Assembly (NCBI RefSeq): GCF_000428945.1
Contig: NZ_AUAX01000004.1
Span: forward strand, 248,001 to 312,000
Direction of reading: 5' to 3'
From: Hamadaea tsunoensis DSM 44101
GTDB lineage: Bacteria; Actinomycetota; Actinomycetes; Mycobacteriales; Micromonosporaceae
DNA: 64,000 bases
Below, piece after piece: positions 1 through 64,000 of the stretch. The notes below the pieces were generated by a model. That model searched no databases. It was not told the origin of the DNA and worked only from the letters and a program-made list of their open reading frames with translations. Position numbers and translations under genes: made by a program. Each line of letters begins with the position of its first letter. Within the stretch, counting starts at the first letter, position 1.

Positions 1-52
1 CCGGATTCCACGGGTTGAGCAGGTCGTACAGGGCGGCCGGGTCGAGGTCCAT
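1..52 (-). CDS. 5' end of a possible SAM-dependent methyltransferase (truncated by window edge)
   Basis: Only the first 17 codons are inside the window, reading MDLDPAALYDLLNPWNP from an ATG at 52. A start of the form YDLLNPW is familiar from actinobacterial class I SAM-dependent methyltransferases, but this is far too short to be decisive. It is divergent from the sialidase gene, and the 106 bp between them must hold both promoters. The assignment is an inference from a short N-terminus. Confidence 0.35.
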   Translation of the reverse strand, partial: MDLDPAALYDLLNPWNP

Positions 53-158
53 CGGGCGATCATGGTGGTTCGCGGCCGTCGCGGGCAATCGGAATAGCCG
101 CCGGATAGTGATCAAATGAACATCCACTGTGGAGCCGAGTCCGGCCTAGCCTGGACCG

Positions 159-3100
159 GTGCGCTTGATGAAACTTCTCGCCGCCGCTCTGCTGGCCGCG
201 ATCCTGGTGCCCGGCGGCACGATCGTCCCCGGTGACCGCGCGCTCGCGAGCGGCACCACCGCATCCCAGCCGCTGGCGGGCACCGAGCGGGTGCTCTTCC
301 GGGGCGGCACCGACGGCTACGGCTGCTTCCGCATTCCCTCGCTGGTGCGTACCGACACCGGCGTTCTGCTGGCGTTCGCCGAGGCCAGGGTCTCGCCGAC
401 CTGTGCCGACCGGGGCGACATCGACATCGTCGTACGCCGCTCGACCAACGACGGGCGTACGTGGGGGCCGATCCAGGTCGTGCTCTCCGGGGCGCCCGGT
501 GACGCGTCGGCACCCTATACGCGGGGCAACGCCGCGCCGGTGGTCGACCGCTCGACCGGCCGCATCCTGCTGCTGTCCACCTCGAACGCCGCGACGCCCG
601 GCGGCCTGCGCCTGCCGTGGGTGCAGCACAGCGACGACGAGGGCGTGACCTGGAGCGCGGCCGCCCCGATCACGGCCACCTTCGCGGGCACGAGCTCCGG
701 CTGGTTCGCGACCGGTCCCGCCCACGGCGTCCAGCTGCGGCACGGCGCGTACGTCGGCCGGCTGGTGGTCGGGGCGCAGCAGAGCGTCGGCGGGCTGACC
801 TACGCCGGCGTCCTGTACAGCGACGACGGCGGCGGCACCTGGGCAGCGAGCCGGGTGGCGGGCGAGGCCGTGTTCACGCCGGGCGAGGTGACCGTCGCCG
901 AACTGCCCAACGGATCGGTGTACGCCAACGCCCGCAACAACGTCGACCCGAACCACCGGGTGTACTCGGTCAGCGCCGACGGCGGCACCACCTTCCCCGC
1001 GTACGCGGCCGCGCCGACGCTCGTGACGGCACAGGTGCAGGGGGCGGTCCTCGCGCCGCAGGCGTTCTACCGGAGCACGCCCGGCGATCTGCTGCTCTAC
1101 AGTGGACCGTCCGATCCCACGAACCGCGAAGACATGTGGCTTCGGTACTCGGCGGACGGCGGGCGTACCTGGGCCAAGGCTTCGAAGGGGCAGCTCAACG
1201 CCCAGCGGGCCGGCTACTCCGACCTGGCCGAACTCGGCGGCGGCGAACTCGGGGTCCTCTACGAGGCGGGCGCCGACTTCTCCGCCGACGAACTGCGGTT
1301 CAACCGGATCTCGCCCGCCGCGCTCGGCATCACCGGCACGTTCACCGGATCGGTGTCCGCCCAGACCGCTCCGGCCGAGGGGCCGACCACACCGGACGCC
1401 TCGCCGCAGGCGAACGACGCGTACCTGGCCGGGAACGCGACCGTGGCGGGCAACGCCCTGACGCTCGCCGCCCCGGGCGACTACGCCGACATCCCGTACG
1501 CGCGCAGTCTCGACGTCGGCGGCCAGGACTTCTCGGTGTCGCTGCGCTTCCGGCACTCGGCGACGACGGCCACCGCCGCCCGGGTGCTGCTGTGGGCGTA
1601 CGGGGTCGGGTCGGCGCCGCCGCAGATCTGGGTACGCCTGCAACCCGCCCAGGACCGCGTGTACGCGTGGGTGCAGGGCGCGCAGGGCGGGGCGGCGGTC
1701 ACGGTCGGCGATCCGTCGCCGGCGGCCGCGTTCGGCGACGGCGGCTGGCACACGTTCACTCTGACGCGGACCGGCGGCCAGGTCACGGCCACCGTCGACA
1801 GCCTCACCGCGTCCGCCACCGGCGTCGCGGGCCCGGTGACCGGTGCCGCTCCGACCGGGCTGCGCCTCGGGGCCAAGCAGGACAGCACGCTCAGCGATCC
1901 CTTCACCGGTTCGCTGGCCGACGTCCGCCTCACGGTCGCGGGGTCGGCCCGCCTGTGGCTGCCGTTCAGCGTGATCGACAAGGCCGTCGCGGCGACGCGT
2001 ACGGAGGTGCCGCTCAGCGACGACCTGTCCGGCCACTGCACCGGCGCGAACCTGCTCGGCGGCTGGCGCGACCTCGTGGCGGGCCGCAACGACACGACCG
2101 CGCTGGCCGTCGACCCCGCGCACCCGGGCGCCGAATCGCCCTTCACCCCGGCGCTCGACGCGGGCGCCGGGAACCTCACCGTCGCCACGTGGTTCAAGTA
2201 CACCGCCGGCACCGGGGACCAGGTCCTCGTCTGGGCCTTCGGCGCCACCGGCGGCAAGCCCTCGCTCTGGGTACGCGCACAGCCGAGCCTCGACCGGATC
2301 TACGCCTGGGCGCAGACCGACACCGCCACGGTGGCGTTGAGCGTGCCGGACACGTCGGCCGGGGTGGCCTTCGGCGACGGGAAGTGGCATCTGCTGACCG
2401 TGCGCCGCGACGGCGGCCAGGTACGCCTCGGCGTCGACGGGCTGAGCGCGACGGGCACCGGGCTCACCGGTTCGTTCACCACCGATACCGGTGTGCTCGG
2501 GTTGCGCGTGGGGTCCAAACCGGACGGTTCCGGTCCGATGACGGGCGCGGTCGACGAACTGCGGTTCTACCGGCGGGCACTGACCGACGCCGAACTGGCC
2601 ACCGCGGCAGGCGGTGCATTCCCCGCCGACCTGCCTTCGGTGTGGTGGTCGTTCGACTCCGGCTACACCCAGCACCACGACGTCGTCCGGGCCACTCCGG
2701 ACAGCGGTCCCGCGACCCCGGATTCGTCGGCCCGCTGCCGCGACGCGTACGCCCGCGGGTCGGCGACGCCGACGGCCGGCAGGTTCGGCGACGGCGTGGC
2801 CCTCGACGGGGTGGACGACGCCCTGGAGCTCTCCTACGGCGCGCCGCTGGCGCTGGGCGACCGGGACTTCACGGTCACCACCTGGCTGCGCTACACGGCG
2901 ACCGCCGCCTCACCGGACCAGGTCGTCCTGTGGGCCTACGGGGTGGGTGCGACCGAGCGCCAGCTGTGGCTGCGCGTCCAGCCCGGCAGCGATCGGCTGT
3001 TCCTCGTGGCGCAGACCGAAGTGGCCGCGACCGCTGTGTCCGCTGTGGACTCCTCCGGCGCGGTCGCCTTCGGTGACGGGGCGTGGCACCACCTCGCCCT

Positions 3101-3398
3101 CGTCCGCGCCGCGGGCGTCCTGTCCCTGTCCGTGGACGGCGTCGTCCTCGGGGCGGCCCCGATCGCCGGTTCGCTGACCTACGGCGACGCGTACGCGGTC
3201 GGCGGCTGGCAGTTCGGCGCCCGCCTCGACGGGGCCGACCGGCTGACCGGCAGCCTCGACGAGATCCGCGTCTTCGACCGGGCGCTCACCTCCGCCGAAC
3301 TCGACGCCGTGCGTACGCAGAACGCCGACCTCGGCAGTGTCACCCGGCTCCGGTTGCCGCTCGACGTCCTGTCCACCACCCCGTACGCGAGGATGTGA
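159..3398 (+). CDS. Secreted exo-alpha-sialidase with three C-terminal LamG-like modules
   Basis: Predicted to release terminal sialic acids from glycoconjugates outside the cell. An N-terminal signal peptide (about residues 1-31) leads into a six-bladed sialidase propeller. It has the FRIP motif at residues 57-60 and five Asp-boxes (S-x-D-x-G-x-T-W type) at about 95, 158, 221, 272 and 331; the fourth ends in F instead of W. Residues about 430-600, 650-815 and 870-1050 are three related concanavalin/LamG-like modules, recognisable by repeated 'FGDG.WH' and 'RLGAK/RVGSK' stretches, and probably bind glycans. The GTG at 159 lies 6 nt after a TAGCCT -10-like box, so the mRNA may be leaderless; ATG 168 is the alternative start. 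No transporter or sialate catabolic gene is adjacent. Confident for the catalytic domain, inferred for the binding role. Confidence 0.93.
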   Translation: MRLMKLLAAALLAAILVPGGTIVPGDRALASGTTASQPLAGTERVLFRGGTDGYGCFRIPSLVRTDTGVLLAFAEARVSPTCADRGDIDIVVRRSTNDGRTWGPIQVVLSGAPGDASAPYTRGNAAPVVDRSTGRILLLSTSNAATPGGLRLPWVQHSDDEGVTWSAAAPITATFAGTSSGWFATGPAHGVQLRHGAYVGRLVVGAQQSVGGLTYAGVLYSDDGGGTWAASRVAGEAVFTPGEVTVAELPNGSVYANARNNVDPNHRVYSVSADGGTTFPAYAAAPTLVTAQVQGAVLAPQAFYRSTPGDLLLYSGPSDPTNREDMWLRYSADGGRTWAKASKGQLNAQRAGYSDLAELGGGELGVLYEAGADFSADELRFNRISPAALGITGTFTGSVSAQTAPAEGPTTPDASPQANDAYLAGNATVAGNALTLAAPGDYADIPYARSLDVGGQDFSVSLRFRHSATTATAARVLLWAYGVGSAPPQIWVRLQPAQDRVYAWVQGAQGGAAVTVGDPSPAAAFGDGGWHTFTLTRTGGQVTATVDSLTASATGVAGPVTGAAPTGLRLGAKQDSTLSDPFTGSLADVRLTVAGSARLWLPFSVIDKAVAATRTEVPLSDDLSGHCTGANLLGGWRDLVAGRNDTTALAVDPAHPGAESPFTPALDAGAGNLTVATWFKYTAGTGDQVLVWAFGATGGKPSLWVRAQPSLDRIYAWAQTDTATVALSVPDTSAGVAFGDGKWHLLTVRRDGGQVRLGVDGLSATGTGLTGSFTTDTGVLGLRVGSKPDGSGPMTGAVDELRFYRRALTDAELATAAGGAFPADLPSVWWSFDSGYTQHHDVVRATPDSGPATPDSSARCRDAYARGSATPTAGRFGDGVALDGVDDALELSYGAPLALGDRDFTVTTWLRYTATAASPDQVVLWAYGVGATERQLWLRVQPGSDRLFLVAQTEVAATAVSAVDSSGAVAFGDGAWHHLALVRAAGVLSLSVDGVVLGAAPIAGSLTYGDAYAVGGWQFGARLDGADRLTGSLDEIRVFDRALTSAELDAVRTQNADLGSVTRLRLPLDVLSTTPYARM

Positions 3399-3427
3399 GC
3401 CGCTTCCCACCCTCCGCTTCCCACTCT

Positions 3428-3503
3428 CCGACGATCTTGCGCGAATGTCTCCAATTTCGCGGCGAATGCCCGAACAGCCCGGACATTCGCGCAAGATCGT
3501 CGG
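3428..3503. repeat. Perfect 22-bp inverted repeat between convergent genes
   Basis: Arms at 3428-3449 and 3482-3503 are exact reverse complements, with core GATCTTGCGCGAATG, and enclose a 32-nt loop. The element fills the gap between the sialidase stop and the convergent glycohydrolase stop, so it could end transcription from both sides. It lacks a T-run, so it is not a classical intrinsic terminator. A partial copy of one arm lies at 40841-40854. Confidence 0.8.
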
Positions 3504-3516
3504 CAAGAGAGAGGGG

Positions 3517-4500
3517 TCAGGACCAGGCGTCGGCGAGGCGGGTGAGATCCGGGCGGTACTCGATGACCTCCAGCCATTCCGCGGGCCACGCGGCCATCCC
3601 GAGCACGGCACCGGCGAACGCGCCGGTGAGGCAGGCGATGGAGTCGGAGTCGCCGGAGGTCGTCGCCGCCCGGGAGAGGGCCGACACCGGATCGTCCGGG
3701 AACAGCAGGAAGCACAGCAGGCCGGTGACGAGGGCTTCCTCGGCGATCCACCCGGCACCGGTCTGCAAGCAGGGGTCGGTGGCGCGGTCGGGGGCGGCGA
3801 GGGCCGCGTCGAGCCGGGCCAGCACGGCTTCGCACTCGTCCCAGCCGCGGGCGATGAAGTCCGCCGGGCTCGTCATCGCCGGCTGCTGCCACAGGTCGCC
3901 CAGCCAGTCGTGGTGGTAGACGCTCCGTTGCGCGTACACGTGGGAGTGGAGCGCGGCGGGGAGATCGGCCGGCGGCGTGCCGTCGAGCAGGAGGCGGACG
4001 GCGTGGGCGGTCAGTTCGCTCGCGGCGAGCGCGGTGGGATGGCCGTGCGTGAGGGCGGCCTGCAGCTGCGCGGCGCCGGACCGCTGCTCGGCGCTGAGGC
4101 CGGGGACGAGGCCGACCGGCGTCACCCGCATGTTGGCGCCGCAGCCCTTGGAGCCGATGACCGTGGCCTGCTGCCAGGGGCCGCCGCGCGAGAGGTTGGC
4201 GCAGGCCGCGAGGCAGGTGTTGCCGGGCGCGCGGTCGTTCTCGGGGCTCTGCCACCAGGCCAGGAACTCGGCCCGCAGCCGGGGTTCGAGCAGGGCCGGC
4301 GAAACCTCGCCGCCGAGCAGCGCGTTCCCGACGGCGATCGCCATCTGCGTGTCGTCGGTGACCAGCGAGACCGGCCCGGCCAGGTCACGCGGACCGGCCG
4401 GGCCGTAGCGGGCGAGGATCTCGGGAACCGTGCGGAATTCCGTGGGCGCCCCGAGGGCGTCACCGTACGCGAGACCGAAGAGGGAGCCGGCGACCGTCAC
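3517..4500 (-). CDS. ADP-ribosylglycohydrolase family protein
   Basis: A 327-residue member of the ADP-ribosyl-[dinitrogen reductase] hydrolase/ARH fold, which removes ADP-ribose from proteins or small molecules using two Mg ions. The family signatures are clear: GLAYGDALGAPTEF at residues 9-22, the metal-binding TDDT at 48-51, and GDSDS at about 283-287 (the second acidic cluster). The start is GTG 4500, next to MTVAGSLFGLAYGD, where family members normally begin. It is a single gene, convergent with the sialidase and tandem with the M4 protease 28 bp further on. No ADP-ribosyltransferase partner is nearby, so its substrate cannot be named. Confidence 0.9.
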   Translation of the reverse strand: MTVAGSLFGLAYGDALGAPTEFRTVPEILARYGPAGPRDLAGPVSLVTDDTQMAIAVGNALLGGEVSPALLEPRLRAEFLAWWQSPENDRAPGNTCLAACANLSRGGPWQQATVIGSKGCGANMRVTPVGLVPGLSAEQRSGAAQLQAALTHGHPTALAASELTAHAVRLLLDGTPPADLPAALHSHVYAQRSVYHHDWLGDLWQQPAMTSPADFIARGWDECEAVLARLDAALAAPDRATDPCLQTGAGWIAEEALVTGLLCFLLFPDDPVSALSRAATTSGDSDSIACLTGAFAGAVLGMAAWPAEWLEVIEYRPDLTRLADAWS

Positions 4501-4528
4501 GCTGGAAGGCTACCGGCTCCCCCTTGGC

Positions 4529-7135
4529 TTACAGGGTGAGCGTCCAGCTGTTGATGTAACCGGTGTCGGCCGTCGCGGCGTCCTGTACGCGCAGCGTCCA
4601 GGTGCCGTTGCGGACCTCGGTCGACAGGTTCACCGTGTAGGTGGTGTCGATGTTGTCGGTCGAGCCGCCGGCCCGGTTGGACAGCACGTAGGTGCTGCCG
4701 TCGGGGGCGACGAGCGTGACGACGAGGTCACCGATGTAGGTGTGGACGATGTGCACCTCGACCGTGCTGGTCGACGACGCGTTCCCGGAGCAGCCCGAGA
4801 TCGCGATCGTGCTGTTGACCGTGGTGTTGTCGGGGATCGCCACGTCGGTGCCGTTCGTGCCCGAGCAGACCGGGCCGCCGCCGGGCGCCAGGTTCAGCGT
4901 CCAGGTGTTGATGTAACCGGTGTCGGCCGTCGCCGCGTCCTGTACGCGCAGCTTCCACGTCCCGTTCGCGACCTCGCTCGACAGGTTCACCGTGTAGGTG
5001 GTGTCGATGTTGTCGGTCGAGCCGCCGGCCCGGTTCGACAGCGTGTAGAGGCTGCCGTCGGGGGCGACGAGCGTGACGACGAGGTCACCGATGTAGGTGT
5101 GGACGATGTGCACCTCGACCGTGCTGCCCGCACCGGCGTTGCCGGCGCAGCCGGAGATCGTGATCGACGACTCGACGGTGGTGTTGTCGGGGATCGTCAC
5201 GTCCGTCGGGTTGGTGCCCGAGCAGCCGGGCGGCCCGTTGACCGTCAGGCTGAACGTGGTCGTGTGCGTGTTGGCCGTACCCGTGCCGGTGACCGTGATC
5301 GGGTAGGTGCCGGGCGAGGCGCTCGTCGTGGTGGTGAGCGTCAGCGTCGAGGAGCCGCCGGTGGTGACGCTCGTGGGGCTGAACGCCGCCGTGACGCCGG
5401 CCGGCAGGCCGCTCGCCGACAGGGCGATCGTCTGCGTGGCGCCGTTGGTCAGCGCCGTGCCCACGGTCGTCGAGACCGCGCTGCCCGGGTTGACCGAGCC
5501 GCTGTTCGGCGAGGTCGTGATGGAGAAGTCGTTGCCGCTCGGGCAGGCGGTGTCGCTGCCCGCCACGTTGACCGCCGTCCACGCCGCCTGGACCGCCTTG
5601 TACTCGGCGGAGCAGGAGCCGTAGAGGTCGGTCGCCGCCGACAGCGAGTACGCCCGCGCCGTGTTGGCCGGCGTGGTCGTGTTCACGTAGGAGGTGTTCG
5701 ACGTGAAGTAGACGTCGAGCGCCCGGAACCAGATCTTCTCCGCCTTCGTACGCCCGATCCCGGTGACCGCCGGCGCGCTGCCGCAGACGGGGCTGGTGCC
5801 GTACGCGGTCGCGCCGGTGCCCTCGGCCAGGTCGAAGTAGAAGTGGTTGGCCACACCCGAGGAGTAGTGGACGTCCTTGTTCTTGGTCGACGTGGACCAG
5901 CACGAGTCCGACGAGCCGTCGAGCGACGGGTTGTACATGTAGCGCAGCGGCGAGCCGTTGCCGTTGATGTCGATCTTCTCGCCGATGTTGTAGTCGCCGG
6001 GGTCCGACGTGTTGCCGGCGTAGAACTCGACCATCGTGCCGAAGATGTCGCTGGTGGCCTCGTTCAGGCCGCCGGACTCGCCGGAGTAGGTCAGGCCGCC
6101 GGGAACCACGTTCTCGGTGACGCCGTGGCTCATCTCGTGGCCCGCCACGTCGATCGCGACGAGCGGCTTGGCGTTGCCCGAGCCGTCGCCGTAGGTCATC
6201 TGCGCGCCGTCCCAGAACGCGTTGACGTAGCCCGAGCTGTAGTGCACCCGCGACGGCACACCCGCGCCCGTGCCGAAGATGCCGTTACGCGCGTGGACGT
6301 TCTTGTAGTAGTCGAACGTCAGCGCCGCGCCGTAGAGGGCGTCCACGCCGGCCGACTGGCGGTTGGCGTTCGTGCCCGTGCCCCAGACGTTGTCGGCGTC
6401 GGTGAAGTTCGTGCACGTGCTCGTGCCGTTGTTCATGTCGCAGGTGTTGCCGTTGCCGTGCGACGGGTCGATCATCGTGTAGGTGCTGCCGCTGAGCGTC
6501 GTGTCGACGGCGACCGAGCCGGAGTAGAGCGAGTTGCCCGTGCCCGCGACGGTCTCGATCTCGTCGAACGACCCCAGGTACGCCCCGGTCAGCGCGTCGG
6601 TGACGACGTGCAGCCGGGACGGGGTGGCGCCGTCGGGCGCGAAGCCGTCGGCGCGTACCTCCCAGGCGAGCCGGCCGCTGCCGCTGCTGGCGTCCACGAA
6701 CAGTTCGGCGTCGCCGACCTTCGTGAGGCTGCCGCGGAAGTGCTGCCGAGCCACGCCCTTCGCCTGTGCGGCGGTAACTTTCGCGGCCGTGCCGAGTGTC
6801 AGCGGGGCGGCGAGACCGACCGAGGTGCCCGCGTACGCGCCGGTCTTCGAGGTGTGCACGACGATGTCCCCGCCGTACACGCGCAGCCCCTGATACGTCC
6901 GCGTGTAGCGGGTGTGGGTGGCACCGTTCGCGTCCGCCTTGGTGCTGTAGACGCTGAACGTGTCCGCGTTCGCCGTCCGGGCATCGGCCCTATGATCGTT
7001 CAGGGCGCGCGCTGCGGCAGTCGGACCTCCCACGACCGACGGCCCGGTGGCGGGTGCGGCACCGGCCGGTGCCGTGCCCAGGAGCACACCGCCTGCGAGT
7101 AAGGCGGCGCCTGCCCAAGCAATTGTTCTTCTCAC
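4529..7135 (-). CDS. Secreted M4-family (thermolysin-like) zinc metalloprotease with two P-domains
   Basis: Extracellular endopeptidase made as a pre-pro-enzyme. Order of parts: signal peptide (1 to about 27), FTP/PepSY propeptide (about 45-190), M4 catalytic domain (about 200-520) with the zinc site HEMSH at 333-337, third ligand E359 in NEATSD and the substrate-side VHYSSG histidine. An Ig-like bacterial domain (about 535-630) and two proprotein-convertase P-domains end the protein. The last two domains are nearly identical and arise from a 357-bp duplication. The start is GTG 7135 with a GGGGAGG ribosome site at 7142-7148. It is divergent from the lipoprotein gene at 7208, which looks like an M4 inhibitor. 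Confidence 0.95.
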   Translation of the reverse strand: MRRTIAWAGAALLAGGVLLGTAPAGAAPATGPSVVGGPTAAARALNDHRADARTANADTFSVYSTKADANGATHTRYTRTYQGLRVYGGDIVVHTSKTGAYAGTSVGLAAPLTLGTAAKVTAAQAKGVARQHFRGSLTKVGDAELFVDASSGSGRLAWEVRADGFAPDGATPSRLHVVTDALTGAYLGSFDEIETVAGTGNSLYSGSVAVDTTLSGSTYTMIDPSHGNGNTCDMNNGTSTCTNFTDADNVWGTGTNANRQSAGVDALYGAALTFDYYKNVHARNGIFGTGAGVPSRVHYSSGYVNAFWDGAQMTYGDGSGNAKPLVAIDVAGHEMSHGVTENVVPGGLTYSGESGGLNEATSDIFGTMVEFYAGNTSDPGDYNIGEKIDINGNGSPLRYMYNPSLDGSSDSCWSTSTKNKDVHYSSGVANHFYFDLAEGTGATAYGTSPVCGSAPAVTGIGRTKAEKIWFRALDVYFTSNTSYVNTTTPANTARAYSLSAATDLYGSCSAEYKAVQAAWTAVNVAGSDTACPSGNDFSITTSPNSGSVNPGSAVSTTVGTALTNGATQTIALSASGLPAGVTAAFSPTSVTTGGSSTLTLTTTTSASPGTYPITVTGTGTANTHTTTFSLTVNGPPGCSGTNPTDVTIPDNTTVESSITISGCAGNAGAGSTVEVHIVHTYIGDLVVTLVAPDGSLYTLSNRAGGSTDNIDTTYTVNLSSEVANGTWKLRVQDAATADTGYINTWTLNLAPGGGPVCSGTNGTDVAIPDNTTVNSTIAISGCSGNASSTSTVEVHIVHTYIGDLVVTLVAPDGSTYVLSNRAGGSTDNIDTTYTVNLSTEVRNGTWTLRVQDAATADTGYINSWTLTL
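4530..5227 (-). repeat. Tandem 357-bp duplication encoding the two P-domains
   Basis: Two direct copies, about 4530-4870 and 4887-5227, have a period of exactly 119 codons (for example ttgatgtaac recurs at 4551 and 4908). Most differences are silent or conservative, so the duplication is recent or kept uniform by recombination. Both copies keep the VEVHIVHTYIGDL and DTGYIN motifs. Confidence 0.9.
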
Positions 7136-7159
7136 TGAGTCCTCCCCGACTAGTGGGAC

Positions 7160-7176
7160 GGTGACTCATAGTCACC
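7160..7176. promoter_or_regulatory. Palindromic operator-like site in the M4/lipoprotein divergent promoter
   Basis: GGTGACT-cat-AGTCACC is a perfect 7-bp inverted repeat centred in the 72-bp gap between two divergent genes. It lies just upstream of an AT-rich TATATA stretch at about 7184-7190. Its position could let one regulator control both the protease and its presumed inhibitor. No regulator gene is adjacent, so the binding protein is unknown. Confidence 0.45.
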
Positions 7177-7207
7177 GATATCTGTATATATGGATGAGGA
7201 GGCCCGA

Positions 7208-7717
7208 GTGAAGACCTACTACGTGACATCGTTGACTCGATCGTGTCTGGTAGGCGTCACAGCGATCCTGGCCGTGGTCTTGACAGGCTGCGCCGGTCAG
7301 AGCCCTTCCACCGCCGGCAGCAGCGCCGCTCCGGAGTCGACGGTGGCCCCCGCGCCGAGCCTGAACGCTCATTTCGTCTCCATCACCGCCCGCAAGGCGG
7401 GCGGCATCGCCGGCCTGAACGACGCGGTGATCATCGACGGCCGCGGCGTGTGGACCCACACCGACAAGGCCGGCAAGCAGACCCGGGGCATGCTCACCGC
7501 GGAGCAGACCGCCCAGCTCGTCACGCTCGCGGCCAACCCGCAGCTCACCGACGAGTCGCGCCGCCCGCAGAAGACCACCACCTGCAACGACGCCTTCTCG
7601 TACGCGATCACGATCGACGAGACGACGGTGGCGTGGGTGGACTGCCAGGCCGACGGTGCCCTGCCGGCGGCGGCGATGCAGATCGCCGACTTCCTGGGTA
7701 AGGCGAAGGCGTTGTAG
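7208..7717 (+). CDS. Lipoprotein with an emfourin-like (M4 protease inhibitor) domain
   Basis: A 169-residue lipoprotein, started at GTG 7208 because GAGGAGG sits 6 nt upstream. The signal peptide ends in the lipobox LTGC, followed by a Ser/Ala/Pro linker. The C-terminal domain of about 110 residues contains GGIAGLNDAV, FSYAITID, a D-x-ALP motif and a closing IADFL. This layout resembles emfourin, the small protein inhibitor of M4 peptidases first described beside protealysin. The gene is divergent from an M4 protease 72 bp away, which supports the idea of a surface-anchored inhibitor protecting the cell. The lipobox is directly visible; the emfourin match is by pattern memory and was not tested by a profile search. 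Confidence 0.6.
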   Translation: MKTYYVTSLTRSCLVGVTAILAVVLTGCAGQSPSTAGSSAAPESTVAPAPSLNAHFVSITARKAGGIAGLNDAVIIDGRGVWTHTDKAGKQTRGMLTAEQTAQLVTLAANPQLTDESRRPQKTTTCNDAFSYAITIDETTVAWVDCQADGALPAAAMQIADFLGKAKAL

Positions 7718-7746
7718 CGGCAGGCCCATCGTGAAGGAGGCGCCCA

Positions 7747-8706
7747 GTGACGGCATCCGTGTCCGCTGTGGACCAGTCCGGCCCCGCGCTCGTCGCCGCG
7801 TGGCATCTCGTCGAGTCCGAGGCCCGGGCGGCCGACGACCCGGGGCATCCCGAGGTCGCGGTCGAGGGCACGCTCGCCGCACTGGGCGCCGCTCCCGTCG
7901 AGGGCAGGCTGATCCGCCGGGTCGCCACCTGGTCGGGGGAGCCCGCCGCGATCGGCGAGCTGTACCTGCCGGACCGGGAGAACCTCGGCTGGGGCTTCGT
8001 CAGCGTGATCGTCCGGCCGGCGTACCGGCGGCGGGGGATCGGTACGCTGCTGCTCGGCGACCTCGCCACCGCCATCCGGGCCGCCGGCCGCACCACCGCC
8101 GTGCTGAGTACGCGTACCGGGGGTGACTGGGCGCGGTCGCTCGGAGCCGTGTACGCCCAGCGCATCGCCGAGTCCGAACTGGACGTGACGGCGGCGAACC
8201 CCGTGCCGGGGGTCGCGCCGGTCGGCTACCGCATCGAGCACTGGGCCGACCGGTGCCCGGACGACCTCGTCGAGTCCTTCGCCCGGGCCAAGGACGCCAT
8301 GGCGGACGCGCCCGACGGCGGCCTCGGTTACGAACCGCACCGGTACACCGCCGAGCGCGTACGCGCCGTCGAGCAGGGTTTCGCCGCCAAGGGGCACGGC
8401 CTGTGGGTGGCCGCCGCCGTCCACGAGGACAGCGGCGAGGTCGCCGGGCTGACCGAGATCGAGCTGGACCCGCACGCGCCTGGCCTGGCCCACCAGGAGG
8501 ACACCGCGGTGGTGCCCGCCCATCGGGGCCACGGGCTCGGGCTGTGGCTGAAGACCGAGATGCTGCGCCGGCTGCGTACCGAGGCCCCGGCCGTACGCGT
8601 GATCCGCACCAGCACCGACGAGGGCAACACGCCGATGATGGCGATCAACGAGGCGCTGGGGTTCCGGCGGACCGGCTACCTGGAGCAGTGGACGCTCGCC
8701 GTGTGA
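7747..8706 (+). CDS. Tandem-domain GNAT N-acetyltransferase
   Basis: A 319-residue protein with two GNAT folds in tandem. The first has the acetyl-CoA motif RPAYRRRGIGTLLL (about residues 90-103). The second has VVPAHRGHGLGLWLK (about 254-268) followed by the typical C-terminal strand region NEALGFRRTGYLEQW. Such double-GNAT proteins in actinobacteria include mycothiol synthase-like enzymes, but specific acceptor residues cannot be assigned here, so the substrate is left open. The start is GTG 7747 with GAAGGAGG at 7733-7740. It follows the lipoprotein gene by 29 bp and may be cotranscribed with it. Confidence 0.85.
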   Translation: MTASVSAVDQSGPALVAAWHLVESEARAADDPGHPEVAVEGTLAALGAAPVEGRLIRRVATWSGEPAAIGELYLPDRENLGWGFVSVIVRPAYRRRGIGTLLLGDLATAIRAAGRTTAVLSTRTGGDWARSLGAVYAQRIAESELDVTAANPVPGVAPVGYRIEHWADRCPDDLVESFARAKDAMADAPDGGLGYEPHRYTAERVRAVEQGFAAKGHGLWVAAAVHEDSGEVAGLTEIELDPHAPGLAHQEDTAVVPAHRGHGLGLWLKTEMLRRLRTEAPAVRVIRTSTDEGNTPMMAINEALGFRRTGYLEQWTLAV

Positions 8707-8844
8707 CGGCAGCGGGCCGGGAGCGGCCTACGGGCAAGGAAAAGTGCGGCGACGCGGATTAGGGTGCGAGCCCGTCAATGAACAGGGCGCCGCCGCACGG
8801 CCTCTATGGTGCGCGTGACAAGTTGCTCAGTCCAGTCCCAAGGG

Positions 8845-8873
8845 GGCCGATGGCATGCATTCGGCCAGTTTTT
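8845..8873 (+). terminator. Candidate intrinsic terminator
   Basis: GGCCGATG pairs with CATTCGGCC (one bulged A) around a 5-nt loop and is followed by AGTTTTT. It lies 140 bp after the acetyltransferase stop and before the convergent ThuA-ricin gene. The rest of 8707-8944 shows no convincing gene. Confidence 0.6.
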
Positions 8874-8944
8874 CCGTCCCTGCGGGTGTCTGCTATGGAC
8901 CGTGCGGCGGCGTCTACTCACGAGTCATATGTCGGCGATGGCCG

Positions 8945-10279
8945 TCAAGGCTGCACGGACAGCCGGTAGGACTGAGCCCCCGTTCCGTTGCACGCGTACT
9001 GCACGAGCTGCACACTGTCGGCGGTCGAGGCGCCCGGGACATCCAGGCACTTACCGCTGTTGCGGTTCACGAAATGGTAGTAGCCGCCGCCCTCCGAGAC
9101 CGGCAGCCACTGCTGATTGTTGCCGCCCCCGTACGCCCACAGCTGAATCGCCGCGTTGTCCGCCGTGGACACATTGGTCACGTCGAGCGACTGGGCGGTG
9201 TTGAGCCGGATGTTGATCCGGTAGTAGCCGCCGCTGGTCGACTGGAACTGGAACGACTGGGCGTTGGTGGCGTTGCAGGTGTACTGCTGGATCGCCGTGC
9301 CGTTGGCCGAGGCCGCGCTGCGGGCGTCCACGCACTTCGAGCTGTTCTTGTTGACGACCGAGTACCAGGACGTCGGCGAGATCGGACCGCTGCTCGGGCT
9401 CGCGCTCGGGCTGGCCGGGACGGAGGCCGACGGGGACGGCGACGGCGTGCCCGACGCCCCGCCCAGCCACAGCAGGCCGTCGATCAGCCACTGGTTCTGC
9501 TGGGCGCTGGCGAACGTGGACGACAGTCGCGTGTTGGTGCTGTAGTCCATCGCGTTGTGGCCGAAGTTCGCGTACAGCATCTTGTAGTTGCGGTTCGTCC
9601 ACATGACCGGGTAGTAGCCGCTGTACCACGTCTGGTTGGGGTCGGTGCCGATCGGGAAGGTGGACTGGTCCATCGACGCGAGGATGTCGATGTTCGGGTT
9701 GGTACGCAGGTCGTTGCTCCACGAGTACCACTCGCTGACGGCCGAGGAGATGGTGGCCGGCAGGTGGATCGTGGACGGGTGGGTGCGGTCCTCGATCTTG
9801 AGGGTCTCGGCGGTCGGCCCCCACGAGTTCGAGACGAAGTTGCCCGAGCCGAGGAACGTGTTGTGGTACCAGCTCCAGCTGTTCGCGTCGGTCGTGAACG
9901 CCGACACGTGGAAGCCGAGGAACCCGCCGCCGTTCTGCATGTAGGTCTGGAAGGCGGCCCGCTGCCCGGCCGGCGGCAGGTCGTCCAGGAACATGATCAC
10001 CTTGTAGTTGGCCAGCTCGGTGGCGTTGAGGCGGGACCAGTCGGTGGTCGCCTCCCAGGAGAACCCGTACTGGGCGCCGGTCTGCGGGAACCAGACCTTC
10101 GCCTCCTTGTCGAAGTCGATGTGGGCGGCGTCGTAGGTGCCGTTGTAGAAGGCGAGCACCTTGAAGGCGGGCGCGGCCAGGGCGGCGCGGACCTGCTGGA
10201 CGACGAACACGGCGCTGAGGGCCAGGCACAGGGCCAGCAGGGCGGCCAGCCGTGTACGCCCACGATGGGCAGCGTGCAT
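8945..10279 (-). CDS. Secreted ThuA-like domain protein with ricin-type lectin module
   Basis: A 444-residue exported protein. The signal peptide (about 1-33, hydrophobic LAALLALCLALSAVFVV) precedes a ThuA-like, class I glutamine-amidotransferase-fold domain (about residues 36-285, with VIMFLDDLP, GGGFLGFHVSAF and MWTNRNYKMLYANFGH). A Ser/Pro linker (about 290-315) leads to a ricin B/CBM13 domain with repeated KC(V/L)D and Q.W/QSF elements, likely for binding polysaccharide. ThuA domains occur with sugar-degrading enzymes, but their reaction is poorly defined. ATG 10279 was chosen because CCGGAGGA is directly upstream; upstream in-frame ATGs lack a ribosome site. It is divergent from the DUF2905 gene. 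Confidence 0.85.
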   Translation of the reverse strand: MHAAHRGRTRLAALLALCLALSAVFVVQQVRAALAAPAFKVLAFYNGTYDAAHIDFDKEAKVWFPQTGAQYGFSWEATTDWSRLNATELANYKVIMFLDDLPPAGQRAAFQTYMQNGGGFLGFHVSAFTTDANSWSWYHNTFLGSGNFVSNSWGPTAETLKIEDRTHPSTIHLPATISSAVSEWYSWSNDLRTNPNIDILASMDQSTFPIGTDPNQTWYSGYYPVMWTNRNYKMLYANFGHNAMDYSTNTRLSSTFASAQQNQWLIDGLLWLGGASGTPSPSPSASVPASPSASPSSGPISPTSWYSVVNKNSSKCVDARSAASANGTAIQQYTCNATNAQSFQFQSTSGGYYRINIRLNTAQSLDVTNVSTADNAAIQLWAYGGGNNQQWLPVSEGGGYYHFVNRNSGKCLDVPGASTADSVQLVQYACNGTGAQSYRLSVQP

Positions 10280-10335
10280 CACGGTTCCTCCGGACATGAG
10301 GGTGCGGATGGATGGACCGCGGTGCTGGGGAACCG

Positions 10336-10375
10336 CTTGCAGACATTCTGAGACCATCATGTGTCGATCTGCAAG
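10336..10375. promoter_or_regulatory. Inverted repeat in a divergent promoter region
   Basis: CTTGCAGA (10336-10343) and TCTGCAAG (10368-10375) are exact reverse complements 24 nt apart. They lie between the divergent ThuA-ricin gene and the DUF2905 gene and could be operator half-sites. No bound protein can be named. Confidence 0.35.
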
Positions 10376-10432
10376 GTAACTTTACTGTCGGTCTTCCCGG
10401 GCCTGCCGCCCACGTCGGTGCATGATGGCGGC

Positions 10433-10648
10433 ATGGACAGGGGAATCGGGCCGTGGCTGGTCGGCGCCGGCGTACTGCTCGTCGTCGTGGGCGGGCTGGC
10501 CTGGGCCGGCTGGCTGTCGTGGTTCGGCCGGCTGCCCGGGGACATCCGGATCACCCATGGCGACACCCGGGTGTTCATCCCGATCACGTCGATGGTCGTC
10601 GTGTCGGTCGTCGCCAGTATCGTTCTCGCCCTGATCCGCCGCCGCTGA
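10433..10648 (+). CDS. DUF2905 family small membrane protein
   Basis: A 71-residue protein with two transmembrane helices, about residues 7-27 and 50-68. They are joined by the family-typical loop WFGRLPGDIRITHGD. It matches the length and layout of DUF2905 proteins (one long hairpin, GRLPGDI signature, short basic tail). Function is unknown in the family. The start at ATG 10433 puts the first helix at the N-terminus. A nearer ribosome site is not obvious, so translation may begin on a nearly leaderless message. Confidence 0.8.
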   Translation: MDRGIGPWLVGAGVLLVVVGGLAWAGWLSWFGRLPGDIRITHGDTRVFIPITSMVVVSVVASIVLALIRRR

Positions 10649-10650
10649 CC

Positions 10651-10734
10651 CCGGTCGAGGGGCCGCGCAGCTGGGGATACGCGTACGGGCACGTCAACCG
10701 GCACGGCTGGGTGCAGGACGGGTGGTTCTGCTAA
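10651..10734 (+). pseudogene. Possible gene remnant: C-terminus of a secreted SH3-like protein
   Basis: Just after the DUF2905 stop, a short open frame ends SWGYAYGHVNRHGWVQDGWFC followed by TAA at 10732-10734. The Gly/Tyr/Trp-rich pattern with a terminal Cys looks like the end of a secreted SH3b-type or cell-wall protein rather than random high-GC translation. No start or upstream domain is present in that frame, because it runs into the DUF2905 gene. It may be the relic of a deletion. The call rests on residue composition only. Confidence 0.25.
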
Positions 10735-11279
10735 CCCTCCGCGGGAGTGAGTCCCCGGGCCCACTCGGCGCCGGGGACCACGGCCGTCCAGCCCGCCTCG
10801 TCGACGCCGAACGCCTCGCTCGTCTCGGCGAGCATGTGCGCGTCGTCGGTGAACTCCGTCCGGGCCACCGCCGACAGCGGTTCGCTGTAGAGCCCGGAGG
10901 CGTCCCAGCGCTCGCGGACCACCGCGTACGCCAGGCCGGGGTTCGCGGGGTCGGCCTCCACCCGCAGCACCAGCCGGCGGCCCGGCCGGGGCTGGCGGGA
11001 CAGTTCGAGCACGACCGAGTAGGCCTCCTCGATGTACGCCCCCGGCCGGGTCTGCATCGGATGCCAGCCGTCCACCCCCGTGAGCCGCGCCGCCCACGCC
11101 GTGGCCGCGCCGGGATGCACGCCGACGGCCCCGGAGTGGTGCAGCGGCGGCCCGAACTGCCCGGTGGTGTCGTCGAGCTGCCGCAGCGCCCAGGCCCCGC
11201 CCGGCTCGGCGGTGAGCACCCAGTACTGCTCGGCCCGGGCGGCCTCGCGGATGTGGTCCGCGGTACGCGGGAACGTCAT
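10731..11279 (-). CDS. Hypothetical protein
   Basis: A 182-residue soluble protein that I do not recognise. It starts MTFPRTADHIREAARAEQYW. It has no signal peptide, no transmembrane segment and only two Cys-free acidic/aromatic stretches, such as RPGAYIEEAYSVVLEL and DASGLYSEPLSAVARTEF. Codon use is normal for the window. The start codon is ATG 11279, 23 bp from the divergent methyltransferase. It looks like a conserved actinobacterial cytosolic protein, but no function can be supported. Confidence 0.7.
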   Translation of the reverse strand: MTFPRTADHIREAARAEQYWVLTAEPGGAWALRQLDDTTGQFGPPLHHSGAVGVHPGAATAWAARLTGVDGWHPMQTRPGAYIEEAYSVVLELSRQPRPGRRLVLRVEADPANPGLAYAVVRERWDASGLYSEPLSAVARTEFTDDAHMLAETSEAFGVDEAGWTAVVPGAEWARGLTPAEG

Positions 11280-11302
11280 GCGTACCAGGATGGCACGTTA
11301 GG

Positions 11303-12016
11303 GTGAGGCTGGTGAGTTCCGATCCCGCCGCCTCCGCCCGTGAGCCCGTCAGCGAGTCCGCCCGCGATTCCGTCAGCGAGTCCGCCCGTGAGTTCGTCCG
11401 CGAGCACACGGCCGTGGCGCCCGTGCCGTTCGCGCCCGAGATCAGCCTGCGCGTCGCCCCCGAGGCCATCCCGCTCTGGGAGCTGACCGAGCAGGTCACC
11501 GGCGAGATCGGCCTGCCGCCGCCGTTCTGGGCGTTCGCCTGGGCGGGCGGCCAGGCCCTCGCCCGCTACGTCCTCGACCATCCGGAACTCGTCGCGGGGC
11601 GTACCGTCCTGGACATCGCGGCCGGCTCGGGGCTCGTCGCGGTCGCCGCGGCCCGCGCCGGCGCCGCCCGGGTCGTCGCCAACGAGATCGACGTGTACGC
11701 CGACGCGGCCATCGCGATCAACGCGGACCTCAACGGCGTGACCGTCGAACGGGTCCTCGGCGACCTGCTCGGCACCGACCCCGAGGCGGACGTCGTCCTC
11801 GCCGGGGACGTCTTCTACAGCCGGGAGATGGCCGGCCTCGTCCTCGGCTTCCTGCGCCGGGCCCACGATCGCGGGGCGCTCGTGCTCGTCGGGGATCCGG
11901 GGCGCGCGTACCGGCCGAAGGAAGGGTTCGCCGAGGCGGCGGCGTACCGCGTACCCGTGAACGCGGACCTGGAGGACGCCGAGTCGAAGCCGACGACGGT
12001 ACTGCGGATGATCTGA
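11303..12016 (+). CDS. Class I SAM-dependent methyltransferase (ETFB/lysine-methyltransferase-like)
   Basis: A methyltransferase of the small Rossmann type. SAM-binding motif I is VLDIAAGSGLVAVAA (about residues 107-121), motif II is ANEIDVYA, and VVLAGDVFYS is the post-II/DxFY-type element. The preceding PPFWAFAWAGGQALARY is typical of the family that includes ETFB lysine and nicotinamide N-methyltransferase-like enzymes, so the substrate could be a protein lysine (inference). The N-terminus (residues 6-32) is a Ser/Arg/Glu repeat encoded by a 24-bp tandem repeat and is probably not part of the fold. GTG 11312, 7 nt after TAGGGT, is an equally good leaderless start. It may be cotranscribed with the hydrolase 21 bp downstream. 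Confidence 0.85.
   Translation: MRLVSSDPAASAREPVSESARDSVSESAREFVREHTAVAPVPFAPEISLRVAPEAIPLWELTEQVTGEIGLPPPFWAFAWAGGQALARYVLDHPELVAGRTVLDIAAGSGLVAVAAARAGAARVVANEIDVYADAAIAINADLNGVTVERVLGDLLGTDPEADVVLAGDVFYSREMAGLVLGFLRRAHDRGALVLVGDPGRAYRPKEGFAEAAAYRVPVNADLEDAESKPTTVLRMI
11333..11404 (+). repeat. 24-bp tandem repeat in the methyltransferase 5' region
   Basis: Two full units (11348-11371 and 11372-11395) with partial flanking units encode (V)SESAR(D/E) repeats. The period is a multiple of three, so copy changes keep the frame and alter only the N-terminal tail. Confidence 0.75.
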
Positions 12017-12037
12017 CGCCGCCGTACTGTGGTGCTC

Positions 12038-12862
12038 ATGCGTGTCACGGTGGGTGACCTGACCTTCGACGTCCACAGTGGAGGGCCGGTGGGCGGCGCG
12101 CCCGTCCTCCTGCTGCACGGCTTTCCGCAGAGTTCCCGGGAATGGGAGCTCGTCTCGCCGCACCTGCACGCCGCCGGCCTGCGCACCTACGCGCTCGACC
12201 AGCGCGGCTACTCGCCCGGCGCCCGCCCCGCCGAGGTGGAGGCGTACGCGATGGGCAACTGCGTCGCCGACGCGATCGGCGTCCTCGACGCGCTCGAACT
12301 CGACACGGTCCACGTCGTCGGGCACGACTGGGGCTCGGTGGTTGCCTGGATGCTCGCCGCCCAGCACCCCGACCGCGTGCGTACGCTGACCGCCGTCTCC
12401 GTGCCGCACCCCGTCGCGTTCGGCCGCGCCCTCGTTGGCGACGACGACCAGCGGGAGCGCTCGACCTACATGACGTTCTTCCAGCAGACCGGCAAGGCCG
12501 AGGACACCCTGCTCGCCGACGACGGCGCCCGGATACGCCGGCTCTTCGAGGGCTGCCCGTCCGACCGGGTGGCCCGCTACGTCACCCCGATGCTCGACCG
12601 CGCGGCGCTGACGGCCGGCCTGAACTGGTACCGCGCCCTGCCGCTGGCGAAGTTCGGCGGGGTGCCGGCGGTCGGCGTACCGACGACGTTCGTGTGGAGC
12701 GACGCGGACTGGGCGATCGGCCCGGTCGCGGCCACCACCTGCGCCGACTACGTCACCGGCGAGTACGCCTTCGTCACGCTGACCGGCGTGAGCCACTGGA
12801 TCGCCGACCAGGCGCCCGAGTCGCTCGCCCGAGCCATCCTCCATCGCATCCACCCCCACTGA
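12038..12862 (+). CDS. Alpha/beta hydrolase, epoxide hydrolase/haloalkane dehalogenase type
   Basis: A 274-residue alpha/beta hydrolase with an Asp nucleophile. The oxyanion motif HGFPQSS is at residues 27-33, the nucleophile elbow GHDWGS gives Asp97, and the C-terminal histidine is GVSHW (about 253). An Asp nucleophile with HGFP is characteristic of epoxide hydrolases and haloalkane dehalogenases, rather than esterases. The substrate is not predictable. ATG 12038 follows a TACTGT box by 7 nt, which suggests a leaderless transcript, although the upstream gene is only 21 bp away. The gene ends at the edge of a non-coding repeat-rich segment. Confidence 0.88.
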   Translation: MRVTVGDLTFDVHSGGPVGGAPVLLLHGFPQSSREWELVSPHLHAAGLRTYALDQRGYSPGARPAEVEAYAMGNCVADAIGVLDALELDTVHVVGHDWGSVVAWMLAAQHPDRVRTLTAVSVPHPVAFGRALVGDDDQRERSTYMTFFQQTGKAEDTLLADDGARIRRLFEGCPSDRVARYVTPMLDRAALTAGLNWYRALPLAKFGGVPAVGVPTTFVWSDADWAIGPVAATTCADYVTGEYAFVTLTGVSHWIADQAPESLARAILHRIHPH

Positions 12863-12870
12863 TGCCAAAA

Positions 12871-12932
12871 TCAAGATCAGATTCAGGTCCCGGGTTCGTC
12901 GATCTCACTTCCGCTCCTCGCGCGGGAGACCG
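12871..12932 (+). repeat. Dispersed repeat family B, copy 1
   Basis: Carries the shared core TCCCGGGTTCGTCGATCTCA and then CTTCCGCTCCTCgCGCGGGAG-type sequence ending in GAGACCG. Other copies are at 17915-17973 (same strand) and 13395-13453 (opposite strand). The core includes the near-palindrome CTCSCGCGGGAG. Confidence 0.8.
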
Positions 12933-13190
12933 CATCATCCACCGCGAATCGGTCACCCTTTCACCCGTCCAGCATCGGGGGATCATGATCGGAAACGCCG
13001 TTCGGGGGCCTGGTTCGATCGTGTCGGGGTCTGCCGTGTGATCGAGTACCCGGATTCTGTAGTAGTTGATCTCCATGGCTTGATCAAGCTCCCTGGAGCT
13101 GCGGAATCGACCCGTTTTCTGCAGGACTTGGGATCTTGATCATGCTTTCTCGTCGTGATCGAGCGGCACTGTCGAGCGTTCCGCCATGGG

Positions 13191-13337
13191 TGATCATTTA
13201 CCGCTATTACGGCAGTCCACGTTGGATGGCCTGGATCAAGTGCCGTCTATTCGGCAGGGAAGCGCTCTCCCGCCGTAATAACGGTAAATGATCAAGGGAA
13301 TCGGTGTCGCGATGCCGTAATGGCGGTACTTGATCAA
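13191..13337. repeat. Cluster of family-C palindromic repeats
   Basis: Consensus TTGATCAWGTACCGCYATTA followed by CGGC. Copies: 13191-13213 (+), 13232-13255 (+, degenerate), 13272-13294 (-), 13314-13337 (-). The first and third form a 22/23-bp inverted repeat. A looser copy begins near 13039. The +,+,-,- order makes the whole cluster able to fold into nested hairpins. Confidence 0.75.
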
Positions 13338-13394
13338 GCCGATGCTCCGCGGCTGCGATCTTTCGCACCTCGGCCGCAAAGGAGCACTTCGGAG

Positions 13395-13453
13395 CGGTCT
13401 CCCGCGGGAGGAGCGGAGGTGAGATCGACGAGTCCGGGACAAAATGATCTTGA
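13395..13453 (-). repeat. Dispersed repeat family B, copy 2 (inverted)
   Basis: Reverse complement of the family-B core, with a few substitutions (for example GGActCGTCGATC and CACcTCCG). It ends 73 bp before the SDR start codon, so it may affect that promoter. Confidence 0.8.
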
Positions 13454-13526
13454 CCATACTGGGATTGGTGGTCCCAGGAATGGCAGGCGACTGGCCGGCC
13501 TCGCCGGAAGGCGCGAGGCTGGGACC

Positions 13527-14234
13527 ATGACGACGACTTTGATCACCGGAGCCAACAAGGGCCTCGGCTATGAGACCGCCCGCCGCCTGATCGAGGCCGG
13601 GCACACCGTCTACCTGGGCAGCCGCGATCCCGAGCGCGGTCGTGCGGCCGCCGGGGAGCTGGGTGCCCGCCTGGTGGTGCTGGACGTGACCGACGATGCC
13701 TCCGTCGAGGCGGCGGCCGCCCTGGTCGAGGCCGAGGGCGGGCTGGACGTGCTGGTCAACAACGCGGGCATCGAGGCGCGGTCGGCCGGCAACGGCATCA
13801 TCGGCGCGGCCGAGGTGACCGCCGACGATCTGCGTACGGTGTTCGACACCAACGTGTTCGGGCTCGTCCGGGTCACGCACGCGTTCCTGCCGCTGCTGCA
13901 CAAGTCGGCGGCCCCGGTCATCGTGAACGTGTCCAGCGGGCTCGCCTCGCTCGGCCGGGTCAGCGATCCGGGTCACCCGGCGTCCCGGTATCCGGGGGTG
14001 GCCTATCCGACGTCGAAGACGGCCGTGAACATGATCACGGTGCAGTTCGCGAAGGCGTTCCCGCACATGCGGATCAACGCCGTCGAGCCGGGCTTCACCG
14101 CCACCGACCTCAACGGCCGCACCGGTACGCAGACCGTCGAGCAGGGCGCGGAGATCATCGTCCGGATGGCGCGGCTCGGTGCGGACGGGCCGACCGGCAC
14201 CTACAGCAGTGCCGAGGGCCCGCTGCCCTGGTGA
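13527..14234 (+). CDS. Short-chain dehydrogenase/reductase
   Basis: A 235-residue classical SDR. It has the NAD(P)-binding TGANKGLG at 7-14, NNAG at about 81-84, the catalytic Ser in VNVSSG and the YxxxK pair in VAYPTSK. The substrate is unknown; the sequence resembles carbonyl-reductase-like SDRs. ATG 13527 is the first start that puts the Rossmann motif in its usual place. Its 3' end overlaps the convergent MmyB-type regulator gene by 34 bp, and that regulator also faces an NmrA-type gene, so the three may form one redox-responsive module (inference). Confidence 0.9.
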   Translation: MTTTLITGANKGLGYETARRLIEAGHTVYLGSRDPERGRAAAGELGARLVVLDVTDDASVEAAAALVEAEGGLDVLVNNAGIEARSAGNGIIGAAEVTADDLRTVFDTNVFGLVRVTHAFLPLLHKSAAPVIVNVSSGLASLGRVSDPGHPASRYPGVAYPTSKTAVNMITVQFAKAFPHMRINAVEPGFTATDLNGRTGTQTVEQGAEIIVRMARLGADGPTGTYSSAEGPLPW

Positions 14235-15091
14235 ACGGGGGCCGCGTAGGTGCTCCACGTGTCGGCCGCCGGCCCGGCGAGTTTCGCCAGAGCGGTCGCC
14301 GACGCCGATCCGGGCTCGGCCGAGTAGACGATCAGCCGCAGTTCGGCGCCGCTGACCCAGAGCACCTGGCAGTCCAGGTCGATGCGGCCGACGAGCGGGT
14401 GCTCGATCGCCTTGGCGGCGTCGCGGGCGGGCAGGACGGCGAACTCCGACCACAGGTCGCGGAACTGGGCGCTGTGCGCGTACAGGTCGGAGATCAGACC
14501 GGCGACCCCGCGGTCGTGCGGGTAGCGGGCGTGGGCCACGCGCAGGTCGCCGACGAGTTCGCGGTCGTGCATCGTCAGCTCGTCGGCCGACCGCACGATG
14601 CACGTACGCCGATCGGTGAAGTGCCGCCAGATCAGGTTGCGGTCGTGACCGTCCCAGGCGGACGGATCGCCGTGGACGGCGGCCCACAGCGTGTTCCAGC
14701 GCAGCAGTGTCCAGTCGGCGGTGAAGACCGCCGAGGGCTGGCCGCCCAGCCGGCCGATCAGCCGCTCGACGCCGGTCGGCACCGCGCGGGGCATCCGCGC
14801 GCGGTTCGGCTCGGCCGCGCCGGCCAGGTGGTACAGCACCGACCGCTGCTCGGCGCCCAGCCGCAGCGCGCGGGCCAGCGCCTCCACCGTCTGCGGGGAG
14901 GGGGCGCTGGCCCGGCCCTGCTCCAGGCGTACGAGGTAGTCGACGGAGAGGCCGGCGATGCTGGCGACCTCCTCGCGGCGCAGCCCCGGCACCCGCCGGT
15001 CGCCGCCGCCGGGCAGCCCGACCTCCGCCGGGGCGACCTGCCGCCGCCACGCGCGCAGCGCCGTTCCGAAATTGGTCGCCAGTTCGTCCAC
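14201..15091 (-). CDS. Helix-turn-helix regulator of the MmyB type
   Basis: A 296-residue transcription factor. The N-terminal XRE-like HTH (about residues 30-85, RVPGLRREEVASIAGLSVDYLVRLEQG) is followed by the MmyB-like ligand-binding domain (about 100-280), with WTLLRWNTLWAAVHGD and the D-R-N-L-I-W-R-H-F motif. In Streptomyces and relatives, members of this family repress a neighbouring, usually divergent, short-chain reductase gene; their ligands are thought to be fatty-acid-like. GTG 15091 was chosen because VDELATNFG starts just before the HTH. The divergent NmrA-like gene starts 91 bp away and is the likely target. Confidence 0.9.
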   Translation of the reverse strand: MDELATNFGTALRAWRRQVAPAEVGLPGGGDRRVPGLRREEVASIAGLSVDYLVRLEQGRASAPSPQTVEALARALRLGAEQRSVLYHLAGAAEPNRARMPRAVPTGVERLIGRLGGQPSAVFTADWTLLRWNTLWAAVHGDPSAWDGHDRNLIWRHFTDRRTCIVRSADELTMHDRELVGDLRVAHARYPHDRGVAGLISDLYAHSAQFRDLWSEFAVLPARDAAKAIEHPLVGRIDLDCQVLWVSGAELRLIVYSAEPGSASATALAKLAGPAADTWSTYAAPVHQGSGPSALL

Positions 15092-15103
15092 ACGATCATT
15101 GTT

Positions 15104-15155
15104 CCACCGGCTGGGTGGTACTGGCGGACCCCCGGAAGACCGGAGCCTTCTCCGG
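15104..15155. promoter_or_regulatory. Inverted repeats in the MmyB/NmrA divergent promoter
   Basis: CCACC-ggctg-GGTGG at 15104-15118 is an operator-like inverted repeat 12 bp upstream of the regulator start. CCGGAG-cctt-CTCCGG at 15140-15155 is a hairpin in the leader of the NmrA gene. The first is a reasonable autoregulatory site for the MmyB-type protein; both roles are inferred from position. Confidence 0.4.
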
Positions 15156-15182
15156 CGTTGGCCGTCGCGGCAGATTGAACCC

Positions 15183-16010
15183 ATGAGCATTCTGATCACA
15201 GGCGCCACCGGCCACATCGGCGGCACCCTCGTCCGCCTTCTCGACACCGCCGGCCACAAGACCCGCGCCTACGTCCGGGATCCGGCGCGGGCGAAGCTGC
15301 CCGCCGCCACCGAACTGCGGCAAGGCGATCTCGACGACCGGGAGGCGCTGGCCCGCGCCCTGGACGGCGCCGAGGCCGCCTTCCTGATGCAGGGCAACCA
15401 CGACGTCGCCCAGACCGAGACGATGATCGCGGCGGTACGCGCGGCCGGCGTACCCCGGGTCGTCGTGCTCTCGTCGATCGGCGCGGTCGTCGAGCCGCAA
15501 CCCCTGATGGGCACGTGGTTCGCGGCCAAGGAGAAGCTGTGGTCGGCCGCCGGGCCGGCGGTCACGTTCCTGCGCCCGAGCTCTTTCATGACCAACACCC
15601 TGTGGTGGCTGCCGGCGCTGCGCGAGCACGGGCACGTGGTGGACGCCACCGGTCCCGGGCGGATGTCCCCCGTGGACCCCGACGACATCGCCGCGGTCGC
15701 CGCCGCGGTGCTCACCGGGGACGGGCACGCGGGCCAGGGCTACACGCTGACCGGTCAGGAGCTGCTCACCACCCGCGAGCAGGCCGCCATCCTCGCCGCC
15801 GCGCTCGGTCGGCCGGTCGCGGTCGCCGACGCCACACCCGCGTACCTGGCCGGGCTGCCCGAGCCCCTCCGGGACCTCAACGCCCATCTGCGCGACGACC
15901 GCGTCGCGTTCCTCACCGACGCCGTGGCCCGACTGACCGGCCGGGCGCCGGGAACCTTCGAGGCCTGGTGCCGCCGGAATACGTCGGCCTTCGAGGGGAT
16001 CGCCGTGTAG
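15183..16010 (+). CDS. NmrA-like NAD(P)H-binding protein (atypical SDR)
   Basis: A 275-residue protein with an N-terminal Rossmann motif ITGATGHIGGTLV (residues 4-16). It has an atypical-SDR layout: RDPARAKLP, VVVLSSIGA, FLRPSSFMTN, and a C-terminal region resembling NAD(P)H:quinone oxidoreductase 2/NmrA proteins. It lacks a classical YxxxK active site, as usual for this group, so it may sense or use NAD(P)H. The gene is divergent from an MmyB-type regulator. ATG 15183 lies 6 nt after CAGATT, consistent with a short or absent leader. Confidence 0.88.
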   Translation: MSILITGATGHIGGTLVRLLDTAGHKTRAYVRDPARAKLPAATELRQGDLDDREALARALDGAEAAFLMQGNHDVAQTETMIAAVRAAGVPRVVVLSSIGAVVEPQPLMGTWFAAKEKLWSAAGPAVTFLRPSSFMTNTLWWLPALREHGHVVDATGPGRMSPVDPDDIAAVAAAVLTGDGHAGQGYTLTGQELLTTREQAAILAAALGRPVAVADATPAYLAGLPEPLRDLNAHLRDDRVAFLTDAVARLTGRAPGTFEAWCRRNTSAFEGIAV

Positions 16011-16020
16011 CATCGCGGCC

Positions 16021-16056
16021 ATGTTCTTCGCGCGACGAATGCGGACGGCCGGCTGA
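16021..16056 (+). CDS. Candidate 11-residue arginine leader peptide upstream of argS
   Basis: Reads MFFARRMRTAG and then TGA. It has three Arg codons in 11 residues, two of them tandem CGA, a codon expected to be rare in such a GC-rich genome. It begins 10 nt after the upstream stop without an obvious ribosome site, so it would need to be leaderless or coupled. Its position in front of an arginyl-tRNA synthetase gene and inside the hairpins described in the next entry supports a sensing role. Too short for homology support. Confidence 0.45.
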   Translation: MFFARRMRTAG

Positions 16057-16120
16057 GCTGGAGCTCGGTCGCGCTGTCGCCTTCGCGTACCCGTCCGCTC
16101 CCCGCGAAAGAACATTCCTC
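16021..16120 (+). promoter_or_regulatory. Candidate arginine attenuator/leader of argS
   Basis: Competing pairings are visible. The start of the leader ORF, ATGTTCTTCGCG (16021-16032), can pair with CGCGAAAGAACAT (16103-16115, one bulge), which covers the GAAAG ribosome site of argS. GCGCGAC (16030-16036), overlapping the first CGA codon, can pair exactly with GTCGCGC (16068-16074). GAGCT-gg-AGCTC (16055-16066) forms a hairpin at the leader stop. A ribosome stalled on the CGA codons would block the first two pairings and free the argS start. The pairings are read directly; the mechanism is inference. Confidence 0.5.
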
Positions 16121-17827
16121 ATGATCAAGATCCTGGCCGCGCGGTTCGCCGCGGCCTTCAGCGCCGTCGCCGGTCATCCCTTCGATCCCGCCGTACGCGT
16201 TTCCCAGTTCTCCGATTTCCAGGCCAACGGTGCCCTGGCCCTCGCCCGGCAGCTCGGCCGCCCGCCACGGGAGGTGGCCGCGGCGGTCGTCGCCCACCTC
16301 GACCTGGCCGGCATCGCCGACGAGGTGAGCGTGGCCGGTCCGGGCTACATCAACGTGAACATGGCCGCCGGCTTCCTCGCCGCGTCCGCGGCCGCCCTGC
16401 TCGGGGATGCCCGGCTCGGCGTACAGGAGCGTGCGGGGGAAAGGGTGGTCGTCGACTACTCGGGGCCGAACGTGGCGAAGGAGCTGCACGTAGGCCATCT
16501 GCGGTCGACGGTGATCGGCGACGCGACGGCGCGCACGCTGGAGTGGCTGGGCCACGACGTGGTGCGGGCCAACCACCTCGGCGACTGGGGTACGCCCTTC
16601 GGCCTGCTCATCGAGCACCTGCTCGACCTCGGCGAGACGGCGGCCGCGCACGACCTGTCGGTCGGCGACCTGGACGCGTTCTACGTGGCGGCGCGGGCGA
16701 AGTTCGACGCGGACCCGGCGTTCGCCGACCGGGCGCGGTCGCGGGTCGTGGCGTTGCAGTCGGGCGATCCGGAGACGCTGCGGCTGTGGCGGCTGCTCGT
16801 GGCGGAGAGCGAGCGCTCCTTCCTCGCCGTGTACGCGACGCTGGGGGTGACGCTCAGCCCGGCCGACTTCCAGGGGGAGAGTTTCTACAACCCGATGCTC
16901 GCGCCCCTGGTGTCCGAACTGGACGGTCTGGGCCTGCTGCGGCCGAGTGAGGGCGCGCAGTGCGTGTTCCCGCAGGGATTCTCGATCCCGCTCATCGTCC
17001 GCAAGCGGGACGGCGGCTTCGGCTACCCGGCGACCGACCTGGCCGCGATCCGGTACCGGACCCAGGAGCTGAAGGCCGACCGGCTCGTCTACGTGGTCGG
17101 TTCGCCGCAGCACCAGCATTTCGAGATGGTCTTCCAGACCGCCCGGGAGGCCGGCTGGCTCGCCGAGCCGGCCCGGGCCGAGCACATCGGGTTCGGCCAG
17201 ATCCTCGGCGCGGACGGCCGGAAGCTGGCGTCGCGGTCGGGCGACACGGTGAAGCTGGCGGCCCTGCTCACGGAGGCGGTCGACCGGGCGGCCCGGATCG
17301 TCGCGGCCAAGAACCCGGAGCTGGACCCGGCCGAGCAGGCGGCGGTCGCGTACGCGGTCGGCGTCGGCGCCGTCAAGTACGCCGACCTCGCCGGTGACCG
17401 GATCAAGGACTACGTGTTCGACTGGGACCGGATGCTGTCGACGACCGGGGACACCGCGGCCTACCTCCAGTACACGTACGCCCGGATCCAGTCGGTTCTG
17501 CGGCGGTCGGAGGAGTCGGCTTCCGGCGTATCTGCTGTGGAGGGTCCACTGCTCCTGGACTCGTCGGCCGAGCGGGCGTTGGCTCTGGCCCTGCTCGGCT
17601 TCGCGGACGTGGTCGAGGAGGTCGCCGAGACCCTCCAGTTCCACAAGCTGACCGGATATCTCCAATCGGTCGCGGGAGCGTTCACTGCGTTCTACGACTC
17701 GTGCCCGATCCTTCGCGCGCCGTCGCCGGAGGTGCGGGCTTCCCGGCTCGGGTTGTCCCGGCTCACCGCGCGGGTTCTCCGGCAGGGTCTGGACCTCGTC
17801 GGCATCGTGACGCCGGATCGCATGTAG
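16121..17827 (+). CDS. argS: Arginyl-tRNA synthetase
   Basis: Charges tRNA-Arg in the cytoplasm. It is a 568-residue class I enzyme: an Arg-tRNA synthetase N-terminal domain (about 1-85), a catalytic domain with VDYSGPNVAKELHVGHLRS containing the HIGH-type HVGH (about 121-124), a KMSKS-position loop GRKLASRSGDTVKL, and a C-terminal DALR anticodon domain (about 450-568, closing VGIVTPDRM). The SGPNVAKE-HVGH sequence is of the E. coli ArgS type. The M. tuberculosis enzyme instead has a SANPTGP-HIG version, so this may be a second or alternative ArgS. The start at ATG 16121 follows a candidate leader peptide. Confidence 0.95.
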   Translation: MIKILAARFAAAFSAVAGHPFDPAVRVSQFSDFQANGALALARQLGRPPREVAAAVVAHLDLAGIADEVSVAGPGYINVNMAAGFLAASAAALLGDARLGVQERAGERVVVDYSGPNVAKELHVGHLRSTVIGDATARTLEWLGHDVVRANHLGDWGTPFGLLIEHLLDLGETAAAHDLSVGDLDAFYVAARAKFDADPAFADRARSRVVALQSGDPETLRLWRLLVAESERSFLAVYATLGVTLSPADFQGESFYNPMLAPLVSELDGLGLLRPSEGAQCVFPQGFSIPLIVRKRDGGFGYPATDLAAIRYRTQELKADRLVYVVGSPQHQHFEMVFQTAREAGWLAEPARAEHIGFGQILGADGRKLASRSGDTVKLAALLTEAVDRAARIVAAKNPELDPAEQAAVAYAVGVGAVKYADLAGDRIKDYVFDWDRMLSTTGDTAAYLQYTYARIQSVLRRSEESASGVSAVEGPLLLDSSAERALALALLGFADVVEEVAETLQFHKLTGYLQSVAGAFTAFYDSCPILRAPSPEVRASRLGLSRLTARVLRQGLDLVGIVTPDRM

Positions 17828-17829
17828 CG

Positions 17830-17879
17830 AGATCTTGGACGGAAACGGTTGCCACGGCAGCACTTTCCGTCCAAGATCT
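17830..17879 (+). terminator. Perfect 16-bp hairpin directly after argS
   Basis: AGATCTTGGACGGAAA (17830-17845) and its exact reverse complement (17864-17879) flank an 18-nt loop. The hairpin begins 2 nt after the argS stop codon. There is no T-run, so its role as a terminator is an inference from position; it also shares the GATCTTG word with the other palindromic repeats. Confidence 0.6.
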
Positions 17880-17914
17880 GCCGTGTACCGGGCGGGGCTG
17901 GATCCAGTTCAAGG

Positions 17915-17973
17915 TCAAGATCTTTTTGTCCCGGGTTCGTCGATCTCACTTCCGCTCCTCCCGCGGGAGACCG
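17915..17973 (+). repeat. Dispersed repeat family B, copy 3
   Basis: Starts TCAAGATC and contains the same TCCCGGGTTCGTCGATCTCA core as the copy at 12871. Weaker similarity to the first copy continues beyond 17973, as in TCGGTCACCGTTTC near 18044. The surrounding 660-bp gap (17828-18487) holds this copy, the argS hairpin and a family-D palindrome, but no gene that can be supported. Confidence 0.8.
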
Positions 17974-18089
17974 TTGCGCCCCTATCGCTGCGCTCCGGGG
18001 ACTCCACTGTCGGCACAGTGGGGCGACGCATCCTTCACCGTCTTTCGGTCACCGTTTCGATCAAGAAACGGCGACCATCGCGGACTGGC

Positions 18090-18198
18090 CTTGATCATGT
18101 AAGCCGTATATGTCGAAAGCCTTCCGCCGCAACATATATGCGTTACACGATCATGAGCAGGCGGTCCACTTCGACATATATGCGCGACATGATCAAGG
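18090..18198. repeat. Family-D palindromic repeat with TATATG core
   Basis: The outer arms CTTGATCATGTAAGCCGTAT.. (18090-18118) and ..ATATATGCGCGACATGATCA (18170-18198) form an imperfect inverted repeat. A third half-copy, CAACATATATGCGTTACACG.., lies inside at 18130-18153. The same words recur at 40727-40794. The element is much more AT-rich than its surroundings. Confidence 0.75.
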
Positions 18199-18487
18199 TT
18201 GGTGTGGCGGTCGGCCGACCCGTCCGGAGACCTACCGGGCGTACGCGGACCGCGCGGTCATCGCGACCCGCACGAGCGGCCGGAGATCCGGCTGTCCGGG
18301 TGGAAGCCGCACTGCTTCCATCAGGCGGTCGCGTCTTTCCCGGGACGCGACTGCGTCGGACCGACGGGGCGGGTGCTGGAGGTGGGATGTTCATGTGCGC
18401 GCCTTCTGGTGCTCACGGCGTTCATCCGGGCTGTTTCTGCACGGGCGGCAAGCTCCCCACTTGATCTTGTCAGTGGGGAGCTTCGCC

Positions 18488-19162
18488 GTGTCCACATTCC
18501 GCCGGTCGGTCCTGGTGGCCGCCGCCGTCCTCGCGTCGGCGGCCGGCCCCGCGTCGCCGGTCGCGGCGCATCCGTTCGGGGCGCCGCAGACCGTCGCCGT
18601 CTCGCTCGACGCGGCGGACCCGGCGGTCGTCCACATCCGCTGGAAGGTCGGCGGCACCGATGACCTGACGCTGCTCGGCGTACGGCTGGGGGTGCTGCCG
18701 GCGGATCGGGTCATGCTCGACGGGGCGGTCTTCTACCGGCCCGCGGACGCGGCGGCGATCGGGCCGTCCGGGCAGTTCGCCGATTACCTGCTGCACCGCA
18801 TCACGGTCACGAGCGGCCGGTCGGCCTGCGCCGGAAGGGTCGAGCCGCCGTCCGACCTGGCCGCCGCGGGCGTCACCGTCGACTTCACGTGCGCCGCGGC
18901 GGTCGGGGTGGCGACGGTCGGCGTACGGATGCTGACCGATCTCCACCCCGCCTATCAGACGATGGCGAGCGGTCCGGGCGGCGCGCGCGCCGTCTACGCC
19001 ACCGGGCACGAGTCGCACGACTGGACCCTCGGCTCGTCGCCGTCCGCCGCCTCGTCCGCTCGTGCGGCCGCCGTCCAACTCGGCGCGATCGTCCTGGCCG
19101 CCCTGCTGCTGGGCGCGGGCGCGTTTCTCGTCGTACGCCGCCGGAAGCGGGCCGCCGGATGA
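18488..19162 (+). CDS. Secreted, membrane-anchored partner of the Ni/Co transporter
   Basis: A 224-residue protein. The Sec signal peptide (about 1-32, ending near SPVAAHP) leaves an HPFG start, which is typical of small proteins encoded beside RcnA-type nickel/cobalt exporters. The extracellular domain contains two Cys (C-A-G-R-V and F-T-C-A-A) that could pair. A C-terminal transmembrane helix (about 196-216) is followed by RRRKRAAG. GTG 18488 was chosen from the GGGGAG site 10 nt upstream. Its stop overlaps the transporter ATG (ATGA), so the two are translationally coupled. The role in metal handling is inferred from this coupling. Confidence 0.8.
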   Translation: MSTFRRSVLVAAAVLASAAGPASPVAAHPFGAPQTVAVSLDAADPAVVHIRWKVGGTDDLTLLGVRLGVLPADRVMLDGAVFYRPADAAAIGPSGQFADYLLHRITVTSGRSACAGRVEPPSDLAAAGVTVDFTCAAAVGVATVGVRMLTDLHPAYQTMASGPGGARAVYATGHESHDWTLGSSPSAASSARAAAVQLGAIVLAALLLGAGAFLVVRRRKRAAG

Positions 19163-19950
19163 TCACCGCCACGCTGGCCGACCGGCTGCAGGATGTCATC
19201 CAGTCGCCGGGCGTACCGCCGGTGGCGTTCGCGCTCGCCTTCGCGGCCGGAGCCGGGCACGCGGTCGCGCCCGGGCACGGCAAGAGCCTCGCGGCCGCGT
19301 ACCTCGCCGGCTCCCGGGGCAAGGTACGCGACGCGGCCTGGCTCGGCGGCTCGGTCGCGATCATGCACACGCTGTCGGTCCTCGTGATCGGGCTGGCCTG
19401 GACGTTCCTGTCCCTACAGAACGTCATCCGAATGCAAGCGCTCACGACGTGGCTCGAACTGGTCGCCGGGCTGCTCGTCCTGGCGACCGGGGTGTTCCTG
19501 ATCCGGCGGCGGTTGCCGCGGCGGCCGGTGGCGGACGGGCACACGCACCGGCACTGGCCGTGGGGCAAGGAGCACCGTCATCACCACCACGATCACTCCG
19601 AAGTGGACGAAGACCCCGCGCCGCGACCCGGCCTGCTGCTCCTCGGCGTCTCGGGCGGTCTGACCCCGTCGCCCGCCGCCTTCCTGGTCCTCGTGACCGG
19701 CCTGTTCCTCGGCCGCCCCGGCTTCGCGCTGCTGCTCGTCGCCACGTTCGGCCTCGGCATGGCCACCGTCCTGTTCGGCGTCGGGCTGATCGCGATCGGC
19801 GGCAGCTCCGTGGTCCGGCGGGGCGCGCGGTCGCGTACCGCGCTGCGGCTCGCGACACGGGTGGCGCCCGTGCTGGCGGCCGCCGGCATCACCCTGTTCG
19901 GCCTCGGGCTGACGGCCGTCGCCGCGGTCCACCTGACGACCCTCACCTAA
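19159..19950 (+). CDS. Nickel/cobalt efflux transporter of the RcnA family
   Basis: A 263-residue integral membrane protein with six or so helices. The signature GAGHAVAPGHGKSLAAAYLAGSRG (helix II region) contains the HxxxPGHGK motif of the NiCoT/RcnA superfamily. A cytoplasmic His-rich loop (about residues 118-150, with HTHRHWPWGKEHRHHHHDH) likely binds Ni or Co. GGLTPSPAAFLVL is the second conserved helix. It is likely an exporter rather than an importer because of the RcnA-like topology and His loop, but direction is inferred. It is coupled to the secreted partner upstream and lies 45 bp before the large metallophosphoesterase gene. Confidence 0.88.
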   Translation: MITATLADRLQDVIQSPGVPPVAFALAFAAGAGHAVAPGHGKSLAAAYLAGSRGKVRDAAWLGGSVAIMHTLSVLVIGLAWTFLSLQNVIRMQALTTWLELVAGLLVLATGVFLIRRRLPRRPVADGHTHRHWPWGKEHRHHHHDHSEVDEDPAPRPGLLLLGVSGGLTPSPAAFLVLVTGLFLGRPGFALLLVATFGLGMATVLFGVGLIAIGGSSVVRRGARSRTALRLATRVAPVLAAAGITLFGLGLTAVAAVHLTTLT

Positions 19951-19995
19951 ACCCCCATTCCAGGGCCCCACTTCACAGCAAGGAGAACCTTCCTC

Positions 19996-22900
19996 ATGAC
20001 CCACCGACTCCGCGTCGGTCGGCGGCACCTGCGGATCCTGGGGCCGGTCGCGGCCCTGCTGATCGTCGCGGGCGCGGGCACCGCCTTCCTTCCCAACGGC
20101 GCCTCCGGCGAGACCCCGGCCGCCGACGCCGGCGCCCCCACGCTCAGCGTGCGGGACGGCCAGACGCTCGAAGGCACCGTGAAGATCACGGCCGCGCCGG
20201 TGACCGAGGACGACTCGGTCGTCTCGCTCGCCGTCGACGGCGACCCGGTCGCCGCGGACCCCACGGCCGGCACGGCGCGGCTGAGCTTCGACATGGGCGG
20301 CAACGGCACCGAAGCCCGCTACCACAACTACATCGTGGTCAACGACCACACGGCCGAGAACGAGCGGATCTCCTTCCCGGACATCGCGGGCGGCGTACGC
20401 ACGACGCTCGACTTCCCGGGCGGCTGGCTGCACGCGGGCGGCAACACGATCACGGTGTACGCGGGCGCGAACTGGGTCGACACGACCAACGCGAGCGCGG
20501 TCGGCGTCGAGACGCTGCCCTACGGCGAGGGCCTGCGCTGCCCGAACTACGACGACTTCGCGCTGAGCAGCATCGGCCTGGGCCTGATCGGCGTGGTGGC
20601 CGACGCCGAGCAGAACGCGTTCAGCTACGCCTTCGGCGACGGCACCTGCGGCAGCGCGAAGCACCTGCTCAGCCAGCCGCTGACGTTCGTGGTCTCGGGC
20701 GAGCCGGGCAGCACCGCCGGGCTGAGCGCGTCCGTCGACACCACGAAGCTCGCCAACGGTACGCACAACGTCGTCGCCACCACCGAAGCGGGCGTACGCG
20801 CGGTCGCGACCGTCGAGGTCAACAACGCCCCGGCCGGTGCGGCGAGCGTGACCCCGGCCGACGGCGCGCTGGTACGCGGGACCAAGCCGGTCATCGCCGC
20901 CCTGCCGGCTGGATCCGACGGCTCGGTCCGGTCACTGTCCATCGACGACACTCCGGCCGAGAACGCGGAGTTCCTCGCGGACGGGACGGCGACGCTCGGC
21001 TTCACCGTCGAGGCGGGCAACTCGGTCGAGGCCAAATACCACGACTACGTGCTGGTCAACGGCAACCGGGTCGAGCTGGGGGGCGACTACGGCGTCCTCG
21101 GTGCCGAGGACGTCAGCCTCAGGCTGCCGAACCGGTTCCTGCACCCCGGCGACAACGTCGTCGAGCTCAAGACCGGTGACTACAACGGTACGCTCAACGG
21201 CGCGACCTGCGCGAACCACGACGACTTCAAGGTCACGCGTACGTCGGCGAGCCTGGTGCTGAGCACGGCGGGAACGGTGACGCCGGGGACCACGTACCTC
21301 GTCACGACGACCGGGGCGACGGTCACCAAGGCGGAGACGACGGCGGCGTCCCTCGCGCTCGGCGACGGGACCTGCGGCGCGAACAAGGAGGCCGAGTTCC
21401 ACTTCACGGTCTCGGACGCGCCGACCACGCGTACGGTGGCGACCCTGGGCGGTGGCGGGAACGCGCACCTGAAGGTGTTCGTCGGCGGCAACGGCTCCGA
21501 CAGCGGGTTCGACAACAAGGTCCTGATCAACGGCATCCCGCTGGACCTGGGCATCTGGGAGAAGGAGGTCGCGGACCTCGCGTTCCCGAACGAGTGGCTC
21601 GTGCCGGGCGTGAACGTGGTGGAGTTCGTCGCGGGCAGCGACCACGGCGGCGCGAACGCCGGCGGCTGCGACAACCACGACGACTTCACGCTGCGGGACT
21701 TCGCGCTGAACCCGGTGGGCGGCAAGGCGACCCAGCTGACGAAGGAGACCGCGGAGAACACGGTCACCATCGGCTCGGCCACCTACCCGGCCGGTACGCC
21801 GGTGACCGTCAACATCGGCGACGGCACCTGCGGCAGCAGCTTCAACTCCACACTGGACAAGGCGGTCTTCTTCGACGTCACCGCCCCGGACGGTACGCCG
21901 TCGCCGGCGCTCGGCCGGCGGGCCGACGTCGACACGGCACGGCTCGCCGACGGACGGCACACGATCACCGCGGCGGTCGGCGACAAGACCGCGAGGCGCC
22001 GCTTCAGCGTGGACAACACGGCGCCCGAGGTGGCGGGCAGCGTACCGGCGGAGGGGCAGCGGATCACCTCGACCGTGGTGCTCGACGTCCGGCTCCAGGA
22101 CGCCACGGGCATCGCCGGTACGCCGGTGCTGGCTCTCGACGGCAAGGCCGTGAAGCAGGGCGACGCCCTCGGCCACGGCCTGCCGGCCGGCAGCCACACC
22201 ATCGCGGTCACGGTTGCCGACGCGCTCGGCAACAAGGCCGTCCGCGAGATCCACTTCACCAGCGCCAGCATCCCGGACGTGCCGGCCGATCTCGGCGCGG
22301 CGGTGTCCGGCAACACCTCGCCGGCGGCCACGCTGTCGGCGACCGTTCCCGGTGAGGCGGGCGTACCGCTGACGGCGACGTTCACCAAGGCCGACGTCGT
22401 CCTGCCGACGACCGGGTACCAGGGCGAGGCGGCCGGCGTACCGACCACTTTGGACGTCGCCCACGACACGACGGTCAAGGTCGCATCGCTGCGGCCGCTC
22501 GACGGGCAGAGCGTCGACACGGCGTCCGGTCGCGACGTGGTGTTCCAGCGCTACGACCTCGCGGTCGGCACCGCTTCGGCGCCCATCCTGCGCTGGGAGG
22601 GCACCATCGACCCCGAGCGGGTCGTCGCCCTGCGGGTCTGGGACAAAGCGGCCCTCAAGTGGGTCGTGCTCACCAGCTCGCGCGGCAACGCCGCACACAG
22701 CACGGTGCTGACCGCGACGCTGGACGACAGGTACAAGGACGGCACCACCGCCCATGTGCTCGTCACCGGCGAGGACCCGTTCGCCGACGACCTGTCGCCG
22801 CGCGACGCCACCGCGCAGAACGACAAGGACCACTTCGAGGACCCCGGCACCTACGACTTCTCGATCGCCCACTTCACCGACACGCAGTACCTCACCGAGG

Positions 22901-24819
22901 GCGCGGCCGGCGGCACCTACGACGACTGGGACGGCAGGACCGAGGCCGCCGACGTCGAGACCGCCGAGGAGCAGGCGATCTGGCAGGCCGCGTACAAGTC
23001 CGAGACGCAGTGGATCGCGGACAACGAGGCCGGGCGGAAGATCGCGTACACCGCGCACACCGGTGACGTCATCGAGAACGACTACTACGACCCGCTCGCG
23101 AGGAACCCCGACGGCTCGCTCGTGCGGCCCGGCCTGAACGAGGAGGTCGACAAGGAGCTGGCGGTCTCGTCGGGCTACCAGAAGATCCTCGACGACAACG
23201 GCGTCGTGAACCAGGTGATCGCCGGCAACCACGACGACCAGCTGGGCGCCGAGACCGGTCCCGACTCCCGGTTCAGCAGGACGTTCAGCGCCGAGCGGTA
23301 CTACAACGTCGGCAAGAGCTGGCCGGCGGGCGCCTCGTACCACGCGTGGGACGAGGTCACCAACGCCGACGGCAGCGTCACGCCGGGCAAGGACAACCAG
23401 AACAACTACGTCCTGTTCTCGGCCGGCGGGCTGGACTTCGTAGCGGTCGGCCTCTCCTACGGCGTCACCCCGGCCGAGGCGAAGTGGGCGGACTCGATCT
23501 TCAAGCGCTACAAGGACCGCAACGGCATCCTGCTGTCGCACGACTACCTCAAGCCGTCGGCCAACGCGGACGGCCGCGGCGCCGCGTTCTCCGACCCGGA
23601 CGGTTCGGCCCTCTACCAGCAGGTCGTCCTGACCAACCCGAACGTCTTCCTGATCCTCGCCGGCCACGAGCACGGCGTCGGCATCAACCTCAAGACGGGC
23701 GTCGGCGTCACCGTCACCCACGACGTCGTCGAGCTGCTGGCGGACTACCAGTTCTACACCGTTGCGGCGGGCGAGCTGTGGCCCGGCAAGGCGGACGCGA
23801 ACGGCGACATCGACGTCGACGGCGACGGCGTACCCGACCACAAGGCGACCGACCGGCTCCAGTTCGGCGCGAGCTTCCTGCGCCTGCTGCAGTTCGACGT
23901 CGCCCGCTCCGAGATGCACATCGACACGTACTCGCCGTTCCTGAACAACTTCGGCGCGACCGAGTACGACATCCGCCAGGACGGCAGCCAGACCAAGCCG
24001 CGCTACAACGGCTCGGAGGACAACCTGACCCTGCCGGTCGACCTCACCACCCGCAAGACCTCGTTCTCGACCGACTCGCTCGCCGCGTACGTGCCGGCCG
24101 GGACGATCGGCACCGACGGGATCACGGCCGGCGGCACCGCCACCGTCACGTGGTCCGGCCTCACCCCGGCCACCTCGTACGCGTGGATCGTCGCCGCCCG
24201 CAGCGCGGACGACGGTGTGGCGGTGGCCCAGCCGGCGGTCTTCCGTACGCCGAAGGGCAAGCCGTCCCTGACCGTGACCGCCCCGGCGACCAGCTGGGGT
24301 ACGCCCGCGAAGGCGACCGTGCAACTCGGCGCCGGCACGGCTCCCGCCACGGGACAGGTCGAACTGCGCGAGGGCGACAAGGTGCTCGGCTCGACGAACC
24401 TGACGGGCGACACCGCGACGATCACCCTCCCGGCGGGACTGTCCGGTGGCGACCATGCCCTGACGGCCGCGTACGCGGGCAACGAGTACCTGGAAGCCGC
24501 ACAGGGCACGGGAACCGTCACGGTGAACCTGCCCGCCGCGTGGTCGGCCACCAAGGTCTACAACGCCGGCGACCGGGTGACCTTCGCCGGCAAGGTCTAC
24601 GCCGCCTCCTGGTACGCGAAGAACGCCCAGCCGGGGGACGCGTACGGGGCGTGGCAGGAACTGGCGATGACGGAGGACGGCACCGCGCTGTGGACGCCGT
24701 CGCGCATCTTCAACGCCGGAGATGTGGCCGTGTACCAGGGCAAGACGTTCAAGGCCCGCTGGTACACCCGCAACCAGGCGCCTGGCGACCCCTACGGCCC
24801 CTGGGCGCTGATCGGGTAA
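19996..24819 (+). CDS. Very large secreted calcineurin-like metallophosphoesterase with carbohydrate-binding repeats
   Basis: A 1607-residue exported protein. A Sec signal (about 1-38) is followed by three related modules of about 150-170 residues (about 45-245, 290-475 and 480-640). Each module carries (K/R)YH(D/N)Y or DNKVLING, a FP..WL..G.N.. segment, NHDDF/NYDDF and GDGTCG. Ig-like stretches follow. The phosphoesterase domain has FTDTQY (D about 962), GDVIEND (about 1022), GNHDD (1077-1081) and GHEHG (1223-1227), the five metal-binding motifs of the family. FN3/Ig-like domains and two CBM5/12-like repeats (about 1515-1558 and 1565-1607, with YNAGDRVTF..GK.Y.A.WY) close the protein. ATG 19996 has AAGGAGAA upstream. 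Its substrate is unknown. Confidence 0.9.
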   Translation: MTHRLRVGRRHLRILGPVAALLIVAGAGTAFLPNGASGETPAADAGAPTLSVRDGQTLEGTVKITAAPVTEDDSVVSLAVDGDPVAADPTAGTARLSFDMGGNGTEARYHNYIVVNDHTAENERISFPDIAGGVRTTLDFPGGWLHAGGNTITVYAGANWVDTTNASAVGVETLPYGEGLRCPNYDDFALSSIGLGLIGVVADAEQNAFSYAFGDGTCGSAKHLLSQPLTFVVSGEPGSTAGLSASVDTTKLANGTHNVVATTEAGVRAVATVEVNNAPAGAASVTPADGALVRGTKPVIAALPAGSDGSVRSLSIDDTPAENAEFLADGTATLGFTVEAGNSVEAKYHDYVLVNGNRVELGGDYGVLGAEDVSLRLPNRFLHPGDNVVELKTGDYNGTLNGATCANHDDFKVTRTSASLVLSTAGTVTPGTTYLVTTTGATVTKAETTAASLALGDGTCGANKEAEFHFTVSDAPTTRTVATLGGGGNAHLKVFVGGNGSDSGFDNKVLINGIPLDLGIWEKEVADLAFPNEWLVPGVNVVEFVAGSDHGGANAGGCDNHDDFTLRDFALNPVGGKATQLTKETAENTVTIGSATYPAGTPVTVNIGDGTCGSSFNSTLDKAVFFDVTAPDGTPSPALGRRADVDTARLADGRHTITAAVGDKTARRRFSVDNTAPEVAGSVPAEGQRITSTVVLDVRLQDATGIAGTPVLALDGKAVKQGDALGHGLPAGSHTIAVTVADALGNKAVREIHFTSASIPDVPADLGAAVSGNTSPAATLSATVPGEAGVPLTATFTKADVVLPTTGYQGEAAGVPTTLDVAHDTTVKVASLRPLDGQSVDTASGRDVVFQRYDLAVGTASAPILRWEGTIDPERVVALRVWDKAALKWVVLTSSRGNAAHSTVLTATLDDRYKDGTTAHVLVTGEDPFADDLSPRDATAQNDKDHFEDPGTYDFSIAHFTDTQYLTEGAAGGTYDDWDGRTEAADVETAEEQAIWQAAYKSETQWIADNEAGRKIAYTAHTGDVIENDYYDPLARNPDGSLVRPGLNEEVDKELAVSSGYQKILDDNGVVNQVIAGNHDDQLGAETGPDSRFSRTFSAERYYNVGKSWPAGASYHAWDEVTNADGSVTPGKDNQNNYVLFSAGGLDFVAVGLSYGVTPAEAKWADSIFKRYKDRNGILLSHDYLKPSANADGRGAAFSDPDGSALYQQVVLTNPNVFLILAGHEHGVGINLKTGVGVTVTHDVVELLADYQFYTVAAGELWPGKADANGDIDVDGDGVPDHKATDRLQFGASFLRLLQFDVARSEMHIDTYSPFLNNFGATEYDIRQDGSQTKPRYNGSEDNLTLPVDLTTRKTSFSTDSLAAYVPAGTIGTDGITAGGTATVTWSGLTPATSYAWIVAARSADDGVAVAQPAVFRTPKGKPSLTVTAPATSWGTPAKATVQLGAGTAPATGQVELREGDKVLGSTNLTGDTATITLPAGLSGGDHALTAAYAGNEYLEAAQGTGTVTVNLPAAWSATKVYNAGDRVTFAGKVYAASWYAKNAQPGDAYGAWQELAMTEDGTALWTPSRIFNAGDVAVYQGKTFKARWYTRNQAPGDPYGPWALIG

Positions 24820-24828
24820 CCGCTCCCG

Positions 24829-24905
24829 AGATCCCGTTTGGATCAGGGATCGCCACGTGATCATGAGCCATGATTCGGGTGATTTCCCTGATCCAAACGG
24901 GATCT
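24829..24905. repeat. Palindromic repeat family A, copy 1
   Basis: Perfect 21-bp arms (24829-24849 and 24885-24905; AGATCCCGTTTGGATCAGGG plus A) around a 35-nt core with ATCATG-agc-CATGAT at its centre. It lies between two convergent gene ends. A 16-bp direct repeat, TCTTCGCGTACTCAGG, follows at 24903 and 24923, and its second copy contains the stop codon of the SGNH hydrolase gene. Confidence 0.85.
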
Positions 24906-24933
24906 TCGCGTACTCAGGAGGGTCTTCGCGTAC

Positions 24934-27021
24934 TCAGGGGAGTGCTTTGAAGGCCGCGTCGAGGCGGGCGGCGAGTTTGTCGTGGCCCGACGCGCTCGGG
25001 TGCGGGCACCCGCCCAGCGCCGTCGTCTGGATGTCCGCCGCCGCGAACAGCGGCGGCGTCTGGGCCAGGACCTTCGGGTTCGCCGGTATCCCGGCGAGAA
25101 TGGCGTTGTTGAGGTCCGTCGTCACCGTGCGCACCGCGCCCACCCAGGCCGGATCGACCAGCGGCTGGAGCGTGGGCGTCACGGTCGGCGGCATCAGCCC
25201 CACGACCCACCCCGGCGAGTACGCGCGGACGTAGTACCAGCCGAAGTTGCCGATGTCGATGTTCGCCGGGTTGATGTCGTAGTAGAGCATCCACACGACC
25301 TTGTCCGCCCCGGCGTTGAGCATCGTCTGCACGATGGTCCCGGCGTCGGCCGTGATCGTCGGATACTGGGCCGGCCCGTCGTACCGCGGTACGCCTTCGC
25401 GGATGAACCAGTCCGTGCCGAACGGATTGGGGTTGCGGATACGCCAGACGCAGCCGCCCCCGTTGGTGATGATCCCGTTGCGGCCGCCGATCGCGGCCCA
25501 GGTGAAGGTGCTCATGTTGGCCCACGTCTGGGCGGCGAACTCCAGCCCGCGGCACTTGATCAGCTGCTGGAGCACGGTGGTCCAGTTGGTGTTGTTGATG
25601 CCGCCGGTCGTGACGTAGTACGCCTTCTTCCCGTCGGCCTTCGCCTGCCGCGTGACGGCGGCCGCCTGGGCGACCGGCGCGGCCGCCCGGCCCCACGGGT
25701 TGCCGCAGGCGTCCGGCGTGGCTGGCCCGGCCGCCAGCATGTCCCGCGTCGTGAACCCGGTACGCGCGAAGTTGTAGTACTCGCTCACGTTCGGGTTCAG
25801 GTTGTTGGTGTACCGCCCCGCGTAGCTGAAGATCGCGTTGTTGCCGACCAGGTTCCGGTTGTCGAAGGACGTGTTCGCGCACATCGCGCCGAAGCCGAAC
25901 TGGTGGTGGGCCGACGTCACGGAGTCGCCGGTCGCGGTGAGGACGACCGGGTTGTTCGGGTCGGGGATCGTGTTCGGGTCCCGGCACACGATCCGGTCCT
26001 TGAGCGCCTCGGCCGGCTCGGTCGCGCAGGCCTTCTTCGACGGCGACGGGGAGGGCGCGGGCGTCGTCGGCGGCGGCGACACCGGGCAGGGCGACGCGCT
26101 CGGGCTCGCGCTGCCGGACCGGCACGGCGACGGGGACGGTGTCGCGCTCTTCGACGGGCTGGCCGACGGGCACGCCGACGCGGACGGCCCCGACGACGCG
26201 GAACTCGACGGGCACGGCGACCGGCTCGGACTCGGCGAGGTGCTCGGACTCGGCGACCCCGATCCCGACGGGGACGCGCAGGCCGACGGCGACGCACCGC
26301 CGGACGCGCACGGGCTCGCGCTCGCGCTCGCGCTGGCCGACGGGCTGGCGCTGCGGGAGGCCGACGCGCTCGCGGACGCCGTCCGGGTCGGCGATCCCGT
26401 CGGGCCGCCCGTGGGGGTGGAACTCGCGCACGGATCCGCCGAACCGGTCGGGCTCGGCGTCGCGGTCCCGGTCGCGCTCGGTGTCGCACTCGGACTGCGC
26501 GTCGGGCTCGCCGTCGCGGTGGCCGTACTCGTGGCGGCGGCACTCGTGGCGACAACGTTCGCGGCAGCGGCCTTCGCGTCGAGGACGGTGTTCGCCCCGG
26601 CGACGCCGTCCACGGCGTCTTGCGCGGCGGCGGGGGAGACCGGTGCGGTCGAGTGGAGAGTGGCGCTCGGCGTCGGTGTCGCCGAACCCGATCGGGACGC
26701 CGACGGCGAGGCCGACGCGGAGCGGCTCGGCGACCCGGTCGGTGTCGCGGACGGTCCGCACCGTTCGGCCCGCAACTGGGCGAGGGCGGCCACGACGTCG
26801 TCGGGCAGCGGCTGCCCCTCGGGGATGCAGGGATCGAAGTACCACGCACTGAAGTCGAGGTCGCGTACGCAGGGCGACTCGTCGGCGACCGTGGTCATCG
26901 CCGGTGCGGCTGGCGGCGGGGTGTGGGCCGCGGCGTACACGGACCCGGCCCCGAGGGTCACGAGGAAGGCGGCGGCCCCGGCCACGAAGGGCTGGAGCCT
27001 GCGCCGGATGCTGGTCGGCAT
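24934..27021 (-). CDS. Secreted SGNH/GDSL-type hydrolase with a very long Ser/Pro/Ala linker
   Basis: A 695-residue exported protein. A signal peptide (about 1-32) precedes about 50 residues of unique sequence. A low-complexity linker follows (about residues 88-335), built of SP, SA and SAS repeats with scattered Cys. The C-terminal SGNH domain has block I TATGDSVTSAHH (about 360-371), a GGINNTNW element with the conserved Gly/Asn, and block V HPSASGHDKLA near the end supplying the catalytic His. It likely cleaves ester bonds in a lipid or polysaccharide outside the cell. ATG 27021 was chosen because the signal peptide begins there; the in-frame extension to 27162 lies in a repeat element and is discounted. 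No strong ribosome site is visible. Confidence 0.85.
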   Translation of the reverse strand: MPTSIRRRLQPFVAGAAAFLVTLGAGSVYAAAHTPPPAAPAMTTVADESPCVRDLDFSAWYFDPCIPEGQPLPDDVVAALAQLRAERCGPSATPTGSPSRSASASPSASRSGSATPTPSATLHSTAPVSPAAAQDAVDGVAGANTVLDAKAAAANVVATSAAATSTATATASPTRSPSATPSATGTATPSPTGSADPCASSTPTGGPTGSPTRTASASASASRSASPSASASASASPCASGGASPSACASPSGSGSPSPSTSPSPSRSPCPSSSASSGPSASACPSASPSKSATPSPSPCRSGSASPSASPCPVSPPPTTPAPSPSPSKKACATEPAEALKDRIVCRDPNTIPDPNNPVVLTATGDSVTSAHHQFGFGAMCANTSFDNRNLVGNNAIFSYAGRYTNNLNPNVSEYYNFARTGFTTRDMLAAGPATPDACGNPWGRAAAPVAQAAAVTRQAKADGKKAYYVTTGGINNTNWTTVLQQLIKCRGLEFAAQTWANMSTFTWAAIGGRNGIITNGGGCVWRIRNPNPFGTDWFIREGVPRYDGPAQYPTITADAGTIVQTMLNAGADKVVWMLYYDINPANIDIGNFGWYYVRAYSPGWVVGLMPPTVTPTLQPLVDPAWVGAVRTVTTDLNNAILAGIPANPKVLAQTPPLFAAADIQTTALGGCPHPSASGHDKLAARLDAAFKALP

Positions 27022-27121
27022 GCAAGCACGGTCGCATATTTCATCGATCAATAGAAGATTGCCAATGTAAAGTCCGATTCTGGCACCCGCGCGTCCAGCC
27101 CCGCGCCCGTGCGTCCGGCCC

Positions 27122-27208
27122 CTCCAAGATCCCGTTTGGATCAGGGATCGCCACGTAATCATGGGCCATGATTCGGGTGATTTCCCTGATCCAAACGGGA
27201 TCTTGGAG
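27122..27208. repeat. Palindromic repeat family A, copy 2
   Basis: Perfect 26-bp arms (27122-27147 and 27183-27208), the longest of the family, around the 35-nt core with palindrome AATCATGG-g-CCATGATT. It lies between the start of the SGNH hydrolase gene and the end of lutC, both on the minus strand. It could end lut transcription or insulate the next promoter. Confidence 0.85.
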
Positions 27209-27225
27209 CTGCGCGCGGCGGCCGG

Positions 27226-27825
27226 TCACGCCGTGACGAGGACGACGATGAGCGTACGCGGGCCGTGGACCCCTTCCACGCGGTTCAGCTCGATGTCGCT
27301 GGTGGCCGACGGCCCGCTCACGAACGTCAGCGGCCGGGCCGGGTCGAGCCGGTGCAGCAGCTCGGGAACCGTCTGCACGACCTGGTCGGCGAGGACCACG
27401 CACACGTGCCGGTCCGGGATCAGCGTCAGCGCCCGCCGGCCCTGCCCGGGGCCGCCGTCGAGGGCGATCGTCCCGGTCTCGGCGCACGCCGCGGCGCAGC
27501 CGGTGAGCACCGCGTCGATCCGGTCGAGGTCCGCGTACGCCAGATCGTCGTCGACGGCGGCCCCGGGCAGCGGGAGCGGCGAGCCGGGCGGGACCACGAC
27601 GGACCAGCCGAGGGTGATCTCGGCGAGCTTGCCGGGCAGCTCGGCGGCGGTGACCCGGTGGACCGTGGCCTTGTAGTCGTCGAGCCGGTCGGTGAGCAGG
27701 TCGAGCAGGCGCGGGTCGCCCGAGGCGTGGTCGCCGAAGATGCGGTAGTCGCGCGGCACGGCCGGGGCGGTGACACCGGCGGTGGCGGCGCGGATCCGGC
27801 CGAGAATGTCCTCGCGCGCGCTCAT
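27226..27825 (-). CDS. lutC: Lactate utilization protein LutC (LUD domain)
   Basis: A 199-residue LUD-domain protein, the third component of the LutABC L-lactate oxidation complex that feeds electrons from lactate to the respiratory chain. Family landmarks are ITLGWSVVVPPGSPLPLP, TGCAAACAETGTIALDGGPGQGRRAL and the closing SDIELNRVEGVHGPRTLIVV. ATG 27825 overlaps the stop of the preceding small ORF (ATGA) and has a GGAGG site upstream. It is the last gene of the lut operon, followed by a family-A hairpin. Confidence 0.93.
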   Translation of the reverse strand: MSAREDILGRIRAATAGVTAPAVPRDYRIFGDHASGDPRLLDLLTDRLDDYKATVHRVTAAELPGKLAEITLGWSVVVPPGSPLPLPGAAVDDDLAYADLDRIDAVLTGCAAACAETGTIALDGGPGQGRRALTLIPDRHVCVVLADQVVQTVPELLHRLDPARPLTFVSGPSATSDIELNRVEGVHGPRTLIVVLVTA

Positions 27826-28004
27826 CGCCGCCTCCGTCGCTGACCGATCCGGGCGGGGACCTTGCGCGCCGACACCGAGCGGCGACGCGGCGCGGCCTCG
27901 GGGCGCGGAGCGGCGAAGCTGCCGAAGAAGGCGAAGAACTGCCGGATGAGGCCCTCCGCGTAGATGCGGCCGGGTTCGTTCTTGGCCGGCCATCGCCCGT
28001 ACAT
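27822..28004 (-). CDS. Small uncharacterised protein encoded inside the lut operon
   Basis: A 60-residue basic ORF (MYGRWPAKNEPGRIYAEGLI at the start, and an Arg-rich tail ending RIGQRRRR). Its ATG overlaps the lutB stop and its stop overlaps the lutC ATG, both as ATGA. This tight double coupling argues that it is translated. It has one amphipathic aromatic stretch (LIRQFFAFFGSF) and no recognised domain. It could be an assembly or membrane-contact factor for the Lut complex, but nothing in the sequence proves that. Confidence 0.6.
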   Translation of the reverse strand: MYGRWPAKNEPGRIYAEGLIRQFFAFFGSFAAPRPEAAPRRRSVSARKVPARIGQRRRRR

Positions 28005-29449
28005 CAGCGCTTCCTCCACCAGGTGCGGAACGTCTGGGCCGGGGGGACCGGCGCGTCGCGGGCTTCCGTCCAGCCGCCGAGGAACAACGGTAGCCGCCGG
28101 ATGCGACCCCCTCGGCCGATCAGCCGGCCGAGCCGCAGCAGCCGGGACGCGAACCGGAACCGTCCCGGGGACGCCATCGTCCAGGCCGCCGCCGCCATCG
28201 CCACCGCCTCCGGGGACACCCGCGAGTGATCGTCCACGACGGACGATCGCAGGTGGACGAGGATCGTGGGGATGTCGATGCGGACCGGGCAGGCGTCGAA
28301 ACAGGCCCCGCACAGGCTGGACGCGTAGGGGAGCGAGGCGTTGTCGGCCACCCCGGTGAGCTGGGGCGACAGGATCGCGCCGATCGGCCCCGGATACACC
28401 GACCCGTACGCGTGCCCGCCCGTGCGCTCGTACACGGGACACACGTTGAGGCACGCCGAGCAGCGGATGCAGTGCAGGGCCGAGCGGCCGGCCGGATCGG
28501 CGAGGACGCGCGTACGCCCGTTGTCGAGCAGGACGAGATGGAACTCCTGCGGCCCGTCGCCGGGGGTGATCCCCGTCCAGGTGGACGTGTAGGGGTTCAT
28601 CCGCTCCCCGGTCGACGAGCGGGGCAGCAGCTGGAGGAAGACTTCGAGATCGGTCCAGGTGGGCACCACCTTCTCGATGCCCATGACCGTGATCAGCGTA
28701 CGCGGCAGGGTCAGGCACATCCGGCCGTTGCCCTCGGACTCGACGACGGTGATCGTGCCGGTCTCCGCGACGGCGAAGTTGGCGCCCGAGACGGCGACGC
28801 GGGCGGAGAGGAACTTCGCGCGCAGGTGCGCCCGGGCGGCCATCGCCAGCCGCCGGGGGTCGTCGGTCAGCGCGGGGTCCACGCCGGGCATCTCGCGCAG
28901 GAAGATCTCGCGGATCTCGGCGCGGTTGCGGTGGATCGCCGGCACGAGGATGTGCGACGGCTTGTCGTGTCCCAGCTGGACGATCAGCTCGGCCAGGTCG
29001 GTCTCGACCGGGGCGATCCCGGCCGCTTCGAGGGCTTCGTTGAGGCCGATCTCCTGGGTCGCCATCGACTTGATTTTGACCACCTCGTCGGCGCCGGTCG
29101 CGCGGACCAGGTCGACGACGATCCGGTTGGCCTCGTTCGCGTCGCCCGCCCAGTGCACGACGCCGCCGCGCGCGGTCACCTCGCGCTCCAGGCGCTCCAG
29201 GTGGTCGGCCAGGTTCGCCATCGTCGCGGCCTTGATGGCCTCGCCCGCCCGGCGCAGCTGCTGCCAGTCGGGCACCTCGCCGACGACCTTGGCCCGCTTG
29301 GCGCGGATGGTCGCGGTCGCGTGGCCGATGTTGCGCCGCAGCTGCCCGTCGGCCAGCGCCGCGCGGGCGGCCGCCGGGAAGTCCGCGTCGCCGCGCAGCT
29401 GCCCCACACCCTTCGGGGCGGCCGGCATGCCGAGGAACGTCTCGCTCAT
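28004..29449 (-). CDS. lutB: Lactate utilization iron-sulfur protein LutB
   Basis: A 481-residue LutB/YkgF protein. An N-terminal LUD domain (about 60-290, with GAD.VVKIKSMATQEIGLNEAL-type sequence and SGANFAVAETGTI) is followed by two 4Fe-4S binding motifs, CIRCSACLNVCP (about 330-341) and CGACFDACPV (about 377-386). A C-terminal LutB-specific tail ends in TWWRKR. It carries electrons in L-lactate oxidation to pyruvate together with LutA and LutC. ATG 29449 overlaps the lutA stop. Confidence 0.95.
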   Translation of the reverse strand: MSETFLGMPAAPKGVGQLRGDADFPAAARAALADGQLRRNIGHATATIRAKRAKVVGEVPDWQQLRRAGEAIKAATMANLADHLERLEREVTARGGVVHWAGDANEANRIVVDLVRATGADEVVKIKSMATQEIGLNEALEAAGIAPVETDLAELIVQLGHDKPSHILVPAIHRNRAEIREIFLREMPGVDPALTDDPRRLAMAARAHLRAKFLSARVAVSGANFAVAETGTITVVESEGNGRMCLTLPRTLITVMGIEKVVPTWTDLEVFLQLLPRSSTGERMNPYTSTWTGITPGDGPQEFHLVLLDNGRTRVLADPAGRSALHCIRCSACLNVCPVYERTGGHAYGSVYPGPIGAILSPQLTGVADNASLPYASSLCGACFDACPVRIDIPTILVHLRSSVVDDHSRVSPEAVAMAAAAWTMASPGRFRFASRLLRLGRLIGRGGRIRRLPLFLGGWTEARDAPVPPAQTFRTWWRKR

Positions 29450-30171
29450 CGCGCCGCCAGGATTTCCGCGAGATGCACGGTACGCGTACCGGTGCGCAGC
29501 CGCGACAGCCCGCCGCCGATGTGCATGAGGCAGGAGGCGTCGCCGGCCGTGACCGCTTCGGCCTTCGTGGACAGCACGCACCGCATCTTGTCGGCGAGCA
29601 TGGCCGTCGAGGTGTCCGCGTTCTTCAGCGCGAACGTGCCGCCGAAACCGCAGCACTGCTCGGCGTCCGGCAGCTCGACGAGGTCGAGACCGCGTACGCG
29701 GCGCAGCAACCGCAGCGGCTTGTCGTCGACGTGCAGCATCCGCAGGCTGTGGCAGGTCGGGTGGTACGTGACCCGGTGCGGGTACGCCGCGCCCACGTCC
29801 TCGACGCCGAGCACGTCGACCAGCAGCTCCGACAGCTCGAACGTCCGCTTGGCCAGGGTCTCCGCACGGGCGGCCAGCACCTCGTCGCCGGCTTCGCGGG
29901 CGACCGTGGCGTGCTGGTGGCGTACCGAGCCGACGCAGGAGCCGGAGGGCGCCACGATCACGTCGTAGGGCTCGAACGTCTCCACGTGGCGGCGGACGAG
30001 CTTGCGGGCCTGTCGCGGGTAGCCGGTGTTGATGTGCATCTGGCCGCAGCAGGTCTGCCCCTCCGGGAAGACGACCTGATGGCCCAGCCGCTCCAGGAGC
30101 GTGACCGTGGCCCGGCCGACGTCGGGGAAGAGCGTGTCCGCCAGGCAGGTCACGAACAGCGCGATCCTCAC
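29446..30171 (-). CDS. lutA: Lactate utilization Fe-S oxidoreductase subunit LutA
   Basis: A 241-residue protein with two cysteine-rich CCG domains: QTCCGQMH (about residues 39-46) and QCCGFGG (about 185-191), each with a distal Cys (APSGSC and YHPTCH). This is the LutA/YkgE arrangement that binds Fe-S clusters in the lactate oxidation complex. Translation starts at GTG 30171. A TAGGAT box ends 7 nt before it, so the mRNA may be leaderless. It is the first gene of the four-gene coupled operon. No LutR-type regulator or lactate permease is adjacent. Confidence 0.94.
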   Translation of the reverse strand: MRIALFVTCLADTLFPDVGRATVTLLERLGHQVVFPEGQTCCGQMHINTGYPRQARKLVRRHVETFEPYDVIVAPSGSCVGSVRHQHATVAREAGDEVLAARAETLAKRTFELSELLVDVLGVEDVGAAYPHRVTYHPTCHSLRMLHVDDKPLRLLRRVRGLDLVELPDAEQCCGFGGTFALKNADTSTAMLADKMRCVLSTKAEAVTAGDASCLMHIGGGLSRLRTGTRTVHLAEILAAR

Positions 30172-30197
30172 GCGGCGGATCCTATAGGATCTGCCGC
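30172..30197 (-). promoter_or_regulatory. Palindrome overlapping the lutA promoter
   Basis: GCGGCGGATCC and GGATCTGCCGC form an 11-bp inverted repeat (one mismatch) around TATA. It fills the gap between the penicillin-binding protein stop and the lutA GTG. On the minus strand the sequence CTATAGGAT reads as a -10 box 7 nt from the start codon. It could be both promoter and operator for the lut genes, or a terminator for the gene upstream. Confidence 0.45.
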
Positions 30198-30204
30198 GTT
30201 TTGG

Positions 30205-32514
30205 TCAGCCCCGCCGCCCGCGTCCGCCGCCGGTACCGCCCGTCCCGGCCGGCTGCGAGGCGGTGGGCTGCGGGTTCGGCGTCGTACCGCCGTTGCCGTT
30301 CCCGTTGCCGTTGCCGTTGCCGTTCCCATCGCCGTTCCCGTTGCCGTTGCCCGGCTTCTGGGTCGGCTTGTCGGACGGCTCGCGTGTCACATAACCGGAC
30401 TTGAAGGCCAGGGCGACCGGCGGATCGCCGAAGAGCTGCCGGGTGTCGGTGGACAGCGCCGTGTCGAGGGTGTGCGCGACCGCCGCGATCACGTCCCGCT
30501 GGACGGCCGAGCCCACCGCGTCGGCGGTGCCGCTCGGGTTGGCCGCGATCGAGGCCGCCGCCAGCTGCGGGGTGAACGCGACGAACGACTCGGTGACGTT
30601 GCCGTCGGAGCTGCCGGTCTTGCCGGCGATCGGCCGGCCGTCGACGATGTCGTCGACCGAGCTCGCCGTGGCGCCGTTGCACCGGTAGAACGCCGACTGC
30701 TGGCCGACGGGGCAGCGGGCCGCGTCCGTCGCCGCCAGCGCCACGTCCTTGTCCAGCGCCTGCGTGCAGTCGGCGCCGCCGGTCGCGAGCTTCCTGCCGT
30801 TGGCGTCGGTGATCGACGCGATCGGCGTCGGCTTGCAGTACATGCCCTCGGCCGCCACCGTCGCGTACGCGTTGGCGAGGTCCAGCGGCGTCGTCGCCGA
30901 CACGCCCAGCGTGAACGCGCCCCAGTTGGCCGGGCTCGCCGCGAGCTTCTTGTCCTCGGCGGAACGGAACTGGATGCCGAGCTTCTGCGCCACGGCGACC
31001 GCCTTGGCCACGCCGACCTGCTCCTCCAGCTGCACGAAGTAGGTGTTGACCGAGCGGCCGAAGCCCGTCCACATGTTCCGGTAGCCCGCCATCGAGGCGG
31101 ACGCGTTCTGCGGGCACCAGTAGCCGTCGCAGTTGCCCGGGCCGGTGTAGGGGAACGAGGAGGTGTAGCGGTCCGGGGAGGAGATTCCGGTGTCGAGGGT
31201 CTTGCCCTCCTGCAGCGCCGCCAGCATCGTGAACATCTTGAACGTCGAGCCGGCCTGGTAGCCGTTGACGCCGTTGCCGCCCGCGACGAGTTGCAGCACG
31301 GAGTTGCCCGCCCCGGCCTCCGGGCTGTAGTGCCGGTTCACGGCCAGCGCGACGACCTTGCCGGTGCCGGGCTGGACCACGGCCATCGGGGAGATGCGCT
31401 TGTTCGTGTACCCGTAGACCTTGAGCACCTGCGCCTGCGCGGTCGCCTGCACCTTCGCGTCGAGCGAGGTCACGATGCGGTAGCCGCCGGTCTTGAGCTC
31501 CTGCAGGCGGTCGGCGGCGTTGTCGCCGAACGCCGCCTGCGACTGCCACCAGCTGCGGAAGTAGTCGCAGAAATAGCCGGTGGAGTCCTTGGCGGCGGTG
31601 CAGTCGTTCGGCGTGGAGCTCGGCTTCAGCACGAGCTTCTCGGCCGTCGTCTCGGTCGCCTGCGCGGCCGTGATGTCTCCGGTGCCGACCAGCGACTGCA
31701 GCACGTACGCGCGCCGCTGCAGGGCACGGTCCTGGTCGCCGTCGACGGGGTTGTCCGACTCCGGCGACTGCAACAGCCCGGCCAGCAGCGCCGACTCGGC
31801 GAGGGTCAGCTGGCTCGGGTCCTTGGAGAAGTAGGTGTGCGCCGCGGCGTAGATGCCGTACGCGCCGTGCCCGAAGTAGGCGATGTTCAGGTAGCGCTCG
31901 AGGATCTGGTCCTTGGTGAGCCGCTGCTCGATCGTGATCGCGTACCGGGCCTCGGTGATCTTCCGGCCGGTCGTGACCGCGGTCGCCGCCTGCCGCTCCG
32001 CGTCGGTCGCGCTCGGATCGTTCTTCAGCACGTTGCGGACGTACTGCATGGTCAGCGTCGAGGCGCCCTGCTCGACGCCGCCGCTCGTCCCGTTGGCCAC
32101 CGCCGCGCGCAGGATGCCCTTGAGGTCCACGCCGCCGTGCTCGTAGAACCGGGTGTCCTCGGCGGCCACGACCGCCTTGCGCATGATCGGCGCGACCTGG
32201 GCCAGCGGCACGTCCTTGCGGTTCTGGTCGTAGAACGTGGTCAGCAGCGTCTTGCCGTCGCTCGCGTACAGGTAGCTGGCCTGCAGCTGGGCGGGGTCGC
32301 GCAGCGCCGCCGGCATGTCGTCCCAGCCGATTCCCGCGTGCCCGACCGCCCAGCCGGCCAGCGCCGCGGCGGGCACGGCCGCCCCGGCCAGCACTCCGGC
32401 CGTCACCAGCGCGATCAGCAGCGCCCGGCCGAGCTTGCGGTGTACGCGCACCGGAACGTCGGGGGTGACGTCGGGCGCGTCGGTGTCTTCGGTATCGGGG
32501 GACAGGGGGAACAT
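30205..32514 (-). CDS. Class A penicillin-binding protein (bifunctional transglycosylase/transpeptidase)
   Basis: Polymerises and cross-links peptidoglycan at the outer face of the membrane. 769 residues: a cytoplasmic N-terminus, one transmembrane helix (about 30-55), and a GT51 glycosyltransferase domain with the catalytic EDTRFYEHGG (119-128). The transpeptidase domain has STFK (423-426, nucleophile Ser423), SVN (488-490) and KTGS (632-635). The C-terminus is a flexible tail with alternating NG repeats encoded by hexanucleotide repeats near 30290-30352. ATG 32514 follows a short inverted repeat (GAGTT-tgtg-AACTC, 32551-32564). It is tandem with, but 75 bp from, the MFS gene. Confidence 0.95.
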   Translation of the reverse strand: MFPLSPDTEDTDAPDVTPDVPVRVHRKLGRALLIALVTAGVLAGAAVPAAALAGWAVGHAGIGWDDMPAALRDPAQLQASYLYASDGKTLLTTFYDQNRKDVPLAQVAPIMRKAVVAAEDTRFYEHGGVDLKGILRAAVANGTSGGVEQGASTLTMQYVRNVLKNDPSATDAERQAATAVTTGRKITEARYAITIEQRLTKDQILERYLNIAYFGHGAYGIYAAAHTYFSKDPSQLTLAESALLAGLLQSPESDNPVDGDQDRALQRRAYVLQSLVGTGDITAAQATETTAEKLVLKPSSTPNDCTAAKDSTGYFCDYFRSWWQSQAAFGDNAADRLQELKTGGYRIVTSLDAKVQATAQAQVLKVYGYTNKRISPMAVVQPGTGKVVALAVNRHYSPEAGAGNSVLQLVAGGNGVNGYQAGSTFKMFTMLAALQEGKTLDTGISSPDRYTSSFPYTGPGNCDGYWCPQNASASMAGYRNMWTGFGRSVNTYFVQLEEQVGVAKAVAVAQKLGIQFRSAEDKKLAASPANWGAFTLGVSATTPLDLANAYATVAAEGMYCKPTPIASITDANGRKLATGGADCTQALDKDVALAATDAARCPVGQQSAFYRCNGATASSVDDIVDGRPIAGKTGSSDGNVTESFVAFTPQLAAASIAANPSGTADAVGSAVQRDVIAAVAHTLDTALSTDTRQLFGDPPVALAFKSGYVTREPSDKPTQKPGNGNGNGDGNGNGNGNGNGNGGTTPNPQPTASQPAGTGGTGGGRGRRG

Positions 32515-32589
32515 GAGCGCAAGCCTGCCCGGTCAACCTGGGTTCGTCCTGAGTTTGTGAACTCGGTCACCGATCGCGCTTGTCACTGT

Positions 32590-33822
32590 TCAGACAGGTT
32601 GGACGGCAACCTTTTCGGGGTAGCGCAGCCGGATCGGCGTGAGCAGGGCGACCGACGCCGCGCCCAGGTAGCCGAGACCGGCCACGAGCAGCACCGGGCG
32701 TACGCCGAACCGGCCGCTCGCGGCCGTCAGGGCGGTCGCGCCGAGCGGGCCCAGCGAACCGTGGATCGTCCAGAAGGCCGAGGTGACCCGGCCGAGCAAC
32801 GCGTCCGGGGTGACCTGCTGGCGCAGCGACTGGGAGCAGATGCCGGCCGTCGCCACGCAGAAGTACGCCGCGGCCGCCCCGAGCGCCACCGTCGCGACCG
32901 AGGTGCCGAAGCCGATGGTGGCGATGAGGACGCCGGCCAGCATCGAGCAGCCGATCCAGGTCGGGCCGAAGCCGATCCGCCGCCGGATCCGGGCCACCGA
33001 CAGCGATCCGGCGATGACCCCGAGCGCGACGACCGCCAGGGCGTACCCGACGGCGGAATCGGGCTGCCCCAGGTCGTGCTTGAGGTGGTAGATCACGAGG
33101 TCGGTCACCCCCTTCTCCACGAAGATCAGCATCGTCAGCACGACCGTCATCCACCGCAGTACGCGATGGCGCAGCAGGAACCGCGCACCGACCAGCAGGT
33201 TGTGGGCGAACGAGGCGGCCTCGACGGGTCCGGCCTGCGGATCGGCGGGGGCGCGGAAGCGGACGAAGCAGATGCCGACGGCCGAGACGGCGTAGGTCGC
33301 GGCGTCGACCCACATCGCGGCGGCCGGGCCGAACGCGGCCGAGATCAGCCCGGCGAGGATCGGGCCGGCGATCCCGGCCACGGAGTAGCTGGCCGACATC
33401 AGCCCGTTGGCCCGCGTGATCTGGTCCGGCCCGACGAGCCGGGGCAGCACGGCCACGTAGGTGACGTTGAACAGCATCGAGAACACGGCGGCGACGGGCA
33501 TCACCGCGTACAGCAGCCAGACCGGGGAGCCGAACAGCCACGCGACCGGGATCGCCGCGACGAGCAGCGCGCGGGCGGTGTCGGCGGCGATGAGCAGCCG
33601 CCGGCGGTCGAACCGGTCGGCGATCACCCCGGCGAAGACCCCGGCCAGCAGGTTCGCAGCCGCGGCCACGGCGGTGACCAGGCCCATCTGGGCGACGGAT
33701 CCGGTGGCGTGCAGGACGAGCAGCGGTACGGCGATGGTCGAGAACGCGTCACCGGCCGCCGACAGCGTCTGCACGCTCCAGAAGACGGCCAGGTCGCGGT
33801 TGTTCTTGAGCACTCGCCTCAC
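32590..33822 (-). CDS. MFS transporter (EntS-like)
   Basis: A 410-residue major facilitator with about 12 transmembrane helices. The family motif DRFDRRRLLIAAD is in the loop between helices 2 and 3. The overall layout (NRDLAVFWSVQTLSAAGDAFSTIAVPLLVL at the N-terminus) resembles the EntS/MFS_3 group of exporters for siderophores or macrolides, so an efflux role is likely but the substrate is unknown. GTG 33822 overlaps the stop of the LtrA gene (GTGA), so the two are coupled. It is not next to the siderophore operon at the right end of the window. Confidence 0.88.
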   Translation of the reverse strand: MRRVLKNNRDLAVFWSVQTLSAAGDAFSTIAVPLLVLHATGSVAQMGLVTAVAAAANLLAGVFAGVIADRFDRRRLLIAADTARALLVAAIPVAWLFGSPVWLLYAVMPVAAVFSMLFNVTYVAVLPRLVGPDQITRANGLMSASYSVAGIAGPILAGLISAAFGPAAAMWVDAATYAVSAVGICFVRFRAPADPQAGPVEAASFAHNLLVGARFLLRHRVLRWMTVVLTMLIFVEKGVTDLVIYHLKHDLGQPDSAVGYALAVVALGVIAGSLSVARIRRRIGFGPTWIGCSMLAGVLIATIGFGTSVATVALGAAAAYFCVATAGICSQSLRQQVTPDALLGRVTSAFWTIHGSLGPLGATALTAASGRFGVRPVLLVAGLGYLGAASVALLTPIRLRYPEKVAVQPV

Positions 33823-35705
33823 TCACCGAGCCAGCTGCGCATGGACGCGTCGTCGGCCGCGGCCTCGTCACGCCGGCGCCGCCGGTCCGCCCGTGTCTCC
33901 CGGGGCGGCTCGGCCTGCTCCGGCGCGGGCCCGGCCCGGCGGCCGGCCTTGTCCGGCTGCCGGCCCGACGTCGGCGGGGCAGCGGGTGCCGGGGCGGCCG
34001 GTGGCGGGGGCGGCGGTGCGGGTGCCTGCGGCGCGGGCGGCACGACCGGCGACGAGGAGGCTTCCTCCCGCGGCGGGGTGTCCTTGCGCCGCCCGAACCG
34101 CGACTCCTTCTTCGGCCGCGGCGGCGGCTCGGCCTTCTCCCGCTTCTCCCGCTGGGCCGGCACCGCGCCGGTCGGCTCCCGCAGCGCCGACGCGGTCGGC
34201 GGCATTGTCGGCGGGGCGGCCGGGAGGGACGAGGACCGCCCGGTGGGGGACGTGTCCTCGCTCAGCCACGAATCGGTGATCGAATCACTCGGCCACTCGA
34301 CCTTCCGCGTCGTGTCCAGCGGATCGTACGCGTGGCTCCCGGTGGTGGTCATCGGGTCGTACGTCCGGCTGCCGGTGGTGGTCATCGGGTCGTACGAGCG
34401 GCTGCCGGTGGTGGTCATCGGGTCGTAGGACCGGCTGCCGGTGGTGGTCATCGGGTCGTAGGACCGGCTGCCCGTGCTCGTCGCGGGGTCGCCGGAGCGG
34501 CCGCCCGGCTCGGGGAAGTCGAACGCGCCCGTCGTCTCGGCGGACACCCGCGGAGCGGGCACGTCCACAGCGGACACCGCCGGGTCCACCATCTCCGGGA
34601 CGCTTCGGCGGTGCCGTCGGCGGCTCCACGCGTACTCGATGATGTTGAGCCAGAAGGCCACGACGGCGAGATCGAGGAGCGACAGCCCGGCGCTGAGCCG
34701 GTCGGTGATCTTGAAAAGCGCCACGACGACGGCGAAGGCGGCGAGCCGGGTCCAGGGGATGCGGCGCAGGAACACCCACTGGCCCGCCACGAACGTGATC
34801 AGGTAGAGGGCGAACCCGCCGAACAGCAGGGCCGCGACGCCGAAGGGCAGCGGCTCGCCGGGGTGGGCGACGGCCTCGCCGAGACCGACGGCGACGCCGA
34901 GGACGCCGGCGACGAAGAACAGGTGGGTGAACCCGACGAGCCCGCCGAGCTGGTCGCCGCGCAGGGCGCGCGCAGGCCGCTCGGTGCCGGCGGCGTAGTG
35001 GAGGTAGAGCCACCACAGCCCGCAGACGAGGGCGAACCCGCTGGCCAGCGCGGCCACGATGGACGGGGTGAGGTGTTCGAGGCCGACCACGGTGGCGCCG
35101 ATCGCGAGGACGGCCTCGCCGAGCGCGAGGAGCAGGAACAGGCCGTAGCGCTCGCGCAGGTGCTTCGGCTCGAACGCGGCGGCGGCCGGCCTGCCCCCGA
35201 CGACGCGCGGCAGCACCAGGTCGGCGACCACGGCGACGGCCCACGCGCCGAGCCGCCAGTTCCCCGGCAGGAAGGCGCCGGCGAGCATGATCGGCCCGCT
35301 GATCTGGGACAGGAGCATGAAGGTGGGGCTGGGGTCCTCAGGCGTGCGGCGCAGCTGCTGCAGCAGCGTCACCACGACCCGCTGGGCCAGGAACGCGGCG
35401 CCGAAGACGATGCCCCGGTCCCCGAATGCCTCGGGCACCGAGACCGCCATGACCAGCGCGCACAGCCCGGCGGCGAAATGGGCGAGGCGCTCGGCGGGCG
35501 AGTCGGAGCCCTTGACGTTGGTGTAGGTGACCATCGCGGCCCAGGCCCAGTACAGCGGCACGAACAGGACGACGGCACGGGCCCCGCCCATGAGGGTCGG
35601 TCCTGCCCCGGCGAGCGGGTGGAGCAGGGCGGACACCTGCACGATGGCGAAGACGAAGACGAGATCGTAGAAGAGCTCGACCGGCGAGACGGACTTCGGC
35701 TGCAC
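33819..35705 (-). CDS. LtrA (low temperature requirement A) family membrane protein with repetitive tail
   Basis: 628 residues. The N-terminal part (about 1-375) is a multi-helix membrane domain of the LtrA family: it begins VSPVELFYDLVFVFAI and contains KHLRERYGLFLLLALGE. The C-terminal 250 residues are cytosolic and disordered. They include five 11-residue repeats TGSRSYDPMTT encoded by a 33-bp minisatellite, then Pro/Ala-rich and Arg-rich segments. The LtrA family has no firm biochemical role. The start is GTG 35705, 15 bp after the sugar-isomerase gene, so it may ride on that operon; the MFS gene is coupled downstream. The long tail is unusual for the family. Confidence 0.88.
   Translation of the reverse strand: MQPKSVSPVELFYDLVFVFAIVQVSALLHPLAGAGPTLMGGARAVVLFVPLYWAWAAMVTYTNVKGSDSPAERLAHFAAGLCALVMAVSVPEAFGDRGIVFGAAFLAQRVVVTLLQQLRRTPEDPSPTFMLLSQISGPIMLAGAFLPGNWRLGAWAVAVVADLVLPRVVGGRPAAAAFEPKHLRERYGLFLLLALGEAVLAIGATVVGLEHLTPSIVAALASGFALVCGLWWLYLHYAAGTERPARALRGDQLGGLVGFTHLFFVAGVLGVAVGLGEAVAHPGEPLPFGVAALLFGGFALYLITFVAGQWVFLRRIPWTRLAAFAVVVALFKITDRLSAGLSLLDLAVVAFWLNIIEYAWSRRRHRRSVPEMVDPAVSAVDVPAPRVSAETTGAFDFPEPGGRSGDPATSTGSRSYDPMTTTGSRSYDPMTTTGSRSYDPMTTTGSRTYDPMTTTGSHAYDPLDTTRKVEWPSDSITDSWLSEDTSPTGRSSSLPAAPPTMPPTASALREPTGAVPAQREKREKAEPPPRPKKESRFGRRKDTPPREEASSSPVVPPAPQAPAPPPPPPAAPAPAAPPTSGRQPDKAGRRAGPAPEQAEPPRETRADRRRRRDEAAADDASMRSWLGE
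34318..34482 (-). repeat. 33-bp minisatellite in the LtrA gene (five units)
   Basis: Units start at 34318, 34351, 34384, 34417 and 34450, and share ATCGGGTCGTA and CGGCTGCCGGTGGTGGTC. Because 33 is a multiple of three, gain or loss of units keeps the frame and only changes the number of TGSRSYDPMTT repeats in the protein. Confidence 0.92.
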
Positions 35706-35720
35706 GCGAACACTCTGCCG

Positions 35721-36497
35721 TCAGGCCGCGGCTTTGTCGAGCCAGCGCCGGCTGTCCGCGAGGGCCTGCGGCAACGGGCCGGCGTCCGCGTACCACTTGC
35801 TCTCCCACTCCAGGCTCAGCCAGCCGTCGTAGCCCAGCCGGCGTACCAGGTCCAGCGCCGTCGTCAGCGGCACCGTCCCGGCGCCGAGCGCCAGCGGCGT
35901 ACGCTCCGCGGCGCTCTTCACGTCTTTCACCTGAACGTGGGCCAGGAAAGGCGCGAGCGCCGCGGCGGTCACCGTCATTGCTTCTCCGGTACGCCACGGG
36001 TGCAGCACGTCCCAGATCGCCCCGACGCCGGGGTGGCCGACGGCGGCCAGGATCCGCGCGACGTCGACGCCCCGGGGATGGGAGTCGTGGGTCTCCAGCC
36101 ACAGCCGTACGCCGTCCGGCAGCAGCGGCGCGGCGGCGGCGAGCCGGCGTACCGCCCGGTCGTCGGCGGCCGGACCGGCCTCGGCCGCGCCCGGGAAGAC
36201 GCGGACCGCGGGCGCGCCCAGGTCGGCCGCCAGCGCGGCGTGCGCCAGCAGATCGGCGACGCACCGGTCGTCGTCGCCGTCCGCGGCCACCTTCACGTAC
36301 GAGGCGACGCACAGGATCGTGGTGCCGTCGAGATCCCGCCGCGCCTGGGCCCGGCCGGCCGCGGACAGTCCGGTGTGGACCGGCTCGTCGGCGGCGGCGC
36401 GCAGTTCCAGACCGGTCCAGCCGGACTCCTTCGCGAGCGCCGCGACCTCGGTCAGCGGCCACCCCGAACAGCCCAGCGTCGAGAACGCCAGCCGCAT
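35721..36497 (-). CDS. Sugar phosphate isomerase/epimerase (xylose isomerase-like TIM barrel)
   Basis: A 258-residue AP-endonuclease-2-fold protein. It starts MRLAFSTLGCSGWPL and has ELRAAADEPVHTGLS, the metal-binding LETHDSHP, WDVLHPWRTGE, HVQVKDVK and the C-terminal SLEWESKWY. These supply the Glu/Asp/His/Glu ligands of a divalent-metal isomerase or epimerase. It is the last of four genes transcribed from 39495; its ATG directly follows the stop of the second isomerase gene. Likely acts on a sugar or cyclitol intermediate; the substrate cannot be read from sequence. Confidence 0.88.
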   Translation of the reverse strand: MRLAFSTLGCSGWPLTEVAALAKESGWTGLELRAAADEPVHTGLSAAGRAQARRDLDGTTILCVASYVKVAADGDDDRCVADLLAHAALAADLGAPAVRVFPGAAEAGPAADDRAVRRLAAAAPLLPDGVRLWLETHDSHPRGVDVARILAAVGHPGVGAIWDVLHPWRTGEAMTVTAAALAPFLAHVQVKDVKSAAERTPLALGAGTVPLTTALDLVRRLGYDGWLSLEWESKWYADAGPLPQALADSRRWLDKAAA

Positions 36498-37301
36498 TCA
36501 GACCTCCCCGATGTACGCCCGGTGCCGCTCGGCCATCGTCGCCACGGTAGCGGCCGGATCGGCGTCCCAGACGGCCTGGTGGAAGATCTCCACCTCGACG
36601 TGACCGGTGTAGCCCGCCCGGGCGACCGCCTCGGTGATCGGCGCGAACTCGATGCAGCCGTCGCCGACGTGCCCCCGGCCCAGCAGCGCGTCCGCCGGGA
36701 TCGGCAGCACCCAGTCGCACACCTGGTACGCGGAGATCCGCCCGGCCGCCCGCGCGATCTGGCCGAACAGCTCCGGATCCCACCACACGTGGTACGTGTC
36801 GACGACGACGCCGACCTCGTGCGGCGCGAAGTTCTCGGCGAGATCGAGGGCCTGGCCGAGCGTACTGACCACGGCCCGGTCGGCGCAGAACATCGGGTGC
36901 AGCGGTTCGATCGCGAGGCGTACGCCCCGGTCGGCCGCGTACGGGACGAGGGCGTCGAGCGCGTCGGCGACCTGCTGCCGGGCGCCGGGCAGATCCTTGG
37001 ACCCGTCCGGCAGCCCGCCCACGACGAGCACGAGCTCCTTCGCGCCCAGGATCGCGGCCTCGTCGACGGCCGCCTGGTTGTCCGCCAGCCACCCCGGCAC
37101 GTGGAAGAAGCCGCCCCGGCACAGGCTCGTCACCGTCAGCGCGTACCCGTCGATGATCTTCCGGGCGGCGGCGGCGCCCCCGGCCGCGGCGACCACGTCC
37201 CGCCAGGGTCCGATGCCGGTGATGCCGTTCTCGGCGGCCAGCCGGGCGGCCGTCTCCAGGGAGGCGTACTTGACGGTGGCGGTGTTCAGGGAGAGCTTCA
37301 C
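36498..37301 (-). CDS. Sugar phosphate isomerase/epimerase, second paralogue
   Basis: A 267-residue TIM-barrel isomerase. It starts at GTG 37301 (VKLSLNTATVKY), overlapping the stop of the DUF993 gene as GTGA. Landmarks: TSLCRGGFFH, LAIEPLHPMFCADR (Glu ligand), VGVVVDTYHVWWDPE (Asp/His ligands) and HVEVEIFHQAVW (C-terminal Glu). It is distinct from its neighbour, so the two probably act on successive intermediates rather than being redundant copies. Confidence 0.88.
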   Translation of the reverse strand: MKLSLNTATVKYASLETAARLAAENGITGIGPWRDVVAAAGGAAAARKIIDGYALTVTSLCRGGFFHVPGWLADNQAAVDEAAILGAKELVLVVGGLPDGSKDLPGARQQVADALDALVPYAADRGVRLAIEPLHPMFCADRAVVSTLGQALDLAENFAPHEVGVVVDTYHVWWDPELFGQIARAAGRISAYQVCDWVLPIPADALLGRGHVGDGCIEFAPITEAVARAGYTGHVEVEIFHQAVWDADPAATVATMAERHRAYIGEV

Positions 37302-38359
37302 AGGGTGGCCACCTTCGCGGCCGCCGCCTCGGGGTCGGCGAGGACCCCGCACTCCCCGGCGAGCCGGTACAGCTCCAGCAGGTGCTCGCGGGATCTCGCC
37401 GTCTGCTGCCCGGCGATCATCCGGAACTGCTCCTGGTGCCCGTTGAGCCAGGCCAGGAAGACGATGCCGGTCTTGTAGTGGAAGGTCGGCGCGGCGAAGA
37501 TGTGCCGGGCCAGCGGGACCGTCGGGTCGAGCATCGCCCGGAACCCGGCCGTGTCCCCGGCGTCGAGCGCCCGCAGCGCGGCGGCGGCGGGGACCGCGAC
37601 GGCGTCGAAGATCCCGAGCAGCGCGTGCGAGAAGCCCTCGGCGTCCCCGGCGATCAGCTCGGGATAGTTGTAGTCGTCGCCGGTGTAGAGGCGTACGCCG
37701 GCCGGCAGCGCCCGGCGCAGCGCGATCTCCCGGCCCGCGTCGAGCAGGGACACCTTGATCCCGTCGATCCTGTACGCGTGGGTGCGGATGAGGTCCAGCA
37801 CGGTTCCGGTCGCCGCGTCGAGGTCCTTGTCGCCCCAGTAGCCGGCCAGCGCCGGGTCGAACATGTCGCCGAGCCAGTGCAGGATCACCGGCTGGTCCAC
37901 CTGGGCCAGCAGCCGCCCGTAGAGGTTCAGGTAGTCGTCCGGGCCCGTCGCGTTGGCGGCGAGCGCCCGGCTGGCCATCAGGATCACGCGCGCCCCGGCG
38001 GCCTGGACGACCTCGATCTGCTCGGCGTACGCGGCCTCGATGCCGGCCAGGGTGTGCTCGCCGGGGGAGAGGTGATCGGTGCCGGCGCCGCAGGCCAGCA
38101 GGCCGCCGACCGCCTTCGCCTCGGCGCCGCTGCGGCGGATCAGTTCCCGGGCGCCGGTCGGGCCGCCCCGCTCGTCGGTGCCCGACCACGGCAGGCCCAT
38201 GCCGCGCTGGGCGGTGTCCATCGCGTCGGCCACGCCGAGGCCCAGCGACCAGAGGTGGTGGCGGAACCGCAGGGTGGCGTCCCAGTCCACGGTGGTCTGG
38301 TCGGCGGCGGCGGGATCGGCGACGACGTGGGCCGCGGCGTAGAACGTCCGGGCGCTCAC
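37298..38359 (-). CDS. DUF993 family protein (dihydrodipicolinate synthase-like TIM barrel)
   Basis: A 353-residue DUF993 protein. It has the aldolase-like pattern HWLGDMFDPALAGYWGDKDL, DGIKVSLLDAGREIALR with a Lys at the position expected for the Schiff base of DHDPS-type aldolases, and LYTGDDYNYPELI. A C-C bond-cleaving aldolase role on a sugar-derived keto acid is a reasonable inference, but the family is uncharacterised. It starts at GTG 38359, overlapping the oxidoreductase stop. In actinobacteria DUF993 is typically found with the same partners as here. Confidence 0.85.
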   Translation of the reverse strand: MSARTFYAAAHVVADPAAADQTTVDWDATLRFRHHLWSLGLGVADAMDTAQRGMGLPWSGTDERGGPTGARELIRRSGAEAKAVGGLLACGAGTDHLSPGEHTLAGIEAAYAEQIEVVQAAGARVILMASRALAANATGPDDYLNLYGRLLAQVDQPVILHWLGDMFDPALAGYWGDKDLDAATGTVLDLIRTHAYRIDGIKVSLLDAGREIALRRALPAGVRLYTGDDYNYPELIAGDAEGFSHALLGIFDAVAVPAAAALRALDAGDTAGFRAMLDPTVPLARHIFAAPTFHYKTGIVFLAWLNGHQEQFRMIAGQQTARSREHLLELYRLAGECGVLADPEAAAAKVATL

Positions 38360-39495
38360 AGGGCGGGCACCTCCAGGCGGCGGCCCTCGCGAGCCGACTG
38401 CGCGCCGAGTTCGGCCAGCTGTACGCCGCGCGCGCCGGCCCACAGGTCGTGCGCGTACGGGGCGCCGGTGGCGACGGCCGTGAGGAACTCGGCCCACTGC
38501 ACCTTGAACCCGTTGTCGTAGACGTCGTTCTCCGGCACGTCCGTCCACAGTGCCCGGAAGTCGTGGCTCGTCGGCAGATCCGGGTTCCAGACCGGCTTCG
38601 GCGTCGCGTTGCGGTGCTGGATGCGGCAGCCGCGCAGGCCCGCCACGGCCGACCCGTGGGTGCCGTCGACGTGGAAGGCCACCAGCTCGGTCCGGTCCAC
38701 CCGGGTCGCCCACGACGAGGTGATCTGGGCGACGATCCCGCCTTCGAGTTCCAGCACCGCGTACGCGGCGTCGTCGGCCGTCGCCGCGTACGGCTCGCCC
38801 TGCTCGTCGAAGCGCTGCGGGATGTGGGTGACGGAGTGCGCGTACACCGACTTCACCGGGGCGATCACGTGGTCGAGCACGTAACGCCAGTGCGGGAACA
38901 TGTCCAGCACCATGCCGCCGCCGTCCTCGGCCCGGTAGTTCCAGCTCGGCCGCTGGGCCGCCTGCCAGTCGCCCTCGAACACCCAGTAGCCGAAATCGAT
39001 GCGTACGCTGAGGATCCGGCCGAAGAAGCCGGAGTCGACCAGCCGCTTGAGCTTGCGCAGGCCGGGCAGGTAGAGCTTGTCGGCGACGACGCCGTGGCGG
39101 ACGCCGGCCGCGTCGGCCGCGCGGGCGAGGCCGAGCGCCTCGTCGAGGGTCTCGGCGACGGGCTTCTCGGTGTAGACGTGCTTGCCGGCCGCGATCGCCT
39201 TGGTGAGCCCGGCGACGCGGGCCTGGGTCACCTGCGCGTCGAAGTAGATCTCGTTGGCCGGGTCGGCGAGCGCCGCGTCGAGGTCGGTCGTGAAGTTCGT
39301 GAGGCCGTGCTGGGCGGCGAGGGCCTCCAGCTTGGCGGCGTTGCGGCCGACGAGCACCGGCTCGGGGAACAGCACCGTGCCGTCGGGCAGGTTCAGGCCG
39401 CCCTCCTCGCGGATCGCGAGCAGGGAGCGCACCAGGTGCTGGCGGTATCCCATCCGCCCGGTGACGCCGTTCATGACGATGGTGACCTTCTTCAC
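38356..39495 (-). CDS. Gfo/Idh/MocA family oxidoreductase
   Basis: A 379-residue NAD(P)-dependent dehydrogenase. The N-terminal Rossmann domain (VTIVMNGVTGRMGYRQHL) carries KHVYTEKPVAETLDEAL, the family motif with the catalytic EKP Lys, and a C-terminal alpha/beta substrate domain follows (YRAEDGGGMVLDMFPHWRYVLDHV supplies the DxxxHxxD/W-type active-site residues). Oxidises a sugar, inositol or derivative. It is the first gene of the operon: GTG 39495 has GAGGAG upstream, and the palindrome at 39570 lies in its promoter. Confidence 0.9.
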   Translation of the reverse strand: MKKVTIVMNGVTGRMGYRQHLVRSLLAIREEGGLNLPDGTVLFPEPVLVGRNAAKLEALAAQHGLTNFTTDLDAALADPANEIYFDAQVTQARVAGLTKAIAAGKHVYTEKPVAETLDEALGLARAADAAGVRHGVVADKLYLPGLRKLKRLVDSGFFGRILSVRIDFGYWVFEGDWQAAQRPSWNYRAEDGGGMVLDMFPHWRYVLDHVIAPVKSVYAHSVTHIPQRFDEQGEPYAATADDAAYAVLELEGGIVAQITSSWATRVDRTELVAFHVDGTHGSAVAGLRGCRIQHRNATPKPVWNPDLPTSHDFRALWTDVPENDVYDNGFKVQWAEFLTAVATGAPYAHDLWAGARGVQLAELGAQSAREGRRLEVPAL

Positions 39496-39569
39496 GCCGC
39501 TCCTCGCTTCGTCTGGAGTCCCCGCCGCCGGGTGCCGTGCTGGGCGGCGCCGGCGGCGATTCGTTATTC

Positions 39570-39583
39570 GGAAAGCGCTTTCC
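39570..39583. promoter_or_regulatory. LacI-family operator between the regulator and the sugar operon
   Basis: GGAAAGCGCTTTCC is a perfect 14-bp palindrome with the central CG typical of LacI/GalR operators. It is placed between the divergent oxidoreductase (start 39495) and lacI-type (start 39613) genes. It likely represses both directions until the inducer is bound. Confidence 0.8.
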
Positions 39584-39612
39584 AACTGGCTGCGAGGCGG
39601 TACGTTACCGGG

Positions 39613-40635
39613 ATGCGCGACAAGCCGTCAACCGCCACCCTGCAGCAGGTAGCCGACGCCGCCGGGGTCTCCCTCGCCACCGCCTCCCGCGTCCTGCACG
39701 GCAGCGGCGGGCGTACCGTCCGCGAGGAGCTGCGCGGCCGCGTCCTGGCCGAGGCCGCCCGGCTGCGCTACGTCTCGCACGCGCCCGCCCAGGCCCTGGC
39801 CCGCGCCACGACCTCCATCGTCGGCCTGATCGTGCACGACATCGCCGACCCCTACTTCGCCGCCATCGCCGCGGGCGCCATGCGCGCCGCGCGCGAGCAC
39901 GACCTCATGGTCATGGTCGCCTGCACGTTCCGCGACCCCGCCCTGGAACTGGAGTACATCGCCCGCCTGCGCGCCCAACGCGCCCGCGCCATCGTGCTCG
40001 CCGCCAGCGCCTTCACGGGTACGCGTTTCCTCGCCGACCTGGCCGAGCAACTGGACGCGTACGCGCACCAGGGTGGCCGGGCCGCCGCGATCGGCAACCA
40101 CGGACCGGCCGTGGACGCGGTCCTGCCGGACAACAAGGGCGGCGGCGCACTGGCCGCCCGGCACCTACTCGACTGCGGCCACGCCGAGATCGGTGTGGTG
40201 GCCGGCCCGAAGCGCCTGGCCGTCGTGGCCGACCGGCTCGCGGGCTTCCGCTCGGTGTTCCCGGTCGACGCGTCCCATGTGGAGGAAGGCGATTTCAGCC
40301 GCGACGGCGGGTACGCCGCCACCCGGCGGCTGCTCGCCCGGCACCCGTCGCTGACGGCGGTGTTCGCGCTGGACGACCTGATGGCGTTCGGTGCCGTGGC
40401 CGCCCTCCAGGACGCCGGCCGCTCGGTGCCCGGCGACGTGTCGGTCGTCGGCTTCGACGACATCCCCGGCGCGGCCGACGTGGGTCCCGGCCTCACCACG
40501 ATCCGCCTCGACCTCACCGGCCTGGGGGAGAAGGTGCTCGGCCTGGCCCTGTCCGACCTCGGCCCGGCCCGCCAGGTCATCACCATGCCGGCCTCCCTGG
40601 TGGTACGCGCATCCAGCCGCCCCCTATCTTCCTAG
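39613..40635 (+). CDS. LacI-family transcriptional regulator
   Basis: A 340-residue repressor. The N-terminal HTH ATLQQVADAAGVSLATASRVLHG (about 8-30) is followed by the hinge helix region LRYVSHAPAQALA and a periplasmic-binding-protein-like sensor domain (about 65-335, with GLIVHDIADPYFAAIAAGA, DDLMAFGAVAALQDAG and VVGFDDIPGAA). ATG 39613 lies 6 nt after TACGTT and just downstream of the palindromic operator, so it is probably autoregulated. It controls the divergent four-gene sugar operon (inference from the operator), and perhaps also the DUF2264 gene downstream. Confidence 0.93.
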   Translation: MRDKPSTATLQQVADAAGVSLATASRVLHGSGGRTVREELRGRVLAEAARLRYVSHAPAQALARATTSIVGLIVHDIADPYFAAIAAGAMRAAREHDLMVMVACTFRDPALELEYIARLRAQRARAIVLAASAFTGTRFLADLAEQLDAYAHQGGRAAAIGNHGPAVDAVLPDNKGGGALAARHLLDCGHAEIGVVAGPKRLAVVADRLAGFRSVFPVDASHVEEGDFSRDGGYAATRRLLARHPSLTAVFALDDLMAFGAVAALQDAGRSVPGDVSVVGFDDIPGAADVGPGLTTIRLDLTGLGEKVLGLALSDLGPARQVITMPASLVVRASSRPLSS

Positions 40636-40726
40636 GACGCTCTACGGGTTGTGCCCCCGGCCACCGTTTCCGCTGAGCGGCACGGGGTGTGCGGCGACCG
40701 CCGTTTCGGCCGAGTCGATCACCGCA

Positions 40727-40794
40727 CCTTGATCATGTCGCGCGTATATGTTGCGGCGGCCGGATTTCGACAGATCTGCGTTACACGATCAAGG
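40727..40794. repeat. Family-D palindromic repeat, second location
   Basis: The left arm CCTTGATCATGTCGCGCGTA.. at 40727-40759 and the right arm ..CTGCGTTACACGATCAAGG at 40766-40794 match the halves found at 18090-18198. It lies in the 279-bp gap between the LacI gene and the DUF2264 gene, which otherwise holds no gene. Confidence 0.7.
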
Positions 40795-40840
40795 CCGATA
40801 CGGGCCGCCCGCACAAGCAGTCGCAAGGCGCGGACGCTCG

Positions 40841-40854
40841 CGCAAGATCGTCGG
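40841..40854 (-). repeat. Orphan half-copy of the 3428 hairpin arm
   Basis: CGCAAGATCGTCGG matches the right arm of the perfect inverted repeat at 3482-3503, and no matching left arm is present. It suggests that the 3428 element belongs to a dispersed family. Confidence 0.4.
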
Positions 40855-40914
40855 AAATGGAGGGTGGACGCTGCGGGGGAGAGGCGACCCGGGCGGGGCG
40901 GTATCCTGCCTGCC

Positions 40915-42630
40915 ATGCCCTCCCCGCAAGATGTGCACGGTGTCGCGCCGACCGATCGGGAGGGCTGGTCCCGTGCGCTGCTGGGCCTGATCGCCCCGGC
41001 CACCCGGGTCGCCGCGCTCGGCCCGGCCCGGCTGCCGGTGCACGCCGCCAATCACGATCCAGGTTCCGCCTGGCTGGAGTCGATCGCGCGGCCGTTGTGG
41101 GGGCTGGCGCCGCTGGCCGCGGGGGGCGGTACCGCGCCGCAGTGGGACGAGGTCCGCGCCGCCCTCGCGGCCGCCGTCGATCCGCGGGGTCCGTGGTACA
41201 TCGGCGAGCCGGTCGACCGCGATCAGCGGATCGTCGAGTCCGCCGCCATCGGGTACGCGCTGGCGGCCGCGCCGCACGAGATGTGGGATCCGCTGTCCGG
41301 CGTACAGCGGGACAATCTCGCGGCGTGGCTCGGTGCCGCGATGCGGGCCGAACCGGTGGACAACAACTGGCATTTCTTCCCGGTGTACGCGGCGACCGGC
41401 CTGGCCGCCGTCGGCGTACCGGTGGATGAGGGCGCGAAGCGGGCGCACCTGGACCGGCTGGAGGAGTTCGCGCTGGCCGACGGCTGGTACGCGGACGGCC
41501 CCGGCGCGGCGCGCGACTACTACGTGCCGTTCGGCTTCCATTTCTACAGCCTGCTGCTGACCCGCCTGGGCGCGGTGGAGGAGGAGCGCGCGGAGCGGTT
41601 CCGGGAGCGGGCGACGCGGTTCGCGGGGCAGTTCCGCAACTGGTTCGCGGCCGACGGTGCGGGTCTGCCGTTCGGGCGCAGCCTGGGCTACCGGTTCGCG
41701 CAGGGCGCGTTCTGGTCGGCGCTGGCCGCGGCGGACTGCGAGGCCCTGCCCTGGGCGGAGGTACGCGGTCTCGCGCAGCGCCACCTGGAGTGGTGGTGGC
41801 CGAAGCCGGTCGCCGACGAGGAGGGCGGCCTGACGGTCGGGTACGCCTACCCGAACACCGGTGTCGTCGAGCAGTACATGGCCGGCGGTTCGCCGTACTG
41901 GGGCGTGAAGTTCTTCGCCGCGCTGGCCGCCGGATCCGACCATCCTTTCTGGACGGAGAAGCCCGCGCCGGTCGAGGGCCCGGCCGTGCTGGCGCAGCCG
42001 GCCGCGTCGATGGTGCTGAGCCGGGACGGGCGCGGTGACGTGGTCGCGCTGAACGGGCAGGAGACCCCGGCGTGGCGGCCCCGTGGCGGCACCGCCAAGT
42101 ACGCCAAGTTCGCGTACTCGACCCTGGCCGGGATCGGTGTTCCGACGGGCGGCCCCGATCTGGACGACTTCGGCCTCGACGGGACCCTGGCGCTGTCCGA
42201 CGACGGCGTGCACTGGCGTACGCGTACGCACGGGGTGGCCGAGTTGGACGGGGAGGCCGTGGTGCTGCGCTGGCGGCCGTGGCCGGACGTCACCGTCGAG
42301 ACCCGGCTGGCCTTCGACGGCGACGGGCGCCACGTACGCGTACACACGATCTCGGCGGGCCGCGCGTTGACCGTCGCCGAGGGCGGGTTCTGCGTACCGT
42401 GGAACGAGGTGGGCGCGCCGGGTTCGGCGGCGGGGGCCGGGGCGGCCGCGACGGCCGGCGGGATCCGGTCGGAGATCGTCGACGTGGACGGCGCCCGGGA
42501 AGGCCTGATACTGCACCCCATGCCCGGTTCGCACGTGCTGTTCGGGCGTACGGTGCTTCCGGCCCTGCTGGGCGGAATCGCCGCCGGTGACCACGTTCTG
42601 CGCTGCGCGGTCACGGTACGCCGGGTCTGA
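40915..42630 (+). CDS. DUF2264 domain-containing protein
   Basis: A 571-residue cytosolic protein of the DUF2264 family, with an N-terminal alpha/alpha toroid (about 20-350; WYIGEPVDRDQRIVESAAIGYAL, DNNWHFFPVYA, GPGAARDYYVPFGFHFYSLL, RSLGYRFAQGAFWSAL). A C-terminal beta-sandwich of about 200 residues follows. The fold resembles unsaturated glucuronyl/rhamnogalacturonyl hydrolases and lyases, so a role in sugar or polysaccharide breakdown fits its position after the LacI regulator. The reaction is unproven. ATG 40915 follows TATCCT by 7 nt, a leaderless arrangement. Confidence 0.85.
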   Translation: MPSPQDVHGVAPTDREGWSRALLGLIAPATRVAALGPARLPVHAANHDPGSAWLESIARPLWGLAPLAAGGGTAPQWDEVRAALAAAVDPRGPWYIGEPVDRDQRIVESAAIGYALAAAPHEMWDPLSGVQRDNLAAWLGAAMRAEPVDNNWHFFPVYAATGLAAVGVPVDEGAKRAHLDRLEEFALADGWYADGPGAARDYYVPFGFHFYSLLLTRLGAVEEERAERFRERATRFAGQFRNWFAADGAGLPFGRSLGYRFAQGAFWSALAAADCEALPWAEVRGLAQRHLEWWWPKPVADEEGGLTVGYAYPNTGVVEQYMAGGSPYWGVKFFAALAAGSDHPFWTEKPAPVEGPAVLAQPAASMVLSRDGRGDVVALNGQETPAWRPRGGTAKYAKFAYSTLAGIGVPTGGPDLDDFGLDGTLALSDDGVHWRTRTHGVAELDGEAVVLRWRPWPDVTVETRLAFDGDGRHVRVHTISAGRALTVAEGGFCVPWNEVGAPGSAAGAGAAATAGGIRSEIVDVDGAREGLILHPMPGSHVLFGRTVLPALLGGIAAGDHVLRCAVTVRRV

Positions 42631-42652
42631 GGGCGCCGACGCGGTGTCGGAG

Positions 42653-42682
42653 TTACAAGATCCATAACGCTCCGGATATAGT
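42653..42682 (+). promoter_or_regulatory. Candidate promoter of the CDP-alcohol phosphatidyltransferase operon
   Basis: TTACAA (42653-42658) and TATAGT (42677-42682) are 18 bp apart, close to the vegetative sigma consensus. Transcription would begin near 42689, next to the GTG at 42691, so a longer leaderless form of the first protein is possible. Confidence 0.5.
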
Positions 42683-42723
42683 GTCTCGGCGTGTCCGACC
42701 GGCGCGCACGAGGGGGGATGGCG

Positions 42724-43320
42724 ATGACGGAGACGGATCCCCGGACGCGGGTTCTCACCATCCCCAATGTGATCAGCTTCCTGCGGCTGCTCGGCGTACC
42801 GCTGTTCCTCTACCTGTTCCTCGGGCCGAAGGCGTGGGGCTGGGCGGTCGTGGTGCTCGCCGTCGGCGGGACCACCGACTGGATCGACGGCTACCTCGCC
42901 CGCCGGCTCGGCCAGGTCAGCCGGCTCGGCGAGCTGATGGACCCGCTGGCCGACCGCCTGTACATCCTGGCGACGCTGCTGGCGTTCACCGTCGAGTCGG
43001 TCGTGCCGTGGGCGTTCACCATCGCCCTGCTGCTGCGCGAGGCGGTCCTGCTCGTCGTCATCCTGGTGCTGCGCCGCCAGGGCCACGAGCCGCTGCCGGT
43101 GCACTATCTCGGCAAGACCGCGACCTTCCTGCTGCTGTTCGCGTTCCCCGTCCTGCTGCTGGCCAAGGCCGCGCACGGGGACGTCGCGGCGGTGGCGCAC
43201 GCGGTCGGCTGGGGTCTGGCCTGGTGGGGCCTGGTGCTCTACTGGATCGCCGGCGGCCTCTACATCGTGCAGGCGCGGATGGTCCTGCGCACGCCGCGAA
43301 CGTCGGGCGGCCTGGCATGA
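42724..43320 (+). CDS. CDP-alcohol phosphatidyltransferase (PgsA2-like)
   Basis: A 198-residue membrane enzyme transferring a phosphatidyl group from CDP-diacylglycerol to an alcohol. The signature D-x2-DG-x2-AR-x8-G-x3-D-x3-D is complete in DWIDGYLARRLGQVSRLGELMDPLAD (written here as motif only). Several transmembrane helices follow. Its position before DUF881-DUF1290-DUF881-gcvH matches Rv1822 (pgsA2) of M. tuberculosis; whether glycerol-phosphate is the acceptor is not certain. ATG 42724 is chosen for the GAGGGGGG site; GTG 42691 would be a leaderless alternative. Its stop overlaps the DUF881 ATG. Confidence 0.9.
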   Translation: MTETDPRTRVLTIPNVISFLRLLGVPLFLYLFLGPKAWGWAVVVLAVGGTTDWIDGYLARRLGQVSRLGELMDPLADRLYILATLLAFTVESVVPWAFTIALLLREAVLLVVILVLRRQGHEPLPVHYLGKTATFLLLFAFPVLLLAKAAHGDVAAVAHAVGWGLAWWGLVLYWIAGGLYIVQARMVLRTPRTSGGLA

Positions 43321-44237
43321 CCACCGGGGCGGGCCCGAACGAGCGACCGGTCACCGGGACCGGCCTGACGAGCGGCCCGCCCGGCGCCTCCTACGGCACC
43401 GACCTGCTCGACCAGCTCTTCCGGGAGTCCCTCGACTCCGGGTACGCGCTGCCGGTGATCGAGCGCTCGCGCGGCCGGCGGGTGTTCCTGCGGATCCTCA
43501 CGGCGGTCACGGCGCTCATCGTCGGCTTCCTGTTCGCGATCGCGTACGAGAAGGTGGTCGCGGAGAAGCCGCAGCGGCAGACGGCCCGCGACGGGCTGAT
43601 CTCCGACATCCACACCCGCCAGCAGCGGGTCGACGCGCTCACCGCGCAGGCCGAGCAGGACCGCAACCAGGTCTCCAGCCTGCAGGAGGCGCTGCTGTCC
43701 AACAGCACGCTGGAGAAGCTGCGCACCTACGAGGCCGCGACCGGGCTGCGCAAGGTGACCGGCGACGGGGTGGTCGTGACGCTGTCGGACGGCCCGCCCA
43801 CGGTGGACCCCGTGACCGGCCAGAAGGAGACGCCCAGCGACTCGCGGGTGCTGTACTTCGATCTGCGTACGGTGGTCAACGAGCTGTTCGCCGACGGGGC
43901 CGAGGCCGTCTCGATCAACGGCCAGCGGCTGACCGCGCTGTCCACCATCCGCGCCGCCGGTGAGGCGATCCTGGTCGACTTCAAGCCGCTGATCGGGCCC
44001 TACAAGGTGTCCGCGATCGGGCCCGGCTCGATGGAGGACGACTTCAACGGCTCGGCAACGGCCGAGCTGTACCGCAAGCTGTCCTCGACGAAGGGCATGG
44101 GCTTCTCGGTCAAGCAGACCGACGGGCTCACCCTGCCCGCCGCGGCCACGCCGCAGCTCTACTACGCCACGCCGCTGACGTCCGCGTCACCCTCCCCGTC
44201 CGGCGGCTCACCGTCCCCTTCGAGAGGTGGCAAGTGA
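43317..44237 (+). CDS. DUF881 family membrane protein (Rv1823-like)
   Basis: 306 residues: a cytosolic N-terminus (about 1-58), one transmembrane helix (about 59-80, VFLRILTAVTALIVGFLFAI), and a periplasmic coiled coil (about 95-140, heptad-like QQRVDALTAQAEQDRNQVSSLQ). The DUF881 domain follows (VVVTLSDGPP, YFDLRTVVNELFADGAEAVSINGQRL, GPYKVSAIG), then a Ser/Pro tail. The function is unknown. Coupled at both ends (ATGA with the upstream gene, GTGA with DUF1290). Its constant neighbourhood with division genes in actinobacteria suggests an envelope role (inference). Confidence 0.9.
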   Translation: MTTGAGPNERPVTGTGLTSGPPGASYGTDLLDQLFRESLDSGYALPVIERSRGRRVFLRILTAVTALIVGFLFAIAYEKVVAEKPQRQTARDGLISDIHTRQQRVDALTAQAEQDRNQVSSLQEALLSNSTLEKLRTYEAATGLRKVTGDGVVVTLSDGPPTVDPVTGQKETPSDSRVLYFDLRTVVNELFADGAEAVSINGQRLTALSTIRAAGEAILVDFKPLIGPYKVSAIGPGSMEDDFNGSATAELYRKLSSTKGMGFSVKQTDGLTLPAAATPQLYYATPLTSASPSPSGGSPSPSRGGK

Positions 44238-44566
44238 TACCGGTCATCGCGCTCATCGCCGGGGTGGTCCTCGGCGTCATCCTCGACCCCACGGTCCCCG
44301 TCGCACTGCAGCCGTACCTGCCCATCGCGGTCGTGGCGGCGCTTGACGCGGTCTTCGGCGGCGTACGCGCGAAGCTCGACGGCAAGTTCGACGACAAGCA
44401 GTTCGTGGTCTCGTTCATCTCGAACGTGCTCGTCGCCGGGCTCATCGTGTGGCTGGGCGACCAGCTCGGCGTCGGCGGCCAGCTGTCGACGGGCGTGGTC
44501 GTCGTCCTCGGCGTACGCATCTTCGGCAACGTGGCGGCCATCCGCCGGCACCTGTTCCGGGCGTAA
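44234..44566 (+). CDS. DUF1290 small basic membrane protein (Sbp-like, Rv1824)
   Basis: A 110-residue protein with three hydrophobic helices. It has the family sequence MIPVIALIAGVVLGVILDPTVP and ALDAVFGGVRAKLDGKFDDKQFVVSFISNVLVAGLIV. The same family includes Bacillus Sbp, encoded near ftsZ. The GTG start overlaps the upstream stop, so it is made together with the two DUF881 proteins and may form a complex with them. Confidence 0.9.
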   Translation: MIPVIALIAGVVLGVILDPTVPVALQPYLPIAVVAALDAVFGGVRAKLDGKFDDKQFVVSFISNVLVAGLIVWLGDQLGVGGQLSTGVVVVLGVRIFGNVAAIRRHLFRA

Positions 44567-44575
44567 GGAGAGCAC

Positions 44576-45589
44576 GTGACCGAGCCGCACCGCCCCGGCG
44601 ACGAACCGACGCGACCCGTACCGGCCACCCCTGAGGGGGGCGGGGACGACGGCACGCCCGGCGCGGAGGACGAGACGACGTGGCGCGACGGCATCGCCCA
44701 GCCGCCCGCGGCCGCGCCGCCCGCCGCGCCCGAGGACGAGGACGCGCCCGACGACGCCGCCGACGACGCCGCCGACGACGCCGCCGAAGACGCAGACGCC
44801 GCCGAGGAGGAGCCCACGGCCGAGGACGAGGAGGCCACGACCCGGCTCACGGTCGGGCCGCCCGAGCCGCCGCCGGCGCGCGGGAAGACCCGGCCCGGCA
44901 AGGTCTCGGCCACCGGCGTCGTCATCGCGGTCCTCGTCGGGCTGCTCGGCTTCGCCCTCGTCGTGCAGGTACGCGGAACCTCGACCGACGCGACGCTCGC
45001 CTCGGCGCGGCAGGACGACCTCGTGCGCATCCTGTCCGATCTGGACTCGAACGAGGACCGGCTGCGCAAGGAGATCAGCGACCTGGACAAGCTCAAGCGG
45101 GACCTGACCGCGGGCAGCGAGAGCCAGGAGGCGGCCAAGCAGGCGGCCGAGAAGCGCGCCGACGAGCTCGGCATCCTCGCCGGCACGCTGCCGGCCAAGG
45201 GGACCGGCCTGGTGGTGCACTTCAACCCGGGCTCCGGGACGATCCGCGGCGCGCAGCTGCTGGACGCGGTCGAGGAGCTGCGCAACTCCGGGGCCGAGGC
45301 CATGCAGATCTCCGGTTCGGACGGTCACAAGGTACGCATCATCGTCTCCACGTACTTCGTGGACGACGGCAACGGCGTACGCGTCGACGGAGCGCGGCTG
45401 ACCGGCCCGTACACCATCACGGTCATCGGCGACGCGGGCACGATGAAGACGGCGCTGAACATTCCGGGTGGGGTGGTCGCTACCGTCGGTGGCGACGGCG
45501 GTAACGTGATCGTCGAAGAGCCCGGCACGGTCACGGTCGACGCCATGGCCGCCACCCCTGCATTGCAGTACGCGCAGCCCGTCTCCTGA
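44576..45589 (+). CDS. DUF881 family membrane protein (Rv1825-like) with acidic N-terminal tail
   Basis: 337 residues. The first 100 are acidic and Pro-rich, including a DDAADDAADDAAED run encoded by 9-bp repeats at about 44749-44790. A transmembrane helix (about 112-133), a coiled coil (about 145-195) and the DUF881 domain (about 205-330) follow. The start is GTG 44576 with AAGGAG upstream, 9 bp after the DUF1290 stop. Its tail resembles a charged cytosolic linker. gcvH follows 28 bp downstream. Confidence 0.9.
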   Translation: MTEPHRPGDEPTRPVPATPEGGGDDGTPGAEDETTWRDGIAQPPAAAPPAAPEDEDAPDDAADDAADDAAEDADAAEEEPTAEDEEATTRLTVGPPEPPPARGKTRPGKVSATGVVIAVLVGLLGFALVVQVRGTSTDATLASARQDDLVRILSDLDSNEDRLRKEISDLDKLKRDLTAGSESQEAAKQAAEKRADELGILAGTLPAKGTGLVVHFNPGSGTIRGAQLLDAVEELRNSGAEAMQISGSDGHKVRIIVSTYFVDDGNGVRVDGARLTGPYTITVIGDAGTMKTALNIPGGVVATVGGDGGNVIVEEPGTVTVDAMAATPALQYAQPVS

Positions 45590-45617
45590 CCGGAGAGGGC
45601 GTGAACGAGGAGCGAAC

Positions 45618-45995
45618 GTGATTCCTGAGAACCTGCGCTACACCGCGGAGCACGAGTGGGTCGCCACGAGCGGCACTCCCGTCCGCGTCGGCATCACCGA
45701 CTTCGCGCAGGACGCGCTCGGCGACATCGTCTACGTCCAGCTGCCCGAGCCCGGCACCGAGGTGGCCGCGGGCGACTCGTTCGGCGAGGTGGAGTCGACC
45801 AAGAGCGTCTCGGAGATCTACGCCCCCGTCAGCGGTACCGTTCTGGCCCGCAACGAGGCCCTGGTGGACTCGCCGGACCTGATCAACACCGACCCGTACG
45901 GCGAAGGCTGGCTCGTGGAGATGCAGCCCGCCGACCCGGCCGCGATCGACGCGCTGCTGGACGCGGACGGCTACGGCAAGCTCACCGAGAGCTGA
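45618..45995 (+). CDS. gcvH: Glycine cleavage system H protein
   Basis: A 125-residue lipoyl carrier that shuttles the aminomethyl group between the P and T proteins of glycine cleavage. The lipoylation site is Lys62 in ESTKSVSEIYAP, and the sequence is of normal length and complete. GTG 45618 has GAGGAG upstream. It ends the operon that starts at 42724; the matching P protein (gcvP) is at 54129, while gcvT is not in the window. Confidence 0.97.
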   Translation: MIPENLRYTAEHEWVATSGTPVRVGITDFAQDALGDIVYVQLPEPGTEVAAGDSFGEVESTKSVSEIYAPVSGTVLARNEALVDSPDLINTDPYGEGWLVEMQPADPAAIDALLDADGYGKLTES

Positions 45996-46012
45996 ACTGC
46001 CCGCGCGTCCGG

Positions 46013-46082
46013 TTGACCCTTTCTTTGTGAGCTGGCTACGCTCGCACAACCGATTCGCCCCCCGGCAGAGTTGCCGAGGGGC
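46013..46082 (+). promoter_or_regulatory. Promoter and leader hairpin of garA
   Basis: TTGACC (46013-46018) and TACGCT (46037-46042), 18 bp apart, form a good vegetative promoter. GCCCCCCGGC-agagtt-GCCGAGGGGC (46057-46082, one mismatch) follows as a hairpin in the leader. Confidence 0.55.
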
Positions 46083-46113
46083 AGATCCGACGACGAAATC
46101 GTGAGGTGGTCCG

Positions 46114-46554
46114 ATGACCCGCCCCGGCGACGAGTTCCCCCCGCTCGATGTCACGTCGACCCTCCACCTGGGCTCCCTGGACGAGGTGCTGGAGGGATCC
46201 GACTCCGACGTCGTGCCCGGACGGGTCTCCGGCCAGCTCCCCCCTGGGATGGCCTTGCTGGTGGTGCGGCGCGGACCCAATGCGGGAGCACGGTTCCTGC
46301 TCGACCACGACGTGACCACGAGCGGCCGGCACCCTGACAGCGACATCTTCCTCGACGACGTGACGGTGTCGCGCCGGCACGCCGAGTTCCACCGCGAGGG
46401 CTCCACCTTCACGGTGCGCGACGTCGGCAGCCTCAACGGCACCTACGTCAACCGGGAGCGGGTCGAGTCCGCGACGCTGAACAACGGCGACGAGGTTCAG
46501 ATCGGCAAGTTCCGGCTGGTCTACATCGCGGGGCCGCGCCCCGAGGAGTCGTGA
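46114..46554 (+). CDS. garA: FHA-domain regulator GarA/OdhI
   Basis: A 146-residue FHA protein. By family knowledge it binds and tunes 2-oxoglutarate dehydrogenase and glutamate dehydrogenase, and is switched off by phosphorylation of its N-terminal Thr by Ser/Thr kinases such as PknB/PknG. The FHA core is highly conserved: SGRHPDSDIFLDD, VSRRHAEF, GSLNGTYVNRE, GDEVQIGKFRLV. The N-terminal phosphosite region reads DVTSTLHLGSLD rather than the mycobacterial ETTS, still with Thr residues available. It lies between gcvH and ftsR, as in mycobacteria, and its stop overlaps the ftsR start. Confidence 0.93.
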   Translation: MTRPGDEFPPLDVTSTLHLGSLDEVLEGSDSDVVPGRVSGQLPPGMALLVVRRGPNAGARFLLDHDVTTSGRHPDSDIFLDDVTVSRRHAEFHREGSTFTVRDVGSLNGTYVNRERVESATLNNGDEVQIGKFRLVYIAGPRPEES

Positions 46555-47351
46555 CGCAGTCCGAACGGGCCGCGGCACCAGGTGACCGAGGTGCCGCGGC
46601 GTCGGGCGGGGCTGCCCGCGGCCGGGAGCACGCCGGCAACGAGCCGCTGTTCAGCATCGGTGAGGTGCTGGCCGAGCTGCGGGTCGAGTTCCCCGACACG
46701 ACGATCTCCAAGCTGCGCTTCCTGGAGAGCGAGGGCCTGGTCGAGCCGCAGCGTACGCAGTCGGGATACCGCAAGTACTCCCGCTCGGACGTGCTGCGGC
46801 TGCGCTATGTCCTGATCGCCCAGCGCGACCATTACCTGCCGCTGCGGGTCATCCGCGAGCAGCTGGCGCAGGGCGAGATCGTGATCGAGCCGCCGCAGGC
46901 GCGTCCCGCGCTGGTGGCGCTCGGCCCGAACGACGCGCTGCCGCCGCCGACGGCGCTCGCCGAGCGGATGCCGCCGGAGAACGTGCGGCTGTCCGCCGAC
47001 GAGCTGTGCGCCGAGGCCGGGCTGGACAGCGCGCAGCTGCGCGATCTCGTCCAGCACGGCCTCGTGGTCGCCGACTCGATCGGCCGCTACGACGCCGACG
47101 CCCTGGCCGTGGCCCAGGTGGCGGCCGCGTTCGCGGAGCACGGCGTACAGCCCCGGCATCTGCGTGCCTGGCGGGCCGCGGCCGACCGCGAGGTGGGCCT
47201 GTTCGCCGCGCTGATCGCCCCGCTCCAGCGCCATCCGGACCCGACCGCGCAGGCCCGCGCGGCGGAGACCGTCCGCGAGCTGACCGCGCTGTCGCAGCGC
47301 CTGCACGCCGCCCTGGTACGCATGGGGCTGCGCGACACGCTCGGTCAATGA
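46551..47351 (+). CDS. ftsR: MerR-family regulator FtsR (Rv1828 type)
   Basis: A 266-residue MerR-type DNA-binding protein. It has a disordered N-terminus (about 1-32), a winged HTH (LFSIGEVLAELRVEFPDTTISKLRFLESEGLVEPQ and GYRKYSRSDVLRLRYV), and a C-terminal helical domain of the Rv1828 type (about 145-265). In Corynebacterium FtsR activates ftsZ. Translation starts at GTG 46551, overlapping the garA stop, so levels of GarA and FtsR should be linked. Confidence 0.9.
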   Translation: MTQSERAAAPGDRGAAASGGAARGREHAGNEPLFSIGEVLAELRVEFPDTTISKLRFLESEGLVEPQRTQSGYRKYSRSDVLRLRYVLIAQRDHYLPLRVIREQLAQGEIVIEPPQARPALVALGPNDALPPPTALAERMPPENVRLSADELCAEAGLDSAQLRDLVQHGLVVADSIGRYDADALAVAQVAAAFAEHGVQPRHLRAWRAAADREVGLFAALIAPLQRHPDPTAQARAAETVRELTALSQRLHAALVRMGLRDTLGQ

Positions 47352-47403
47352 CTGCGTGTACGGTGAGAGTTGAGACGGTCGGATGCACGGCAGGGAGGCG
47401 ACG

Positions 47404-47871
47404 GTGCGTGAGCTGAGCGTGGTCGGGGTCAGGGTAGAACTCCCCACCAACCAGCCGATCGTGCTTCTACGCGAAGTCGACGGCGACCGCTATCTCCCGA
47501 TCTGGATCGGGGCGGTGGAGGCCACCGCGATCGCGTACGAGCAGCAGGGTGTGAAGCCGACGCGGCCATTGACCCACGACCTGATGCGGGACGTGCTGAA
47601 GGCGCTGTCGGCGCCGCTGAGCGCGGTCGAGATCACCGACCTGCGCGACAGCATCTTCTTCGCCGATCTGCTGTTCTCCGACGGCGCGATCCGGGTGTCC
47701 GGGCGGCCCAGCGACGCGATCGCGCTGGCGCTGCGGGTCGGCGCGCCGATCCGGTGCACCGAGGCGGTCCTCGACGAGGCCGGGATCATCATCCCGGACG
47801 AGCAGGAGGACGAGGTCGAGAAGTTCCGCGAGTTCCTCGAGCAGGTCACGCCGGAGGACTTCGCGAGCTGA
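47404..47871 (+). CDS. DUF151 bifunctional nuclease family protein (Rv1829-like)
   Basis: A 155-residue member of the bifunctional nuclease (DUF151) family. It starts VRELSVVGVRVELPTNQPIVLL and has LPIWIGAVEATAI, RPLTHDLMRDVL and GRPSDAIALALRVGAPI. GTG 47404 was chosen because GGGAGG precedes it by 5 nt; ATG 47383 is less likely. It sits 52 bp after ftsR in the same conserved order as Rv1828-Rv1829. The physiological substrate is unknown. Confidence 0.9.
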   Translation: MRELSVVGVRVELPTNQPIVLLREVDGDRYLPIWIGAVEATAIAYEQQGVKPTRPLTHDLMRDVLKALSAPLSAVEITDLRDSIFFADLLFSDGAIRVSGRPSDAIALALRVGAPIRCTEAVLDEAGIIIPDEQEDEVEKFREFLEQVTPEDFAS

Positions 47872-47879
47872 GCGGGCCC

Positions 47880-47920
47880 GGATCCCGGCGGGATCCGTAG
47901 TGACCTACTCAATCCACTAC
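47880..47920. promoter_or_regulatory. Hairpin and inverted repeat after the DUF151 gene
   Basis: GGATCCC-ggc-GGGATCC (47880-47896) is a strong hairpin just after the stop. GTAGTG (47897-47902) and CACTAC (47915-47920) form an adjacent inverted repeat. The first may end transcription, and the second may be an operator for the MerR gene, whose -10-like TATAGG lies at 47973-47978. Confidence 0.4.
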
Positions 47921-48080
47921 TCCCTTCGCGGCGTGTCCCGGTGTTGCGTGCACGGAGGCAAGGCGCCTCGGCTATAGGGTGATCGTTGTCGGATCTGGCA
48001 CCGGCGCTCTCCACCGCGGGCGTTCCACCATGCGGTCGACGAGTCGTGTGCTCCGGCGCCGCGGAGGTGGAGGTATTCGC

Positions 48081-48692
48081 ATGTACGAGCCCTACAGCCC
48101 CAGCCAGCCGGTTCTGGCGGACGACCCGGGCACGCCCGGGGACGCCCGGGAGACGGTCGGGTACCGCGGTGTCACCGCGTGCCACGCGGTCGGGATCAGC
48201 TACCGGCAGATCGACTACTGGGCGCGTACGGGGTTGGTGGTGCCGAGCGTCCGCGATGCGACGGGGTCGGGCACGCAACGCCTGTACTCCTTCCGGGATC
48301 TTGTGGTCCTCAAGGTAGTCAAACGATTGTTGGACGCCGGGGTGTCGCTCCAGAACATCCGCAAGGCGATCGAGACCCTGCGGACGCACGGTGTCGACGA
48401 CCTCGCCGCGATCACCCTCATCTCCGACGGCACCACGGTGTACGAGTGCCGGTCCGCCGAGGAGGTCGTCGACCTGCTGCAGGGCGGTCAGGGGGTGTTC
48501 GGCATAGCGATCGGCGGCGCCTTCAAGGAGATCCAGGGCTCGCTGTCGATGCTGCCGGGCGAACGGGCGGCCCCGGACGAACCGGCCGACGCCGGCGAGC
48601 CCGCGGCGGCCGACGGCGGACAGCTCATCGAGGCGCCGTTCGGCGTACCGGACGAGCTCGCCGCCCGCCGCGCCCGCCGCCGCGCCAGCTGA
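48081..48692 (+). CDS. MerR-family regulator (Rv1830 type)
   Basis: A 203-residue winged-HTH protein: GYRGVTACHAVGISYRQIDYWARTGLVVPSVRDA with TQRLYSFRDLVVLKVV, then a short coiled dimerisation helix (RLLDAGVSLQNIRKAIETLR) and a C-terminal region with FGIAIGGAFKEIQGSL. It is orthologous in position and sequence pattern to Rv1830, a MerR-like regulator linked to cell division in mycobacteria. ATG 48081 has GGAGGTGGAGGT upstream. It is the last gene of the conserved block before an inserted set of genes. Confidence 0.9.
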   Translation: MYEPYSPSQPVLADDPGTPGDARETVGYRGVTACHAVGISYRQIDYWARTGLVVPSVRDATGSGTQRLYSFRDLVVLKVVKRLLDAGVSLQNIRKAIETLRTHGVDDLAAITLISDGTTVYECRSAEEVVDLLQGGQGVFGIAIGGAFKEIQGSLSMLPGERAAPDEPADAGEPAAADGGQLIEAPFGVPDELAARRARRRAS

Positions 48693-48775
48693 GCCGCACC
48701 GCACCGCACCGCGCCGGGGTACGGCTCGACGGCGGCCTGCCCCCGGCTCCGAGCGTCGTGCATTACTGTCGCGGC

Positions 48776-50053
48776 ATGTCCGAGACGACTCTGGCGACGC
48801 CCGACGGCAGGCTCGTACGCCCGGCGGTCCCCGGCACGGCGACGACGCCGGACGGCGGCCCGCCGCAGCACGAGGCCGCCACGCCGACCGGCTGGTCGCG
48901 CTGGCGCCCGTCCGTGCTGGCCGGCCTGTGGACCTGGCTCGCCGCCCTCGGCATGTACGCCGTCGTCACCCTGGCCGGCTGGATGCCGATGCAGGACCTG
49001 GCGGCGAAGGCCGGTGATCCGCCGGTCAAGCTGCTGGACGCCGTCGACGCGTGGAACCGGTGGGACACCACCTGGTACCTGATCGTCGCGGATTCGGGCT
49101 ACCACTGGGACACCCGGGCGACGGCCTTCTACCCCGGCTACCCCCTCCTCGTCCGCTGGACCAACGCGGTCCTGCCCGGCGGCTCCTTCCAGGCCGGCCT
49201 GGTCGTCGCGGCGCTGGCCTGCCTGGCCGCCCTGATCGTCATCCACCGGCTGGCGGCCGAGGCCCTCGACGAGAAGCACGCCCGGCGGACCGTGTTCTAC
49301 CTGATGGCGTTCCCGACGGGGTTCTACCTCGTGGCCGCGTACAACGAATCGCTGTTCATCGCCCTGACCGCCGCGAGCCTGTACCTGATGCGGCGCCGGC
49401 TGTGGTGGCTCGCGGGCCTGTCGGCGGGCCTGGCGAGCGGGACCCGCATGGCCGGCGTGCTGATCGGCGTCGCGTTCGTGTACGAGTACCTGCGCCAGCA
49501 CGGCTGGTCGATCCGGAAGATCCGCTGGGACGCGCTGAGCGTCCTGCTGGTGCCGTCGGGGCTGCTGGCCTACATGTTCTATCTCTGGCGCTCGTTCGGG
49601 GACCCGCTGTACTTCCTGGAGGCGCAGAAGGCCTGGTTCCACGACGGCTTCCAGTTCCCGTGGAAGGTCGTCCACGACACCTTCCAGCTGATCTGGACGA
49701 CCGACCGGTGGCTGAGCCCGGACACCGCCCGCAACATCTTCAACCTCGGCACGGCGCTACTCGCCCTGGCCCTGTTCGTGCTGGCCTTCGTCGGGCCGTG
49801 GAAGCTCGGCCGGGAGAACCACTACCTGGTCGTGTTCGCCGCGCTGCCGATCCTGCTGCCGCTGTCCAACCCGATCCACTCGTTCTACCCGCTCAGCTCC
49901 ATGTGGCGGTTCGCCCTCGAGTGCATCCCGATGTTCATGGTCCTCGCGCGCATGGGCCGCAACGGCTTCTTCGACCGCTTCTATACCCTGGGCGCCGTGG
50001 GTCTCCAAGGTGTCATGATCATCACCTTCATGCAGAACAACTTCGTCGCATGA
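48776..50053 (+). CDS. PIG-V-like mannosyltransferase family membrane protein
   Basis: A 425-residue polytopic protein with about nine helices. Typical GT-C/PIG-V family elements are WNRWDTTWYLIVADSGY (the catalytic-Asp loop), AFYPGYPLL, FPTGFYLVAAYNESLFIAL and GLSAGLASGTRMAGVL. It probably transfers mannose from polyprenyl-phosphate-mannose to an extracytoplasmic lipid or protein. ATG 48776 follows TTACTGT by 6 nt. Its stop overlaps the ATG of the SanA-like gene. Confidence 0.88.
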   Translation: MSETTLATPDGRLVRPAVPGTATTPDGGPPQHEAATPTGWSRWRPSVLAGLWTWLAALGMYAVVTLAGWMPMQDLAAKAGDPPVKLLDAVDAWNRWDTTWYLIVADSGYHWDTRATAFYPGYPLLVRWTNAVLPGGSFQAGLVVAALACLAALIVIHRLAAEALDEKHARRTVFYLMAFPTGFYLVAAYNESLFIALTAASLYLMRRRLWWLAGLSAGLASGTRMAGVLIGVAFVYEYLRQHGWSIRKIRWDALSVLLVPSGLLAYMFYLWRSFGDPLYFLEAQKAWFHDGFQFPWKVVHDTFQLIWTTDRWLSPDTARNIFNLGTALLALALFVLAFVGPWKLGRENHYLVVFAALPILLPLSNPIHSFYPLSSMWRFALECIPMFMVLARMGRNGFFDRFYTLGAVGLQGVMIITFMQNNFVA

Positions 50054-50730
50054 AGATGCCCTCGCCGCGCGTACGCCGCTGGGTCGTCCGGGTCGTCCTC
50101 GCGGCCCTGGGCGCCGCGGTGGTCCTGGTCGCGGGCAGCCAGATCTGGATCCGGGCCGGCGCTTCCGGCCACGTGTACGCCGAAGCCGGCGTCCCGTCCC
50201 GGCCGGTGGCCCTCGTCCTGGGGGCGCAGGTGAACCCGGACGGGACCCTGTCGCCCTTCCTGGAGGCGCGGGTGTCCGCGGCGATGCGCCTCTACCAGGC
50301 CGGCAAGGTGCAGGCGATCCTCGTCTCCGGCGACCACGGCGAATGGAAGTACGACGAGCCCGGCCACATGCACGCCTGGCTGGTGGCGCACGGCGTACCG
50401 GACGTGAAGGTGGTCGACGACTACGCCGGGTTCGACACCTACGACTCCTGCCAGCGCGCGGTACGCATCTTCGGCGTCACCGGCGCGATCGTGCTGACCC
50501 AGAGCTACCACATCGACCGGGCGGTCACGTTGTGCCGCGAGGCCGGCATGGACGCGGTCGGGGTCGGCGACGACACCGCCCGGGCCTTCAAGGACCAGTG
50601 GCGCAACGCGAGCGTCCGCGAGCAGGGGGCGTACCTGAAGGCGGTCTTCGACACGGTCACCGGCCGGGACCCGGTGTACCTGGGCCCCCACGAACTCGGC
50701 GTGGCCCACGCCCTAGCCGCCCCCCGCTGA
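50050..50730 (+). CDS. SanA/YdcF-like DUF218 membrane protein
   Basis: 226 residues with one N-terminal transmembrane helix (about 9-30) and an external DUF218 domain. Motifs: VALVLGAQVNPDGTLSPFLEARV, AILVSGDHGEWKYDEP, DDYAGFDTYDSCQRA and LTQSYHIDRAV. E. coli SanA affects vancomycin sensitivity at high temperature and envelope permeability; the enzymatic role is unknown. It is translationally coupled (ATGA) to the mannosyltransferase, which suggests a shared envelope role. Confidence 0.88.
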   Translation: MKMPSPRVRRWVVRVVLAALGAAVVLVAGSQIWIRAGASGHVYAEAGVPSRPVALVLGAQVNPDGTLSPFLEARVSAAMRLYQAGKVQAILVSGDHGEWKYDEPGHMHAWLVAHGVPDVKVVDDYAGFDTYDSCQRAVRIFGVTGAIVLTQSYHIDRAVTLCREAGMDAVGVGDDTARAFKDQWRNASVREQGAYLKAVFDTVTGRDPVYLGPHELGVAHALAAPR

Positions 50731-50781
50731 CCTGGGCGTATGGTGAGTTGATCACCTCCGGGCGACCGACGGGGGAGCACA

Positions 50782-51306
50782 ATGGTCAAGAAACTGCTCA
50801 TCATCGGGGCGAGCGCGGTCCTTCTGCTCGCGGTACCTGCGACCGCGGCGACCGCGGCCGCCGTTCCCGCTGCGGCCCGGGCTGTGGCGCCGCACGCGGC
50901 GACGAGTGCCGTCGAGGCGGCCACCGTCAAGGTCGACGCCAATCTCCGCGCTCAGCCCAACACCAGTTCGCAGATCATCACCGGCCTGCCCGCCGGCACG
51001 CCCATCGACGTGCTCTGCTGGGGTTACGGCGAGGCGACGTACGGCGACGACGCGTACGGGTCCATGTGGCTGTTCACCTCGCTCGGCGGCTGGGTCCACT
51101 CGTTCCTGGTCACTCCGGTGGATGTGGGGCCGTGCGCGGGTGGCGCCTACGACTCGTCCGCTCCGCGTACCGGCGGCACGGGGTTCGCCAACTGCGCGCA
51201 GGCGATCGCGGCGGGGGCGGCGCCGATGCTCGCCGGAGAGCCGGGATACGCCCCTCACCTGGACCGTGACGGCGACGGCATCGCCTGTGAGTGGTCCGAA
51301 CCCTGA
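50782..51306 (+). CDS. Secreted SH3-like protein with excalibur calcium-binding domain
   Basis: 174 residues. A Sec signal peptide (about 1-27) precedes an SH3b-type domain (about 46-112; VKVDANLRAQPNTSSQIITGLPAGTPIDVLCWGYGE) and an excalibur domain (about 134-172; FANCAQAIAAGAAP and DRDGDGIACEW). The DxDxDGxxCE loop of the last binds Ca2+. Such proteins act at the cell surface; the target is unknown. ATG 50782 has GGGGGAG upstream. Confidence 0.9.
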   Translation: MVKKLLIIGASAVLLLAVPATAATAAAVPAAARAVAPHAATSAVEAATVKVDANLRAQPNTSSQIITGLPAGTPIDVLCWGYGEATYGDDAYGSMWLFTSLGGWVHSFLVTPVDVGPCAGGAYDSSAPRTGGTGFANCAQAIAAGAAPMLAGEPGYAPHLDRDGDGIACEWSEP

Positions 51307-51345
51307 CCGCTCGCTTCGTGATCCCGGGCCCTGAGCACGGCCGCG

Positions 51346-51942
51346 TTACGCGAGGAGGGAGCGCAGGAGGGCGGCGTAGCGTTCGGGCGCGTCCGGGCGG
51401 TCGCGGCCCGTGAAGTGCGCGAGGAACGCCGCCTGGAAGCATCCGCCGAGGAACAGGTCCGCGGCGGCCTCGACGTCGGCGTCCGCGCGTACGCGGCCCA
51501 GTTGCTGCTCGGCCGCGAGGTAGCGGGCGAGGGCCTGGTTGGCCAGGTGCGGGCCCATGCCGAGCTGGCGCAGGCGGGTCCGGTGGGTGTCGAGGATGAC
51601 CGGGTCGGAGAAGATCGACGCGAACATCGGGAAGTTGTGGTGGTAGAAGGCGATCGCGGCCGAGGCGAGTTCGGCGAGGTTCGCCTCGACGGTGGCCGTG
51701 CCGGGCTTGGTCGTCAGGGCCCGCTGCATGTCGGGGAAGCGCGGCGAGCGCTCGTGCAGGACGCCGAGGAAGATCTCCGACTTGTCGGTGAAGTGCTTGT
51801 AGAGCGCGGCTTCCGAGAAGCCGGCCGCCTTGGCGATCTCCTTGGTGGTGGCCCGGGCGAGGCCCTGCTCCTGGATGACGCGCAGGGCGGCATCGAGGAT
51901 GATCTCGCGGGTCTGGGCCACGGTGACCTCCAGCCTTGACAT
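51346..51942 (-). CDS. TetR-family repressor
   Basis: A 198-residue regulator. The HTH is at about residues 12-55 (IILDAALRVIQEQGLARATTKEIAKAAGFSEAALYKHF), with a helical ligand-binding C-terminal domain. ATG 51942 is directly adjacent to an inverted repeat, and a second, stronger palindrome lies in the promoter of the divergent NAD(P)-binding gene, so autoregulation and control of that gene are likely. The inducer is unknown. Confidence 0.92.
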   Translation of the reverse strand: MSRLEVTVAQTREIILDAALRVIQEQGLARATTKEIAKAAGFSEAALYKHFTDKSEIFLGVLHERSPRFPDMQRALTTKPGTATVEANLAELASAAIAFYHHNFPMFASIFSDPVILDTHRTRLRQLGMGPHLANQALARYLAAEQQLGRVRADADVEAAADLFLGGCFQAAFLAHFTGRDRPDAPERYAALLRSLLA

Positions 51943-51943
51943 G

Positions 51944-51992
51944 GTGAGTGAACACTAACCATCATAGGGGTGAGTAAGCACTTACTCACCCC
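51944..51992. promoter_or_regulatory. Two TetR operator candidates in the divergent promoter
   Basis: Site 1, GTGAGTGAACACTAAC (51944-51959), is an imperfect palindrome next to the tetR start. Site 2, GGGGTGAGTAAG-ca-CTTACTCACCCC (51967-51992), is a perfect 12-bp inverted repeat. Both share AGTG/GAGTAA-type half-sites, as expected for one repressor occupying two sites. Confidence 0.75.
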
Positions 51993-52032
51993 TGGGCGGG
52001 CGTGTCCGGGGTACGCACGTGGGGGAGGGTCC

Positions 52033-52665
52033 ATGAAGCTCACAGTCTTCGGCGCCACCGGCGGGATCGGCACGGAGGTCGTCCGCCAGGCGCTGCGCTC
52101 GGGGCATTCCGTGACCGCGGTCGTCCGCGACCCGGCACGGCTGCCGGTCGAGGACGGGGCCTTGGAGAAGGTCGTGGCGGACGTGTTCGACGCCGAGGAG
52201 ATCGCGGCCTACGTCAAGGGCGCCGACGCCGTGGTGAGCGCGCTGGGGCCCCGCGAAGGCGGTCCGGCGACGGTCGTGCGCGACGGGGCGGCCGCGGTCC
52301 GCTGGGCGATGCGCGAGACGGGCGTACGCCGGATCGTGCTCGTCTCGGCCGCCGGCCAGAAGACCGCGCCGGGCGACGACCCGCTGACGCGCTACGTCGC
52401 GAAGCCGATCGTGCAGCGGGTGTTCCGGGACGGCTTCGCCGACCTGGCCGCGATGGAGACGGTGATCCGCGGCAGCGGCCTGGACTGGACGCTCGTACGC
52501 CCGCCGCGGCTGGTCGACAAGCCGGGCCGGGGCCGCTACCGGCGGGGCGTCGACCGCAACGTGCCGTTCGGCTTCTCGATCGCCCGGGCGGACGTCGCGA
52601 CCGAGATCCTGCGGGCGGTCCCGGATCCGCTGACCTTCGGCCACGAGGTCTGGATCGCCTACTGA
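52033..52665 (+). CDS. NAD(P)-binding atypical SDR (NmrA/SDR_a5-like)
   Basis: A 210-residue Rossmann protein: FGATGGIGTEVVRQAL (residues 5-20), VVRDPARLPV, DAVVSALGP, RIVLVSAAG and LDWTLVRPPRL. Belongs to the small NAD(P)H-binding group related to flavin reductase/BVR-B. The substrate is unknown. ATG 52033 has GGGGGAGGG upstream and is divergent from a TetR gene, whose palindromes lie in its promoter, so it is probably an inducible detoxification or redox gene. Confidence 0.9.
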   Translation: MKLTVFGATGGIGTEVVRQALRSGHSVTAVVRDPARLPVEDGALEKVVADVFDAEEIAAYVKGADAVVSALGPREGGPATVVRDGAAAVRWAMRETGVRRIVLVSAAGQKTAPGDDPLTRYVAKPIVQRVFRDGFADLAAMETVIRGSGLDWTLVRPPRLVDKPGRGRYRRGVDRNVPFGFSIARADVATEILRAVPDPLTFGHEVWIAY

Positions 52666-52712
52666 CCCGCCCAGGCGCCCTACGGCCGCGCACGGGCGCC
52701 CGGGCGCCCGGC

Positions 52713-52793
52713 CAAGATCGGGTTTGGATCAGGTTTTCGCACGTAATCATGGGTCATGATTACGTGGATTTCCCTGATCCAAACCCGATCTTG
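52713..52793. repeat. Palindromic repeat family A, copy 3 (variant)
   Basis: Perfect 21-bp arms (52713-52733 and 52773-52793). Two bases differ from the other copies (CAAGATCGGG instead of CAAGATCCCG), and both are compensated in the other arm. The core carries a perfect 12-bp palindrome, CACGTAATCATG-ggt-CATGATTACGTG (52740-52766). It lies between convergent gene ends. Confidence 0.85.
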
Positions 52794-52836
52794 CCCCCGG
52801 GCCGGGCCGGGCCGCGCCCGGGCCGGGCAGTGGACC

Positions 52837-53823
52837 TCAGTAGTGCTTGGCGATCGCGGCCAGCTCGTCCTCGGTGAACGCGAGGTTGTCCAGCGCCGCG
52901 ATGTTGTCCTCCAACTGCTTCACGCTGGAGGCGCCGATGATGAGGCTGGTCATCCGCGGGTCGCGCAGCGCCCAGGCCAACGCCATCTGCGCCAGGGTCT
53001 GGCCGCGGCCGGCCGCGATCTCGTTGAGCGCGCGTACCTGGGCCATGCGGGCGTCGCTCAGGTCCGACTCGTTGAGGAAGACGCTCGTGGCCACCCGCGA
53101 ATCGGCCGGTACGCCGTTCAGGTACCGGTCGGTCAGCAGGCCCTGGGCCAGCGGCGAGAACGCGATGCAGCCCGCGCCGACGGCTTCCAGGGCGTCGAGC
53201 AGGTTGTCGTCCTCGATCCACCGGTTCGTGATCGCGTACGAGGGCTGGTGGATGAGCAGCGGCGTACCCAGCTCCTTCAGGATCGCCGCGGCCTCGGCGG
53301 TCTGCTCGGAGCTGTAGGACGAGATGCCGGCGTACAGCGCCTTGCCCGACCGGACGGCCGCGTCGAGGGCCATCATGGTCTCCTCCAGCGGCGTCTCCGG
53401 GTCGAACCGGTGGCTGTAGAAGATGTCGACGTAGTCCAGGCCCATCCGCTTGAGGGACTGGTCCAGCGACGCCGTCAGGTACTTGCGCGACCCCCACTCG
53501 CCGTACGGGCCGGGCCACATCAGGTAGCCGGCCTTCGTGGAGATCACCATCTCGTCCCGGTACGCGCCGAGGTCCTCCGTCAGCAGGCGGCCGAAGGTCT
53601 GCTCGGCCGAGCCGGGCGGCGGCCCGTAGTTGTTCGCCAGGTCGAAGTGGGTCACGCCGAGGTCGAACGCGCGCAGCACGATGTCGCGCTGGGTCGCGTA
53701 CGAGCGCTCGTGCCCGAAGTTGTGCCACAGGCCGAGCGAGATGGCCGGCAGCTTCAGGCCACTGCGCCCGGTGCGGCGGTAGGTCATGGTGTCGTAGCGG
53801 TCGGAGGCGGCGGTGTAAGTCAC
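52837..53823 (-). CDS. Aldo/keto reductase (glyceraldehyde-3-phosphate reductase-like)
   Basis: A 328-residue AKR of the YghZ/Kv-beta-like group, with RRTGRSGLKLPAISLGLWHNFG near the N-terminus. The catalytic tetrad is in HFDLANNYGPPPGSAE (Asp, Tyr), ISTKAGY (Lys) and DIFYSHRFD (His). The C-terminal SLIIGASSVKQLEDN is an NADPH-binding element. Reduces small aldehydes, possibly L-glyceraldehyde 3-phosphate or methylglyoxal. GTG 53823 (VTYTAASDRYD) matches the usual start of homologues. It is divergent from the gcvP riboswitch region. Confidence 0.92.
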   Translation of the reverse strand: MTYTAASDRYDTMTYRRTGRSGLKLPAISLGLWHNFGHERSYATQRDIVLRAFDLGVTHFDLANNYGPPPGSAEQTFGRLLTEDLGAYRDEMVISTKAGYLMWPGPYGEWGSRKYLTASLDQSLKRMGLDYVDIFYSHRFDPETPLEETMMALDAAVRSGKALYAGISSYSSEQTAEAAAILKELGTPLLIHQPSYAITNRWIEDDNLLDALEAVGAGCIAFSPLAQGLLTDRYLNGVPADSRVATSVFLNESDLSDARMAQVRALNEIAAGRGQTLAQMALAWALRDPRMTSLIIGASSVKQLEDNIAALDNLAFTEDELAAIAKHY

Positions 53824-53939
53824 AGGCAACACCCTAGACGGGTTTCAGAGAGCGTTTTCCGGGAACCCGACGGGTACGCCGTGGTCAGACGCGTGGGGCA
53901 GGTAACAGCACCGACATGATCGCGCTGGTAATCTGAGCC

Positions 53940-54060
53940 TCAGCTGGTACGCCCGCGCGGGAGAGTCCGTGCACGCATCACGGCGCCGAAGGGGCAATTC
54001 CTCCCCGGAACCTCTCAGGCACCCGGACCGTGCGGGTCGGCAACGCTGGAGCAGGGCCCG
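53940..54060 (+). ncRNA. Glycine riboswitch upstream of gcvP
   Basis: The aptamer hallmarks occur in order: GCGCGGGAGAGTCC (53955-53968), GCGCCGAAGGGGCAA (53983-53997), CCGGAACCTCTCAGGC (54005-54020) and GGACCG (54025-54030). Only one complete aptamer is visible, so this looks like a singlet type. It precedes gcvP, the classical target; glycine binding should turn on expression. Confidence 0.92.
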
Positions 54061-54083
54061 ACGCGGTGCCCGGTGACAGCGGG

Positions 54084-54106
54084 GGAGGGACGCCCTTTGT
54101 CCTTCC
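54084..54106 (+). promoter_or_regulatory. Expression-platform hairpin of the glycine riboswitch
   Basis: GGAGGGAC (54084-54091) can pair with GTCCTTCC (54099-54106) through one G-U pair. The purine arm could otherwise pair with the aptamer, and the hairpin lies 22 nt before the gcvP ATG. It probably controls access to the ribosome site GGGAG (54113-54117). Confidence 0.45.
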
Positions 54107-54128
54107 ACAGCCGGGAGAACACATACCG

Positions 54129-56935
<2,807 letters not shown>

Positions 56936-56939
<4 letters not shown>

Positions 56940-56983
56940 TCACAAGGCTGATCACGAACACAAGGCTGATCGCAAACACAAGG
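56936..56983 (+). repeat. 18-bp direct repeat at the gcvP stop
   Basis: CTGATC[AG]C[GA]AACACAAGG occurs at 56948-56965 and 56966-56983, with a shortened first copy (CTGATCACAAGG, 56936-56947) that contains the gcvP stop codon. Slippage here would not alter the protein. Confidence 0.8.
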
Positions 56984-57009
56984 CCCGGCCGTGGTGCGCG
57001 GCCGGGCCT
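56981..57009 (+). terminator. Terminator hairpin after gcvP
   Basis: AGGCCCGGCCG-tggtgcg-CGGCCGGGCCT is a perfect 11-bp GC-rich stem 42 nt after the stop codon. It is followed by a short, T-containing tail (GCAAGTCTTTGG), typical of high-GC terminators that lack long T-runs. Confidence 0.85.
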
Positions 57010-57106
57010 GCAAGTCTTTGGAGCTCGTCTTCGGTGCCGTGGTGCGTTCCGGCTACCTCCGGGTCAGCCGGTCCTGCGGCTACGCTGTCGCAGCGTGTGG
57101 GCCGTA

Positions 57107-57304
57107 TCACGCCATGGCGTGTACGGCCGGGCCCCGGTGCGGTGCGATCATGCTTCCGTCGGGAAGCAGCTCGCCGGTGTCCTCGAAGGAGATGACACCG
57201 TTGCAGAGGAGGCTCCAGCCCTGCTCCGGGAAGGAGGCGACGACGCGGGCCGCGTCACGGTCCACGGCGTCGGCGGTGGGGCAGGGCGGTTGGTGCTGGC
57301 ACAT
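57107..57304 (-). CDS. DUF5999 family small protein
   Basis: 65 residues, MCQHQPPCPTADAVDRDAAR at the start, then WSLLCNGVISFEDTGELLPDG and PHRGP. This closely follows the conserved actinobacterial DUF5999 pattern with three Cys near the N-terminus and centre, which could bind a metal. The function is unknown. It is divergent from the chorismate enzyme gene and convergent with gcvP behind its terminator. Confidence 0.88.
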   Translation of the reverse strand: MCQHQPPCPTADAVDRDAARVVASFPEQGWSLLCNGVISFEDTGELLPDGSMIAPHRGPAVHAMA

Positions 57305-57507
57305 GGGGTGGTCTCCGCTGGGTTGGCGGCGGGTCCTCGCGTCACGGTGGTGGCGCTGCGGCTCGCCGGTTGTGGAGTTGGTCACATGAACAGTCACGCA
57401 CGCTACCCTGCCGAACGATGCGTTTTCGAGCAGGTAACGGCCATCACACCCGGTAATCAACCCTTTGGACGATACAAGTGCGCCCGATCGTCGTAGATTC
57501 GGTATCC

Positions 57508-58851
57508 ATGCGGAGGCTGGCACCCCTTCCCGGGGCGCCCGTGATGCCCGCCCGGTGCCGGGCTCACGCGGTGCCGGCGGCGCGCCTCGAATGGTGGCTC
57601 GGACAATCGCTCCCACCAGGCGTGAATGAACCAGCTGAGCTGCTGGAACACTTTCTCACGCGGCACGGCCTCGCCGTGGGTGATCTCTCTTCGCGGGCCG
57701 GAACGGACCCTGCCGGACCCTCGTCGCACACCGTGTGCGGGGCCGCCGTCTTCCTCTCCGCGGCGGCCTCCGCGGCCATGGCCGGAGCACTGCCGGGACG
57801 GCCGACTCCGGCCCCCGATGTCCCTGATCTGACCGCGATCGTGTACGCGAATTCGCGATCAACAGTGACGCAGAGTAGCGATCTTGGCTCTGGACCTGGC
57901 TCAGCCGATCTCGATCTTGAAAACGGGAGCGCTCCCAACGGGACTTATCGCGCATGCTCCGAGTTCATTTCGCCCGCCGGGCGCGAGACATGGACCGGCG
58001 GCGATTCGCGTACGGGCGGCATCGGTGGTATGAGCGGCGAACCCTGGCGGCTGGGCGCCTGGCGGCCGAGCTGGACGCCGGCCGAGCACGCCGGGGCCGT
58101 CCAGGCCGTCCGCGAGGCGATCGCCCGGGGCGACGTGTACCAGGTGAACGTCGTCGGCCACGCGGCGGCGGCGTACACGGGCGATCCCCGGCCGGCCCTG
58201 CGGCGGCTGGCCACCCTGCGCGGGGCGCACTACGCCGGTCTGATCGAGGGCGACGGCTGGGCGATCGCCTGCGCGTCCCCCGAGACCCTCGTGTCCGTAC
58301 GCGACGGGGTGGCCGTCACCCGCCCGATCAAGGGGACCGCCCGGGCGACCGAGGAAGGCCGGCGGGAACTGCTCGCGTCGGAGAAGGAACGCGCCGAGCA
58401 CGTGATGATCGTGGACCTCGAACGCAACGACCTGGCCCGGATCGCCGAGATCGGCTCGGTCTCGGTCGACGAGCTGTTCGCCCTGCGCCACTGGGGTGAC
58501 CTGTGGCAGGCGGAGTCGACCGTGGCGGCCCGGCTGCGGCCGGGGACCGGCCTGGCCGCCCTGCTGCGGGCGCTGTGCCCCGGCGGCTCGGTGACCGGCG
58601 CGCCGAAGCTCGCCGCGCTGGCCGAGATCGCCCGGCTGGAACCCGTCGGCCGGGGCGCCTCGATGGGCGCGTTCGGCTGGGTCGGCCACGACCACGTCGA
58701 CCTCGGGCTGACGATCAGGACGGTCGCGGCGACGCGTACGGAGCTGCACCTGTGGGCCGGCGGCGGGATCACCTGGGGCAGCGACCCGGCCGCCGAGGTG
58801 GCCGAGGCCGCCGCCAAAGCCGCCCCGATCCGGGCCCTCCTCGCCAGCTGA
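57508..58851 (+). CDS. Chorismate-binding enzyme (PabB/anthranilate synthase component I-like)
   Basis: 447 residues from ATG 57508, which follows TAGATT by 8 nt; GTG 57478 would add ten residues. The C-terminal chorismate-binding domain has VYQVN, TRPIKGTAR with the PabB-type Lys, DLERNDLARIAEIGSV, CPGGSVTGAPK and LWAGGGITWGSDP. It likely makes aminodeoxychorismate for folate, or a related intermediate; a glutamine amidotransferase partner is not adjacent. The N-terminal third is poorly conserved. Residues about 115-155 (57850-57975) use AT-rich codons (TCA, ACA, CTT, TAT) and contain GATCTTG twice, as if a palindromic repeat had inserted in frame. Confidence 0.85.
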   Translation: MRRLAPLPGAPVMPARCRAHAVPAARLEWWLGQSLPPGVNEPAELLEHFLTRHGLAVGDLSSRAGTDPAGPSSHTVCGAAVFLSAAASAAMAGALPGRPTPAPDVPDLTAIVYANSRSTVTQSSDLGSGPGSADLDLENGSAPNGTYRACSEFISPAGRETWTGGDSRTGGIGGMSGEPWRLGAWRPSWTPAEHAGAVQAVREAIARGDVYQVNVVGHAAAAYTGDPRPALRRLATLRGAHYAGLIEGDGWAIACASPETLVSVRDGVAVTRPIKGTARATEEGRRELLASEKERAEHVMIVDLERNDLARIAEIGSVSVDELFALRHWGDLWQAESTVAARLRPGTGLAALLRALCPGGSVTGAPKLAALAEIARLEPVGRGASMGAFGWVGHDHVDLGLTIRTVAATRTELHLWAGGGITWGSDPAAEVAEAAAKAAPIRALLAS

Positions 58852-58888
58852 CGCCTCGCCGCTCCCGACCTGCCGCGCCCCTGCAACG

Positions 58889-58969
58889 CAAGATCCCGTT
58901 TGGATCAGGGAAATCGCCCGAATCTTGGTCCAAGATTACGTGGCGATCCCTGATCCAAACGGGATCTTG
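58889..58969. repeat. Palindromic repeat family A, copy 4 (opposite orientation)
   Basis: Perfect 22-bp arms (58889-58910 and 58948-58969) with the usual CAAGATCCCGTTTGGATCAG arms. The core is inverted relative to copies 1 and 2, and its centre reads AATCTTGG-t-CCAAGATT instead of AATCATGG..CCATGATT, a compensated double change. It lies between convergent gene ends. Confidence 0.85.
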
Positions 58970-58987
58970 AGGAGCTGACCTGCCGCG

Positions 58988-60769
58988 CTACCGGGCGCCG
59001 AAGATCGCCCGCTGCATGACGTCCGTGATGTCGTACGCGCCCTTGCTGACCAGCGGCGCCGGCCCGTTCGTGGCGGCCGAGATCTGCTGGAGGACGTCGC
59101 CGTTCGCGTCCTGGCCGAGCGCGATCGTGACGATCGTGACCGGACGCTTCGGGTCGCCCTTCTTCAGCTGTTCGATCAGCTGGTCCAGCTTCAGGTTCTT
59201 CTCCTGGTCGTCGTTCGCGCCGTCGGTGAGCAGCACGACCATGTTCGTCGCGTCCGGCACGTACTTCGTCTGCACCTGCTTGTACGCGGCCAGCACGGTC
59301 TCGTACATGCCCGTGTTGCCGCCCGCCTTCAGCCCGTCGACGGCCGTGTTGAGGGCGTCCTGGCGCGTACCGCCGTCCATCTCGTCGGACAGTGGCCCGA
59401 GCGGGACGTTCTCGACATAGGACTTGCTGCCCTGCTTGTTGGACGAGAACGACCACAGGCCGGCGTTGCCCTTGCCCTGGAAGACCTCGATCGCCTGGCG
59501 GGCCGCCTGCTTGGTGAGGTCCAGCTTGGACTTGCCGATGCCGGGGACCTGCTCGCCCATGGAGCCGGACACGTCCAGCACCAGCAGCGCGTTGGTGGTA
59601 CGCGTCAGCGCGGTCCAGGTGTTGATCGTCTCGTTCACCGCGTCGGTGAGCAGTACGCCGCGCGGCAGCGCCGTGAGTTCGGAGACGACGCCGTTGGCCG
59701 CGGTGAAGTCCGGGCCCGGCTTGCGGTTGGTGTCGCGGTAGCCGGCGCCGGTGAAGACGTCCTTGCCGGCGCTGCGCACGTAGGTGAGGAACGCGCGCGC
59801 GACCGCCTCCCGCTTCGCGTCCGCCCAGCCGGCCCCGGTGAGCACCAGGTACGGGTTGTCGGCCTCGATGTTGCTCTTCGGGTAGATCGCGACCAGCGGC
59901 GTGTTCGGGTGGGCCTTGTTGTGCTCGATGACCTCCTGCTCGAGCGCGGGGAAGGCCGAGATGTAGCTCAGCCCCGCGTCGCCGCCGGAGCCGCCCTGCT
60001 GGTCGAACTGGTCCATGATCTGCTCGGTGTCGTCGGCCTTGACGTCCAGCACCGTACGCAGCTTGAGCAGCCCGTTGCGCTCGGTCTGGTCGATGTCCTG
60101 GTCGTCGTTGCGGTCGATGATCGCCGACAGGGCGAGCAGGCCCGGGGTCGACAGGCCGGGGTCGGTCATGCCGAGCTTGAACGCGCCCCACGTCTTGCCG
60201 TACGCGGCCCAGCCCCGCGCGTCGGTGGCGGTCTTGTCGAGGACCTCCGACCAGTCGGGCTGCTTGCCCGGCCAGCCGAGTGCCTCGGCCATCGCCTTGG
60301 GCATCGCCAGCACCACGGGCGACCGGGCGACCGAGGGCTGCAGGTCGGGCAGGATCTGCTCGGCGTCACCGGTCTGCGCGCTGCGGAACCAGGCGCTCGA
60401 CTCGGGCACCCAGACGTCGGGCTGCGGGCCGAGGGTCTGCGGCCACGAGCTCTGCAGCGCGATGGCGACCTTGTTCGACTCGACGGCGCGGACCAGGATC
60501 GACGGGCAGGCGCCGTCGACCGAGGGGCTGGTCGTCGTCCACTTCTGCGCCAGCTGCTCCAGCAGCGGCGCGATCGTGGGAGCGGCGGCGATCGACGCCG
60601 TCGCCTGCCCGGTGCATTGGGTCTTCTGGTACCGCGAGAAGGCGTAGACACCGCCACCGGCGGCAGCCGCCACGAGCACGGGCACGATGACGAACAGGGC
60701 GGTACGCCCACCGCGGCGGGAGCCGCTGCGGCGATGCGACCGGACGGCGGCGGAGCGACCGTTCGGCAT
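58988..60769 (-). CDS. Membrane-anchored substrate-binding protein fused to a VWA domain
   Basis: 593 residues: a basic cytosolic N-terminus, a transmembrane anchor (about 24-45), and a type 2 periplasmic-binding-like domain (about 60-375; IAAAPTIAPLLEQLAQKW, VWVPESSAWFRSA, VVLAMPKAMAEALGWP). A von Willebrand A domain follows (about 395-590) with MIDAS motif DVSGSM, the downstream Thr region and LLTDGANDD. It probably binds a ligand or protein partner outside the cell through a metal ion. ATG 60769 is followed by MPNGRSAAVRSHRRSG. It is preceded by a 195-bp gap and is not obviously part of an ABC transporter. Confidence 0.88.
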   Translation of the reverse strand: MPNGRSAAVRSHRRSGSRRGGRTALFVIVPVLVAAAAGGGVYAFSRYQKTQCTGQATASIAAAPTIAPLLEQLAQKWTTTSPSVDGACPSILVRAVESNKVAIALQSSWPQTLGPQPDVWVPESSAWFRSAQTGDAEQILPDLQPSVARSPVVLAMPKAMAEALGWPGKQPDWSEVLDKTATDARGWAAYGKTWGAFKLGMTDPGLSTPGLLALSAIIDRNDDQDIDQTERNGLLKLRTVLDVKADDTEQIMDQFDQQGGSGGDAGLSYISAFPALEQEVIEHNKAHPNTPLVAIYPKSNIEADNPYLVLTGAGWADAKREAVARAFLTYVRSAGKDVFTGAGYRDTNRKPGPDFTAANGVVSELTALPRGVLLTDAVNETINTWTALTRTTNALLVLDVSGSMGEQVPGIGKSKLDLTKQAARQAIEVFQGKGNAGLWSFSSNKQGSKSYVENVPLGPLSDEMDGGTRQDALNTAVDGLKAGGNTGMYETVLAAYKQVQTKYVPDATNMVVLLTDGANDDQEKNLKLDQLIEQLKKGDPKRPVTIVTIALGQDANGDVLQQISAATNGPAPLVSKGAYDITDVMQRAIFGAR

Positions 60770-60964
60770 GGGTTGCCTCCGTGGGGGCTGGCGGCAGTCT
60801 ATGGGGGCTGCGTAGTGGCTGATGACGGTGCTGCTCGGAGCTGCTCAGCGCGCTTGCCGGTACTGCGGGGGTGGAGCAAGGCGGTGAGACCGGGACAGTC
60901 TAGGGGGTACGACCGGCGGTGCGAAGGCGGAGGAGACCACTTTGTGATCAGTCATTACTGCCCG

Positions 60965-62113
60965 TCAGACGACGATTACCTGCGGGTGCGGATGGCGGAG
61001 GTACTCGTGGTGGGAGATGTCCCAGCCGTAGGCGCCGGCCCGGCCGAACACCAGAATGTCGCCGACGCGTACGCGGTCGATGGGTTGGTCGCGGCACAGC
61101 ACGTCACGCGGGGTGCACAGCTCACCGGCGGCGGTCACGCGGGCGTCTTCGAGCACCGGTCGCGGCCACGGGTAGGGCCACTCCTCGACCGGCACGACCG
61201 TGAACGGGTGGTCGTAGCCCCACGCGGCCGGCAGCCGGAAATGATGGGTCCCGCCGCGAACGACGGCGAACCACGTCCCGTGCGCCCGTTTGAGGTCGAG
61301 GACCTCGGCGGCGTACCAGCCGGCGTCGGCGGCGAGGAACCGGCCCGGCTCGAACGCGAGCTCCACCCCGGCGGGACGGCGCAGCGCCGACCAGTCCAGC
61401 TCGTCGAGCGGCAGCCCCGCGTCCGGTGACAGGTAGGAGATCCCGAGCCCGCCGCCGACGTTCACGTACTCCAGGTCGACGTCCAGCGCCAGCGCGGCCG
61501 CGATCGACCACGCCATCGCGTTCGCGGTGAACCGGGCGTACTCGCGCGCGTCGAGGGAGTTGCTGACCGCGTGCAGATGGAAGCCGGCCACCCGGACACC
61601 GAGCTGCCGGGCGAGTTCCACGGCGGCCGGCAGCTGCGCCTCCTCGATCCCGAACGGCGTCGGCGCCCCGGTCATCGCATGCGTCCCGACCGGGCCGGCC
61701 GTCGCCCGGTTGACCCGCAGCGCGACGCGGACGCGGTCGTGGACGCCCAGCCGGGCCAGCCGCCGCAGTTCCTGGGCGCTCTCCACGTGCAGGGTCAGCG
61801 GTACGGGTGCGGCGAGCGCGTCGACGAGCTCGGCGTCGGTCTTCGCCGGCCCGCCGAACGCGATCCGGCGCGCCCCGGCGGCCAGCGCGACCGCCAGCTC
61901 GCCCCCGGACGCCACCTCGATCCCGTCGGCCGCCCGCGCCAGCGTCGACACGACGTCGGGATGGCCGTTGGCCTTCATCGCGTACAGGAGGGTGGCGCCG
62001 GGCGGCAGGGCGTCGCGGGTGGCCGCCGCCCTCGCCCGCAACGCGTCCAGCGAGTAGACGTACGCGCACACCGGCCGCCCGGCCCCGGCCAATGCTTCCA
62101 CAACCTCACGCAT
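60965..62113 (-). CDS. Type III PLP-dependent decarboxylase of a siderophore operon
   Basis: A 382-residue alanine-racemase-fold (fold III) decarboxylase. The PLP-binding Lys47 is in YAMKANGHP, the phosphate-binding GGGLG is in VNVGGGLGISY, and the C-terminal-site Cys is in GELCTPRDVLCRD. The family includes diaminopimelate, ornithine and SbnH-type decarboxylases; SbnH acts in staphyloferrin B synthesis. It overlaps the IucA/IucC synthetase gene by 8 bp, so it probably makes the diamine or trims the citryl intermediate of the siderophore. ATG 62113 fits the overlap. Confidence 0.88.
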   Translation of the reverse strand: MREVVEALAGAGRPVCAYVYSLDALRARAAATRDALPPGATLLYAMKANGHPDVVSTLARAADGIEVASGGELAVALAAGARRIAFGGPAKTDAELVDALAAPVPLTLHVESAQELRRLARLGVHDRVRVALRVNRATAGPVGTHAMTGAPTPFGIEEAQLPAAVELARQLGVRVAGFHLHAVSNSLDAREYARFTANAMAWSIAAALALDVDLEYVNVGGGLGISYLSPDAGLPLDELDWSALRRPAGVELAFEPGRFLAADAGWYAAEVLDLKRAHGTWFAVVRGGTHHFRLPAAWGYDHPFTVVPVEEWPYPWPRPVLEDARVTAAGELCTPRDVLCRDQPIDRVRVGDILVFGRAGAYGWDISHHEYLRHPHPQVIVV

Positions 62114-63545
62114 GCAGCGGATTCTCCATCGGCACGTAGACGTCACCTGACCGCACTCCTGGCGGCTCGCGCAAGCGCTCCCCGGCGGCGGCCAGCCGCA
62201 TCCGGACCAGGGCCTTGTGCGGGACCGTCGGCGCGGTGAAGAACGCGTGATCGGCCTTGGCCGCGACCGGCGCGTACGCGGCCAGCCCTTCGTAGGTCTC
62301 GTCGACGATGCCGCGTACCGGCGCCCAGGCGTCGGGTCCGAGGCCGAGGGCGTGCACCACGTCGCCGAGGTGCGCCTGGAACGCGGTGTACGCGACCTTC
62401 GCCAGCAGCACGTTCTCGTCCTCGGTGCCGACGACCGAGCCGGGCCACAGGTCGAGGCGTACGCCCGCGTCGGCGAGCCGCCCGGCGTGCAGCCGCAGCC
62501 CGGCGAGGTCGCGCAGGATCAGCCGGTGCGGAACTCCGCCGAGGAAGGTCACGATGCAGTTCTGCAGGTGCGCTTCGAGTCCCACTCCGAACCGCGTGAC
62601 CATCCCGAGCACCGGCGGCAGCACCAGACGCGCGTACGCGGCCAGGAACTCGTGCGGCGTGCGGCCCGAGCGGCGCCGCAGCAGCTCCGCGACGGTCAGT
62701 CCGGTGATGGGGCAGGTCTGCGCGAGAGCGATCGCCGGCACCGCCTGCTCGCCGGGGGCCATCGCGGGCATCGGCTCGCGCAGGATCGCCGACAGGTCCC
62801 GGCCGTTGCCCAGGTTCGACGCGGCCCCGGCCGGCTCGCCCAGCAGGCGTACCCGGTCGCCGCCGCACTCCGCCAGCAGCCGGGGCAGCTGCGCGGACAG
62901 CATCGGGCCGTTGCGCGTACTGGCGATGGAGATGGTCCGCCGGGTCGAGGTGATCTGCACGTCCAGCGACAGCTTCAGGTAGGCGTCGAGCTCCGGCACC
63001 CACAGCGTCCGCACCGCCGCGGTCACCTTCGCCGGCATCTCCCGCTCCAGCACGGGCAAGCCGTAGCGGTCGCGTACCACCGCCAGCTGCCAGGCGTGCA
63101 CCGGCCGGGCCACCAGCCCGCGCGGGGCGCTCACCCCGAACCGCTCGCCCAGATCGTCGCCGACGGAACCTTCTTCGGGTACGCCGACGAAGCCGACCGT
63201 CGTCCCATCGCTCTCCAGGTCGTGCGCCTCGGCGTCGGCGATCGTCCAGCCGAGCCGTGTCCGGCCGCACGGATGCAGGTTGTGGCCCTCCGTGGCCAGC
63301 TGCTCCAGGCGTACGACGGAATCGTGGGCGAGAACGAGGACGTCCGCGGCGCCCGACCCGCGGGCCTCGGCATCGGCCACGGCCCGGCGGCGGTACGCGA
63401 GCGCCAGCTTCTCCTCGGCGTCGGCGATCTCGGCGAGGAAGCCGGGGGAGGCCTCGACCTCGGCCCGGGCGAGACCCTCGCGGCGCAGTGCCGCGGCGAG
63501 CTTGTCCTGGACGGTCTGGTGGGCTCGCAGCCGGTCGTCGTTCAT
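62106..63545 (-). CDS. IucA/IucC family siderophore synthetase
   Basis: A 479-residue NIS synthetase that condenses a citrate-type carboxylate with an amine or alcohol using ATP. Family motifs: EGHNLHPCGRTRLGW (the GHxxHPxxKxRxG-like ATP site, here without the usual Lys), TSTRRTISIASTRNGPML, GLEAHLQNCIV and RDLAGLRLH. It is shorter than the usual 580-620 residues, mainly at the N-terminus. ATG 63545 overlaps the stop of another synthetase gene by one base, so the genes are coupled. Substrates are not predictable from these residues. Confidence 0.88.
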   Translation of the reverse strand: MNDDRLRAHQTVQDKLAAALRREGLARAEVEASPGFLAEIADAEEKLALAYRRRAVADAEARGSGAADVLVLAHDSVVRLEQLATEGHNLHPCGRTRLGWTIADAEAHDLESDGTTVGFVGVPEEGSVGDDLGERFGVSAPRGLVARPVHAWQLAVVRDRYGLPVLEREMPAKVTAAVRTLWVPELDAYLKLSLDVQITSTRRTISIASTRNGPMLSAQLPRLLAECGGDRVRLLGEPAGAASNLGNGRDLSAILREPMPAMAPGEQAVPAIALAQTCPITGLTVAELLRRRSGRTPHEFLAAYARLVLPPVLGMVTRFGVGLEAHLQNCIVTFLGGVPHRLILRDLAGLRLHAGRLADAGVRLDLWPGSVVGTEDENVLLAKVAYTAFQAHLGDVVHALGLGPDAWAPVRGIVDETYEGLAAYAPVAAKADHAFFTAPTVPHKALVRMRLAAAGERLREPPGVRSGDVYVPMENPLHA

Positions 63546-64000
63546 CACGCTCCCGCGAGTGGGTTGGGTACGGCGGTCCAGATGTCGTCGACGCTGCGCT
63601 CGGCCAGCCGCATCGCGGTGGTGGCCTTGAGCGGCAGCGGCCTGCCGAGCAGCGCCCGCTTGTCGGACTCGGCGACGTGTTCGAGGTGCTCGGCCACGAG
63701 CCGCCACAGCGCGGCCGGATCCGCGCCGTGCAGCGTCTCCAGCAGGTACGCCAGCCGGGCCAGGACGACCGCGAACAGCGACGCGAACGGCTTGGCCCGC
63801 AGCTCGTCCTCGTCGTCGGTGAGCAGGTCGCCCTGGATGACGGGCAGGCCGAGCCCGGCGGCGCGCAGCCTTCCCGGATGCAGCCGCACCCCGCCCACGT
63901 CGCGGTAGCCCGCCTCGGCCGGCCGCCCGTACGCGAGCCGGACGAGCAGGTTCTGGCCGTGCGCCTCCAGCCCGATGCCCCGGCCGAGCAGCGCCAGCAC
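63545..64000 (-). CDS. IucA/IucC family siderophore synthetase, C-terminal part (cut by window edge)
   Basis: Only the last 151 codons are in the window; the gene continues to the right. The visible part holds GIGLEAHGQNLLVRLAYG and RDVGGVRLHPGRL, the C-terminal (FhuF-like) end of an NIS synthetase, followed by a helical tail ending in NPLAGA. It is a paralogue of, not a copy of, the gene below it. Together with the decarboxylase they indicate a two-synthetase siderophore pathway. Confidence 0.85.
   Translation of the reverse strand: MLALLGRGIGLEAHGQNLLVRLAYGRPAEAGYRDVGGVRLHPGRLRAAGLGLPVIQGDLLTDDEDELRAKPFASLFAVVLARLAYLLETLHGADPAALWRLVAEHLEHVAESDKRALLGRPLPLKATTAMRLAERSVDDIWTAVPNPLAGA

What the first reader, a model, noticed from the sequence alone, without database searches (positions are those of the whole stretch)
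24829..24905. Family-A palindromes: four near-identical intergenic hairpins with compensatory changes
Copies at 24829, 27122, 52713 and 58889 have perfect 21-26-bp arms built on CAAGATCCCGTTTGGATCAG. In the third copy CCC has become GGG-type sequence in the left arm, and the right arm has changed to match. In the fourth copy the central AATCATGG/CCATGATT has become AATCTTGG/CCAAGATT, again on both sides. Changes that keep pairing argue that the folded form matters, as DNA cruciform or as RNA. No protein or transposase is encoded.
Basis: partly seen in the sequence, partly recalled or inferred. Interest (0 to 1): 0.85.

Follow-up and report, generated by a model that had tools for sequence, protein, structure and literature searches.

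The report
Repeated hairpins at bacterial gene ends
A soil actinomycete of the genus Hamadaea carries roughly 200 or more copies of an about 83-base palindrome just after the ends of genes, a REP-like element with no REP-type transposase found, whose look-alikes in other genera keep the hairpin shape while changing its letters.

Summary
The four palindromes are real, fold strongly (z -8.9 to -13.7) and are a small sample: the genome holds 187 exact-pattern copies, about 240 by extrapolation. All four genomes searched of this genus (Hamadaea) carry a related form; 196 other family genomes show 0-2 matches each. In 852 kb, all 38 placeable hits lie within 69 bp of an upstream stop codon, 22 between convergent genes and none in a divergent spacer. 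They lack a T-tract (0 of 72 flanks) and follow C-rich, G-poor sequence. Compensatory change is real but partial: 5 of 21 variable pairs here, 9 of 19 in sister species, and several of the most variable pairs show none. Core bases hardly vary; decayed copies are rare. Two other genera carry palindromes of the same length with a related centre and different, complementary arms. No Y1 (REP) transposase was found in the four genomes, nor an Rfam match. Best reading: REP/BIME-like 3'-end hairpins kept in place by sequence-specific constraint. Function is inferred.

The parts
24826..24906 (+). copy 1 of the palindrome, between convergent ORFs 19996-24819(+) and 24934-27021(-), 6 bp after the first stop codon
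   Evidence: RNA fold -56.7 kcal/mol, z -9.4
27124..27206 (+). copy 2, between tandem ORFs 24934-27021(-) and 27226-27825(-), 19 bp after the stop codon of the upstream gene
   Evidence: RNA fold of 27122-27208 -66.9 kcal/mol, z -12.1
52712..52793 (+). copy 3, between convergent ORFs 52033-52665(+) and 52837-53823(-); one of the lowest-scoring full copies (65.4); the matching gene end in G061 and G039 holds the sister-type palindrome
   Evidence: fold z -11.5
58889..58970 (-). copy 4 (inverted), between convergent ORFs 58030-58851(+) and 58988-60769(-)
   Evidence: fold of 58888-58969 z -10.9

Best explanation
These are copies of a REP/BIME-like intergenic palindrome, about 83 bp in this species, that sits just downstream of stop codons and is probably transcribed as a strong hairpin. 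Shown: high copy number, restriction of the exact form to the genus among the genomes searched, placement at 3' ends, near-invariant core bases, absence of a T-tract, C-rich G-poor sequence between stop codon and element, and no Y1 transposase. Inferred: the hairpin defines and protects the mRNA 3' end in either direction, probably with Rho-type rather than U-tract termination, which suits convergent gene pairs; and a sequence-specific partner that recognises boxes in each arm (GGATCA, AATCWTGG) keeps the copies alike. How copies spread is not known; the usual REP transposase was not found.
For: Placement: of 39 hits in 852 kb, 22 are convergent, 16 tandem, 0 divergent, 1 at the edge of the stretch. 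Counting spacers of at least 80 bp once each, 20 of 69 convergent, 16 of 167 tandem and 0 of 113 divergent hold an element (divergent against rest p=5.5e-7). All 38 placeable hits are within 69 bp of an upstream stop codon, median 21.5, against 23% within 70 bp for random placement in the same spacer classes. Both orientations occur in tandem spacers (6 same, 10 opposite). Between stop and element C is 53% and G 27% (53 gene ends) against 36% and 32% (288 ends without); in convergent spacers C exceeds G in 31 of 34 against 62 of 108 segments, p=0.00017. A Rho RNA-binding domain is present in 4 of 4 genomes of the genus. Constraint: 14 positions never change in either arm of 35 aligned copies, while positions 4 and 38 change in 31-40%. 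Of 36 full copies 33 score 80 or more, then 66, 65 and 51; three half copies score 48, 42 and 34; nothing lies between 13 and 33; a reversed control gives 0 hits. In two other genera 0 of 23 classifiable loci are divergent and 18 of 23 lie within 100 bp of an upstream stop codon (read). Published REPs lie mostly between convergent and unidirectional genes (PMC3733652, abstract and passages) and are said to facilitate Rho-dependent termination (PMC2817692, passage).
Against: No transcript data exist here. Termination alone needs neither a conserved sequence nor a fixed length. Avoidance of divergent spacers would also follow from selection against insertions into promoters. Hairpin-plus-T sites are as frequent at gene ends with an element (2 of 54) as without (11 of 286), so the element does not visibly replace them. 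C also exceeds G in 62 of 108 convergent segments without an element. In the other genera 5 of 23 loci lie 119-382 bp from the nearest upstream stop codon. The profile finds copies by likeness, so strongly changed copies may be missed.
Confidence: 0.45

Rival explanations
1. A non-autonomous mobile element (MITE or REPIN-like) spread by an unidentified transposase; placement at 3' ends only reflects loss of copies that hit promoters or genes.
For: High copy number and genus-specific form; frequent presence/absence differences at orthologous gene ends: where a sister genome has such a palindrome own has one at 7 of 22 ends, against 13 of 126 where the sister has none; half copies exist.
Against: No Y1 transposase in 4 of 4 genomes; no target-site duplication signal for 2-9 bp at offsets 0-5 over the full copies; 62 of 63 collected copies are distinct and few full copies are decayed, unlike a burst followed by decay. 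Other transposase families were not searched.
Confidence: 0.27
2. Double-stranded DNA binding sites for a chromosome-wide protein (gyrase or a nucleoid protein), as for E. coli BIMEs, placed at gene ends to absorb transcription-driven supercoils.
For: Strong constraint on arm letters, with several variable pairs free of covariation; convergent spacers hold elements more often than tandem ones (20 of 69 against 16 of 167, p=0.0005); in E. coli gyrase cleavage sites are over-represented in BIME-2 and downstream of highly transcribed operons (PMC6379681, abstract and passages).
Against: Look-alikes in other genera keep long complementary arms while changing the letters, which a plain binding site need not do; no binding data.
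Confidence: 0.18
3. Paired changes are a by-product of DNA-level correction of imperfect palindromes (template switching) or gene conversion among copies, with no selection on the folded form.
For: At the two best covarying own sites the pairs are A-T and T-A and the mismatches A-A or T-T, with no G-U; A/T and C/G complement changes make up 158 of 278 differences from the consensus in the unselected set.
Against: Does not explain the 3'-end placement or the invariant core; a degenerate recognition motif (W or S positions) would give the same letters.
Confidence: 0.1

Closest known systems
REP / BIME elements (GTAG-tagged, RAYT-associated)
   Same: High-copy intergenic palindromes, mostly between convergent or tandem genes, downstream of coding regions; inverted pairs of units; some bind gyrase or aid Rho termination (PMC3733652, PMC2817692, PMC6379681: abstract or passages seen).
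   Different: About 83 bp here (55-bp core) instead of 20-40 bp; no consistent GTAG or CGTC tag at the ends; no Y1 (RAYT-type) transposase in the four genomes.
CGTC-tagged REPs
   Same: Palindromic repeats that apparently lack a dedicated transposase (PMC3733652, abstract).
   Different: No consistent CGTC tag; other length and sequence.
I-shaped / U-poor terminators and Rho-dependent 3' ends with protecting hairpins (Streptomyces clavuligerus Term-seq, PMC8269248, passages)
   Same: Strong hairpin downstream of stop codons without a U-tract; C-rich sequence upstream.
   Different: Such terminators are not, as far as the passages say, one conserved sequence family in hundreds of copies.
ERIC / RUP-type MITEs (recalled, from no call)
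   Same: Short intergenic near-palindromes without coding capacity.
   Different: No target-site duplication signal here; no parent transposon identified or searched for.

Membership tests
REP/BIME (RAYT-associated) | high-copy extragenic palindrome | tested here: met
   187 exact-pattern copies in the genome; none of 39 hits in 852 kb lies inside a called gene, though some overlap a gene end, by up to 65 bp
REP/BIME (RAYT-associated) | location between convergent or tandem genes, downstream of coding regions | tested here: met
   22 convergent, 16 tandem, 0 divergent, 1 at the edge; spacer counts; distances
REP/BIME (RAYT-associated) | cognate Y1 tyrosine transposase (RAYT) in the genome | tested here: not met
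   PF01797: 0 of 4 genomes of the genus at E<=0.01; control rings in 6 of 14 genomes. In other family genomes 1 of 7. Three of the four assemblies are drafts
REP/BIME (RAYT-associated) | GTAG or CGTC tetranucleotide tag at one end | tested here: not met
   GTAG or CGTC, either strand, within 10 nt of an end in only 3 of 36 full copies
MITE of a DDE transposase | target-site duplication | tested here: not met
   direct-repeat identity of the flanks equals shuffled flanks for 2-9 bp at offsets 0-5; duplications at single copies are not excluded
MITE of a DDE transposase | parent transposon sharing the ends | not tested
   no search for long elements with these ends was made
canonical intrinsic terminator | T-tract directly after the hairpin | tested here: not met
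   0 of 72 flanks have 4 or more T in the first 8 nt
known RNA family (Rfam 15) | match at gathering score | tested here: not met
   window: only a glycine riboswitch; 9 loci with palindromes: none
Rho-dependent 3' end | transcript ends at or near the element, lost on Rho inhibition | not testable with these tools
   no RNA data; C-rich, G-poor upstream sequence and presence of Rho are only consistent

The most novel reading that the evidence does not exclude
An undescribed Micromonosporaceae system: palindromes of near-fixed length (about 54-57 bp) at gene ends with a related centre (GAATCWTGG-type in the nearest sets), recognised by an unknown dedicated protein whose specificity drifts between lineages, so that tens to hundreds of sites per genome are rewritten in concert, partly at the same gene ends, while both arms stay complementary.
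Probability: 0.22. Interest if true: 0.8.

Novelty: new variant of a known kind. Interest (0 to 1): 0.55.

Why it matters
If right, REP-like 3'-end palindromes exist in a GC-rich actinomycete family without the transposase that goes with REPs, which separates 'REP = RAYT-mobilised' from 'REP-like = functional 3'-end structure'. They would be a natural set of hundreds of near-identical sites for testing how convergent genes in GC-rich bacteria end transcription without U-tracts, and a case of concerted evolution of dispersed short repeats.

Tried and rejected
RAYT-type REP: rejected as a membership claim (no Y1 transposase). MITE with target-site duplication: no signal. Intrinsic terminator with U-tract: rejected. 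Rfam family: none. A second Rho-like gene, present in all four genomes of the genus, was considered as a partner: read by eye, 15 of 22 genomes with 10 or more TGATCATG palindromes have two Rho matches, but 7 have one and many genomes without palindromes have two, so this led nowhere.

Positional conservation: own against sisters is only weakly above the base rate (7 of 22 against 13 of 126, p=0.013); some spacers are counted twice because both neighbouring genes or two sister genomes enter, the pattern used was loose and takes in a GATCACGG-type palindrome of another family, and convergent spacers carry elements often anyway, so independent gain at favoured sites is not excluded. Between G039 and G061 it is 5 of 6 against 0 of 31 gene ends, the 5 ends being 3 spacers.

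Superseded: the palindrome finder was too strict (replaced); the table used wrong offsets (2 copies, replaced); one search failed on a syntax error (rerun); the spacer test counted hits instead of spacers and is replaced (the p values became weaker: 1.6e-7 to 5.5e-7 and 6e-5 to 5e-4). Dropped rows: one of 36 full copies (C4:403092, an indel) before the column counts; L221 (a G051 match that is a short GC hairpin, not this element) before the arm comparison. Of 69 Hamadaea loci brought (list) 60 were used; of 24 other loci 20 were looked at and share only the searched ends. The invariance of GGATCAGGG in sister copies is not counted, because those loci were fetched with that exact pattern. The covariance model R1 contains the pairing, so its matches in other genera lean towards paired arms. 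Gene positions come from my own codon-based caller trained on this genome, not from an annotation, and are less sure in other genera.

Full report
OBSERVATION. Each folds as one long hairpin on either strand, -50.3 to -66.9 kcal/mol, z -8.9 to -13.7. The arm motif has 8 matches in the window against 0 in 100 shuffles. Perfect outer arms are 21, 26, 21 and 23 bp. Copy 4 is inverted relative to the other three, which explains part of its apparent difference.

COPY NUMBER AND RANGE. The window lies in an unnamed 9.48-Mb genome. It holds 115 copies with exact TTTGGATCAG N40-60 CTGATCCAAA and 187 with GGATCAGG N30-55 CCTGATCC, against 0 for the reversed control. In 852 kb (C4:1-452000, C1:1-400000) a profile from 44 copies finds 39 hits at E<1e-3: 36 full and 3 half copies. 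28 of the 36 full copies match the exact pattern, so the genome total extrapolates to about 240. Three further genomes of the same genus have 137, 65 and 146 matches; of 196 other genomes of the family 25 have 1 or 2 and the rest 0, and the listed matches lack the inner boxes.

ANATOMY. In the own genome: CCAAGATCCCGTTTGGATCAGG - variable left inner part - AATCWTGG N CCAWGATT - CGGGTGATTTCCC - TGATCCAAACGGGATCTTGG. Each half of about 41 nt begins and ends with a CCAWGAT-type box, and two of the three half copies start at the centre. The inner parts of the two arms differ and are mostly unpaired. In sister species the outer arm is CGCTGGATCAGGG and the middle TTCTCGGTC or similar.

PLACEMENT. 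With my own gene calls the 39 hits are 22 convergent, 16 tandem, 0 divergent and 1 at the edge of the stretch. Counting each spacer of at least 80 bp once, 20 of 69 convergent, 16 of 167 tandem and 0 of 113 divergent spacers hold one (37 of 39 hits assigned; divergent against rest p=5.5e-7, convergent against tandem p=5e-4). All 38 placeable hits are within 69 bp of an upstream stop codon, median 21.5; random placement in the same classes gives 23% within 70 bp. Some overlap a called gene end, by up to 65 bp. Orientation in tandem spacers is not fixed (6 same, 10 opposite). The flanks have no T-tract (0 of 72). Between stop codon and element C is 53% and G 27% (53 ends) against 36% and 32% (288 ends without); in convergent spacers C exceeds G in 31 of 34 against 62 of 108 segments.

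COVARIATION. Total pairing exceeds permutations of the right arm: own 62 distinct copies 1965 of 2542 cells against 1927.6 +/- 6.9 (highest of 2000 permutations 1950); 34 distinct copies of the unselected set 1051 of 1394 against 1023.4 +/- 5.6; sisters 58 distinct copies 1566 of 1798 against 1529.1 +/- 8.1. The tool's count on a mixed set of 33 distinct rows gives 83.8% paired against 81.1 +/- 0.7 and a covariation score of 0.100 against 0.075 +/- 0.008 (0 of 500 shuffles as high for either), while pairs with a change on both sides (8 against 7.3, 206 of 500) and further pair types (13 against 14.8, 496 of 500) are not raised. Relatedness of copies is not removed by these shuffles. Single pairs with p<0.05 are 5 of 21 (own), 3 of 21 (unselected) and 9 of 19 (sisters), led by own 38/46 (44 of 62 paired against 32.0) and 4/80 (48 against 38.3) and sister 14/50 (46 of 58 against 31.5). 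Against it: in sisters 17/47, 18/46 and 28/36 vary with no covariation, and at the two own sites 18 of 63 and 14 of 63 copies are unpaired. At those own sites the letters are only A or T, without G-U steps.

CONSTRAINT. In 35 aligned copies of the unselected set fourteen positions never change in either arm, while positions 4 and 38 change in 31-40%. Copies differ from one another by 12.1 of 83 positions on average. 33 of 36 full copies score 80 or more, the others 66, 65 and 51 (window copy 3 is one of these, 65.4); three half copies score 48, 42 and 34, seven further fragments 6 to 12, and a reversed control gives 0. This fits upkeep in place, or rapid loss of decayed copies, better than a burst of transposition. 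I find no target-site duplication signal and no Y1 transposase (control rings in 6 of 14).

RELATIVES. At the gene end of window copy 3, G061 and G039 carry the sister-type palindrome. At other shared gene ends a different palindrome, or none, is present. A covariance model of the 55-nt core matches all four genomes of the genus and three others of 101 at E<=1e-4: G009 (7), G016 (24) and G051 (1) (at most 56 candidates scored per genome). The G051 match is a short GC hairpin and not this element (L221). At E<=0.001 G009 has 8 and G016 73 matches, both strands counted. Their sequences read, for example, GTTTCGGGGAAAGTGC..GAATCTTGG..GCACTTTCCCCGAAAC: length 54-55, related centre, other arms. Of the 25 loci read (19 of G016, 6 of G009), 23 are classifiable: 11 convergent, 12 tandem, 0 divergent; 18 lie within 100 bp of an upstream stop codon and 5 lie 119-382 bp away (read). 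Left arms pair with right arms of their own set over the outer 24 positions in 88% (sisters), 89% (G016) and 77% (G009), against 49-71% across sets; own left with own right arms give 68%, no better than the best cross-set values. The model search favours paired arms, so this is suggestive only. A wider set of TGATCATG-bounded palindromes occurs in 66 of 121 family genomes, 0 to 102 matches each; of 12 such loci 4 are inside called genes.

MECHANISM. Shown: the points above. Inferred: transcription through the hairpin, 3'-end protection and Rho-type termination in both directions, and a sequence-specific partner. Streptomyces clavuligerus Term-seq describes strongly structured U-poor 3' ends as possible I-shaped terminators or Rho-dependent ends (PMC8269248, passages); REPs are said to facilitate Rho-dependent termination (PMC2817692, passage) and to lie mostly between convergent and unidirectional genes (PMC3733652, abstract and passages). 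Gyrase binding of BIMEs is the main DNA-level alternative (PMC6379681, abstract and passages).

NOVELTY. Searches of the held library list no paper whose title or abstract start describes such elements in Hamadaea or Micromonosporaceae; searches matched 508 and 1,658 papers, of which I saw 15 and 12, and the library lacks most subscription papers. The RepRanger survey (PMC12306157) has no occurrence of Micromonospora or Hamadaea in its main text (find only).

Noticed in passing
own genome C1 (loci L066-L085), e.g. C1:2872-2945, 15598-15675, 75275-75354, 296803-296876: A second palindrome family CGACGATCTTGCGCGAATGT..ACATTCGCGCAAGATCGTCG of about 74 bp with a variable, unpaired centre, many copies in 400 kb.
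   Followed up: no
own genome C1:264030-264169, 96653-96793, 250935-251074, 107956-108065: Further nested palindrome families (CTTGATCAAATACCGC.., CATGATCGTTTACGG.., TTGATCATGTAACGCC..) that share CWWGATC-type boxes; CAAGATC is about tenfold over-represented in spacers (185 against 18.1 expected), in part through the palindromes themselves.
   Followed up: partly
own genome C1:202027-202684: A spacer with two truncated family-A pieces about 540 bp apart and other palindromes between them.
   Followed up: partly
own genome C4:1-180000: No family-A hit in the first 180 kb of C4, although the next 272 kb of that contig and 400 kb of C1 hold all 39.
   Followed up: no
window 12887-12933, 13394-13440, 17913-17978: Another repeated stretch (GTCCCGGGTTCGTCGATCTCACTTCCGCTCC..) in inverted and direct copies, two of them next to GATCTTGACC-type boxes.
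   Followed up: no
window 34276-34505: 33-bp tandem repeats inside a gene call.
   Followed up: no
window 4532-5188: Two 300-bp copies, 89% identical, starting 357 bp apart.
   Followed up: no
window 53948-54040: Glycine riboswitch (Rfam RF00504) upstream of ORF 54129-56939.
   Followed up: no
G000:C1:197278-197484: A second match to the Rho RNA-binding domain besides the main Rho in all four genomes of the genus and in many other genomes of the family.
   Followed up: partly
family genomes, e.g. G117, G099, G064, G070: TGATCATG-bounded palindromes, many of them 57 bp long, in 66 of 121 genomes, up to 102 matches per genome, with lineage-specific arms; some single matches are inside genes.
   Followed up: partly
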